This document shows, piece by piece, positions 1-45,200 of a stretch of DNA of 45,200 nt. The notes under the pieces were generated by a model, which saw nothing but the letters and a program-made list of their open reading frames with translations, was not told the DNA's origin and did not search any database. Source of the stretch: Candidatus Calescibacterium nevadense OTU 1 (lineage in GTDB: Bacteria; Calescibacteriota; Calescibacteriia; Calescibacteriales; Calescibacteriaceae); contig AWOA01000013.1 in assembly GCA_000494225.1 (NCBI GenBank), forward strand, positions 24,685-69,884. Reading direction: 5' to 3'. Position 1 is the first letter of the stretch. Each line of letters begins with the position of its first letter. The translations under genes were made by a program, and so were the position numbers.

Positions 1-185
1 ACTCCTCTAAAAATCATTATAACCTAATTTTTTTAATTGAACAAAAATTATTTTACAGGAAAAGTCTAAATAACGAAGTGCATGACTTTATTTTATTTTT
101 TCCCCAGTTCATAATAATAAAAAAAGTAAATGTAAAGAAAGAACCAAATATAAGTAAAATCAAATTTTTGAGAAATTAAGAAATC

Positions 186-1607
186 ATGAGAAATACTGAT
201 ATAAGAAAGAAGATAAAAATAAGAGCAGTAAGGATAATAAAAAGGATAAAATCTGCCTTCAAAAATCAAGATGCAATTTTAGTACTAAAACTTTCTGCAT
301 TAGCTGCCACATCATTAGCTTTATCTAACATTCACAATTTTTTTGGAACCATGATGGTTGGTCATGTAGGAGAGGATGCGGCAGAACAAATATCAGCTAT
401 GGGTATAGCACTTATAACTATGCTCACATTCTCCGCTCCCATGAATGCCTTTGGTTCATCTGCTCAATCTCTAATCTCACAACTTTGGGGGCAGGGAAAA
501 AGAAGAGATGCTTTCATTTCGTTCAAATCCGCAATTGTGACATCATTTGTGATAAGCCTGTTTATGTGTATATTAGTTCTTATATTTGGAGAATGGCTTA
601 TGCAAGTTATGTCCCCCTCTCAACAAGTAGCAAATTACGGTAAGAAATTTCTGTTCGTAAGGATATTAGGTTTACCTGCAACATCAGTAACTTTTGTAAT
701 GAGAGGATTATTTGATGCAATAGGTAAACCAGAAGAACATCTGAAATTCAACGCATATTCGACTTTGGTATGCATAGTTTTATCTTATCTTTTCATTTTC
801 GGAATCTTTTTCCCGAGAATGGAGCTTTACGGTTTTGCCCTTGCTTCAATAATATCCTCTTTCGTAGCAGCAATCCACGGCGCTTTTCTTATAAGACCAT
901 ACATAAAACAATACTTTTTACCCCAAGATATATCAGATATAAAATATAGAGAGGATATTCTAAAATTTGCATTAAAGAATTTAAAGATATCAATACCGGC
1001 ATTTCTTGCACAGTTTATAGCTTCTGTTAGTTTTCTCCTTTTCATCTGGTTCTCTGGCTTATCAGGTGTAGAACATCAAGCTATTTCATTCATACTGGTC
1101 AATATAATTGGTGTAATAATGCTCCCAGCTATGGCTATTGGGACATCACTTGCTGGTATGGTCGGAAGACTTATGGGACAAAACGAAACAAAAAGAGCCA
1201 AAAGAACATTTTCAGATATGATAATAATAATAGGGATAGCATCTTCCGTATTATCTTTACTTATGATACTCTTCCCCGAAACATCTATGAGGTTATTTTC
1301 AGCTCAAAAAGAAGTAATAGAAGAAGGGAAAAAAACAATATTAACTTTTTCCCCCTCCTTATTATTCATTTCACTTAGTATTTTGATAATAAATACGCTC
1401 ATAGGTGTGGGAGATACAAAATTTGTAGTTAAGGTTGAAGCAATACTTCACTTTTTCTTTTTCATACCTTCAATTTTTCTGTTTGGAACTATACTTAAAA
1501 GTAAATCAATTGTTTTGTGGCTAGTAATATCAACCTACTTTGCCATCTTATTTTTCACCATGCTTATAAGAATAATCTCTGGTAAATGGATGAAAAAACT
1601 TACATAG
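186..1607 (+). CDS. MATE-family multidrug/toxin exporter
   Basis: A 473-residue polytopic inner-membrane protein, the usual length for MATE (NorM/DinF-type) cation-coupled antiporters that export drugs or metabolites. The N-terminal 35 residues are strongly basic and cytoplasmic. About 12 hydrophobic segments follow in two similar halves, the first starting near residue 37 (LKLSALAATSLALSN) and the second near residue 275. Features typical of the family include MMVGHVGEDA near residue 57, GSSAQSLISQLWGQGK near residue 90 and, in the second half, GTSLAGMVGRLMGQ. The ATG at 186 has no Shine-Dalgarno site and follows A/T-rich sequence, so it may be leaderless. It is a single-gene unit facing a convergent small gene. 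Substrate cannot be told from sequence. The family call is firm. Confidence 0.9.
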   Translation: MRNTDIRKKIKIRAVRIIKRIKSAFKNQDAILVLKLSALAATSLALSNIHNFFGTMMVGHVGEDAAEQISAMGIALITMLTFSAPMNAFGSSAQSLISQLWGQGKRRDAFISFKSAIVTSFVISLFMCILVLIFGEWLMQVMSPSQQVANYGKKFLFVRILGLPATSVTFVMRGLFDAIGKPEEHLKFNAYSTLVCIVLSYLFIFGIFFPRMELYGFALASIISSFVAAIHGAFLIRPYIKQYFLPQDISDIKYREDILKFALKNLKISIPAFLAQFIASVSFLLFIWFSGLSGVEHQAISFILVNIIGVIMLPAMAIGTSLAGMVGRLMGQNETKRAKRTFSDMIIIIGIASSVLSLLMILFPETSMRLFSAQKEVIEEGKKTILTFSPSLLFISLSILIINTLIGVGDTKFVVKVEAILHFFFFIPSIFLFGTILKSKSIVLWLVISTYFAILFFTMLIRIISGKWMKKLT

Positions 1608-1614
1608 CTTACAA

Positions 1615-1628
1615 AAACTGATCAGTTT
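1615..1628. repeat. 14-bp perfect palindrome between convergent genes
   Basis: AAACTGATCAGTTT is a perfect palindrome just after the MATE stop codon, and it covers the stop codon of the opposite gene (TCA at 1622-1624 on the plus strand). It could be a minimal bidirectional terminator or a chance palindrome. There is no loop and no strong T-run, so a classical intrinsic terminator is unlikely. Confidence 0.4.
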
Positions 1629-2071
1629 GGTTTCTGTATTTTACCATTTATAAGGTAATCGGTAAAAATCGTTTCCGCTCCAAGAACTTTTTCTCTCAGC
1701 TCTCTTAAAATCTCACGTGCATCTTCGTCATCTTTTAATAATTTCTCACTTACTATAAGACATGAATCAATAAACTCAAGAAGATCTATTATCTTGACAA
1801 CCTTCTTCAACCTCAAAGAAAGTTCTTCATCAAAGAAGAATTCTTTCACACCATAATCTTCTGAATAATCCTTTTCATTTTCATCAGGAACCAAAACATC
1901 AGTTTCTTCGTCATATTCTGATTTAGTATAATCCTCATCGGATTTTCGGAAATCATAATGTCCATTTTCTTCATCCCGCTGGTAATCATCATCTTTGGAG
2001 AAAAACTCTTTACTAATATCATCCACTTTAAAATCATTTGTCTTATCCTTGAATTTTTTGCTTTCCTTCAT
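1622..2071 (-). CDS. small highly acidic hypothetical protein
   Basis: Not recognised. From the ATG at 2071 the product has 149 residues. That start is chosen because AGAGGTGA lies 7 bases upstream; an upstream in-frame start at 2125 would place the ribosome site inside the gene. The first ~85 residues are extremely rich in Asp, Glu, Lys and Tyr (DISKEFFSKDDDYQRDEE) and probably disordered. The last ~60 residues look like two amphipathic helices (LSLRLKKVVKIIDLLEFIDS, then ILRELREKVLGAETIF), possibly a dimerisation or docking module. There is no signal peptide or membrane segment. It is convergent with the MATE gene and divergent from the DUF1648-like gene. The good ribosome site and the ordered C-terminus make it a likely real gene; no function is proposed. 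Confidence 0.65.
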   Translation of the reverse strand: MKESKKFKDKTNDFKVDDISKEFFSKDDDYQRDEENGHYDFRKSDEDYTKSEYDEETDVLVPDENEKDYSEDYGVKEFFFDEELSLRLKKVVKIIDLLEFIDSCLIVSEKLLKDDEDAREILRELREKVLGAETIFTDYLINGKIQKPN

Positions 2072-2149
2072 ATGTTCTTCACCTCTTTTCTTATTCTTTC
2101 GGAAAAAACCTATTTTTTTTAACAAAGCTCATAAAAAATTTCCTTGAAG

Positions 2150-2680
2150 ATGGAAAAAGTAAATTTCAATTCTCGTAGTTTGAAATATGAAGAGAAAAAA
2201 CACTACCAGAGAAGAATAAGAATTTTTCAGGTTCTCTCGCATGTGACAATATTTCTGATGTGGGCAAAAGCAACTCTATCCTATTTAGATTTTCCAGAAC
2301 AAATTCCCTTGAGTTTCGGAATTGAAGGTAGGCCCACCCTATATGGGGACAAAATTTTCATCTTTATTCTATGCTTTTCTCTCTCAGTCATACCACAGGT
2401 CATATCTCTAATCACATTTTCCAGAAAAAAAATTGCAAGAAAAAGAAGAATCAAAAATGAGCTCATTGACGGCTACTTTATACCAATTGTTGAAACAAAC
2501 TTTTTTATCTCAGTGTATATGCTTATAGTGTTCCAGGGTCTGATCTTCGGGATAAAGGAAGGGAAATTACCTTTCTGGTTTTTCCCATTTTTGCTCTTAG
2601 CTCCAATCATCATAAGTGCATACTTTGTGATAAGAACAATCATTACACTATATAAAATCTCAATCAATAAGCAAGAGTAA
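2150..2680 (+). CDS. DUF1648-like small integral membrane protein
   Basis: A 176-residue protein with a basic N-terminus (about 30 residues) and four predicted membrane helices near residues 30-45, 68-90, 120-138 and 142-165. The loop after helix 1, LDFPEQIPLSFGIEGRP followed by YGDK, matches the signature of the DUF1648 family (proline-rich PEQIP, then a small-residue stretch ending in G-x-K), found in SdpI-like and predicted regulator membrane proteins. The ATG at 2150 is preferred; a TTG at 2144 is also in frame. Neither has a ribosome-binding site. It is divergent from the acidic-protein gene with a 78-bp spacer. Role unknown; the domain assignment rests on the motif only. Confidence 0.65.
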   Translation: MEKVNFNSRSLKYEEKKHYQRRIRIFQVLSHVTIFLMWAKATLSYLDFPEQIPLSFGIEGRPTLYGDKIFIFILCFSLSVIPQVISLITFSRKKIARKRRIKNELIDGYFIPIVETNFFISVYMLIVFQGLIFGIKEGKLPFWFFPFLLLAPIIISAYFVIRTIITLYKISINKQE

Positions 2681-2719
2681 AGAATAAATAAAGCATGTAG
2701 ATTTATTTATAATCTCATG

Positions 2720-2767
2720 TCCCAAAAGTTTGTTTTCTGAATATCCCAAAAGTTTGTTTTCTGAATA
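2720..2767. repeat. perfect 24-bp tandem duplication
   Basis: The unit TCCCAAAAGTTTGTTTTC plus TGAATA occurs twice back to back (2720-2743 and 2744-2767) with no mismatch, in the spacer between the convergent DUF1648-like and esterase genes. It resembles a recent slippage duplication. Confidence 0.9.
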
Positions 2768-2786
2768 CTGCATTATAACGATAAGC

Positions 2787-3857
2787 TTATCTTATTGAAC
2801 TTTCCTTGAAGAAATTCCATATCAGCTGGTTTGCGTCTAAATCTCTGCTTGTTTTTCCAATAATACTTTCTGGAAGATATTGCAAACCTCCCGGCCATGT
2901 GTGCCCTCCACCCTCAATAGTATATAAAATTACCTTTACTCCATCTTTACATTGATTATATATTTCTTTTTTAACCCTTGTTCCATCAGATGTCTCTTTA
3001 TCTTGCTCCCAGCCCATTTGAGGATATAATTTACAACCATTAATTTTTGTCCAGAAACTTATAGTATCTTGAGCAGATAAAACCTTTCCCCTTTTCCTTC
3101 CCCCAGCTTCTACATATCCTCCATTATATGGAACCAACGGGTCATCTGTGCCCATAATAATCAGAAGTGATACAGGTTTTTGAGGAGTGCACGAAGAGGT
3201 TATATCTTCTGGCATAAGACCAGCAACAGGTGCAACAGCTGTAATTTTTTGTGAAAGTTCACAAGCTAACCGAAAAGACATCATAGCTCCGTTTGAAATA
3301 CCCGTAACGAAAATCCTCTTCAAGTCAATATTGAAATCCAACGCGAGGTGATCAATTAGAGAAGATATAAAACCAACGTCGTCAATATTTTCTTTGTGAG
3401 CTATGGACCAATTCTCCATACCTTTTCTCCCATCATTCCAGTGCCTACTATACGCTTCAGGATAAACAACAATAAATCCTTCCATTTCAGCAAGGGAATT
3501 AAAACCTTCATTGGTTAATTCAATCATACGATCCGGTGTCCCCCCTCCTCCATGAAGAACAAAAAGAAGTGGCATATTTTTATTACTGTCAAATGACTTC
3601 GGAACGTAAATAATGTAAGATCTTTCTAATCCTCCGAATGTGATAGAATCAGAAGTAAGCCCACCAACAAATTTTCCTCCCTCATCTACAATTTCATCAG
3701 AATCATTCGTTTGAGCAATTTTTTTCTTACAACCGATTATAAAAAAATGAGAAAATATGATAAGTAATAATACAAAAGTAAAGAAGGGATAATAAAAATT
3801 TTTACTTCCGTCATCGCGTATGGACAACTTCTCCGTCCATTTTGTCCCTTTGAACAT
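2787..3857 (-). CDS. lipoprotein PHB-depolymerase/feruloyl-esterase-type hydrolase
   Basis: An alpha/beta-hydrolase of the esterase PHB depolymerase family (LpqC/feruloyl-esterase-like), predicted to cleave carboxylic esters outside the cytoplasm. Visible landmarks in order are a hydrophobic segment ending in a lipobox-like FIIGC, the oxyanion-hole run LHGGGG, the nucleophile elbow GISNGAMMS (Ser), the acid site MGTDDPLVPY (Asp) and the histidine site EGGGHTWPGG. Start is uncertain: the ATG at 3857 gives 356 residues, and 3878 or 3947 are alternatives. All candidates overlap the end of the preceding gene (by 47 bp with the start used here), implying translational coupling. It is the last gene of the leftward set that contains two FAD oxidoreductases, so its substrate may be an ester made or used by that pathway. 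Confidence 0.85.
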   Translation of the reverse strand: MFKGTKWTEKLSIRDDGSKNFYYPFFTFVLLLIIFSHFFIIGCKKKIAQTNDSDEIVDEGGKFVGGLTSDSITFGGLERSYIIYVPKSFDSNKNMPLLFVLHGGGGTPDRMIELTNEGFNSLAEMEGFIVVYPEAYSRHWNDGRKGMENWSIAHKENIDDVGFISSLIDHLALDFNIDLKRIFVTGISNGAMMSFRLACELSQKITAVAPVAGLMPEDITSSCTPQKPVSLLIIMGTDDPLVPYNGGYVEAGGRKRGKVLSAQDTISFWTKINGCKLYPQMGWEQDKETSDGTRVKKEIYNQCKDGVKVILYTIEGGGHTWPGGLQYLPESIIGKTSRDLDANQLIWNFFKESSIR

Positions 3858-4710
3858 CTCCTCTATTATAAACTTCATAAAGCTTCTTTCTCGTAAAGAC
3901 AAATTTGGCAATAAAATGAAGAAGGTAAAAAAGTAAGGAAAAAGCATATTTTATTTTCTTTGGATGCAGTAAGAAATAAACAAACTCATAAGATAACCCA
4001 AGTTTCAACATTGAAACAAAATCTTCCGGCCCCATAGTCATAGTATAAATCCATACAACAGGAGGTAATGTCTTTCCGTGCAGGACCAAAGTATCTCCTT
4101 TATCTTCAGGTTTTTCTTCACCGCATGGAATAACGATATGACTTCTCCTTCCCAACCCTTTTGACCAAAAAATCATTCCTCCCTGATAAATATTTTGCTT
4201 TGGTACAGGTTTTTCAAGACTTATTTTTTGATTTGAATTCGTTTCTTCTTTTCCCTCATCATCAGGTGATATATCGCTTCCATTTTGGGAAGTGTCATCT
4301 AATTTACTTTCCGATCGTGCACCCCTATATTCACCCTCAATAATCTTTGCAATTACTTCATCATATACAAATTCAGATTTCTTGCGAGAAAATATTTTCA
4401 AGATTTTTACAATAAGTACTTTTGGAGTTATGATGAAAAGAGTTTTTGCAAGGTTCAAAATCACAAATTTTACTAACTTGAACCCCAAATTTCTTTTGAG
4501 GAACAAAATAATAACTTTATTTTGAGCCATAAACCTTATAAACCTTACCATATCTTCCGGGAAAAGGAAGATCTTATAGGGCCAATTTACTTTTCCTTCG
4601 ACAATCCTACCACGAACGAGGACATAATCTGGTGAGACAGAAACACTCTCTGCCTTATCAAGATAGAAAGGCAATATGAGTTTTCCTAAACCTTTTGACC
4701 AAAGCCTCAT
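3811..4710 (-). CDS. internally duplicated membrane-associated protein of unknown family
   Basis: Not recognised. The 299-residue product is a tandem duplication of one module. WSKGLG occurs at residues 4-9 and 182-187, and PED[M/F]V at 51-55 and 228-232, a constant offset of about 177. Each module has a short beta-rich part with a K/RG-x-GK-type element, the PED motif, then one or two hydrophobic helices ending in basic residues. A Ser/Asp/Gln-rich linker (residues ~132-176) separates them. This suggests a membrane-anchored two-domain protein. The start at 4710 has an excellent GGAGGTGA site. It sits 83 bp after the FAD oxidoreductase gene and its 3' end overlaps the esterase gene, so it is part of the flavoenzyme set. 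Confidence 0.8.
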   Translation of the reverse strand: MRLWSKGLGKLILPFYLDKAESVSVSPDYVLVRGRIVEGKVNWPYKIFLFPEDMVRFIRFMAQNKVIILFLKRNLGFKLVKFVILNLAKTLFIITPKVLIVKILKIFSRKKSEFVYDEVIAKIIEGEYRGARSESKLDDTSQNGSDISPDDEGKEETNSNQKISLEKPVPKQNIYQGGMIFWSKGLGRRSHIVIPCGEEKPEDKGDTLVLHGKTLPPVVWIYTMTMGPEDFVSMLKLGLSYEFVYFLLHPKKIKYAFSLLFYLLHFIAKFVFTRKKLYEVYNRGDVQRDKMDGEVVHTR

Positions 4711-4793
4711 TTTAATTCACCTCCTTGATAAAAATTCATCAAACTATACCATCAATACACCGCATTGTATATATAAATATCCATCATAAATAC

Positions 4794-6419
4794 TCATAAA
4801 TAGCCTCTTTTTTTTGCCTCCTTTACAGTCGGATGCTCTTCCCATTTGAAATCAACTCCGAGGTCTTCACATACTACTTTTGCACAATTGTAGCCAGGTC
4901 CCAAAATTACCATACCTCCGGGATGAACCGAAGCTCCGGCGACATAAAAACCCTCAATAGGAGTTCTGTAAGACGAACAATCAGGAGAAGGTCTGTTATA
5001 TCCCATCTGCAAAGAAGTATAAGCTCCATGCTTTATTGATCCTCTTTTCATCGTAAGAGTGTGATTTTCTATATCAAGAGGAGACCAGCTTAATTCAACT
5101 ATGATTGAAGATTCAGCTATATCTGGAGAGTAAGAAGCCCAAAACTCAAAGGATTTCTTTGCAACCTCTTTTTTGAGCTCATATGTCCAGGTAGTTTTTG
5201 TCCCATTCGTTTTTACTTCGTATGGTGCCCACATCTCCCACCTCAAAAGATGATGCTGAGCATAAGGAACGTGACTTGGAACCAAAAGTGGATCAAAAAT
5301 GGAAAGACAGCTTCCGTGTCCTTTGATCTGAATTTTCCCTTCTTCGCAATCCTTTATATGAGATAAAACATCATCTTCATTTTCATATCCCATAACAACA
5401 TTTAAAAACTCAGAAACTCCATCCGGATAACCTGGATACAAAGGATTTTTACCTGCAATTCCGCGATGTGAAATAAATAAAGATAACCTCTCCCATTCCC
5501 ATCTTTCCGCAGAATCTTTGAGATCTTCCATAAATTCCTCTTCATAATCACTCAGGAGTTCAAGGAAGTTTTGTTCTGGGTTCAGAGTGCTGATCACAAC
5601 TTTTGCTTTTATTTCCGTTCCATCTTCAAGAATAACTCCACGGACCCGCGAACCCTCAAATATAACTTTTTTGACTTGCGAAGCAGTTATAACATGCCCA
5701 CCAGAGAACTCAACAACTCTCCTCAAAGAAGAAGCAAGATGATGCGTTCCCCCTTTTACCAAAGCAGAATTCAAAACTCGCAGAACATAGATGGGAACAA
5801 GGAAACCTATGACCTCATCCGGTTCAAGTCCGAACATACAATTTATGTAAAGGAGAGCTCCTCTGATGCGTGAATTTTTAAATCCATAATGGTCTATAAC
5901 TTCAAGAGGAGTCATTTCAGAGATCTCGGCTATTTTTCTTCCAAGTTCATCTGATTTTTGAAGTTTCTCCGTCTGCTCTACTGGATCAAGAGGTGGAAGA
6001 TATGTAGCTGGGAACAAGAATTTTTCAAACATTTCCTCAAACTCACTCCACATTTTTTTGAATTTCTCTGCATCTTCTGATGAGAACTGAGATATAGATT
6101 CAGCCGATTTTTGTGGATCTGTAAATAGCATTAAAGCTTTTTTATCTTTAAACAAAAAAGCCATTTGTTTTTCCGGTCTTATGAATTTTACCCCCCAGTC
6201 TTCAAGACCGAGGTCTTTGTAAGGTGGCATAAGCTCCGCAAGGAGCATATATGTTGCGTGATGATTGAGTTTAAAACCACATATTTCCTGCGTCACAAGT
6301 CCTCCACCAGTTTCAGGAAGTCTCTCTATAACTGCGGTTTTTAGACCCGCCTTTTGTAAATAAGCTGCTGCCGTAAGCCCATTTGGCCCAGCCCCAATAA
6401 CTACCACATCATATTCCAT
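4794..6419 (-). CDS. phytoene-desaturase-like FAD oxidoreductase (copy A)
   Basis: A 541-residue flavoprotein of the NAD(P)/FAD-dependent, CrtI/phytoene desaturase-like superfamily, which oxidises, reduces or isomerises C-C bonds in hydrophobic substrates. The N-terminus has the Rossmann motif GAGPNG (residues 9-14), then the ERLPETGGG segment that contacts FAD. The C-terminus has the second FAD-binding stretch [20 protein letters not shown]. Most similar in the window to copy D (12712-14382): both carry RGSIKHG-Y, QMGY-RPS and CSS-RTPI before the C-terminal FAD motif. The start at 6419 has GGAGGTGA 7 bases upstream, preceded by a polypurine leader. It is the third gene of the leftward set. 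Substrate unknown; a carotenoid role is not supported by any neighbouring phytoene synthase. Confidence 0.88.
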
Positions 6420-6424
6420 AACCT

Positions 6425-6515
6425 TTCACCTCCTTCTTTCCTTCTTCTTTCCTTTCTTTTTATTCCTTCTTTTCTTTTTTTTATCTTTTTATCTCCTATT
6501 TTTTATTTCTATCTA
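6425..6515 (-). other. polypurine leader upstream of FAD oxidoreductase A
   Basis: Read on the minus strand, the ~90 bases before the copy-A ribosome site are almost only A and G, broken by a few T/C. No reading frame with a start is evident. It could be an unstructured translational enhancer or an mRNA binding site, or a low-complexity expansion. A similar tract precedes the paralogous copy D. Confidence 0.6.
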
Positions 6516-6579
6516 CCATTTGGTAGAAAATTTTCTCTATTTTTATTTTAATAATTATTTCTACTTTTTCAACAAAAAA

Positions 6580-8226
6580 TCATACTTTTTTGAGCTCTGG
6601 AAGTTTTCTCAAAAAGTACTCATAAGGTTTCCACCTCCACCACTCTTGCTTTTGTTTTATATTCAGGTCTTCCGCAACACATGTAGCTGCAACATAACCA
6701 CTTCCAAGATGAGTCAGAGAAGCAGGCCATATTCCATTTGAGAAATAAAGTCCTTGAATTTTAGAACGAGGAGGAATTCTTCCAGTATACCACTGAGGAC
6801 CTGAAACATCTCCTCCTAACTCATGTCCATAAATAGCAGATGGATTTCTCCTCCAATTATCAATAGGAGTAAAGAACATACTATCGACAAGATTTGTCTT
6901 GAAACCAGAAATTAACCTGTCCAAAAGCTCTATATGCCCTTGATGAATTTTTCCGACGAACTCTCTATCATCCCATCTTTCTTTTCCTCCGTACCTTCTG
7001 AGATTTATAGGGTATTCCATCTCAAATACAAGCACATGATAACCTAACTTACTTCTTGATGGATCCACTGCCGATAGGTTATACATTTCTGCAATATCTC
7101 CGATAACATCCATAACTTCTTCATTTTTCATTTTTTGCACAGAAATTTTCGCATGCTCCCAAGAATCGTAAGCTCTGAGGGGGAAAGGAACTTTTGATAT
7201 ATCTTTATTCCAAGATTCAGATTTCCATCTTATATTTCCTTTTATAAGAAAGTAAGAAGTAAATGCACAATGACCAGTCATATCCCAATCTTTCATCTTC
7301 TCAAAAAGTTCAGGATCTTCCCTTTTGAGCAAATCTTGATCTATTATCTCCAAGGATATAGGAGGGCTCGTATGCATTACAACTATATCTGATTCAAACT
7401 CCTTCTGGGTATATGGAGTGTTTTCATCAAGAAACACCCTAAAACCTCCTCCCTCTTTTTTTTCTACTTTTTTTACTCCCGCATTAAGAAGTAAAGTTCC
7501 CCCGTGATATTTAAAGCATCTTACAAGCGAATGAGCAAAAGTATGCATACCACCGCGAGGTACTCCAATCATAATAGTGAAAGCAAGAGCAAGCATGACC
7601 GCACCCTCACCTTTTTCAGCCGGGTCTCCAAAAACTGCTATATCCGCCGCACCAAAAGCAGCAGTTTTTATCCATTCACTCTCATAAAGTAGGTCAAGCA
7701 TCTCAAATGCGTTCATAGTTTTAAAGTCATAAGGAGTAAATCCAAAGTATTTTGATAGATCCCACAAGAAATCCTCTTTCTCTTCTTCGGCAGGGGAAAA
7801 TACAGCTTCTTTCAGGATATCAGGGATATTTGGAGCTATGCGAGATGTTATTTCAAGAAAAGTTTTTCCATCTTTTTCAGAAAATTTAGAAATTGCCTCC
7901 GCGGCTTTGCTCGGTATAGCATACCAGACAAGGTTCTTATCTTCCCATACTGTTCCTGCGGGAGCTGTTGCGAATATGAGGTCAAATCCGAATTTATCAA
8001 GTTCAAGGTCTCCCCAGACTGGGCTCATAGGTAAAAAGCATACACCTGCGTGCGTATCTACCGGTATTCCTCCACCGAAAATATCTTCCGTTAAAGCGAA
8101 AGGAGCGATTTCATTTCTCTTTTCCAGAACAAGGGTTTTGAGACCTGATTTTTGGAGATATGAAGCAGCTGTTATTCCATTTATTCCTGCACCTACAACT
8201 ATGACATCATATTTTTTGTTCATCAT
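6580..8226 (-). CDS. phytoene-desaturase-like FAD oxidoreductase (copy B)
   Basis: A 548-residue FAD-dependent oxidoreductase of the CrtI-like superfamily. The N-terminal dinucleotide motif is GAGING (residues 12-17). A mid-protein GGMHTFAHSLVRC segment (substrate/FAD domain boundary) is shared with copies C and E. The C-terminal FAD-proximal stretch is LYFSNGIWPASLTHLGSGY, followed by AEDLNIKQ and a Trp-rich tail (EWWRWKPYEYF). The PGG motif seen in copies A, C and D is absent here, as in copy E, so copies B and E may differ in cofactor or substrate geometry. No ribosome site is visible at the 8226 ATG, although the gene probably follows the lipoprotein gene 151 bp upstream in the same set; it may have its own promoter. 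Confidence 0.87.
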   Translation of the reverse strand: MMNKKYDVIVVGAGINGITAASYLQKSGLKTLVLEKRNEIAPFALTEDIFGGGIPVDTHAGVCFLPMSPVWGDLELDKFGFDLIFATAPAGTVWEDKNLVWYAIPSKAAEAISKFSEKDGKTFLEITSRIAPNIPDILKEAVFSPAEEEKEDFLWDLSKYFGFTPYDFKTMNAFEMLDLLYESEWIKTAAFGAADIAVFGDPAEKGEGAVMLALAFTIMIGVPRGGMHTFAHSLVRCFKYHGGTLLLNAGVKKVEKKEGGGFRVFLDENTPYTQKEFESDIVVMHTSPPISLEIIDQDLLKREDPELFEKMKDWDMTGHCAFTSYFLIKGNIRWKSESWNKDISKVPFPLRAYDSWEHAKISVQKMKNEEVMDVIGDIAEMYNLSAVDPSRSKLGYHVLVFEMEYPINLRRYGGKERWDDREFVGKIHQGHIELLDRLISGFKTNLVDSMFFTPIDNWRRNPSAIYGHELGGDVSGPQWYTGRIPPRSKIQGLYFSNGIWPASLTHLGSGYVAATCVAEDLNIKQKQEWWRWKPYEYFLRKLPELKKV

Positions 8227-8326
8227 AATATAAAGTATTAATGAAAACTTTATACTTTGTGTAAAAAACGAAAATTTTTCATAAAAATATGAATTTATAT
8301 TTTACTGAAAGGAATTTCTATATAAA

Positions 8327-8354
8327 ATGATTTCCTACTTATGATTTCCTACTT
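8327..8354. repeat. perfect 14-bp tandem duplication
   Basis: ATGATTTCCTACTT is present twice head to tail (8327-8340, 8341-8354) in the spacer between the lipoprotein gene and FAD oxidoreductase B. It belongs to a series of two-copy tandem duplications in this window. Confidence 0.9.
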
Positions 8355-8377
8355 ACAAATTTTTCCCAAAATTCGGC

Positions 8378-9868
8378 TTACATGTTTCCAACTATTAGAA
8401 TTTTCCCAAATAATCCTATATATATATTATTTTTATCATCAAGATTTAAGGGAGCATACATACTGTTGTAATCAAATCCCTCTCCTATAAATTCTCTCCA
8501 TAAAACTTTTCCAGTATTCAAATCAATAGCGGTAAGATACCACTTATCTATCCTATCTTCTTTTTTGAGCTCGTAAACATAAGCTGATTGAGATTTCCCA
8601 GACACAAGAGGAACATTATTCGGAGCAAATATATCTTTATTTACCCACAAAAGCTTTACCTTCTCATTCCCATAACTGCCTTTTATTTCATAACAAGCGA
8701 CACCAGAACCTTCTGGATTATTATTATCAACGATAAATTTCCCACCAAAATAAGCTAAAGTATTTTCAGTTTGAGATTCCGGATCATAAGAAAAAGGTTC
8801 AGGATTATCTATTTCAACTGGACTTCCATCTTCTGTTCTTAAAACTATAATTTTCATAGGTATAGAACCATCTGCGAACCCAATATATTCTTCGTTATCT
8901 CCCATGATAGTTGGAGTAGTTCCGGACCCAGCAAGAAATCTTACCCTTTTGAGAAGATTAACAAGCACACAAGAATATGGAGACGATTCTCCCCGGCACT
9001 CTATTTCGCTAGGGGGAGGACCAGGATCATAAGAGTAGCTCCAAATGCTCCTAAAGTTCTTAGAAGAGTTATCAAATCTTATCTTGTAAAGTCTTTTGTG
9101 AGTTATGATATATAAGTTGTCTTTTCTATCAATGGCTATGGAATTTTGTATAGCCTCTTCTCTAAACTGGTGGTAATAAATATTCACTTTACTCCTGTCA
9201 AAAATTTGAATGATTCCTAACTTAGCGCCAGGAATATTTATCTTCAAAAAATCTCCCTCTTTTACGTATTCAAATCCCAACGTTACGAACACTATATCCA
9301 TCCAACCTGTTGGTCTATAAAGTGGCATAAGAGCAAGGATTGTTTCATCTTTAGAAAAACCATCCGACATTTCTGCGAGATTGAATTCCATATCCTTTTC
9401 AAACTTGCCTCCAATTTCACACAATCTATATATGGAAACATCTACGGAAGTCCATATACAGTCCTCGTGGTCTATAAAGCTGTATATTCCACCAAATACC
9501 CCCGTTGCTCCGGAAAAAGACAAGGAAAACTCAGCAATAAGATTCATACCTTTATCAAATTTTTTGAATTCATGCTTTCTTTCCGTAGCATTAGCGGCTC
9601 CAAAAAGTATATTTCCTTTTGAATCAAACAGTATCCATCCTGGGCCTTTGTGGTCAAAAAGCTTTACTTTCAATGGAGGATTTGGACCGGCAAACTCTAC
9701 GCCTGCTTGCTGAGATAGGTTTGCATGTATAATCGGCCAAGGACTTTGAGCCAGTCTTGGGTGCTCATGATATTTTTTCCCCAATTCGTCTTTTTTTTCC
9801 TTGCAAGAATAAATCAAAAACAAAAGCAACGCTCCCGGAATTATCTTTTGTATTTCTACCCACTTCAT
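8378..9868 (-). CDS. lipoprotein with PQQ-type beta-propeller-like repeats
   Basis: A 496-residue exported lipoprotein. The signal peptide MKWVEIQKIIPGALLLFLIYSC ends in the lipobox LIYSC. The mature part begins with SPWPIIHANLSQQ, resembling the WPMFxHDxxHTG opening of PQQ-like beta-propeller proteins, and contains recurrent blade-like pieces (FDSKGNILFGAA, IDRKDNLYIITHKRLYKI, LDDKNNIYIGLFGKILIV). The start at 9868 is chosen because GGAGGT lies 8 bases upstream; a TTG at 9883 overlaps that site and is less likely. It is the first gene of the leftward set, facing copy C across the control region. A scaffold, sensor or binding role at the outer or inner membrane is possible. The repeat-fold assignment is moderate; catalytic residues are not apparent. 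Confidence 0.75.
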   Translation of the reverse strand: MKWVEIQKIIPGALLLFLIYSCKEKKDELGKKYHEHPRLAQSPWPIIHANLSQQAGVEFAGPNPPLKVKLFDHKGPGWILFDSKGNILFGAANATERKHEFKKFDKGMNLIAEFSLSFSGATGVFGGIYSFIDHEDCIWTSVDVSIYRLCEIGGKFEKDMEFNLAEMSDGFSKDETILALMPLYRPTGWMDIVFVTLGFEYVKEGDFLKINIPGAKLGIIQIFDRSKVNIYYHQFREEAIQNSIAIDRKDNLYIITHKRLYKIRFDNSSKNFRSIWSYSYDPGPPPSEIECRGESSPYSCVLVNLLKRVRFLAGSGTTPTIMGDNEEYIGFADGSIPMKIIVLRTEDGSPVEIDNPEPFSYDPESQTENTLAYFGGKFIVDNNNPEGSGVACYEIKGSYGNEKVKLLWVNKDIFAPNNVPLVSGKSQSAYVYELKKEDRIDKWYLTAIDLNTGKVLWREFIGEGFDYNSMYAPLNLDDKNNIYIGLFGKILIVGNM

Positions 9869-10310
9869 TTTTCTGACCTCCAAGGTTTATCTTTTCATTT
9901 TCTTGGAATTTATTTTCCTTCCATTGTCTATCTTTGCTTTCAATTATTTTTAGTATTTGTTATTTGATTGAAATTTTTATGAAATTTCTGATTAGCGAAC
10001 TTCTCCCGATAATTTCAACCATGAAAGCTAAATAGCAGAATCCAAAACTGATATATAATCCAAAAATCTTTAAAAATGAAAGAATGATATTTTCTTTCCT
10101 ATTTCAGTAATGCAACCAATGTAAAAGATGAGCAAAACGCATAGTTTCGTTTTTATTTATGGTTACAAAACTTGCCGAATTCAAATTACTTTGTTTTTCA
10201 AATGAAATCTCTTCACAAAAGTTTCGAAAAAACAAAAGTTATAAAAAAATTTTTAAAATTAAATTTATCTAACTTATGGTAGGTAGATTATTATTAAATT
10301 ATTTATTATC
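9869..10310. promoter_or_regulatory. 442-bp divergent intergenic control region
   Basis: This is the only spacer between the leftward set (from 9868) and the rightward set (from 10311), so promoters for both should lie here. No open frame, RNA gene or strong palindrome was found. The last ~70 bases before 10311 are extremely A/T-rich, with several TATTAT/TTAAAT-like elements immediately before the ATG and no ribosome site, consistent with a leaderless rightward transcript. The leftward start has its own GGAGGT. Specific -35/-10 boxes cannot be assigned with confidence. Confidence 0.5.
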
Positions 10311-12044
10311 ATGAGAGTAGAAAAAGAAATAAAAACTTTTTATCCATCTGAAACTTATGATGCAGTTATAATTGGAGGCGGACCAAATGGACTGGGTATT
10401 GCTGCACTCCTGGGAAAAGCCGGTCTAAAAGTGTGCATCTTGGAAGAGAGACTTCAATGCGGAGGAGGAGCAGAAAATACCGAACCCATCCCGGGTTTCA
10501 GAATAGATCCTCATGCTACATACTTTTACGCTGGAGCATCACCAACGATAGAAATTCTTGAACTGCGGAAATTCGGTTTCAGACTAAAATACTTCAAAAC
10601 TCTCGCAGGAACGGTAACATCAGATGGAAAAGCAATAATATCTGGTAGGTTCAATATCAAAAATACGATAGAATCAATCGCAAAATACTCAAAAAAAGAT
10701 GCAGAATTTACTAAAATTATGTACGAAAGCTTCGAACCATACACAAAAGATTTCCTGAGATCAATCTTCTGGACCCCACCTTACACTCCCGATATGTGGT
10801 CTGACCCAAAAGATCTTCCATGGTTCAAATTTATGAAAGAAAAAGCTCCGGGACTTTTAGCTCTCTTCCCTCCCGAAACAATTATGGAAATGTCAACATA
10901 CGAAATCCTTGATACACAGTATGAGTTTGAACCTCTGAAAGTTGTTGCGGGTCAAGGAGCATGGTACAACGGACCTTTCCCAGCATGGCGAGGTATGGGA
11001 ATCTTCGGGATAGCAACTGGTCTTCTCATGGCTTATTCTTCTTCATCTCCCCAGGGCGGTATGCATTCTTATATGCATGCACTCATAAGATGCTGTCTTC
11101 ACTACGGAGTGAAAATATATACTAACGCAAAAGTAGGTGAAATATTGGTTGAGAATGGGGAAGCAAAGGGAGTAGTATTAGCTGATGAATCATTCTACCC
11201 AGGGAAAGTTATAAGAGCAACAAAACTTGTAATATCTGCAATAGATGTGAAACAAACTTTCTTAAAACTCCTCAAAGGGAAACACATTCCAAAACCCCTT
11301 TTAGAAAAGATAAAAGATATAAACACACACGGCGGAAGCCTATTTGTCCTTCATCTTATAGTTAAAGATTTACCGAAATATAAAGGAGACGCAGAAGAAC
11401 TATTTTTCAAAGATGGAAACTATCCAACAGTTGTAGCACTTCCTGGAGATTCAAGAAGTTTTATATTAAACCAAGCAAGAGATATTTTCTCATTCAGGAC
11501 TCACCCTCAAAGCGAAGAAAGTATGCACATTATGGTATGCTGTCATGATATTTACGATGACACAAGATGCCCACCAGGATATCACGTCCTTTCGCCAATA
11601 TACATTCAGGTTCCACCTCCTGAATATCACAGAGATGGACCTGATGCTGTGAACAAAGCAAAATGGGAAATAGCAGAAGGTATGATAGAGCTTTTAAGAA
11701 AATTTGCTCCAAATATGACCGAAAAAAATATAGTTGCAAAGTTCATTAATACCCCTCTTGATAGTGAGTTTAGAAACACAGGATTAATAGGAGGAAACTG
11801 GTACGCAATAAGAGAGTGTGAGGACCAATGGTGGAGTTTCAGACCAATCCCAGAACTTGCAAGGTACAGAACTCCGATTCACAAACTCTATCTATGTCAT
11901 CAGACCTCATATCCGGGCGGGCTATGTATTCTTGCTGTTCCTTATAATCTTATGCACATCCTCATAGATGATGGGGCAATAGAAAAGCCAGAGTGGTTTA
12001 TACCATCACCGTATCACATAAGCGATGGAGAAAAAAGATTTTAA
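10311..12044 (+). CDS. phytoene-desaturase-like FAD oxidoreductase (copy C)
   Basis: A 577-residue CrtI-like FAD oxidoreductase, the longest of the five. A 16-residue leader precedes the Rossmann strand, and the FAD motif GGGPNG is at residues 22-27 followed by EERLQCGGGAE. The GGMHSYMHALIRCC segment is shared with copies B and E. The C-terminal FAD stretch reads LYLCHQTSYPGGLCILAVPY. The ATG at 10311 has no Shine-Dalgarno site and follows an A/T-only run, suggesting a leaderless first gene. It is followed after 46 bp by the SCP2-like gene. The product is predicted to act on a hydrophobic lipid or isoprenoid substrate; the actual reaction is not determinable. Confidence 0.87.
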   Translation: MRVEKEIKTFYPSETYDAVIIGGGPNGLGIAALLGKAGLKVCILEERLQCGGGAENTEPIPGFRIDPHATYFYAGASPTIEILELRKFGFRLKYFKTLAGTVTSDGKAIISGRFNIKNTIESIAKYSKKDAEFTKIMYESFEPYTKDFLRSIFWTPPYTPDMWSDPKDLPWFKFMKEKAPGLLALFPPETIMEMSTYEILDTQYEFEPLKVVAGQGAWYNGPFPAWRGMGIFGIATGLLMAYSSSSPQGGMHSYMHALIRCCLHYGVKIYTNAKVGEILVENGEAKGVVLADESFYPGKVIRATKLVISAIDVKQTFLKLLKGKHIPKPLLEKIKDINTHGGSLFVLHLIVKDLPKYKGDAEELFFKDGNYPTVVALPGDSRSFILNQARDIFSFRTHPQSEESMHIMVCCHDIYDDTRCPPGYHVLSPIYIQVPPPEYHRDGPDAVNKAKWEIAEGMIELLRKFAPNMTEKNIVAKFINTPLDSEFRNTGLIGGNWYAIRECEDQWWSFRPIPELARYRTPIHKLYLCHQTSYPGGLCILAVPYNLMHILIDDGAIEKPEWFIPSPYHISDGEKRF

Positions 12045-12090
12045 GCTTAGGTTTTTTGATTTATTATGAAAAGAAAGGAGGTTAAAACAA

Positions 12091-12504
12091 ATGTATAGGT
12101 TTCCCTCACAGGAGTGGGTAGATGAACTTGTAAAAATAGCAATATCAGACCAAGAACTCAGAGAAATCGGAAAGACTTGGACATACGGGGGAGTCATAAC
12201 TATTATGGAACCTGATGAGAAGCTTAATGAAAGTTGGAAAGCTTTCTTCCTGATAGATAAGGGAGAAGTCAAAGAGGCGAAAATAATTCAAGATGAAAAA
12301 GAATACAACACAGCTTTCATCTTTAAAACCACATATTCTGTCTGGAAAGGTATAGTCAAAGGCGAAGTAGATCCAATCCAGGCCTTCCTGAAAGGAGAAA
12401 TAAAAGTGGAGGGAAATATAGGAATTCTTATGCAGTATATGGCGTTTATAAGAAAATTCATAAATGTTTTGACCAAAGTTCCCACCCGCTTCCCGGATGA
12501 ATAA
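12091..12504 (+). CDS. SCP2 sterol-carrier-like lipid-binding protein
   Basis: A 137-residue cytoplasmic protein of the SCP2 sterol-transfer family, which binds acyl chains or other lipids in a hydrophobic tunnel. The N-terminus FPSQEWVDEL is typical of bacterial SCP2 proteins. The hallmark second half VWKGIVKGEVDPIQAFLKG followed by EIKVEGN and a Met-rich helix is intact. The start has AAAGGAGG with good spacing. Lying between two CrtI-like flavoenzyme genes, it probably carries or presents their water-insoluble substrate. Length and motifs are normal for the family; the ligand is unknown. Confidence 0.85.
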   Translation: MYRFPSQEWVDELVKIAISDQELREIGKTWTYGGVITIMEPDEKLNESWKAFFLIDKGEVKEAKIIQDEKEYNTAFIFKTTYSVWKGIVKGEVDPIQAFLKGEIKVEGNIGILMQYMAFIRKFINVLTKVPTRFPDE

Positions 12505-12711
12505 AGAAGAAAACAAGAAAGAAAAAGAAATAAAAGGAAAAATGAACTCTATCAAGAAAGAATAAAAAAGAGAAAAAGAAGGGTGGAAGAAAAAGTAAAA
12601 GAGAAAAACTAAAAGAAAGAAGAGAGAAAAATCGGAATCGGAAGAAGGTAAAGAATTTGGGGTAAAGGAGAAGAAAAAGAAAAAAATAGAAAAAAAAGGA
12701 GGAAACAAAAG
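12505..12711 (+). other. 207-bp polypurine intergenic leader
   Basis: The spacer between the SCP2-like gene and copy D is almost entirely A and G on the coding strand, with only scattered C/T, and ends in the AAGGAGG site of copy D. No conserved open frame is evident on the plus strand, and the pyrimidine strand encodes only Phe/Ser/Leu-rich noise. It may act as an unstructured ribosome-loading leader, a purine-binding-protein target, or a triplex-forming tract. The paralogous copy A has a similar shorter tract. Confidence 0.7.
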
Positions 12712-14382
12712 ATGGAAATGAAAGAATCAAAAGTTTGGATAGGATACAAACCTTCCGAAAAAGACGATGTTTTAAAAGAGTTTCCGGACGAGTATGAAAC
12801 AGATTGTATAGTAATAGGAGCTGGGCCTAATGGGCTTATAACCTCGGCGTATCTTGCAAAAGCAGGGCTAAAAGTTCTTGTATGCGAAAGAAGATATGAG
12901 ATAGGAGGAGGACTTGCAACAGAGGAAATTCTTTTTCCCGGCAACTCATCTAACGCTCACGCAATCTACCATATGATGGTAGATTATATACCTGCTATCA
13001 GAGATTTCAATTTAGAAGAGCACGGCTTGTACTGGATAAAACCATTTGTTCAATCCGCAATTATTTTTAGAGATAAAAGTTCGCTTCTGTTAGGTAAGAT
13101 GCTTCAAGACTCAAAAGATTCGGTTGCGAAGTTATCAATTGACGAAGCAGAAAGATTTGAAAAAATTGTAAGGAAATTTATAAGGTTCGTTGATGACATC
13201 CTTGCTCCCGCAACATACTACCCTCCACTATCCCCTGTTGAGTTTTACGAAAGAATTTCTTCAACAGAGGTAGGAAGAGAGTTTTTAGAAATAGCGGAAA
13301 AATCTGCAGTTGAGATAATAGACGAAAACTTCAAGAGCGAAAAAATTAAGGCTTTCTTGCTTTATCTTGTCGGAATGTGGGGGATTGATCCTGAGGAATC
13401 TGGTATGGGTTTTATGGTACCTTTGCTCGTGTGGAGATGTGGTATGCAAAAATACTACTGCTATGGTGGGTCCCATAGATTCGCAAGTGTTCTGGGAAGA
13501 GAGATAGTAAGAAACGGAAGTCTAATTATTGATAATGCAGAAGTTGATGAAATAATAATTGAAGGTCGGGAAGCAAAAGGGGTAAAACTCAAAGACGGAA
13601 GAAAAATTTTCTCAAAAATAGTTGTATCTTCTTTGCCACCACCAATAACATTCTTCAAACTAATAAATGAGCAAAAAATTCCAAAAGATATAAAAGAGGA
13701 AATAGATATTCTAAAAGAGTGGAAGTGGGATAAATGGTCTTTCTTTACTTTTCATTTCATATCACCAAAGCCCCCAGAATTCAAAACAGACGATAAATGG
13801 ATTAACAGGTCTTTTATGACAATAGCTGGTTTTGATAATTTTGAAGATGTTCTGAATTTCTTCCGAGCCTTGAGAGAAAATAAAATAACAAAAGTCGCAG
13901 GACATATAACATGTCAGAGTTTATTTGACGATACACTATCAAGAATGGGAAAATCTGTTTCATTCTTCCAGATGTGCGCTCCTTACGATTTTGATTGGAA
14001 AAACAAAAAATCCGAAATAGAAAAGGAAGTGATAAAGCTTTTGAAAGATTACCAAGATGTAGTCATTGAAGATTTTATAAGCGAGACTCCTCTGGAAATT
14101 GAAATGAGAATTGCATCTATGGTCCGCGGTTCAATAAAGCATGGAGATTACACGCCAACTCAGATGGGATATTTCAGACCTTCTGAATCTTGTTCAAGTT
14201 CAAGAACACCTATCAAAAACCTTTACCTTTGTGGAGCAAGCACATATCCCGGTGGTCTCATAATAGGAGGTCCAGGCTACATATGTGCAAACGTTATAGC
14301 AGAGGATATTGGTTTGAAAAAGTGGTGGAAAGAACCTGATTTCCTTGCAAGGCACAAAAAAACATATCTTGGAAAAAAATGA
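12712..14382 (+). CDS. phytoene-desaturase-like FAD oxidoreductase (copy D)
   Basis: A 556-residue CrtI-like FAD oxidoreductase with a 30-residue charged N-terminal extension before the Rossmann motif GAGPNG (residues 36-41) and CERRYEIGGGLA. The C-terminal FAD stretch is LYLCGASTYPGGLIIGGPGY. Clear paralogue of copy A: shared LAPATY-PPL-PVE, RGSIKHGDYTPTQMGY and CSSSRTPI. AAGGAGG lies 9 bases before the ATG. The stop codon is 18 bp before the ATG of copy E, whose ribosome site starts just after it, so D and E are co-translated. Role within the flavoenzyme set as for the other copies; the N-terminal extension is unexplained. Confidence 0.88.
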   Translation: MEMKESKVWIGYKPSEKDDVLKEFPDEYETDCIVIGAGPNGLITSAYLAKAGLKVLVCERRYEIGGGLATEEILFPGNSSNAHAIYHMMVDYIPAIRDFNLEEHGLYWIKPFVQSAIIFRDKSSLLLGKMLQDSKDSVAKLSIDEAERFEKIVRKFIRFVDDILAPATYYPPLSPVEFYERISSTEVGREFLEIAEKSAVEIIDENFKSEKIKAFLLYLVGMWGIDPEESGMGFMVPLLVWRCGMQKYYCYGGSHRFASVLGREIVRNGSLIIDNAEVDEIIIEGREAKGVKLKDGRKIFSKIVVSSLPPPITFFKLINEQKIPKDIKEEIDILKEWKWDKWSFFTFHFISPKPPEFKTDDKWINRSFMTIAGFDNFEDVLNFFRALRENKITKVAGHITCQSLFDDTLSRMGKSVSFFQMCAPYDFDWKNKKSEIEKEVIKLLKDYQDVVIEDFISETPLEIEMRIASMVRGSIKHGDYTPTQMGYFRPSESCSSSRTPIKNLYLCGASTYPGGLIIGGPGYICANVIAEDIGLKKWWKEPDFLARHKKTYLGKK

Positions 14383-14400
14383 AAGGAGGTGAAAAGAAAA

Positions 14401-16125
14401 ATGCCTGACTTTGATGTAATAGTTATAGGTGGCGGAATAAACGGACTCGCAGCTGCTGCCTATTTAGGAAAGGCAGGAGCAAAGGTTCTTGTTGTTGAAG
14501 CGAGGGGAGAATGCGGAGCTCATTGCGACACAGAAGAACTACAAGCAGGTTTTTTACATAACTTACATGCAACATGGATGATTACTGCCCTATCTCCTGC
14601 GATGGAAGACCTTGAACTTGAAAAATTCGGTCTTGAAATAGTTATGACAGACTACGCTTATGGTAAAGTCTTCAGAGATGGTAAGTGCTGTCTTATGGGA
14701 GTAAATCCACAAGACACAATAAGTAATTGGATGAAACTTTCCCCAAAAGATGCAGAGTTTATAATAAAAGCCTCCGAGGTCTTAATAGAAAGGTTTAACG
14801 ATGTTGTGGAATGGGTTCATACTTTTTTATTCACTCCGCCTTCCTTTGATAAAGTAAGAGATAATCTTGAATTTCTCAAAGAAATAAATCAGAGGCTCGG
14901 TATAAATATCTCCCCCGAAGAACTTGTAAATATAAATGGTTTTCAAGCACTTGATATATTTTTTGAGTCAGATTATATAAAAACTACGATTGCGTCCTTA
15001 TCGTGGATAGGCGCTTTCCCTCCTATACATAGAAGGATTGGTTCTTCAGGATGCTTAGGGGTAGCCGCGCTAACCGGTCCAATTTTTCCCGTTCATCAGC
15101 TCAAAGGAGGTTCTCACTCTTTAACTCACGCACTTATAAGGTGTTGCAAAGCTCATGGAGTAAAAATAATTCAGAATTGTCCTGTTTCAAAAATTCTTGT
15201 TTCAAAAGATGGAGCTTATGGGATAAAGTTAAGCTCTGACGCTCTGTTTCCCGGAGAAGAGATAACGGCAAAAAAGATAATAAGTGATTTATCGCTTGTT
15301 CCAACTTTTGAGCTCATAGATGAAGACAAAATCCCATCGGAGATGAGAACCAGAATAAAGAACTTCTGCTATGATGAGCAGGTAATATTTGGTGTACACT
15401 ACGCCTTGAAAGAAGCGCCTATATGGTTATCGGCAGAATTTGATCCCGGAATTCAAAGATGTTTTATGGGGTATATCGGTGGAGATACTCAGGATGAGAT
15501 GAAGAAGTTTGGTGTTGAGCTCATATCAGGTGTGATACCCGATGAGCTTATGGCTAACTGGTTTGTTCCAACATTGGCAGATCCATCGCAAGCGCCGGAC
15601 GGATGTCATACCGCTTTTTTGTGGCTTGATGTTCCCCCCATACCAGTAAGGTGGGGAAAAAGAAAGCTTGAATATGACTTTTCTGTGTGGGATAAGATAA
15701 AATGGGAACTTGCAGAGAAACTCACAGACTTATTTGAAATGTATGCACCTGGATTCAGAAAAAATATAATAGAAATCTTTCCATACTCACCGTTGGATGT
15801 TTGGAGGAACAACAGAAGCGCAATAAGAGGGAACTGGTGTGGAGGGGCGGTAATTCCTGAGCAATTCTTTAAAAATAGACCATTACCCGATGTTATAGTA
15901 AAAGGTGCCTCGAGGACATTTATTAACAATCTTTACCTTTCAAATTCTATACATCCCTTTGGTGCAACTTGGTTAGCATCGGGCTATCTTGCTGCTTGTG
16001 AGGTCGCAGAAGATTTAGGAATAAGAGAAAAGGATTGGTGGAAAAACAAAGCGGTAATGTGGTATATCAAAAATCTTGGCAAAATAAAAAGGAACCTTGG
16101 AGTTGCAGACAAGTGGAAAATATGA
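14401..16125 (+). CDS. phytoene-desaturase-like FAD oxidoreductase (copy E)
   Basis: A 574-residue CrtI-like FAD oxidoreductase. The motif GGGING is at residues 10-15, then VEARGECGAHCDTEE. The GGSHSLTHALIRCC segment links it to copies B and C. The C-terminal FAD stretch LYLSNSIHPFGATWLASGY lacks the PGG of A, C and D and resembles copy B, including a Trp-rich tail (EKDWWKNKAVMWYI). The ATG at 14401 is preferred because AAAGGAGGTG sits 9 bases upstream; the in-frame GTG at 14389 lies inside that site. The CDP-alcohol phosphatidyltransferase gene follows after 60 bp. Confidence 0.88.
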   Translation: MPDFDVIVIGGGINGLAAAAYLGKAGAKVLVVEARGECGAHCDTEELQAGFLHNLHATWMITALSPAMEDLELEKFGLEIVMTDYAYGKVFRDGKCCLMGVNPQDTISNWMKLSPKDAEFIIKASEVLIERFNDVVEWVHTFLFTPPSFDKVRDNLEFLKEINQRLGINISPEELVNINGFQALDIFFESDYIKTTIASLSWIGAFPPIHRRIGSSGCLGVAALTGPIFPVHQLKGGSHSLTHALIRCCKAHGVKIIQNCPVSKILVSKDGAYGIKLSSDALFPGEEITAKKIISDLSLVPTFELIDEDKIPSEMRTRIKNFCYDEQVIFGVHYALKEAPIWLSAEFDPGIQRCFMGYIGGDTQDEMKKFGVELISGVIPDELMANWFVPTLADPSQAPDGCHTAFLWLDVPPIPVRWGKRKLEYDFSVWDKIKWELAEKLTDLFEMYAPGFRKNIIEIFPYSPLDVWRNNRSAIRGNWCGGAVIPEQFFKNRPLPDVIVKGASRTFINNLYLSNSIHPFGATWLASGYLAACEVAEDLGIREKDWWKNKAVMWYIKNLGKIKRNLGVADKWKI

Positions 16126-16185
16126 GAATTTTATTAGGAAATTAAAATTTCTTCTTCTTCAAAGTAAATCTTCTGATTATAGAGG

Positions 16186-16743
16186 ATGAAAAGGGAAGAA
16201 ATTTTTCTACTTCCAAACATAATAACTTTTTTACGGTTTATTTTAACCTTCCCCTTCATTTATTTTGTTTTAGAGGAAAGATGGAAATTAGCCACCGTAA
16301 TTGGGAGCATAGCGATAATTTCTGATTTTGCAGACGGCATGCTTGCGAGGAGGTTAAAAATGACATCGGATTTCGGCAGAAAATTTGACCCAACTGTGGA
16401 TAAAATAATCCTGACATCTTTATTTCTTGTTTTTTTTATAAAAAAGATGATTCCAGAGTGGTTCGGATTTATAGTTCTTGGAAAAGACATAATTATTCCT
16501 CTGATTATCTTATTTGGAAAGTTCGGCGGAGCGGAGCTCAATTTTTCTCCAACAATATCTGGTAAAATTACTGTTGTCTCTCAATTTACATTTATTATTC
16601 TTCTTATGTCAGAAAAAGCTTTTGGTATAAGAACATTTTACGAATTTCTTACAATACCAATATCTTTTCTTTGCTTTATCTCAGTTATGAGTTATATAAT
16701 ACTTATTTCAAAACTTTTAAAACAAAAAAATCCAAACTCTTAA
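16186..16743 (+). CDS. CDP-alcohol phosphatidyltransferase (PgsA-like)
   Basis: A 185-residue inner-membrane enzyme that transfers a phosphatidyl group from a CDP-linked lipid to an alcohol, as in phosphatidylglycerophosphate synthesis. The diagnostic D-G-x2-A-R-x8-G-x3-D-x3-D motif is complete, from DGMLARRL to FDPTVD (residues ~46-68). About six hydrophobic helices are present. The N-terminal LLPNIITFLRFILTFPFIY is typical of PgsA. The true substrate (glycerol phosphate, inositol phosphate or other) cannot be told. The ATG follows AGAGG directly, too close for a functional site. Placed last in the rightward set, it may link the flavoenzyme products to polar lipids or may simply be adjacent. 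Confidence 0.85.
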   Translation: MKREEIFLLPNIITFLRFILTFPFIYFVLEERWKLATVIGSIAIISDFADGMLARRLKMTSDFGRKFDPTVDKIILTSLFLVFFIKKMIPEWFGFIVLGKDIIIPLIILFGKFGGAELNFSPTISGKITVVSQFTFIILLMSEKAFGIRTFYEFLTIPISFLCFISVMSYIILISKLLKQKNPNS

Positions 16744-16996
16744 AACAAAAAATGACGGAACTGAAAAATAATTACTACAACGCTTCAACTTTGGAATATA
16801 TTGAGGACACAAGTTCTTGGTAATATCAACTTTTAATATATGAACTATCCCATCGGAGATATTGGAATAATTGTAATACGAAAGCCCCTCCAAGGTCAGA
16901 AAACCACAAGAACATAAATTTTGTTTAATGTAAAATTCAAAATAAAGTTAAACCATTACGAAAATTTATTAAATTTATTATTTATTAAAGATAGAT
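16744..16996. other. intergenic region with an unassigned minus-strand open frame
   Basis: No gene is firmly supported. On the minus strand a frame runs without a stop for about 75 codons from near 16946 into the 3' end of the phosphatidyltransferase gene. It lacks an ATG, and the only plausible start inside is a TTG (Leu-Glu-Gly-Leu-Ser-Tyr-Tyr). A 7-bp inverted repeat GTTCTTG/CAAGAAC brackets ~95 bp in its centre. The region could be a decayed gene, a structured RNA or chance. The final ~40 bp before 16997 are A/T-only and likely hold the promoter of the next gene. Confidence 0.3.
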
Positions 16997-17848
16997 ATGA
17001 GAGAAATCAAAAAAGATAAAAATAAAGTAAAGATTAGAAATAAAGGAAGTCCAAGATATAGAAAAGTAAATATAACAAAGCGCAAATATAAATCACAACC
17101 GATCAATTTGCGAAACGATGATAAGATAATCTACTTTGTTGAAAATAAACTACCTAAATTGATAAAGGAGAAACCTCATATCAAATCTAAATTAACCGAG
17201 GTCTTTTCAGATGTATTCGCAGAAAAGAAGGATATTTTTGCGGTGCTAAATGAAATTCGGAAGCAAGGTGAAAGATTTGACAAGAAATTTGAAAAAATGC
17301 TTGAGGAATCTAACAAAAGATTTGCTGAAATGAGAGAAGAATCTGACAGAAAATTTGCTGAAATGAGAGAAGAATCTAACAGAAGATTTGAAGAGATTAA
17401 CAGAAGATTTGAACAAGTTTTTGAGGAGATAAAGCTAATGAGACAATATACGCAGAATGTGATCTCAGCTATTGGAGGTAGATGGGGGATACAGACAGAA
17501 AGAACTTTCAGGGAAGGTGTGAAAGAAATTCTTGAGAAATATTTTGGAGCACAAGTCAAAGAATTATACATATATGACAAAGATGGTATCTTAAAAGGGA
17601 GACCGGAAAAATATCAGGTTGACATACTTATTACTGACTCACAACATATCATCATTGAGATAAAATCACAAGCGACAGAATGGGATGTTTTAAAGCTACA
17701 CAAACTTGGAATTATATATGAGAAAGAGAGCGGAGTCAAACTCAGGCTCATTCTCCTGTCTCCATTTCCAAGGGACGAGGCATGGAAAGAAGCAGAGAGA
17801 ATTAAAGATGTTCAAATACTTACAAGTCCATCAAACATCAAAACATAG
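16997..17848 (+). CDS. DUF3782-like coiled-coil protein with PD-(D/E)XK nuclease-fold C-terminus
   Basis: A 283-residue protein. Residues 1-35 are very basic. Residues 40-85 are helical. Residues 90-148 form a coiled coil made of 11-residue repeats (MREESDRKFAE type). Residues 155-283 carry a restriction-endonuclease-like core: Q-V-D209-I followed by E221-I-K223, the D...ExK pattern of PD-(D/E)XK enzymes, after a Glu in the preceding helix. Proteins with this layout (DUF3782-type) are common in thermophiles and are of unknown function; a DNA-binding or nuclease role is inferred. It is a single gene, no ribosome site, preceded by an A/T-only run. It has no restriction or toxin partner nearby. 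Confidence 0.7.
   Translation: MREIKKDKNKVKIRNKGSPRYRKVNITKRKYKSQPINLRNDDKIIYFVENKLPKLIKEKPHIKSKLTEVFSDVFAEKKDIFAVLNEIRKQGERFDKKFEKMLEESNKRFAEMREESDRKFAEMREESNRRFEEINRRFEQVFEEIKLMRQYTQNVISAIGGRWGIQTERTFREGVKEILEKYFGAQVKELYIYDKDGILKGRPEKYQVDILITDSQHIIIEIKSQATEWDVLKLHKLGIIYEKESGVKLRLILLSPFPRDEAWKEAERIKDVQILTSPSNIKT
17297..17428 (+). repeat. 33-bp in-frame coding repeats (hendecad coiled coil)
   Basis: Two near-identical 33-bp units begin at 17330 and 17363 (MREESDRKFAE, MREESNRRFEE), flanked by partial units encoding LEESNKRFAE and INRRFEQV. The period of 11 codons fits a hendecad coiled coil and the DNA similarity points to recent unit duplication, so coiled-coil length may vary between strains. 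Confidence 0.85.
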
Positions 17849-17934
17849 TGTAAATTCCTTCTCCACCACACATAGATTTCTTCGGTAGAAGCAAAATAAG
17901 GGGGAAAGCGAAAGGGACATGCACAAGCTTTACC

Positions 17935-18954
17935 TCAATTTATTTTCAGGTCCTTAGAGTTCAGCGTACAATAAAATAGAACATTTTTCTTTTTGAGCTC
18001 CTCTTTTTTCGCAAGAATTACACTGAGTGTTTTTGCCGTGTATGTTTTCTCTACCTTCATATAATGTGAGAAAAATCTCATTGCTTCTATACCATCATCA
18101 GAAGGGTATCCATAACCTCTACCAAGAAAGCTGTGAATTATAGAAAAATTTGAAAAAGCTGATTTCCTTATTCTTGATAGGTTTTCATCATCAATATCGA
18201 GAAACCTCTTAATAGTAGCTATTATTTTACTTATAAGTTTTTTTGCTAAAAACGCATTGCATAGAATTTCCTGAACGACTGCACATCCCAAAATTTTAGT
18301 TTTCATCTCGCAGATGGATAAACCGACAGAAAGTCCAGCAAGCGTTCCCATAGTCCCAACAGGTAAAAATATGAAATCTGGTTCAGGAATTTTTTTAGAT
18401 ATAACATCTTCTTTTATCTCTATTGCAGATATTATAAATCCTAAGGATGATTTTTCTGATGTTGAACCTGCTGGCACAAAAAATCCTCCTTTTATCATAG
18501 ATAAAACTTTCGCCAAAATGAAAGCATGAAAAAAAGAAGGAGTAAATACAAACTGAAAAGATAACTTTTTTGCAAGCTCTGTATTTTTTCTAACATATAT
18601 ATCTCCCCATTTCCAAAGGTATGTTGGGAAAACAAAAGTTGCAAACTTTACATCTTGAAAAAAATTCTTCCCATATATCAGATTAGCGAGAATATGGTGA
18701 GAACCTGTCGGACCAAAAATGAAAATATCTTTTTTCTGTGAATCTACTATTTGCTTGAATATGAATTCGAGCTTTCTCGGTTTGTTTCCACCGTATAACC
18801 CCAAAATGTCATCTCTTTTCAAATAAAAATCAAATCCAAGTTTATAAGATAATTCCTTGTGGAAATCTATGTTAGACGGTAAATCTGCGAGTTTTACTTT
18901 CTCCTTTGATAATTTTTCTTTTATTGTCTCATATAGCTTGGGCTTCAAGAGCAT
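17935..18954 (-). CDS. PLP-dependent ACC deaminase/D-cysteine desulfhydrase-family enzyme
   Basis: A 339-residue fold-type II PLP enzyme (tryptophan-synthase-beta superfamily) of the 1-aminocyclopropane-1-carboxylate deaminase/D-cysteine desulfhydrase branch. The signature FYLKRDD (residues 43-49) is followed by GGNKPRKLEF, with Lys58 the predicted Schiff-base lysine. TGSHHILA follows, then the phosphate-binding loop PVGTMGTLAGL near residue 198. Family members release ammonia and an alpha-keto acid from D-cysteine or related amino acids; substrate here is undetermined. The ATG at 18954 overlaps the last 26 bp of atpG in another frame, so translation is probably coupled. The pairing of this enzyme with an ATP synthase subunit is unusual. 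Confidence 0.8.
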   Translation of the reverse strand: MLLKPKLYETIKEKLSKEKVKLADLPSNIDFHKELSYKLGFDFYLKRDDILGLYGGNKPRKLEFIFKQIVDSQKKDIFIFGPTGSHHILANLIYGKNFFQDVKFATFVFPTYLWKWGDIYVRKNTELAKKLSFQFVFTPSFFHAFILAKVLSMIKGGFFVPAGSTSEKSSLGFIISAIEIKEDVISKKIPEPDFIFLPVGTMGTLAGLSVGLSICEMKTKILGCAVVQEILCNAFLAKKLISKIIATIKRFLDIDDENLSRIRKSAFSNFSIIHSFLGRGYGYPSDDGIEAMRFFSHYMKVEKTYTAKTLSVILAKKEELKKKNVLFYCTLNSKDLKIN

Positions 18955-19828
18955 TCTTTCCGTTTACAATATCTATAAGTTCTTTTGTTATCGCTTCCTG
19001 TCTTGCCTTGTTCATTTGCAAAGTCAGAACCCTTATAAGTCTGTCCGAGTTTTGTGTAGCCATATCCATAGCTTTCATTCTCATAGCGTATTCTGATGTT
19101 ATAGAAGATTGGAAAGCAAAAAAGAGTTTTGCCTTCAAAAATGCTTCCACAAAGAAATCTAAAACCTTATCATCAGATGGTTCAAAAATTTTCTTTGGTC
19201 CCCACGTATCACTTACATAAACAGGGAATATTTTTTCAGAAGTTGGCACCTGTGTTCCAACGCTCTTGAATAATGTAAAGATACAATATACTTCCAACTT
19301 TGAGTTTTCCGTATTTTCGTTCTTCAATCTATTTATTTCAGAAATAAGCTGCTCATAAACTTGCTCCACTTTCTCGTAAGATAGATCTCTCCAAAAGTCT
19401 CTGAATTCCTTTACATTTTTGTATTTTTTAGAAAGAACTTTTGCAACTCGTGTTCCAAAAAGCCAAATTATATCATCTTGTTTTACATAAGATTGAGCGA
19501 GTCTTACAATATTGCTATTGAAAGCTCCACAAAGTCCCTTATCTGACCCCAAAACTATGAATATTCTTTTTGCTCCAGTATCTTTTGTATCAACAGAAGA
19601 TTTAATTTCACCAAAATTATTATCAGCTGAAAAGACATCCTTAGGCTCGTGTGAGACAGTGAAAATCTTTTCCAAATCTTCAATAAATTCTTTTGAATTC
19701 AAAAGAGGTGGTTGAGATTTTCTTAGTCTCACTGAGGCCACGGTTTTCATAGCCTTTGTGAGCTTCTTTATATTTCTTACTGCCCTTATTCTTTTCCTTA
19801 GAAATTTTATCCCACCTTTTATAGCCAT
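18929..19828 (-). CDS. atpG: F1Fo ATP synthase gamma subunit
   Basis: The 299-residue central-stalk subunit of F-type ATP synthase. The conserved N-terminal helix IKFLRKRIRAVRNIKKLTKAM and the C-terminal helix region MATQNSDRLIRVLTLQMN then NKARQEAITKELIDIV are intact, as is the SDKGLCGAFN motif. Slightly longer than the usual ~285 residues, with an insert around residues 60-85. No other atp gene is in the window: upstream lies a GC-rich small frame and a sugar-binding protein, downstream the overlapping PLP enzyme. The ATP synthase genes must therefore be split in this genome. No ribosome site is visible before the ATG at 19828. Confidence 0.93.
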   Translation of the reverse strand: MAIKGGIKFLRKRIRAVRNIKKLTKAMKTVASVRLRKSQPPLLNSKEFIEDLEKIFTVSHEPKDVFSADNNFGEIKSSVDTKDTGAKRIFIVLGSDKGLCGAFNSNIVRLAQSYVKQDDIIWLFGTRVAKVLSKKYKNVKEFRDFWRDLSYEKVEQVYEQLISEINRLKNENTENSKLEVYCIFTLFKSVGTQVPTSEKIFPVYVSDTWGPKKIFEPSDDKVLDFFVEAFLKAKLFFAFQSSITSEYAMRMKAMDMATQNSDRLIRVLTLQMNKARQEAITKELIDIVNGKNALEAQAI

Positions 19829-19887
19829 ATCCTGATAAATAATTTCAAAAAGAGTATTTTAGTATATTCCAAAAAATCTTTTATAAT

Positions 19888-20019
19888 TTAATCTGCCCTG
19901 TCGCAATCAGAGAGATAATGTTTCCTAGCTATGGACCAAATATCAGCGAAGCCGACAAAATGACCCCTTGAGGGATCCGAAAAGCATATAAAAACCTTGG
20001 CGAGTTCTGGTAGTATCAT
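19888..20019 (-). CDS. possible 43-residue GC-rich small protein or gene remnant
   Basis: An open frame of 43 codons (ATG at 20019, TAA at 19888-19890) in the spacer between the sugar-binding protein and atpG. It encodes a balanced composition with Trp, His, Cys and Gly (SDPSRGHFVGFADIW, then HYLSDCDRAD). Its codons end in G/C far more often (GTC, GGC, CTC, GCC) than in neighbouring genes, giving about half G+C, well above the surroundings. There is no ribosome site. The same strand can form the hairpin GATCCC-TCAA-GGGGTC. It may be a small protein, a horizontally acquired remnant or a structured RNA. Confidence 0.35.
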   Translation of the reverse strand: MILPELAKVFICFSDPSRGHFVGFADIWSIARKHYLSDCDRAD

Positions 20020-20077
20020 TTCGCAGTTTTATTTAAATGATTTATTTATTTTTATTTATTTTAATTTCTCTAATACT

Positions 20078-21116
20078 TTATTTCCCGTAAATAGCCTCTC
20101 TGGAGTGAATTCCTGGTTTTATTATTACTTCATCTATTGTGGAAATTGATACAAGATGAACCGGTATCAAGATAACTTTCACATCAACTTTTCCATTATT
20201 CATTTTTTCGTTGTATTGTGGAACTCTCCCTTGCGAAAGAGAATATACCACCCGAGCCGCAGTTCTTGCAAGAGGTTCTATGGGTTTTAGTACATCTATG
20301 TTTTGTTTTCCTTTTATTATCAATCTACAATTTTCAAGGTCGGCATCCGCTCCCGCAGTAAAAACATTTTTCACACCTTCCTCCTCCAGAGCTCTTATCG
20401 CTCCCCTTATAAGAGATGAGTTATTAGCCAACACAACATCTATATTCTTTGTTTTTTTGAGTAGCTCCTTCATAGTTTTGTATGATTCCTTTTCATCCCA
20501 GTTTTCGTGGTAGAAAATTCCTAACCTTTTCATTCCGGGATATTTATCTAAAACCAAGAGGTTTCCAGATGTTATTTGCTTTGCAACTGAATGGTTTTTT
20601 CCTCCCGCAAGTATAACATAGTTTCCTTTGTCCCCAACGTATTTTACCCCTTCCTGAGCTTGAATTATTCCTACCATTCTGCTATCGTGCGTGACGAAAA
20701 AATCAATATCTGCGTCATAAATTATTCTGTCGTATGCAATAATTTTTATTCCTTTTGAATATAGCTTCTGAATTTCTGAACTCAAAAGAGAAGAATCAAC
20801 GGGCTGTATAACGAGAAACTTTATTCCTTTACCTTCCAAATTCGTGAGAAGCTCCTTTTGTCTTTGTATAGAATTATCCGCGTGATCATAAAAGACTTTC
20901 ATTCCAAGCTTTTCAGCTTCATCCAAAAAAAAACATCTTATCTTTTTTATATCTTTCTTCTTTTTCTGTTGCAAGAATAAATCCAACTGTCACCTCATCC
21001 GAATGTGAAACAGAATCGAAAAAGTAAAAAATGAAGAAAAATAAAGTGATTGAAAAGTATAATAAATTAGCAAGATATGAAATAATACTTTCATTTTCTC
21101 TGCAATAAAATCTCAT
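20078..21116 (-). pseudogene. XylF-like periplasmic sugar-binding protein, frameshifted at a T9 run
   Basis: A type-1 periplasmic sugar-binding protein (xylose/ribose class) read in two frames. The first part (ATG near 21116) gives a signal-peptide-like hydrophobic stretch, then SDEVTVGFILATEKEERYKK, the typical N-terminal beta-strand and KEERWQKD-like motif of XylF. It stops at 20919-20921, just after a run of nine T (plus-strand A at 20925-20933). The second frame continues exactly where the family sequence should (FLDEAEKLGMKVFYDHADN), then VIQPVDSSLL, AYDRIIYDADIDFFVTHD, to a normal end at 20078. Eight T would restore one ~345-residue protein. It may be a real frameshift, a sequencing indel or a slippage-decoded gene. 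No ABC permease or ATPase genes are adjacent. Confidence 0.75.
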
Positions 21117-21261
21117 ATAATAAAAATTAGCGTAAAAAAAAAGAAAAGAGTAAATGATGACAACCAAAAAATTAATTCAAAACAGAAAAAAAACAAATGA
21201 AAACACTTGAAATTAAATTTAAACGAAGATTCAATAAAACCATTATTTTTAACTACCAAAA

Positions 21262-22644
21262 ATGAGAATAGGAAAAGAAGACTTACCTGTAATATTTTCA
21301 ATAGCGTTAGGTGGGATAATATCAACTTTAGATTTAGCTGATTTACATAAACTACCTGCCGTAATATTTGTGCTAATTTCCGGATGGTTTATAAGAAAGC
21401 AAATTAAAGAGAATGAAATGAAGAAGATAGAAGCAATAGTCCAAGAATTAAAAGAAACCCCCGGATTTGTGGATATAAGAACGTTAAAGGAAAAAGTTCC
21501 GATGGAAATCATACCGATAGTAGATGTTCTCTCAACACTAGTACAGAAACTTCAAGAATACGAAATAGAAAAATTAGAACTTGAAAACATAACCAAGTAT
21601 GCAAACCCGGAAGAATTTCAAAAGATAAAAGATAAATTAACAAAAGCAGAAGAACAGCTCAGAAAAATGAAGGAGAAAGTAATCCATCTTGAATTAATAT
21701 ATGATGTTATGTCTAAAATAGATTCATCTTTAGATTTAAGCAAATTCCTTAATTCACTAGTAAAACTGCTCGGAGAGAGATTAAAAATAGAAAGGTTTGC
21801 TATAATTTTAAAAGATGAAAAGACCGATGAACTTGTAGTTGAAGCAACTTATGGACTACCACCAAGCATAAAGGGGATAAGATTCGCACCAACAGAAGGA
21901 GTAACTGGCCTTGCGTTCTCAACGGGAGAAAAAATTTATATACCAGACACAAGAAGAGATAGAAGATACTTACACTGGAAAGGAGAGTTCCTTGAAGAAG
22001 GCTCTTTTTTATCTATACCTCTAAAATTCGGGAATGAAGTATTAGGTGTCTTAAACTTAAACAAATCTCAAATAGCAGGTTTTAATGATGAAGAAATAGA
22101 ATTAATGGAAAAGATCGCAAGTCAAATAGCCATAGCTATCAAAAACTCAAAACTGATATATCAAGTAAAATGGATATATTCAAGGGATGTGCTAACTGGA
22201 CTTTTTAACAGAAACGCTATGATGGATAAGGTAAGCGAAGCAATAGCAAACTCCGAAACGTTTTCATTTATACTCTTGGATATAGATGATTTCAGAAACA
22301 TAAATTTAGAATACGGATACAACTTTGGAGATAGGGTTCTAATTGAAATCTCAAATATTCTCAAAAACAATTTCAGAAAGATAGATGTGATATCAAGGTT
22401 TGGAGGAGATGAATTTGCAGTAATGCTACGTGGGTCATCAAAAGAACACGCATTAAGAGAAATTGAAAAAATAAAAAATGAAATATCAAATATTGATTTG
22501 GAAGTTAGAATGAAAATTTCTTTTTCCGCAGGAATATCAGAATTTCCAAGCGAATGCCGTACTCCAAAAAAAGTTTTTGAATTAGCAGACACCAGACTTC
22601 TTATGGCAAAGAAAAACGGAAAAGGTCAAATAATAGCACAATAG
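21262..22644 (+). CDS. membrane-anchored GAF-GGDEF diguanylate cyclase
   Basis: A 460-residue signalling protein. Two N-terminal hydrophobic segments (residues ~7-22 and ~30-46) anchor it. A charged coiled-coil helix (~50-150) leads to a GAF sensor domain (~150-295) and a C-terminal GGDEF domain (~300-460). The catalytic motif RFGGDEF is intact, and the inhibitory c-di-GMP site RKID lies five residues before it, the canonical I-site position. It should make c-di-GMP from GTP with product inhibition. No PilZ or EAL partner is in the window. The start at 21262 lacks a ribosome site and may be leaderless. The pcm and nlpD-like genes follow 52 bp downstream. Confidence 0.88.
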   Translation: MRIGKEDLPVIFSIALGGIISTLDLADLHKLPAVIFVLISGWFIRKQIKENEMKKIEAIVQELKETPGFVDIRTLKEKVPMEIIPIVDVLSTLVQKLQEYEIEKLELENITKYANPEEFQKIKDKLTKAEEQLRKMKEKVIHLELIYDVMSKIDSSLDLSKFLNSLVKLLGERLKIERFAIILKDEKTDELVVEATYGLPPSIKGIRFAPTEGVTGLAFSTGEKIYIPDTRRDRRYLHWKGEFLEEGSFLSIPLKFGNEVLGVLNLNKSQIAGFNDEEIELMEKIASQIAIAIKNSKLIYQVKWIYSRDVLTGLFNRNAMMDKVSEAIANSETFSFILLDIDDFRNINLEYGYNFGDRVLIEISNILKNNFRKIDVISRFGGDEFAVMLRGSSKEHALREIEKIKNEISNIDLEVRMKISFSAGISEFPSECRTPKKVFELADTRLLMAKKNGKGQIIAQ

Positions 22645-22696
22645 CTAAAAATAACTAAATATAAAAAGCAAAAAAATAAGTAACAGGCAAATAAAT

Positions 22697-23413
22697 ATGG
22701 ATATAACAGAACTAAAAAAACTTATACAAAAAACCAAGCTAAATATTCCCTCACAGGTTTTAAAATACTACGAAGAGATGAAAGAAGAAAGAGAAGCTAT
22801 GGTAGAAAATATAGAGAAAAAGGGAGTAAAAGATAAAAGAGTTCTACTCACGATGAGAATAATTCCAAGACATATTTTCGTTCCAGAAGAACTAAAATAT
22901 TTAGCATACGAAGATAACCCACTCCCCATAGGAAAAGAGCAAACAATATCTCAACCCTTCATCATAGCTTTCATGACAGAAAATCTTGAAATAAGAGAAA
23001 ATCATAATGTCTTGGAGATAGGAACAGGTTCTGGATACCACACCGCAATTTTAGCTTCACTTGCAAACAAAGTAGTCACGCTCGAGATATCAGAAGAACT
23101 TTCTTTACAAGCAAAGAAAAGATTAAAAAATTTAGGATTTGAGAACATAGAGTTTGTAGTGGGAGACGGTTCAGAAGGATTTCCGGAACTTTCGCCGTAT
23201 GATAGGATCTGTGTATCAGCAGCTTCCCCAGACATACCAATTCCACTTTTAGAACAACTTAAAATAGAAGGAATAATGGTGATACCAGTAGGTAATGAAA
23301 ATGAGCAAATTCTTAGTAAAATTATAAAGGTAGGGAATGGAAAAGGTTTTATAAAAAAGGAGCTATGCGGATGCAGATTTGTAAAACTAAAAGGGAAATT
23401 TGGGTTTTCATAA
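22697..23413 (+). CDS. pcm: protein-L-isoaspartate O-methyltransferase
   Basis: A 238-residue cytoplasmic repair enzyme that methylates isoaspartyl residues in aged proteins using S-adenosylmethionine. Conserved pieces are MRIIPRHIFVPEE, IGKEQTISQPFIIAFMTE, the SAM-binding VLEIGTGSGYHTAILA (residues ~104-119), GDGSEGFPELSPYDRI and IMVIPVG. The N-terminal ~50 residues are a charged helical extension relative to the short E. coli enzyme. The final ~43 bp overlap the NlpD-like gene, preserving the pcm-nlpD order known in proteobacteria. No ribosome site is visible at the ATG. Confidence 0.93.
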   Translation: MDITELKKLIQKTKLNIPSQVLKYYEEMKEEREAMVENIEKKGVKDKRVLLTMRIIPRHIFVPEELKYLAYEDNPLPIGKEQTISQPFIIAFMTENLEIRENHNVLEIGTGSGYHTAILASLANKVVTLEISEELSLQAKKRLKNLGFENIEFVVGDGSEGFPELSPYDRICVSAASPDIPIPLLEQLKIEGIMVIPVGNENEQILSKIIKVGNGKGFIKKELCGCRFVKLKGKFGFS

Positions 23414-24351
23414 TCATAATATTCACTATACTAAACATACTGATATTACAAAACTGTGGCTATGGTATATATCACAGAGTTGAAAAAGGAGAAACATTAG
23501 ATAAAATAGCGAGGAAATACAATGTTCCAGAAAAAGAGATAATAGAAGCAAACAGAAAAGGTCCTTTCACTTTTAATCCTCAAAAAATAAAAGAGGGAGA
23601 TGTAATATACATACCTCTTGATAAAGCAGAAAAAAATAATATACAACAAGAAAATGACAATAAAAAAACCGGTGAAAATATATATGGTATCAGCCGAGGA
23701 CACAAAATAACAGCAGAAGAAAATAATCAATCACCTACACTTACAGAAAAAGCAGGAGATGAAAAAATTGGAAAGGCTAACGCTGAAGGTCCAAAAAAGA
23801 ATGAAAACAATAAAAGCAAGTTGCAAGAAGTATTAGGAACAAAACCAAATTTTCTCAAAGAAAATAGGAAAAATATTCAACCAAAGCAGAAAGAATTAGA
23901 ACCGACACAAGTATCAATAGCAAAAGCCGATTTGATGAACGAAAAAAGAATAGGACCAAAAAATAGTAATATAGGACTGAAATTCATAAGTCCAGTTCAA
24001 GGGAAAATAATATCTGAATTTGGTCTAAGAAACGGCAAGATGCACAAGGGAATAGATATTCAAGCTCCCGAGGGAGAAAATATAAAATCAGCAGAAGATG
24101 GGGTTGTTATATTTTCAGGTTTTCTCAAAGGATATGGAAATGTCGTAATAATAAAACACGAAGGAGATTTTTTCACGGTTTATGCTCATAACAGGGTAAA
24201 TTTAGTGAAAGAAGGAGAATTTGTAAAAAAAGGACAAGTTATAGGCAAAGTCGGGATGACCGGAAACGCCAGGACCCCACATTTACATTTTGAAATAAGA
24301 AAGAAAACCAAACCACTCAATCCAACCGACTTTATCTCTATTCCTGATTGA
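23371..24351 (+). CDS. LysM-M23 peptidase lipoprotein (NlpD/EnvC-like)
   Basis: A 326-residue exported lipoprotein. The signal peptide ends in LILQNC (lipobox). A LysM peptidoglycan-binding domain follows (YHRVEKGETLDKIARKYNVP, residues ~33-78), then a ~130-residue Lys/Glu/Asn-rich linker and a C-terminal M23 domain (~205-322). The zinc/catalytic residues HKGID, YAHN and HLHFEIR are all present, so it may be an active endopeptidase rather than a degenerate activator such as E. coli NlpD. The ATG at 23371 is chosen because AAGGAG lies 8 bases upstream; the ATG at 23365 is only 2 bases from it. It overlaps the end of pcm. Confidence 0.88.
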   Translation: MQICKTKREIWVFIIIIFTILNILILQNCGYGIYHRVEKGETLDKIARKYNVPEKEIIEANRKGPFTFNPQKIKEGDVIYIPLDKAEKNNIQQENDNKKTGENIYGISRGHKITAEENNQSPTLTEKAGDEKIGKANAEGPKKNENNKSKLQEVLGTKPNFLKENRKNIQPKQKELEPTQVSIAKADLMNEKRIGPKNSNIGLKFISPVQGKIISEFGLRNGKMHKGIDIQAPEGENIKSAEDGVVIFSGFLKGYGNVVIIKHEGDFFTVYAHNRVNLVKEGEFVKKGQVIGKVGMTGNARTPHLHFEIRKKTKPLNPTDFISIPD

Positions 24352-24686
24352 TACAGAAAATGATGGACACAGAAAAAAAGTGTATAGTAAAAGGTTGTCG
24401 GTAAAAGGTTGAGCACAGTATTTATTATGCAGGACAAAAGCATGGAATTTAACTGGACTTTGCAGATATATAAAAAGATTTGCTTATAAAATAAAAAAGT
24501 TGATAGATTAACTATAAGTGAAAAGGTAAAGGTTTAAGGGAACAGTTATGCAAGTGTATATGCAAGTGTAAAAATTCGTTTCATAATAGCAGAGCATTTA
24601 TAATAATAAAAGCAAATTTATTTTATAAAAAGAGATTTCAACTTCAAGAGTAATTAAAATATAAAGAAAGGAGGTAAAAGAAATAT
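24352..24686 (+). promoter_or_regulatory. 335-bp spacer upstream of lon
   Basis: No gene is seen. The region holds an imperfect repeat (GTAAAAGGTTG at 24387-24397 and 24401-24411) and a perfect 12-bp tandem duplication at 24547-24570. The 80 bases before lon are A/T-rich and end in AAAGGAGG at the lon start. A lon promoter is expected here, but no clear sigma-32-like or CIRCE element was recognised. Confidence 0.5.
24547..24570. repeat. perfect 12-bp tandem duplication upstream of lon
   Basis: TATGCAAGTGTA occurs twice without a gap (24547-24558, 24559-24570), about 117 bp before the lon start codon. It could be a direct-repeat operator or a slippage product. Confidence 0.85.
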
Positions 24687-27041
24687 ATGCCAGAAAGAAA
24701 AATACTTCCGATGATACCGCTGAGAGATATAATTGCTTTTCCTCACATAGTTATGCCACTCATAGTTGGAAGACCAAAATCAATTAAAGCTCTTGACGAA
24801 GCTCTAATTTCAGACGAAAAACTCGTTTTTCTACCATCTCAAAAAAATTCACGGGTAAATGAACCAAAAGAAGAAGATATATACACAATCGGGACAATAT
24901 GCAGAATAAAAGGACACCAGAAAATTCCAAACGAGAACAGAAAAATAGTAGTCGAAGGTGTCCAAAGAGGTAAAATGGTAAAATTTATAGATAACGGAGA
25001 ATATCTTGCCGCAGAAGTTGAATTGATCGAAGAGATAAATACAACATCACAAGAAGCGAAGATAATCTCAAAGGAAATTATTGACCTTTTCAAATCCGTA
25101 TCAAAACAGATGAGAATATCAAATGAATACATAGATGTTCTATACAACATAAAAAATCCAGGTGAAGTTTGCGATGTAATAGCAGCACAACTTACGATAC
25201 CACTTGAAAAAAAACAAGCAATTCTTGAAGAAATAGATGTTGTGAAGAGATTAAAAATGGTCAAATCTATTCTTGAAGAAGAGATTCAAACACTCGAATC
25301 AGAAAGAAAATCAAGGGCAAGAATGAGAGGAAGAGGCGAATCAAGCGGAATAATGGGACAAGGAGATTTCATCCAAGACGAGTGGAAAGAAGAGATAGAA
25401 GAACTTGAAAAAAGAGCAGAAGAGAAAGATCTCCCAGAAAGAGTAAGAGATGTAGTAATGAAAGAAATAAGGAAATTAAAGCTTATGACCCCCCTTGCAG
25501 CAGAAGCAACCGTTGTAAGGAACTATGTTGATTGGCTTCTATCTTTACCTTGGACGGAAAGGAGCGAGGAAAAGCTTGACCTCAAAGAAGCAAAAAAAAT
25601 CCTTGATGAGGATCATTGGGGACTCGAAAAAGTAAAAGAGAGAATAATTGAATACCTCGCAGTTAGAAAATTAGCTGGACCATCAAAGGCACCAATACTA
25701 TGTTTCGTAGGACCACCAGGGGTCGGAAAAACTTCTCTTGCAAAATCAATAGCAAAATCAACAGGTAGAAAATTTGTTAGGTTATCACTTGGGGGAGTAA
25801 GAGATGAGGCAGAGATAAGAGGGCATAGGAGGACATATATAGGAGCATTACCCGGAAGGATAATACAAATGATGAGAAAAGCCGGAACAAAGAACCCCGT
25901 TTTCCTACTTGATGAGGTAGATAAACTTACATCAGATTTCAGAGGAGACCCAGCAGCAGCTTTGCTTGAAGTTCTTGACCCAGAGCAGAATCACTCATTT
26001 TTAGATCACTACATAGATATTGAATACGATCTATCAGAAGTTTTCTTCATCTGCACCGCAAACACAACATACACCATTCCCCCAGCCTTACTTGATAGAA
26101 TGGAAGTAATAAGAATCCCTGGATATACAGAACACGAAAAATATGAGATAGCAAAAAGGTTTCTTGTTCCAAAACAAGCCAAAAATGCCGGCCTGAACGA
26201 AGATACATGTGAGTTTACAAAAGATTCTCTATACAAAATAATAAGAGAATATACAAGAGAAGCAGGTGTGAGGAATTTAGAAAGAGAAATAGGAAATGTT
26301 ATTAGGAAAGTAGCAAAGAAAATAGTTGAGCAGAATATAGACCTGAAATCTAATCCAAAATTCACAATAAACGCAAAGGATATTCAGAAATTCTTGGGGC
26401 CTCCCAAGTTCAAACCTTCCGATATTGACACGAAACCACTCGTCGGTGTGGCTCGAGGATTGGCATGGACAGAATTCGGGGGAGAGGTTCTTATGATTGA
26501 GGTTTCAATTGTTCCCGGTTCCGGAAAATTAACTATTACAGGAAAGCTCGGAGATGTAATGCAAGAATCTGTAAAGGCTGCAATATCTTATGTTAGATCA
26601 AGAACAAAAGATCTCGGAATAGATCCTGAATTCTACTCAAAAACTGATATTCATGTCCATGTACCAGAGGGAGCCGTTCCAAAAGATGGACCATCAGCGG
26701 GCATAACAATAGCGACTGCCATAATATCAGCGCTCACCAAAATACCAGTAAGACCTGATGTATCTATGACAGGAGAAATAACATTAAGAGGAAGAGTTCT
26801 TCCAATAGGAGGTGTAAAAGAGAAATTACTCGCAGCACACAGATATAAGATAAACAAGGTAATCTTACCTAAGGAGAATGAAAGGGATCTTGAAGATGTT
26901 CCGAAGGAGATACTCAAACAGCTTCATATAAAGTTTGTAGAGCATATGGATGAGGTAATAGAGTTTGCACTTGACGCGCCAACTGAGAAGATATGGAAAG
27001 GTAGAATAGGTATTGAAGGAGAGATTTCAACACCACACTAA
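24687..27041 (+). CDS. lon: ATP-dependent protease La
   Basis: A 784-residue cytoplasmic Lon protease that degrades misfolded and regulatory proteins. The N-terminal substrate-binding domain starts with [20 protein letters not shown]. The AAA+ module has Walker [10 protein letters not shown] (residues ~342-350), Walker [10 protein letters not shown] and sensor/arginine elements. The C-terminal protease domain has the Ser-Lys dyad: Ser670 in PKDGPSAGI and Lys713 in [12 protein letters not shown], at the spacing found in E. coli Lon. The start has AAAGGAGG. It is a single gene followed by tRNA-Leu. Length and motifs are complete, so it should be active. Confidence 0.97.
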
Positions 27042-27111
27042 ATTAACAAGAATAAGAACATTTTTTGAATAAATAACTTTTTTTCACAACTTTTTTTATT
27101 TATATTATTAT

Positions 27112-27196
27112 GCCGAGGTGGCGGAATTAGGTAGACGCGTCGTCTTGAGGGGGCGATGGGGTTTTCCCCGTGCGGGTTCAAGTCCCGCCCTCGGCA
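27112..27196 (+). tRNA. tRNA-Leu(GAG): tRNA-Leu (anticodon GAG)
   Basis: An 85-base class II tRNA. The acceptor arm is GCCGAGG/CCTCGGC with A73. The D arm carries AATTAGGTAGA. The anticodon stem TCGTC/GGCGA closes the loop TTGAGGG with anticodon GAG at 27147-27149. A long variable arm (GGGG-TTTT-CCCC) and the T arm GCGGG-TTCAAGT-CCCGC follow. The 3' CCA is not encoded (CCCA follows A73). Confidence 0.96.
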
Positions 27197-27219
27197 CCCA
27201 AATCATAATCTAACAACTA

Positions 27220-28251
27220 TCACAATTTATTATCACCAACAAAACATTTACATGCATAACACAAGAACTTAGAACACCTCACAAGAAAAAGCTCAATAAG
27301 TCCCTGAGCTTCTACCATATTCAATTTCCCTAAATTCAAAGATTTCTTCGAATATTTTATTATCCTGTTCTCCTCCTCGGGAGGAAAAGAAGAAAAATAA
27401 CTTAACACTTCGTCTTTTTCATAGTAGTTCAAAAGGTAAGGTATAAACACGTTTGCTATTATGGTTTTTAACCTACCCTCCCCTAAACCCGTAAGAGAAA
27501 ATGAATTTTTCCATGCTTTAAAGTCAGATTTCTTCTCAAATAGTTCTCTTATAGGAGACAAAAAATCAAATTTTGATATCTCGTAAAGTGTGCAAAACCT
27601 AAATTTAGGATGGTTCCTGGGACGACAAGGACGAATTTTTATTTTTTTCAACTCATCATCAGCTATTTTATCAAAACTTCCCTTATCCATTCTTTTGACC
27701 AATTCCAGTGGATACTTTCTTGCAAAGTTAAGCATAAAGTTTTTATACCTTTCATATCCAAGAGCTTCTGATATGAATTCCCACATTGCCTGCTCCTCAC
27801 CAACATCTCCAATTCTTTCCTTATGTCTTTGACTTTTTCTCAATAATCTTATTTGAGCAAAATGCAAAATTTCCTCTCTCTTTATACTTTCATTTAATCC
27901 AGCGCAGAAAAATTTTTTACCTTCGTTGAGTTTTGATATTCTATCAAGGGATATAACAAATCCTGGCAATTTGACATCCTCCTCACCAACAACATGAATT
28001 CTGACAGATGAAAATTCTGGATTTTGATGGTGTCTATGCTCAAACCAATCAGAAGCTTTAAGATGGCATTCCACATCACCCTCTATCTTTATACCATCAA
28101 TAAAAACAATTGCATTTTTGAAATCAGGACCGATTTTGCTCTTCAATCCCGGAAAAGCGATATATATTTCTCTTTCATCGTAAAACAATTTCAGCCCACT
28201 CGAACTTTCCCAAAACATTTGTATTTCATCTTCGGATGAGAAAATTCTCAT
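27220..28251 (-). CDS. DUF2851 family protein
   Basis: A 343-residue protein matching the DUF2851 family, whose function is unknown. Recognisable blocks are LKLFYDEREIYIAFPG, KSKIGPDFKNAIVFIDG, the hallmark GDVECHLKASDWFEHRHHQN and SSVRIHVVGEED. The ATG at 28251 (MRIFSSEDEI) is preferred to the TTG at 28269. It ends 24 bp from tRNA-Leu on the opposite strand, and is divergent from the rhomboid gene. The His/Asp-rich block suggests metal binding or hydrolase chemistry, but this is inference. Confidence 0.85.
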   Translation of the reverse strand: MRIFSSEDEIQMFWESSSGLKLFYDEREIYIAFPGLKSKIGPDFKNAIVFIDGIKIEGDVECHLKASDWFEHRHHQNPEFSSVRIHVVGEEDVKLPGFVISLDRISKLNEGKKFFCAGLNESIKREEILHFAQIRLLRKSQRHKERIGDVGEEQAMWEFISEALGYERYKNFMLNFARKYPLELVKRMDKGSFDKIADDELKKIKIRPCRPRNHPKFRFCTLYEISKFDFLSPIRELFEKKSDFKAWKNSFSLTGLGEGRLKTIIANVFIPYLLNYYEKDEVLSYFSSFPPEEENRIIKYSKKSLNLGKLNMVEAQGLIELFLVRCSKFLCYACKCFVGDNKL

Positions 28252-28320
28252 TACCAAAAAATTAGCCAAAAATTATCCATTTTTTGTTTTTTGTTTCATA
28301 AAGAGATTAAAAATAAAGGT

Positions 28321-28346
28321 TAGGTATTCAAATTAGGTATTCAAAT
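28321..28346. repeat. perfect 13-bp tandem duplication
   Basis: TAGGTATTCAAAT occurs twice head to tail (28321-28333, 28334-28346) in the spacer between the divergent DUF2851 and rhomboid genes. It could affect promoter spacing or be a slippage product. Confidence 0.85.
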
Positions 28347-28377
28347 TAAGGATATAAATTTAAATTAAAAAAAAGAT

Positions 28378-29079
28378 ATGATACCAATAAGAGATGAAAA
28401 CCCTTCTCGGACTTTCCCTCTGATAACTTTGATTTTGATATTATCAAACTCACTTATATGGTTATACGAGTGGTATATAAGCTTGAACGGAGAGTTCTTC
28501 TTTGAAAGGTTCATAAGAGAATTTGGTCTTATTCCCAAAAATATTCTGACAAACCCCAAAACTGCTATAACACATATGTTTTTACATGGTAGCTGGTTTC
28601 ATATAATAAGCAACATGTGGGTTCTGTGGATATTCGGAGATAATGTTGAGTATATGATGGGAAGAATAAAGTTTATCTTGTTCTATATCTTATGTGGATT
28701 AGGTTCTGCAGCATTACAAGTTACAATAAGTTTCATATTTGGAGGTGTGGAAATTCCTATGGTTGGAGCGAGTGGAGCCATAAGTGGAATACTTGCTGCA
28801 TATATGAAATTCTTCCCTCGGGCAAGAATACTTTCGCTCGTTCCTTTCTTCTTTTATTTTTATTTTGCTCGTATCCCAGCAGTAATATTCATAGGTTTTT
28901 GGTTTTTAAGTCAGATAATAAACGGGATCTTATTTTTACCTTTTTCAGGACTCGGGGGAATAGCTTGGTGGGCACATATAGGAGGTTTTATTTTCGGACT
29001 TTGGTTAGCTCCTAAATTTGTAGATATAACAAGACCACGAGGGTCAAAAAAAATAGTAAGAATTATAAGAATACACTAA
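28378..29079 (+). CDS. rhomboid-family intramembrane serine protease
   Basis: A 233-residue inner-membrane protease that cleaves transmembrane substrates. Six to seven hydrophobic segments are visible. Conserved motifs are HMFLHGSWFHIISNMWVLWIFG (loop-1/TM2 region; the His and Asn stabilise the oxyanion), GASGAISG with the nucleophile Ser132, and WWAHIGGFIFG with the general base His200. The catalytic dyad is therefore intact. The ATG at 28378 has no ribosome site and follows an A-rich run, so it may be leaderless. A small exported protein gene follows after 23 bp. Confidence 0.92.
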   Translation: MIPIRDENPSRTFPLITLILILSNSLIWLYEWYISLNGEFFFERFIREFGLIPKNILTNPKTAITHMFLHGSWFHIISNMWVLWIFGDNVEYMMGRIKFILFYILCGLGSAALQVTISFIFGGVEIPMVGASGAISGILAAYMKFFPRARILSLVPFFFYFYFARIPAVIFIGFWFLSQIINGILFLPFSGLGGIAWWAHIGGFIFGLWLAPKFVDITRPRGSKKIVRIIRIH

Positions 29080-29102
29080 AATTTCCGATTAAATTCTATA
29101 TA

Positions 29103-29705
29103 ATGATAAATGCTAGTGGAAAAATAGCATTTAAATCAAAACCCTATATCCTATTTTACCTTTATCTCATACTTTTATTTATCTTTTCAGGAGAGGCAAA
29201 TTCTCAGACTTTCAATGTACCAACTGGTTCGTGGGCAACAGGAACACTTCTTACTGGAATATCTGTTGCTCTACCGGGAACCGTTGTTGACCCAGGTCCA
29301 GTTGTTTTTAGAATAGAAGATGGGTTCTACACGCCTGCCGACGGTTATGTAGATATGACCGGCTGCTATGCTCACGGAACAGCTTACTGGGCAGATCACA
29401 TAAGTAGAGTTGTAATAGAAATAAAACATATAACTTGTCCGCAGGGCAACAAAATCTACGAAATTGAAACCTTGGGTTATATTTATGACCAATTTGGAAA
29501 CTTCGGGTATGAAGCAAACATAAATAGGTTTGAGAAAGAAATATGGGGACTGAAAATAAGTACAGGAATAGCACAAGTTCCAGCTTTCTCACCTGGCGTT
29601 CTTTTTATAAGACAGGGTTTTACAATAATGAGAAAAGAAAAGAAAGGTCCAGGTTGGAGAAGACCTTTGACATTTCCAGAAGATATCAAAAACTTTCCAC
29701 CATAA
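29103..29705 (+). CDS. exported protein of unknown function
   Basis: Not recognised. The 200-residue product has a signal peptide (basic N-region KIAFKSKPY, hydrophobic core ILFYLYLILLFIF, likely cleavage after GEANS). The mature domain of ~165 residues looks beta-rich with aromatic and Gly residues (GSWATGTLLTGISVALPG, YVDMTGCYAHGTAYWADH, VVIEIKHITCPQG), two cysteines that could pair, and a basic/proline-rich tail. It looks like a small periplasmic beta-sandwich or outer-membrane-associated protein. TATAAT overlaps the ATG and there is no ribosome site. It lies between the rhomboid gene and tRNA-Asp; a rhomboid link is speculative. Confidence 0.6.
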   Translation: MINASGKIAFKSKPYILFYLYLILLFIFSGEANSQTFNVPTGSWATGTLLTGISVALPGTVVDPGPVVFRIEDGFYTPADGYVDMTGCYAHGTAYWADHISRVVIEIKHITCPQGNKIYEIETLGYIYDQFGNFGYEANINRFEKEIWGLKISTGIAQVPAFSPGVLFIRQGFTIMRKEKKGPGWRRPLTFPEDIKNFPP

Positions 29706-29771
29706 TTTTTCTGGAATTTTAACTTTAAAAAGCAGCAGTATTTATTTTTTTTATATATTTCATTTCAGAGA

Positions 29772-29848
29772 GGGGCTGTAGTTCAGTTGGTTAGAACGCC
29801 GGTCTGTCAAGCCGGAGGTCGCGGGTTCAAGTCCCGTCAGCCCCGCCA
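29772..29848 (+). tRNA. tRNA-Asp(GTC): tRNA-Asp (anticodon GTC)
   Basis: A 77-base tRNA including an encoded 3' CCA. The acceptor GGGGCTG/CAGCCCC has G73. The D arm carries AGTTGGTTAGA. The anticodon stem CCGGT/GCCGG closes the loop CTGTCAA with anticodon GTC at 29806-29808. The T arm GCGGG-TTCAAGT-CCCGT is normal. The hslV start codon is only 8 bases after the CCA. Confidence 0.97.
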
Positions 29849-29856
29849 CCTTTAAA

Positions 29857-30378
29857 TTGACTACCGTAATTTCCCTGTTTAGAGACGGAAAAGTTGTAAT
29901 GGCCTGCGACGGTCAGATGACTTTAGGTGATACCGTTTTCAAAAAAACAACAAAAAAAATAAGAAGAGTTTTCAATGGAAACGTTCTCGTAGGCTTCGCA
30001 GGAGCAACAGCAGACGCTATGGCTTTACTTGAAAGATTTGAAAGAAAACTTCAAGAATTTGGTGGAAATGTTACACGAGCATCAATAGAACTTGCAAAAG
30101 AATGGAGAATGGATAAGGCTCTAAGACAGCTTTCTGCCATGCTTTTGGTAGCAGATAAGCAAAATATTCTCGTGATTTCAGGTAATGGAGATGTTATAGT
30201 CCCTGACGATAATGTTGCAGCGATCGGTTCAGGAGGTCCAATTGCCCTTGCAGTTGCAAAAGCTCTTCTAAAACATACCAACCTACCCCCAGAAGAAATA
30301 GCAAAAGAAGCGGTAAAACTTTCTGGTGAAATATCAATTTATTCAAACGAAAACATACAAGTTGAAGTGATTGAATAA
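29857..30378 (+). CDS. hslV: HslV (ClpQ) protease peptidase subunit
   Basis: A 173-residue threonine peptidase that forms the HslUV proteasome-like protease with the HslU ATPase. After the initiator the protein begins TTVISLFRDGKVVMACDGQM, giving the N-terminal nucleophile Thr1 after methionine removal, with the aspartate of CDGQ and the lysine of KKIRR as partners. GNVLVGFAGATADA and AAIGSGGPIALA are typical. The start must be the TTG at 29857 to expose Thr1; no ATG is available. There is no ribosome site: the tRNA-Asp CCA ends 8 bases upstream, so a leaderless mRNA or one released by tRNA 3' processing is likely. hslU does not follow; a NusB-like gene does. Confidence 0.93.
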   Translation: MTTVISLFRDGKVVMACDGQMTLGDTVFKKTTKKIRRVFNGNVLVGFAGATADAMALLERFERKLQEFGGNVTRASIELAKEWRMDKALRQLSAMLLVADKQNILVISGNGDVIVPDDNVAAIGSGGPIALAVAKALLKHTNLPPEEIAKEAVKLSGEISIYSNENIQVEVIE

Positions 30379-30386
30379 AAAAAGAA

Positions 30387-30779
30387 GTGAATAATAATAT
30401 AGATTTCAAAACTTTACAGGAAGCTTTACGAGAAATTTTTGAATCAGACATAAAAGGTAAAGAGAAAAAAGCAGAATCACTTATATCAAAAAATCCCGTA
30501 GTATTAAAGTATATAGAAAACAAAAAGAAAATAGATGAGCTAATCTCTTGGTCGACGGGAAAAAACATAAAAATAATTCCACACATAGAAAGAGATGTTC
30601 TGCGAGTTCTGGTAGCTGAAATCTTACTTGGAGTAGATGAGAAAACTTTGATTTCTCATGCTGTAAAACTCTCAAAAAAGTACTTATCAACAAATTCTCA
30701 CAAATTTTTAGTTGCTATCTTCTACAAAATTTTAGAGAAAGTCAAAGATTTAAAACAAGAAGAAGAAAATAAAAATTAG
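30387..30779 (+). CDS. nusB: NusB-like antitermination factor
   Basis: A 130-residue all-helical protein resembling NusB, which binds boxA RNA with NusE in rRNA antitermination. The C-terminal half carries the family pattern: IDELISWSTGKNIKIIPHIE, RDVLRVLVAEILLG (cf. DR-ILR-A-YE), HAVKLSKKYLSTNSHKFL (cf. NE-VELAK-Y....FVNG). The N-terminal half is divergent and the FVNG motif is changed, so identity is moderate. A GTG start at 30387, 8 bp after hslV, implies co-expression. The 3' end overlaps the cusA stop by 4 bp on the opposite strand. Confidence 0.7.
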   Translation: MNNNIDFKTLQEALREIFESDIKGKEKKAESLISKNPVVLKYIENKKKIDELISWSTGKNIKIIPHIERDVLRVLVAEILLGVDEKTLISHAVKLSKKYLSTNSHKFLVAIFYKILEKVKDLKQEEENKN

Positions 30780-33700
30780 TTGTGCCGCTTTTTCACTTCC
30801 CTTTCCTTCAAGATGAAAAATATCGCAGGATATACTATGAGTTCTAAAATAAAGCTTGTAATAAGTCCTCCGACCATAGGAGCCGCAATTTTTTTCGCAA
30901 CATCAGCACCAGGTCCCATCCCCAACATAATAGGTAAAAGCCCAACTATATTTGTCAGAACTGTCATGGCTTTCGGTCTCAACCTCTTCACAGCACCATA
31001 AATTACAGCTTCCTGCAAATCATGTTCGGTTCTCATAATCCCTTTTTCCCTCCATCTCTCATAAGCCATATCAAGATAGAGCAACATAACAACCCCTGTT
31101 TCAGCATCAAGTCCCAAAAGAGCTATTATTCCAACCCAGACAGCAACAGATAAGTTATACCCAAGAATATGAAGCAAAATCAGAGCCCCAACAAGAGAAA
31201 ACGGAACAGCACAAAATACAATCAAAACCTTTGAAATAGATTTCAAATTTATGTAAAGAAGAAAAAAGATTACCATGATTGTAAGAGGAATGATGAACTT
31301 TAACTTTTCTCTGACCCGCAGTATGTATTCGTATTGACCCGACCATTCCCAAAAATATCCTTGCGGAACTTTGATTTTCTTTTCAAGAATTTTTTGAGCC
31401 TCTGCAACATAAGTCCCCAAATCTATTCCCTGAACATCTATATAAACCCATCCTGTGCGATAACCTTTCTCTGTCTTTATAGAAGAGGGACCTCTTACAA
31501 GTTTTATCTCCGCAACTTGCTCGATAGGTATATTCCCATATTTTGTTGGTACCAGAACTCTTTTGAGCTGAGATATATCTTCTCTGAAATCTCTTGCATA
31601 TCTTAACTGTATCGGATATCTTTCTCTACCCTCTATCGTATGAGCAATGATTTTCCCACCTATTGCAGTTTCTATTATGTTTTGTATGTCTTCTACTCTG
31701 AGCCCATATCGTGCGGCAACATCTTTTTTTATCTCAAATTCCACATAATAGCCATCTATAACCCTTTCTGAATAGACAGAACGAGTCCAAGGTAATTCCT
31801 TAAGAGAAACCTCAATCTGTTCCCCTATTTTTTCTATTTCTTTCAGGTCTTGACCAAAAATTTTTATACCAAGTGGTGTCCTTATTCCTGTGGTTATCAT
31901 ATCTATTCTGCCTTTTATTGGCATTGTCCATGCATTTACAACGCCGGAAAACTGTAAAGCTGAATCCATAGCACTTATAAGTTCTTCATATGTCCATCTC
32001 CTGCAATGCCCAAAAATCTTTTTCAGAAAAGGTTCTAAAAATTCAGGTTTATATTTTTTCTCGACTCTACATGGCCACTCTTGCTCAGGCCTTAAAATTA
32101 CTGTGGTTTCAATCATAGAAAGCGGAGCAGGATCGAGAGGTGTATCTGCTCTCCCGACTTTACCAAAAACTGTAAGAACTTCTGGGAAAGACTTTATTAT
32201 TTTGTCTTGAACTTGGAGTAAACGAGAAGCTTCACCGATTGATATTCCCGGAAAAGTTGTGGGCATATAAAGAATAGTACCCTCATTTAAAGTTGGCATG
32301 AATTCTGTTCCGAGCTTCAAAAATAACGGAATAGCTGACAAAGTTATAAGAAAAGAGAGAAAAACAACAAGATATCTCAAACGCAAAGCAAAGACCAAAA
32401 CGGGTTCATACAGTTTATGTAAAATTTTTGAAATAGGATTTTTATCTTCTGGAATAACTTTTCGAGGAGCAAAAAGAACCAAGAAAGCAGGAGTAAAGGT
32501 TATTGCGACAAAAGCACCTACGAGCATGGCAAGTGTTTTTGTTATAGCAAGCGGCTTGAATAACCTACCTTCCTGAGCTTCAAGAAACAAAACCGGTAAA
32601 AACGAAACAGTAATAACTAGTAAAGTAAAAAATATAGGTCTCCCAACAGATTTTGTAGCTTCTAAAATTAGTTCAATCTTATTTTTGTTTTTAATATTAC
32701 CTAATTCAGTTTCCTCTTCAATTTTCTTATTCACATTTTCAACTATAATTATCATGGCATCAACCAAAGTTCCTATGGCAATGGCTATACCAGCAAGTGA
32801 CATAATATTTTGTGTTATCCTGAGATAATACATAGCGATAAAAGATAAAATCACAGCAGTTGGAAGCATTATAACTATGATGAGAGCTGACCTGAAATTA
32901 AAGAGAAATAGAGCACAAATAATTGCAACTAAAATACACTCCTCAAGAATTTTCTCCAAGAGATTTTTTACTGACCTTTCTATCAAATCTGACCTATCGT
33001 AAGTTGTTACTATTTCAACTCCCCCTGGTAAAGTATTTTTGATTTCAGCTATCTTTTTCTTTACATCTTGAACAACCTTGTAAAGGTTTTCTCCAAATCT
33101 TACTGTAACTATTCCACCTACTACCTCCCCTTCACCGTCAAGTTCCGCTACTCCCCTCCTTATGTCAGGTCCCAAGGAAACATGAGCGAGATCTTTTATG
33201 AAAACAGGAATTCCATTCCTTATATCTACTGGTATATTTTCTATATCTTCTTTTGATGATATGAAACCTTTGCCCCTTATAAAATATTCCACACCACTGC
33301 TTTCGATCAACCTTCCTCCAACTTCATTGTTAGATGCTCTTACTGCGCGGATAATTTCATCCACTGTTATGTTATATGATATAAGTTTCACAGGATCAAC
33401 GATGATTTGATATTGCTTTACAAAACCTCCGACAGATTCAACTTCTGCAACTCCGGGAACGGCTCTAATTACATATTTTATATACCAATCGTTCAGAGTT
33501 CGAAGGCATGAAAGGTCGCAATTTCCAGATTTATCCACAAGAGCATACTGGAACCCCCACCCAACGCCGGTTGCGTCAGGACCTATTTTCCATCTGACAC
33601 CTTCTGGAAGGTCTACGCCTTGGAGAAACTCAAGGACGCGCGAGCGAGCCCAATAAATGTCCACTCCATCCTCAAATATAACGAAAACAAGAGCAAATCC

Positions 33701-33964
33701 AAAAAATGACATACCCCTCACAGATTTGACCCGAGGTGAAGAGATCAAGGCTGAAACAACAGGATATGTCGCCTGAAGTTCGATAGTCTCAGGAGATCTT
33801 CCATCCCATTCAAGATAAATCAGAACCTGAGTATCTGAAAGGTCAGGAATAGCATCAAGAGGAATTTTAGGAAGAGTTCTTATTCCCCAGAATATCGAAA
33901 AAAAGAATAAGATAAGAACTAAAGTTCTGTTTTTAACACACCAAGATATTATCGACTCGATCAT
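30776..33964 (-). CDS. cusA: CusA-type copper/silver RND efflux pump
   Basis: A 1062-residue inner-membrane RND transporter of the heavy-metal (HME) class that uses proton flow to drive Cu(I)/Ag(I) out through CusB and an outer-membrane channel. Twelve membrane helices are in the usual 1+5/1+5 plan. TM4 carries the proton-relay acid in GTLVDAMIIIVEN (Asp402). The three methionines of the E. coli CusA metal site are conserved: Met567 (LYMP), Met617 (PLSMIET) and Met689 (RIDMITTG), which argues for copper/silver over zinc/cobalt. A CDLSC pair at residues 149-153 is not in the E. coli protein. The start has GGGGTGA. It is the last gene of the cus operon, 17 bp after cusB. Confidence 0.95.
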   Translation of the reverse strand: MIESIISWCVKNRTLVLILFFFSIFWGIRTLPKIPLDAIPDLSDTQVLIYLEWDGRSPETIELQATYPVVSALISSPRVKSVRGMSFFGFALVFVIFEDGVDIYWARSRVLEFLQGVDLPEGVRWKIGPDATGVGWGFQYALVDKSGNCDLSCLRTLNDWYIKYVIRAVPGVAEVESVGGFVKQYQIIVDPVKLISYNITVDEIIRAVRASNNEVGGRLIESSGVEYFIRGKGFISSKEDIENIPVDIRNGIPVFIKDLAHVSLGPDIRRGVAELDGEGEVVGGIVTVRFGENLYKVVQDVKKKIAEIKNTLPGGVEIVTTYDRSDLIERSVKNLLEKILEECILVAIICALFLFNFRSALIIVIMLPTAVILSFIAMYYLRITQNIMSLAGIAIAIGTLVDAMIIIVENVNKKIEEETELGNIKNKNKIELILEATKSVGRPIFFTLLVITVSFLPVLFLEAQEGRLFKPLAITKTLAMLVGAFVAITFTPAFLVLFAPRKVIPEDKNPISKILHKLYEPVLVFALRLRYLVVFLSFLITLSAIPLFLKLGTEFMPTLNEGTILYMPTTFPGISIGEASRLLQVQDKIIKSFPEVLTVFGKVGRADTPLDPAPLSMIETTVILRPEQEWPCRVEKKYKPEFLEPFLKKIFGHCRRWTYEELISAMDSALQFSGVVNAWTMPIKGRIDMITTGIRTPLGIKIFGQDLKEIEKIGEQIEVSLKELPWTRSVYSERVIDGYYVEFEIKKDVAARYGLRVEDIQNIIETAIGGKIIAHTIEGRERYPIQLRYARDFREDISQLKRVLVPTKYGNIPIEQVAEIKLVRGPSSIKTEKGYRTGWVYIDVQGIDLGTYVAEAQKILEKKIKVPQGYFWEWSGQYEYILRVREKLKFIIPLTIMVIFFLLYINLKSISKVLIVFCAVPFSLVGALILLHILGYNLSVAVWVGIIALLGLDAETGVVMLLYLDMAYERWREKGIMRTEHDLQEAVIYGAVKRLRPKAMTVLTNIVGLLPIMLGMGPGADVAKKIAAPMVGGLITSFILELIVYPAIFFILKEREVKKRHN

Positions 33965-33981
33965 CTTTTCTCACCCCTTTT

Positions 33982-35505
33982 TTAGTGTTGATGAATTTCA
34001 TCTCCTCCTTGTTTAAACCTTTCGATAGCAGACTTGAGCTTTATCTCAGAATCGATAAGGAATGTTCCAGAAGCTACAATTTCTTCATCGCCGGACAAAC
34101 CACTCTCCACAACATATCCATCTTTTACCCTATCGCCTAAAACAACCTCACGAGGAATAATTCTTCCACTTACTCCCTTTACAAAAACATAATGCTTTTC
34201 ACCAGACCAAAGAACTGAATCTTCAGGGACAACTACTTTCCTACCTATCGGGATATTAAGGTAGACTGAAACATACATTCCGGGTTTTAAGGTTAAGTCT
34301 TTATTTTCAACATCAATTCTTACTCTCACAGTTCTCCTTTGAGGGTCAATATAAGGATATATGTAAGATACTTGTCCTTGGGTTTCAAATCCGAGTATAT
34401 CGCTTTTTATTACTGCATTGTATCCGTTTTTTATGTTTTTGATGTCGTTCTCGTAAAATTCTGCGATCACCCATATATGTGATAGGTCTGCAATTCGGAA
34501 GAGTTCTGTTTCCGGTGAGATGAACTGCCCCTCAAAAACATTCTTTTTCATTATAAAACCACTTACAGGAGACCTCACAACAAAATAAGGAGAAACATTT
34601 TCTTCTTTCCCACCCGATTTTTTAACAAGGTCTGCGATATCTTTTTCAGAAACTCCGTATATCTGAAGTCTTGTTTTTGAAGATTCCAAAAGCTCTTGGC
34701 AGTAACCAGCTCGCGTGTGATCTTTTCCTTCTCTCTCACAAGTTTTCAGAACTGTTATGTAATCTCGAATAGATGCTGCAAGATCAGGAGAGTATATCTT
34801 CAAGAGCGGAGTGCCCTTTGATACGAACTTTCCCTCGTAGTCAGCATACAGCTCTTCAATCCAGCCTGAGTATTTTAAAGATATAGATTTTATTCTTCTT
34901 TCATCGAGTTCAACTATCCCAGCTCCTCTTATTTCTTTTGATACATTTTTTATTTGAACTTTTACGAACTTCAAACCTAAGGTGATACGTGATATTTCAA
35001 ACTCATCAACAGAACTTCTTCTTTCGTGTTCATGCTCGTGGTGATAGTGGTGTTCTTCCTCTTTGTGATGATGTTCTTCTTTTTTTTCTTTCTTCACAGG
35101 CACGAGTTTCATTCCACATATAGGACAGTCCCCGGGTTTATCTGATATATAACTTGGGTGCATAGGACAGTGATACAAAGTTTTCTGCTCCGATCGTTCA
35201 GATTCAGATTTCTTTTCTTCTCTTTTATCCCTTTTAATCTTGACCAACTTCATTCCACATATAGGACAGTCTCCAGGTTTATCTGATACATAACTTGGGT
35301 GCATAGGACAGTGATAAAGTTGTGTTTTGTTTTCGGTTTGAGATTCAGTTTCCTTTTCATGAGATGCATTTTTCTTTTCACGAGAACATGCTTGAGAAAG
35401 AGAGATGAAAAATCCAAAAAACAAAATTAAAAAGACCTGAGTAAGCTCAAAAAGCCTTCTATTTTTCCCTAAACCCGTAATTTTATCTTTCCTTGTTGAA
35501 CTCAT
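33982..35505 (-). CDS. cusB: CusB-type membrane-fusion lipoprotein with two metal-binding modules
   Basis: A 507-residue periplasmic adaptor linking CusA to the outer-membrane channel. It has a signal peptide with lipobox SLSQAC (Cys40). Two near-identical heavy-metal-binding modules at residues 63-88 and 110-135 each carry YHCPMHPSY and CPICGMKL. A His-rich linker (~145-160, HHHKEEEHHYHHEHEH) follows, then barrel-sandwich, hairpin and beta-barrel domains of the membrane-fusion family, including FVVRSPVSGFI and IADLSHIWVIAEFYEND. A single such module is common in this family; two plus a His-rich stretch should strengthen metal capture. GGAGGTGA precedes the ATG, which overlaps the 3' end of the CusC-like gene by 23 bp. 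Confidence 0.93.
   Translation of the reverse strand: MSSTRKDKITGLGKNRRLFELTQVFLILFFGFFISLSQACSREKKNASHEKETESQTENKTQLYHCPMHPSYVSDKPGDCPICGMKLVKIKRDKREEKKSESERSEQKTLYHCPMHPSYISDKPGDCPICGMKLVPVKKEKKEEHHHKEEEHHYHHEHEHERRSSVDEFEISRITLGLKFVKVQIKNVSKEIRGAGIVELDERRIKSISLKYSGWIEELYADYEGKFVSKGTPLLKIYSPDLAASIRDYITVLKTCEREGKDHTRAGYCQELLESSKTRLQIYGVSEKDIADLVKKSGGKEENVSPYFVVRSPVSGFIMKKNVFEGQFISPETELFRIADLSHIWVIAEFYENDIKNIKNGYNAVIKSDILGFETQGQVSYIYPYIDPQRRTVRVRIDVENKDLTLKPGMYVSVYLNIPIGRKVVVPEDSVLWSGEKHYVFVKGVSGRIIPREVVLGDRVKDGYVVESGLSGDEEIVASGTFLIDSEIKLKSAIERFKQGGDEIHQH
35101..35319 (-). repeat. duplicated metal-binding module within cusB
   Basis: Two 78-bp near-identical segments (35242-35319 and 35101-35178), 141 bp apart in register, encode the two CPMHP...CPICGM modules. 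Most codons are identical at the DNA level, with a few silent or conservative changes (Val/Ile), indicating a fairly recent in-frame duplication. Confidence 0.9.
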
Positions 35506-36679
35506 AGTTTATCACCTCCTTTTCATCTAAACCTAAAAGTTTTTCGATATTTGCGTTATACTTTCTGTTGAGGGACACATATCTTTTTTCTTCTATCTTG
35601 TATGAAAGAAGTAGTGTTAATGAATCGATTACAGTTAGGAAATCAACTTTTCCAACTTCCCAGTTTGCTCGCGCGGCGGAAAAATTCAGTTCCGCTTGTG
35701 GTATAATCACCTCCTTATATAATTTCCAGAGCTCAAACGATGAATCAGAAAGATCTTTGAAAGATTTGAGTAGGTTCAAAACTCTGTTTTTTTCCGCTTC
35801 AAACCTTGAATGAGATGAAAGAAGAATCTCCTGAGATTCCATTATCTTTTTCACTTCTTTTTTCCTAAAAAAAGCTGGTATTTCAAAAGTTATCATCGCT
35901 CTCATCATTCCCCCCATGGTATCAAACATGAAACCAAAATCTGGATAAAGTTCGGTCTTTGATGCAAAAAGATCAGATTTGCTCAATTCAATTTCAGCCT
36001 GTAAAACCTGCAACTGGGGAGAATGTGCAAGAGCAATATCTTTTAGCTGCGAATAAGGCAAATCAAATTTAGCTGGGAAAATATCACCTTCTGGAAAAAT
36101 ATTAGAATCAGGGATTTCTCCTACAAGTTCGCTTATCTTCGAAGACAAAACCGAAATATCGGCAGACAAATTTATAATTCTTTCTTGGATTTTAGATAGC
36201 TCAATTTGAACTCGTATTAAAGAGGCAATAGGTTCTTGACCAAACCTATATCTTGATTGAACAACCTCTGCAAGGTCAGAAACTAACATTTTCATATCTT
36301 CAAGTATTTCTTTTTGCGAGTAGATAAACCAGAGTTCAAAGTAATGTTCCTTTATCTGTGTTTTTATCTCCCACTTCATAAGTTCGAGTCTTTTCAGTTC
36401 AAGCGAAGATACAGAATCGGCTTTTTTACCAAGAGCATTTAACTTTGAAGGGAAAGGGAGTTTTTGTGATATAGAGAACTCAAATCTTGGTTCCGAAAAA
36501 GAGGCACCAAAACCGATCTCCGGATTTGGCAACCACCAACGATAATACTCTTTCTGATACAAAGTTGCTCTATAAATCCTTTGTGCAGATAAAATTTCTG
36601 GATTATTTTTCATTGCCTTATTTAAAAGTTCTTCCAAACTAATTTGAAACAGAAAAATAGGCATTAAAAATAATGCCAT
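35483..36679 (-). CDS. TolC-family outer-membrane channel (CusC-like)
   Basis: A 398-residue outer-membrane efflux protein of the TolC/CusC family. The mature N-terminus ISLEELLNKAMKNNPEI is the family hallmark. Two long coiled-coil helical regions (residues ~90-180 and ~280-370) and beta-segments such as LPNPEIGFGASFSEPRFEFS fit a TolC barrel and alpha-tunnel. The start is fixed by AAGGAGGTGA before the ATG at 36679, which leaves an unusually short signal peptide (about 12 residues, no basic residue). First of the three pump genes, it overlaps cusB by 23 bp. It should export the metal delivered by CusBA. Shorter than E. coli CusC (~460 residues). Confidence 0.88.
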   Translation of the reverse strand: MALFLMPIFLFQISLEELLNKAMKNNPEILSAQRIYRATLYQKEYYRWWLPNPEIGFGASFSEPRFEFSISQKLPFPSKLNALGKKADSVSSLELKRLELMKWEIKTQIKEHYFELWFIYSQKEILEDMKMLVSDLAEVVQSRYRFGQEPIASLIRVQIELSKIQERIINLSADISVLSSKISELVGEIPDSNIFPEGDIFPAKFDLPYSQLKDIALAHSPQLQVLQAEIELSKSDLFASKTELYPDFGFMFDTMGGMMRAMITFEIPAFFRKKEVKKIMESQEILLSSHSRFEAEKNRVLNLLKSFKDLSDSSFELWKLYKEVIIPQAELNFSAARANWEVGKVDFLTVIDSLTLLLSYKIEEKRYVSLNRKYNANIEKLLGLDEKEVINYEFNKER

Positions 36680-36777
36680 ATTATTTCACCTCCTTTTCTT
36701 TTTTATATTCAATTACTTTGTGAGTTACTATCCTACGTTGATATAGCTAAATTCTGTAAAAAAAGACAGAAGATGAT

Positions 36778-37197
36778 TTACAATTGGCGAGGTGGGTGAA
36801 ACTTATCTTTTATAGATAAAATTTCCTTACTTATTTCTGAAACTAAACCGAAACTTTTAGGATGCAAATCTTGTAAAGATTCTTTTTGGTGTAAAGCGTA
36901 TGGCGTAGAAAAGTTTGAACAACAAATTTTATTGTAAGAACAACAATCTGAATGTAAAGCGGAAGAAAAAACCTGATAATCAAAAATTAAATTTTGTTTT
37001 TCGCTTTCCTCACTCTTACCTTTACAACACTTGTGAGAAACCTTACCTTCATTTTCTCCTCCGTAGCTCATAAAATTCTTGCTCTGCAATAACTTTTTCA
37101 CATGGCATAAAGGATATTTTATATTAGAAAGATTATAGAGAACGAGAAATAAAAGAAGAAAAGAGGAAGCTAAAATTTTCAGCTTACCCACTATCAA
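36778..37197 (-). CDS. cysteine-rich exported protein upstream of the cus genes
   Basis: Not recognised. A 139-residue protein with a hydrophobic N-terminal segment (residues 8-25) acting as signal or anchor. The mature part has seven Cys, six of them in three vicinal pairs (KCCKGK at 57-58, DCCSYN at 85-86, ICCSNF at 92-93), plus several His, consistent with thiol coordination of Cu(I)/Ag(I). The start is uncertain: TTG at 37197 or GTG at 37191, neither with a good ribosome site. The gene lies 98 bp before the CusC-like gene on the same strand, and an inverted repeat TTCTGT/ACAGAA (36752-36771) sits between them. A periplasmic metal buffer, chaperone or sensor for the pump is inferred from position and composition. 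Confidence 0.6.
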   Translation of the reverse strand: MIVGKLKILASSFLLLFLVLYNLSNIKYPLCHVKKLLQSKNFMSYGGENEGKVSHKCCKGKSEESEKQNLIFDYQVFSSALHSDCCSYNKICCSNFSTPYALHQKESLQDLHPKSFGLVSEISKEILSIKDKFHPPRQL

Positions 37198-37243
37198 TAA
37201 ATTAAGCTCAGAGTAAAAAATTTTCCTTTTCCTGTAAATTTTT

Positions 37244-39196
37244 TCAATTTGTCGGAATGAGAAGGACTTGACCTGGATAAATTCTGTCTCCCCTCAGATT
37301 ATTTAATTCCTTTATCTTCCTGATTTCAACGCCATACCTTTTTGATATTAAAAATAAGTTTTCTCCTTTTCTTACTCTATGCCTCACGATGGTGTTTTTC
37401 TTAGCCTGATGAGAGTTTGATATATTTACTTGTTTTTGCTTTCGCGGACCTGTAATAATGGTATTGCTCCGACCTGAAACTTTTGATTTATAATAATTTG
37501 AACTTGCTGATGGAAGAGAAGCATGGCTAAAATTATGAGTTGGAATTTTCAGAACTGCACCTCTATAAACTTTGCTTCCTTTAATTCCATTTAATCTCTT
37601 TATTTCTTGGACTGGAACCTGAAATCGTAAAGCAATTGAACTTAAAGACTCCACTTTTTTTCTCACCTTATAGAGTATGAAAGGTTTAACATAAACATAA
37701 ACTGGCAATATAAAAGTTTCTCCTTTTTCCACAGATTCTTTTAAGTCATCAAGAAAAGGATTCCACAAGTCCAAATTTTTTCCCAAAGATACATAGTTTA
37801 TGATTTGGTCTCCACTGCTAACATCTTTTGTAGGAGTTATATAAAGCCATCCGCCCACAACTTTTTTCTGGTAATCATCTTTTGGTACTGGCGAAAAAGA
37901 GTGTCTTACAGCAGGATAAAATCGAGTAGCAAAAGCTTCAAAGAATTTAATCCTTTCCTCAACAAGCTTACCTTTACCTTTTGGAACCTTCAACTCAAAT
38001 TCGTAGGGAGGAGTAACTGGGAGACGAAGTGAAGGATTGAGTTCCCACAAATCTGAAATATCACATTCACATATTTTAGATAAAGAGAATATATCTATTT
38101 GCTTTGATATTTTCACTATATCAAACTCAAAATCGCCCTCATCTTTGAAATCATCTTTTGAGAATCCAAACTTTTCTAGATTTTTCGTTATAAGTGCGAG
38201 AGCTATTATTTTTGGTACATATCCTTGAGTTTCCCGAGGTATAAGGCCTCTTTTTACAAAATACCAATAATCTTTTTTACCCCCTGCTCTTTCAATTGCT
38301 CTTTCTATTCTCCTCTCTCCTGCATTGTAGCCAGCCCATGCTAAATACCAGTTTCCGAACATATCATACAAGTCTTTGAGGTAATTCAAAGCTGCATAGG
38401 TTGATTTTATAACATCTCTTCTTTCATCAACCCACAAATCAATTTTGAGGTCATATCTTCTTGCAGTTCCTTCTATGAATTGCCATGGTCCAACAGCATT
38501 CATAGGAGAAACTGCACGAGTTGAAAAGCCGGATTCCGCCATCGCAACAAAGATAAGGTCATCTGGCAACCCGTAGGATTTTATTATTCTTCTAATTACT
38601 TTCTCGTATTTAAAATACCTCCTGAGCCATTTTTCAAGATGCTGTCTAAATTTAGTTTCAGTAAAAAGATAGATATAGTAATCAACATATCTGTTAAGCT
38701 CAACAGGAATATTAAAATAACCAAAACCTTTCACAAAGTATTTCTCTATTTTAGTTATACTTTCAGGAAAAGACCGTGTTAAAGCTTCTTGAAACAGTTT
38801 GTCTATTTCTTCCATTTCTAACGCTTCGCTTGATTGCTCCTCAAAAAATGGTAGCTCTTCCGAATCCGATGGGTTAAAAGCAATCTCCTCCAAATTCCAC
38901 ATATCTTTGTCTATTTTCTGAGAAAGATCAATAAATGGTTTATCTGGATATTGCTGATCTTGAAAATCTTTTTCTTCTCTGTTTTTTAATATATCATTTT
39001 TTACCTCTTGTTTCGCTTCTTGTTTTTCGGATTGACCAACTCCTAATAATGCTCCTTGATTAACCTGTTCTTTTGGAGAAGACAAGAAAGGCAGAAATGA
39101 ACAACCAGATGAAGATGCAATAATAATAAATGACAGAACAGCAGAAAAGAAACCAACGTCACAGAAATTTCCTTCTATTTTTTTTTTACGAAACAT
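37244..39196 (-). CDS. MltD-like lytic transglycosylase lipoprotein with LysM domains
   Basis: A 650-residue envelope lipoprotein that cleaves peptidoglycan glycan strands. The signal peptide ends in the lipobox SSGC (Cys32). A Glu/Gln-rich disordered stretch (~40-130) precedes a helical region, then the SLT domain (~205-320) with catalytic Glu221 in AMAESGFS, followed by AVGPWQFI and LAWAGYNAGERR. Two clear LysM domains are at residues ~506-552 and ~603-648, with a degenerate third near 450-500. The order signal-SLT-LysM matches MltD. No ribosome site is visible at the ATG. It is downstream of the two TPR genes on the same strand, possibly one envelope unit. Confidence 0.9.
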   Translation of the reverse strand: MFRKKKIEGNFCDVGFFSAVLSFIIIASSSGCSFLPFLSSPKEQVNQGALLGVGQSEKQEAKQEVKNDILKNREEKDFQDQQYPDKPFIDLSQKIDKDMWNLEEIAFNPSDSEELPFFEEQSSEALEMEEIDKLFQEALTRSFPESITKIEKYFVKGFGYFNIPVELNRYVDYYIYLFTETKFRQHLEKWLRRYFKYEKVIRRIIKSYGLPDDLIFVAMAESGFSTRAVSPMNAVGPWQFIEGTARRYDLKIDLWVDERRDVIKSTYAALNYLKDLYDMFGNWYLAWAGYNAGERRIERAIERAGGKKDYWYFVKRGLIPRETQGYVPKIIALALITKNLEKFGFSKDDFKDEGDFEFDIVKISKQIDIFSLSKICECDISDLWELNPSLRLPVTPPYEFELKVPKGKGKLVEERIKFFEAFATRFYPAVRHSFSPVPKDDYQKKVVGGWLYITPTKDVSSGDQIINYVSLGKNLDLWNPFLDDLKESVEKGETFILPVYVYVKPFILYKVRKKVESLSSIALRFQVPVQEIKRLNGIKGSKVYRGAVLKIPTHNFSHASLPSASSNYYKSKVSGRSNTIITGPRKQKQVNISNSHQAKKNTIVRHRVRKGENLFLISKRYGVEIRKIKELNNLRGDRIYPGQVLLIPTN

Positions 39197-39271
39197 TTTT
39201 TACACTAATAAATTTTACAATTTCGTATCAAAAGAACTAAAACTTAGCTAAATATTAAAATTTTTAAATTT

Positions 39272-42200
39272 TTAATCTCTCTTTCCCATAAGTTTATCGG
39301 AATCAAAATAAAATAAACCATTTTCAGATTGCAATACAAAGTATCCAGAAAAAAGATTTTGCATAACAGCATTTAATGATTCTAATCTGAGATTTTCTGG
39401 GTTGCTTAATTTGAATATATCCTTTTGTTTCATCTTCTTTGCGAAGACAGATTTTTCCTCTTTCGTTTCCTCTTCTACTGGTGGGATTGAATCAGCTCTC
39501 ATAGAAAAAGTTAGTGCAACATCTTGGTATATATCATCCTCCACTTCAACGGGTGCGAGAGGGTCAAGCATTTTCAGATGCTTAAATATCAGAGCGGTCC
39601 ACTCATTTCTAACTCCAAGCTGTTTTATTCTATCAACAGCTCCGGAGAAAATTTTTATTGCATTATCTTCGAGTGGGAAAGCTTGTTTTTCTAGTTCCTC
39701 CCTATAAACGGCTTCCGCTAAAGACCTTTCCTCCGGGTCTCGTATTGACCTTATTTCTGGCGGAATAGGAGAATTAATAAGCATATCTGCAAAGTCTTGA
39801 AAAGCAAATCCCATATAATAAATAGCAGCAAATGACCAATTTGGGTCTCCGAGTTTTGCTATATCTCCCATCTCATTTTGGACTTTTTTGAGCATTTCTG
39901 ACTTCTTTTTTAGTTTACCTGCCAGCTGCTTCTGTCTATCATCACTCGTTATTCTTATTTTCCTATACTCATCGAAGGTTTTTTTAGCAAAATGAAATTT
40001 TGCCTCAGCATATATACTCACTGCTTTTCTTTTATCTTCATCTGGGAGTTTTTGCCAAATATTTATAATATCGGAAAAAATTTTCTCCATTTCGTTTGGC
40101 TTTGATTTTTCATAAGATTTTGCGATTTTATATTTTGCATAAACTACATCGTATGTGTTTGATTTCTTTTTTTGTTTTTCCGTCTCTTCTATAAAACGAG
40201 AAAGAAGTTCTCGCATTTTTTGCATGTTGCCAGCCTTCTCATAAAGGTCAGCAGCTCTTCTTATATAAAGAAGAGGTTCTTTTTCTGATTTACCGAATTC
40301 ATCATAATACCTTAATGTCCACTCTGCCGCTTCATTAAATTTTCCCAACCCCGTGTAAATTGAAATTATAGCCATCACCGTCTTATTGAGTATATCTTTC
40401 TCAATATCAGATAAATTCTTTTTGTTTTTAAGTTCTCTTTCTAACCTAATATAAGTTTCAAGTGCTTGGTCAAAAAAGAAAAGACTTGAAAGCGCAACAG
40501 CTCTTACATATAAAACATCATATCTTAAATCAGATTCAGGGAATTTTTTCAAAAACTCATCAGAAAAATTCAAGACATCGTCATAATTTTTCATTTCATA
40601 ATACATCATAACAACGTTATAAAGAGCATCGTCTATGAATTCAGAATCAGGGAAAAGTTGAGGGATTTTAAGATAGTAGGAAATAGCTTCCTGAAAATTT
40701 TTAGATTTTTCGTAGTTTGAAGCTATGGAAAACAGAGCTTTCGCTCCCGCGTCATTTATATATTTTATATCTTCTTGGGAGAAAATATCTTTTCTTTCCC
40801 TTGCCTTCAGCGAGAAATCCAATACTCTCATCAAATCTCCCTTCTCTATATATATTCTGAGGATTTCAAGCATAGAATCAGCTATCACTTCAGAGCCCGG
40901 ATATCTTTCAATTATTTTTGAGAACATAAATAAAGCTTCATCTTTTTTACCCTCGGAAGATATAACTTTTGCAGCTTTATATAGGGCTACAGGAACTCTT
41001 CTATCGAGTGGGAAGAGCCTCTCGTATAAGAACGCTGCGTTTTTTAAATTTTCAGGCGCATCCTTCATACCGGCAGACAAAGCCTGGTCAGAAGCTATAA
41101 CCATTCCCCAAGCAGCCTCTTGAATAAATTTGTTTTGTTTGACCTTAGTATTTTCCACATTCATTTTGTAGTACTTGAAAGCATCGGAAAATTTCTTTTG
41201 ATTAAAATAAAGTTCGCCGAGCAGGAACTGAACTTCGGCAGAAAATTCACTATCTGGGAAAAATCTGAGGAAAAGAATATAAGATGATTCAGCATCTGAG
41301 AGCAAACCTTTTGAATGATAATATTTTGCAGCTTCTAACAATCCCTCTTCAAGCCTTTTTACATTCTTATCAAGTTCATCTTTGTTTTTTTGTGCCCACT
41401 CAGAAGCTGGTCCCCACTTTTCGGCCATTTTCACCTGCCAGGAAATCGCCCCAGATATATCACCTGACTTTTTCAAGGCTTCAAAAATGCCAAAAGCTGC
41501 TCTTATTGATCTTGGGGAGGGATAGAATCTATCTATAAGATTTTTGAAAGAAAGCATGGCTTCGTTGTACTTGCCCTGTTCGAGAAAAACTTTACCTTGT
41601 GCTTCAAGCAAAAAGGCCTCTGGATTATCTTGAATTTGAGAAATAATCGGATAAACTTTGTTTAAAACAGAGAGTATAGCTTCTTTTCTTGATCTTTCAA
41701 GCGAATCAAATCCACCAAGTTCAACTATAGAAGTTATAATGTAATCTAGGGATTCATTTATAAGGCTCAACCTATCGGATGTTTCTTTACCATAAGAAGC
41801 ATCTATTGTTTCTATAAAATAATCTATTGCAGACGAATAATCCCCCTTTCTAAAATATGTCCATGCAAGCTTATATAAAGCTTTTGAATAGAAAGGGCTT
41901 TCGGGAAAATCAAGGACAACAAGGTAGAACTTCTCTGCATTTTCTAAATCACCGATATTAAAGTAAAATTCTCCTGCTCTCATAGCAGCTTCAGCAGCAA
42001 ACTGAGATAACCTTATTTCAGAAAGTGGGACAAAGAACTTCTCAACTGCTTCCTCTTGCATTCCCATTTCGTCAAGAATGTATCCAGCAAGATACATGAC
42101 AGCATCCTTCAATGGGAAGTCTTTATATTTTTTCAAGAAATCTTCATATATTTTGATAACTGGAGAAAAATCCTTTTGAGGTGGCACCCTACCCTCTAAT

Positions 42201-42826
42201 AATGCCTGTTCATAAGCCTGAATATATTCGTAGCTTAGCCTTTCATACAGAATTTCTGCATATCTCAAAATAGCATATGGAGCCAACGGCGAATCCGAAA
42301 AATTTTCTATATATTTTTGAAGAGCCTCCATAAGCTCTTCGCGTCTTGTGTTTTCAACTTCCAAAAATGGCTTCATTTTATCAGAGAAGAAATTTGATAT
42401 CTTTGACATCTCAATCTGCAAACGGATTTCTAAAAGTTCCTTCATAATACCCTTTATTTTTTCAAATCTATCCAAATAGATTGCAAGAGCCTTAGGTTGA
42501 AATTCTCTTTTGATCAAATAATCATAAATATCAGGTGAATAACCGGATTTCCACTCATTTATCTTCATCATAATTTTATCGTAGTATCCATCTGATTTAG
42601 TTGAATCGGGAGTTTGAATAGGAAGAGCTCGATCGCTAACTTTCTGAGAAGGAGTATCTTTTTTCTTTTCTTCTTTTATTTTTCTATCTTGCGACTTTGA
42701 TTTTTCCTGATTTTTTTGCGTTCTCGCCTTTTCAGAGAAAACAGGAGCAGGATAAATCAAACCAAAAGAAAAAATTATGGAAATAGATAAAAATCCGAAC
42801 TTAAAAAGATCTTTAAGAAATTTCAT
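39272..42826 (-). CDS. large exported TPR-repeat protein
   Basis: A ~1184-residue exported protein made almost wholly of tetratricopeptide (TPR) repeats. From the ATG at 42826 it has a signal peptide (MKFLKDLFKFGFLSISIIFS, cleavage near PVFS-EK); an in-frame ATG at 42862 is the alternative, and neither has a ribosome site. A Lys-rich linker is followed by many ~34-residue helix pairs of the BamD/YbgF type with the recurring FPxSxFxxxALYxLAxxYF pattern (for example FPESPFYSKALYKLAWTYF and FPDSEFSAEVQFLLGELYF). Such arrays act as periplasmic scaffolds. It is next to another TPR protein and the MltD-like gene. No catalytic domain was found. Confidence 0.8.
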   Translation of the reverse strand: MKFLKDLFKFGFLSISIIFSFGLIYPAPVFSEKARTQKNQEKSKSQDRKIKEEKKKDTPSQKVSDRALPIQTPDSTKSDGYYDKIMMKINEWKSGYSPDIYDYLIKREFQPKALAIYLDRFEKIKGIMKELLEIRLQIEMSKISNFFSDKMKPFLEVENTRREELMEALQKYIENFSDSPLAPYAILRYAEILYERLSYEYIQAYEQALLEGRVPPQKDFSPVIKIYEDFLKKYKDFPLKDAVMYLAGYILDEMGMQEEAVEKFFVPLSEIRLSQFAAEAAMRAGEFYFNIGDLENAEKFYLVVLDFPESPFYSKALYKLAWTYFRKGDYSSAIDYFIETIDASYGKETSDRLSLINESLDYIITSIVELGGFDSLERSRKEAILSVLNKVYPIISQIQDNPEAFLLEAQGKVFLEQGKYNEAMLSFKNLIDRFYPSPRSIRAAFGIFEALKKSGDISGAISWQVKMAEKWGPASEWAQKNKDELDKNVKRLEEGLLEAAKYYHSKGLLSDAESSYILFLRFFPDSEFSAEVQFLLGELYFNQKKFSDAFKYYKMNVENTKVKQNKFIQEAAWGMVIASDQALSAGMKDAPENLKNAAFLYERLFPLDRRVPVALYKAAKVISSEGKKDEALFMFSKIIERYPGSEVIADSMLEILRIYIEKGDLMRVLDFSLKARERKDIFSQEDIKYINDAGAKALFSIASNYEKSKNFQEAISYYLKIPQLFPDSEFIDDALYNVVMMYYEMKNYDDVLNFSDEFLKKFPESDLRYDVLYVRAVALSSLFFFDQALETYIRLERELKNKKNLSDIEKDILNKTVMAIISIYTGLGKFNEAAEWTLRYYDEFGKSEKEPLLYIRRAADLYEKAGNMQKMRELLSRFIEETEKQKKKSNTYDVVYAKYKIAKSYEKSKPNEMEKIFSDIINIWQKLPDEDKRKAVSIYAEAKFHFAKKTFDEYRKIRITSDDRQKQLAGKLKKKSEMLKKVQNEMGDIAKLGDPNWSFAAIYYMGFAFQDFADMLINSPIPPEIRSIRDPEERSLAEAVYREELEKQAFPLEDNAIKIFSGAVDRIKQLGVRNEWTALIFKHLKMLDPLAPVEVEDDIYQDVALTFSMRADSIPPVEEETKEEKSVFAKKMKQKDIFKLSNPENLRLESLNAVMQNLFSGYFVLQSENGLFYFDSDKLMGKRD

Positions 42827-42960
42827 TATTTTCAAATTCTTATATCCCGCTACACTTATCATATTTTTTAAACCTCAACTATTATTTTTTTATCATTCCA
42901 ATTTTATCTTTACCCAGATTTAACTTATATTCGCTTTTATTTACTTACTTATCCATTTAA

Positions 42961-45144
42961 TTACTTTATATTTCTTTTTTCTTGCTTTTGTTTAGTTTCT
43001 TTTTGCAAATCCTTCTGTTCGCGACTAATAATTTTGTTTATATCTTGTGGTGGAACAAATAATATTGAGTTCCCTTTCATAAATATGTTAAAAGAAGAGT
43101 TGATTGAATTTACAATACCATCAGCCATAATTTCATGAGATTTTATTTCTTCTTCAAAAACAGAATCAGCTTTAAAAGGTTTTGAATCTACTACTACTTT
43201 ATCTAAACTATCTTGGATTTTTGAGAAATCGTCCCTAATCTTATTTTCTTCTTGAAGTCTTAAAAAATGCATTTTATCTAAAAATTCACTTTCTTTTTCC
43301 TTTAATATCCATGATGTTTCTATAAAACCATATTGAGCAAGAGCATAGATTTTGAAGAATTCATTTTTAAGCTTATATAGCATAATATATCTTACCAAAG
43401 ATTTTTCAAAATCGTCAAGATAAGTAAGAAAGTTGTTCAACACATGATTTATACCCATAAGTTTTCTTTCCTGAAATGAGAGGAATTTAGAAACTGATTT
43501 GATCATATCTTGCCATATATCCGCAAAACTAAAAAAGACATTTTGAGAATCCTCAAAGGTTTTCAGAATTTCACTGACATCATAAATTTTTCTTCCATCA
43601 TATTCTTGTGATATTTTTTTTGTAAGCATGACAAAATAATTTGCCGACTTCCTGTTGTAATCTAAAAGTTTATTTAACTCACTAAACGAATAGTCCATAG
43701 CTTTATTATATGCTTCAAACTTTTTCTCCCAGTTTTTAAATCCCCCTTCTCTTGAAAGTTCTGCTATTTTAACAGAAGATATAGCTATAAGCTCTCTTGT
43801 TGTAAAATCAAGCTTTATCAACTCTTCAAATAGAGATGAGAGAGAAAACCAAGTATTTTTACTATTAAAATCAGCAGAACTTTGAGATATGAAATCATTC
43901 ATCAGATTAATTATTCTTTGCTGAACAACCCAAACTCTTTCAAGATATTTTTTTATAGCTTTATCTGCAACGATAACAGACATGGAATTGATTCTCCTTA
44001 TATCCTGAATTATGGATTTTATTTCAGCTTGAGTTTGAGCTATATAAATTTTTCTCCTTGAAAATTCTTTATATTCGGGGAAAAATTCAATAAAAGATTT
44101 TATATTAGGCTCGTGCGCGGAAAAATATTTAATGTAATCCTGACCCCAAAATTTCTTCGGCATATTTTTAACTTCATCTATTTTTGATAACATCATAACA
44201 GAATAATCTGAAACAGCGGTAAAAGTCAATAGCGTACTGACAAGATCCTCCCTCATATTCAAAAAAGCCTGAAGTATATCTATCTTTTTGGTAAGATGAG
44301 ATTTTGGAGCGTTTTTAAAATATGCTATACAATTTCTCACTTCATCGTATCTTTCGAGCGCGTAGAGAACCCAACAGACTCCGTATTTTGATTCATAAAA
44401 TACAGTTGAATCGGGTGGAATTCGTAGATAATAAGGAAAAGCTTTTTCAAACTGTCCAACATCAGTATATATTTTCGCAATAGCAATATATGAGTTTTCT
44501 CGCAAATTTTTATCCGGAGATAAAGCGGCTTTCTCAAATCTTCTCAAAGCCTCAGATCTATCACCCAACATAATCATCGCAACACCGCAAAGATATGAGG
44601 CTTTGTAAAATAGTTCCGACTCTATTCTTACAGAATCCAAAATATCACAAGCTTTTTTTGGATCTTTTTCAGCCAAAAGCGTATATTTCCCCCAGTAATA
44701 TAAGATCTCGGAATCTCTTTTATCTTGCGGTATTTTACTAAGATAAGTTTTGAAGTCACTGGCTTGATTTTCTGCCTTTACGATAACAACTTTTTTTAAA
44801 GCTTCAAAAGATCTCGGATTTAAACTCAGAGCAGTCTTGTAAACTTCTTCTGCCGCAAAAGTGTCTCCCCAAATAAAAAGTATATTTGCCAAATTCATCA
44901 TGACCTCAAACCTTTGAGTATTGCTCTCAGCATATTCATAAGCTATGGAGAAATTTATATAAGAATTCATAAGGTCTCCTTTGTCAAAATACTCCTTCCC
45001 CTTCTGAAACCTTACTCGAAAAACATCAGATGAATACAAATTAGAAGGATAAATAAAAAAGTAAAATAACACCAATAATAGAGAAACAAGACAAAATGAA
45101 GTATTTTTCAATATGCCTACGATTCTATTATTTATCAACAGCAT
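42961..45144 (-). CDS. exported TPR-containing protein
   Basis: A 727-residue exported protein. The signal peptide or anchor (NTSFCLVSLLLVLFYFFIY) is followed by TPR repeats over residues ~45-270 (FQKGKEYFDKGDLMNSYINF, ANILFIWGDTFAAEEVYKTA, SPDKNLRENSYIAIAKIYTD). The rest (~300-727) is long, charged and helical without a recognised family. The ATG at 45144 has AAGGAG 7 bases upstream, suggesting it is preceded by another gene just outside the window. It probably shares a transcript or role with the larger TPR protein and the MltD-like lipoprotein. Function unknown; an envelope scaffold is inferred. Confidence 0.75.
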   Translation of the reverse strand: MLLINNRIVGILKNTSFCLVSLLLVLFYFFIYPSNLYSSDVFRVRFQKGKEYFDKGDLMNSYINFSIAYEYAESNTQRFEVMMNLANILFIWGDTFAAEEVYKTALSLNPRSFEALKKVVIVKAENQASDFKTYLSKIPQDKRDSEILYYWGKYTLLAEKDPKKACDILDSVRIESELFYKASYLCGVAMIMLGDRSEALRRFEKAALSPDKNLRENSYIAIAKIYTDVGQFEKAFPYYLRIPPDSTVFYESKYGVCWVLYALERYDEVRNCIAYFKNAPKSHLTKKIDILQAFLNMREDLVSTLLTFTAVSDYSVMMLSKIDEVKNMPKKFWGQDYIKYFSAHEPNIKSFIEFFPEYKEFSRRKIYIAQTQAEIKSIIQDIRRINSMSVIVADKAIKKYLERVWVVQQRIINLMNDFISQSSADFNSKNTWFSLSSLFEELIKLDFTTRELIAISSVKIAELSREGGFKNWEKKFEAYNKAMDYSFSELNKLLDYNRKSANYFVMLTKKISQEYDGRKIYDVSEILKTFEDSQNVFFSFADIWQDMIKSVSKFLSFQERKLMGINHVLNNFLTYLDDFEKSLVRYIMLYKLKNEFFKIYALAQYGFIETSWILKEKESEFLDKMHFLRLQEENKIRDDFSKIQDSLDKVVVDSKPFKADSVFEEEIKSHEIMADGIVNSINSSFNIFMKGNSILFVPPQDINKIISREQKDLQKETKQKQEKRNIK

Positions 45145-45200
45145 TTTCTACTCCTTACCTTCTTTCCATCTATAAAATTATTTTCTATGAAAAATCAGCT

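Follow-up and report, generated by a model that had tools for sequence, protein, structure and literature searches.

The genomic window analysed here, a stretch of 45,200 nucleotides from Candidatus Calescibacterium nevadense, probably encodes two heterodimeric enzymes of the type of the limonene dehydrogenase CtmAB, which would oxidise an allylic carbon of hydrophobic, presumably isoprenoid, substrates without O2. At the level of sequence comparison, homology, the pairing of subunit types, gene order, a histidine motif and the co-occurrence of a partner protein (W) are all found for five flavoenzymes (F1 to F5) arranged in two modules (Table 1). An earlier, sequence-only reading had taken ten genes of this region as an undescribed pathway of lipid or isoprenoid biosynthesis. 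Its view that the flavoenzymes act on hydrophobic, isoprenoid-like substrates is retained, whereas the undescribed biosynthetic pathway is not, since the nearest characterised relative is the catabolic CtmAB.

Table 1. Genes of the two modules and their immediate neighbours in the window.
Feature	Position	Strand	Basis
Lipoprotein esterase of the PHB-depolymerase type	2787..3947	-	NF050058, 176 bits (cut-off 150)
W, fused tandem CtmC/CtmD-type protein, module 1	3811..4710	-	Profile matches to CtmC and CtmD
F2, CtmB-type (type A) oxidoreductase, predicted covalent flavin, module 1	4794..6419	-	Identity, CtmB clade, motif
F1, CtmA-type (type B) oxidoreductase, predicted covalent flavin, module 1	6580..8226	-	Orthologues, CtmA clade, motif
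Lipoprotein of no known family	8378..9883	-	Pfam and NCBIfam without match
F3, third paralogous oxidoreductase, predicted covalent flavin, module 2	10311..12044	+	Orthologues, motif, own clade
SCP2-domain lipid carrier, module 2	12091..12504	+	PF02036, E=1e-8; synteny
F4, CtmB-type (type A) subunit, module 2	12712..14382	+	Identity to CtmB, tree, motif
F5, CtmA-type (type B) subunit, module 2	14389..16125	+	Identity to CtmA, tree, motif
PgsA-like CDP-alcohol phosphatidyltransferase	16186..16743	+	PF01066 (CDP-OH_P_transf), E=2e-25

All ten open reading frames proposed by that reading are present and do diverge as two sets, with 427 bp between the sets and short intergenic gaps within each of them, F5 starting 6 bp downstream of the end of F4. 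A sigma-70-like promoter was sought in the 9800-10400 region and none was found. The flavoenzymes, of 541-578 amino acids, belong to the FAD-Rossmann/amino-oxidase superfamily and share roughly 25-42% pairwise identity. Family models also bore out the SCP2 carrier (35.7 bits with PF02036, above the cut-off of 21.3), the lipoprotein esterase and the CDP-alcohol phosphatidyltransferase, although the product of the latter scored 73.5 bits with TIGR00560, under the cut-off of 109. The protein described as duplicated does carry an internal duplication, with WSKGLG in both halves, and matched no Pfam or NCBIfam family; as for the supposed beta-propeller-like lipoprotein, the lipoprotein part stands, and family models gave no match. 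The window further contains an RND heavy-metal-type efflux system at 30776-36679, made up of an AcrB-family pump, a HlyD_D23/HMBD adaptor and an outer-membrane protein, and the GC content of the source genome is about 35%.

The limonene dehydrogenase of Castellaniella defragrans 65Phen consists of two phytoene-dehydrogenase-like flavoenzymes of COG1233 that share 27% identity and are encoded in a cluster of the order ctmABCDEFG (PMC4109377). The enzyme hydroxylates an allylic methyl group of limonene with water and without O2. Growth on limonene needs ctmE, and ctmC and ctmD were hypothetical genes without known relatives as of 2014 (PMC4109377). A search of Burkholderiales genomes provided a locus (L222) that was taken as the ctm locus of this organism, as the published sizes of ctmA (1698 b), ctmB (1650 b) and ctmE (324 b) matched exactly, together with the gene order; the neighbours on both sides are also the published ones, and its two flavoenzymes are 26.8% identical. 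CtmB from this locus has 39% identity with F2 and 38% with F4, and CtmA has 34% with F5 and 29% with F1. In a maximum-likelihood tree, CtmB falls into the F2/F4 clade (support 100/100) and CtmA into the F1/F5 clade (support 100/99), where its exact position is unsure because of long branches, and F3 forms a clade of its own with one orthologue from a distant bacterium. F1 and F5 are classed as CtmA-type, F2 and F4 as CtmB-type and F3 as a third related type, and the tandem pair of both subunit types is present twice, as F1+F2 and F5+F4. Moreover, since W corresponds to a fused pair of CtmC and CtmD homologues, the order F1-F2-W is that of ctmA-B-C-D. On the other hand, CtmC and CtmD, both small proteins with a WSxGLG motif, are separate in C. 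defragrans and fused here; ctmE and ctmF adjoin there, whereas neither a ctmE-type ferredoxin nor a ctmF-type reductase lies beside either module in the window; and the window additionally holds a second A/B pair, SCP2 and F3, the last without characterised counterpart. Substrate and reaction may also differ from those of CtmAB, given that identity is only 22-39%. Plasmid homologues from Sphingobium, Shinella and others, considered as further relatives, were only 25-29% identical and none was orthologous.

A second line of comparison concerns the flavin. The sterol delta-24 desaturase of Sterolibacterium denitrificans, which acts on stigmasterol, belongs to an alpha/beta family related to CtmAB and binds FMN covalently through the His of a G-F-L/R-X-N/S-T/L-H-A motif, which was described for both CtmAB subunits as well (PMC11061730). 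Compared by this description, its motif is like that of the window enzymes; its reaction is a desaturation, and the part of the description available mentions no W partner (PMC11061730). The His-Ala motif occurs in five of five window flavoenzymes, in their sister and archaeal orthologues and in CtmA and CtmB, all of which also have a second family-specific His in a GGxH motif. The two read GIPVDTHAG and GGMH in F1, GFKLNHHAT and GGTH in F2, GFRIDPHAT and GGMH in F3, and GNSSNAHAI and GGSH in F4; the motif GFLHNLHAT of F5 fits the consensus as published for covalent FMN (PMC11061730). Aligned CrtI has Gly at both positions, and a COG1233 outgroup from Chloroflexi and a planctomycete has neither His. 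On the strength of this motif, covalent flavin is predicted for the window enzymes.

The W protein of the source genome carries the WSKGLG domain twice, both times with a hydrophobic helix at the C-terminal end, and such a hydrophobic stretch is found in most copies. A profile built from W sequences of the window lineage and of archaea, with the Ctm sequences excluded, gave 50.8 bits for CtmC and 42.5 bits for CtmD, whereas the best of 1000 shuffles reached 8.3; through W, both would gain a conserved, co-occurring family. The protein is fused in the source genome and in one sister genome (G002), split into two open reading frames in two others (G001 and G003) and in the distant loci L170, L171 and L172, and single in L046 and L169, while module 2 of the window is without it. 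Its AlphaFold model is a small beta sheet with a long C-terminal helix (pLDDT 80) and, with a pTM of only 0.49, matched no PDB fold. From the predicted topology W had been suspected to be a diverged SCP2, which was rejected at a profile-profile probability of 0.1%.

W was found in 8 of 386 bacterial genomes, exactly the 8 in which a CtmA-type sequence matched at more than 640 bits when the three best candidates per genome were scored; outside the carriers of the source family, 4 of 382 bacterial genomes have it. In Thermoproteota, the profile without CtmC and CtmD detected W in one of 300 genomes, and this W-carrying genome is the only one among 398 with a CtmA-type match above 900 bits. A scan of genome contigs for the Rossmann pattern gave, among the matches listed, mostly unrelated flavoproteins. 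The distant bacterial loci L170, L171 and L172 hold F1 orthologues of 55-59% identity and L169 an F3 orthologue of 53%. A TetR-like regulator (PF00440 shown in L171), F1, F2 and two W genes follow each other in L170 and L171, which come from one family, and family models place a CaiB-type CoA-transferase, an SDR, an acyl-CoA dehydrogenase and a methylmalonyl-CoA-mutase-like gene downstream in L171. The order in L172 is F1, F2, W, W, two acyl-CoA dehydrogenases, an AMP-ligase, an enoyl-CoA hydratase and an aldehyde dehydrogenase, and in L169 it is F3, F4, W, F5, another CtmB-type gene, an aldehyde dehydrogenase, an Fe-alcohol dehydrogenase and SCP2; upstream of these lie a TRAP transporter component and an acyl-CoA ligase. 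The archaeal locus L046 (Nitrososphaerales) reads CtmB-type, W, CtmA-type, and in another locus of that genome, L121, an aldehyde dehydrogenase gene comes after a CtmA/CtmB pair. In the sister genomes of the source family, thiolase, acyl-CoA dehydrogenase or HMGL-like genes lie no more than some 9 kb from module 2. The presence of acyl-CoA dehydrogenase, CoA-ligase, CoA-transferase and aldehyde or alcohol dehydrogenase genes next to the modules of the distant carriers indicates a catabolic role, and the neighbours match the logic of Castellaniella, from hydrocarbon oxidation through alcohol and aldehyde oxidation and a CoA thioester to beta-oxidation. Other observations in these genomes are MetE-type-methyltransferase-like genes adjoining the archaeal CtmAB-like pairs of L121:2647-12348 and L047:1-4092 (the one tested had no Pfam match), a TPP-enzyme subunit gene near the pair of L121, and, in other bacteria, a second clade of tandem flavoenzyme pairs with the His motif and adjoining SCP2 (L173:8741-13030, L175:361-4667 and L176:8600-13078).

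The reading of the ten genes as one divergent, co-regulated pathway draws on their adjacency and divergence in the source genome (G000, a 2.3-Mb draft, 85% complete) and on the short gaps within each set, and comparison with the four further genomes of the family (G001 to G004, the next relatives being related at the domain level only) makes it highly improbable. Three of them, G001 to G003, have the same flavoenzymes in two separated modules, F1-F2-W and F3-[SCP2]-F4-F5, with different neighbours; F1 orthologues are 79-90% identical in all three, and F3 orthologues 77-84% in G002 and G003, of which the former keeps SCP2 and the latter lacks it. Modules 1 and 2 are next to each other only in the source genome, so that the divergent set is a matter of local adjacency, and the single ten-gene unit is rejected on the synteny of the sister genomes. 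The esterase, the lipoprotein at 8378..9883 and the CDP-alcohol phosphatidyltransferase are not beside the modules in the sister loci examined and are probably all outside the CtmAB-like system, while the association of SCP2 and W with some of the flavoenzymes, which had been anticipated, recurs in sister and distant loci. The five genomes are 82-86% complete, and single absences are consequently weak. As to other features of the sister loci, they contain flagellar and cytochrome-oxidase-like genes, which together with the GC content resembles what is published for Calescamantes (PMC4791363), and in two of the sister genomes a histone-deacetylase-family gene adjoins module 1 (L084:14040-15074, called by PF00850, and L086:4779-5846, by sequence resemblance). 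G001 shows an in-frame F3/F4 fusion without SCP2 (L088:132-1709), F3-like over residues 1-180 (80-88% in the first 100) and F4-like over 200-525, a possible assembly artefact, as it lies near a contig start.

Two further explanations concern the product. Carotenoid biosynthesis by CrtI/CrtO/CrtD-type enzymes would be in keeping with CrtO (NF045689) as the top-scoring NCBIfam model of each of the five flavoenzymes. The superfamily fold is shared with these carotenoid enzymes, and the solved structures closest to the AlphaFold model of F2 are the carotenoid desaturase 4rep (E=8.7e-25) and 4dgk. However, the CrtO scores are 75-184 bits for a cut-off of 1000, those of the CrtI family (TIGR02734) are 37-85 bits for a cut-off of 238, and the covalent-flavin His is absent from CrtI. 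The resemblance to CrtI is thus one of superfamily level, and of the five CrtI-like flavoenzymes of the sequence-only reading, five FAD superfamily members remain but not their CrtI class. Moreover, phytoene/squalene synthase (PF00494) had no match in nine genomes (G000 to G004 and four distant carriers), where positive controls matched, which agrees with the earlier judgement that an ordinary carotenoid cluster is unlikely; with no synthase detected and no family cut-off reached, carotenoid biosynthesis was rejected, its residual likelihood being minute. A less remote, though still unlikely, explanation is that the CtmAB-like enzymes make or remodel the organism's own isoprenoid or fatty lipids, giving hydroxylated or desaturated membrane lipids. 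A phytoene-desaturase homologue of Methanosarcina is reported to make hydroxyarchaeol, and in the window no catabolic genes adjoin the modules, SCP2 adjoins F3 and the CDP-alcohol transferase follows F5. Yet that transferase is not beside the modules in the sister genomes, and orthologous cassettes of distant carriers have catabolic neighbours. An own-lipid function also sits poorly with G004, of the same family, in which neither module nor any of the five flavoenzyme genes was found, and with the patchy distribution among bacteria. The proposal that the lipid is moved to the envelope is likewise unsupported.

In the preferred scheme of O2-free catabolic oxidation by CtmAB-like enzymes, the two subunits of each A/B pair (F1+F2 and F4+F5) would assemble into a heterodimer whose flavins are covalently attached. 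This heterodimer would abstract a hydride or hydrogen at an allylic carbon of some hydrophobic and probably isoprenoid compound, leading either to a water-derived hydroxylation, as in CtmAB, or to a desaturation, as in the sterol delta-24 desaturase. W and SCP2 may retain the substrate at the membrane or supply it there, and the product would then pass through alcohol and aldehyde oxidation and CoA activation into beta-oxidation. A bolder version, which we advance only tentatively, sees in the two heterodimers, F3, membrane-bound W and SCP2 a multi-flavoprotein machine that oxidises C-H bonds of long isoprenoid or sterol-like lipids independently of O2, both in a deep-branching lineage of bacteria and in an archaeon. 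W would then be an obligatory subunit family of CtmAB-like enzymes that had so far gone unrecognised.

To our knowledge, very few characterised enzymes oxidise unactivated terpenoid hydrocarbons independently of O2. The present comparison widens the range of the limonene-dehydrogenase type, which now takes in a deep-branching lineage of bacteria, four further bacterial genomes that belong to three families, and one archaeon, and it places the formerly unannotated CtmC and CtmD in a family. An arrangement in two modules, orthologous and including a third flavoprotein, becomes visible, and it can now be tested if W serves as a structural subunit and which substrates the individual modules use.
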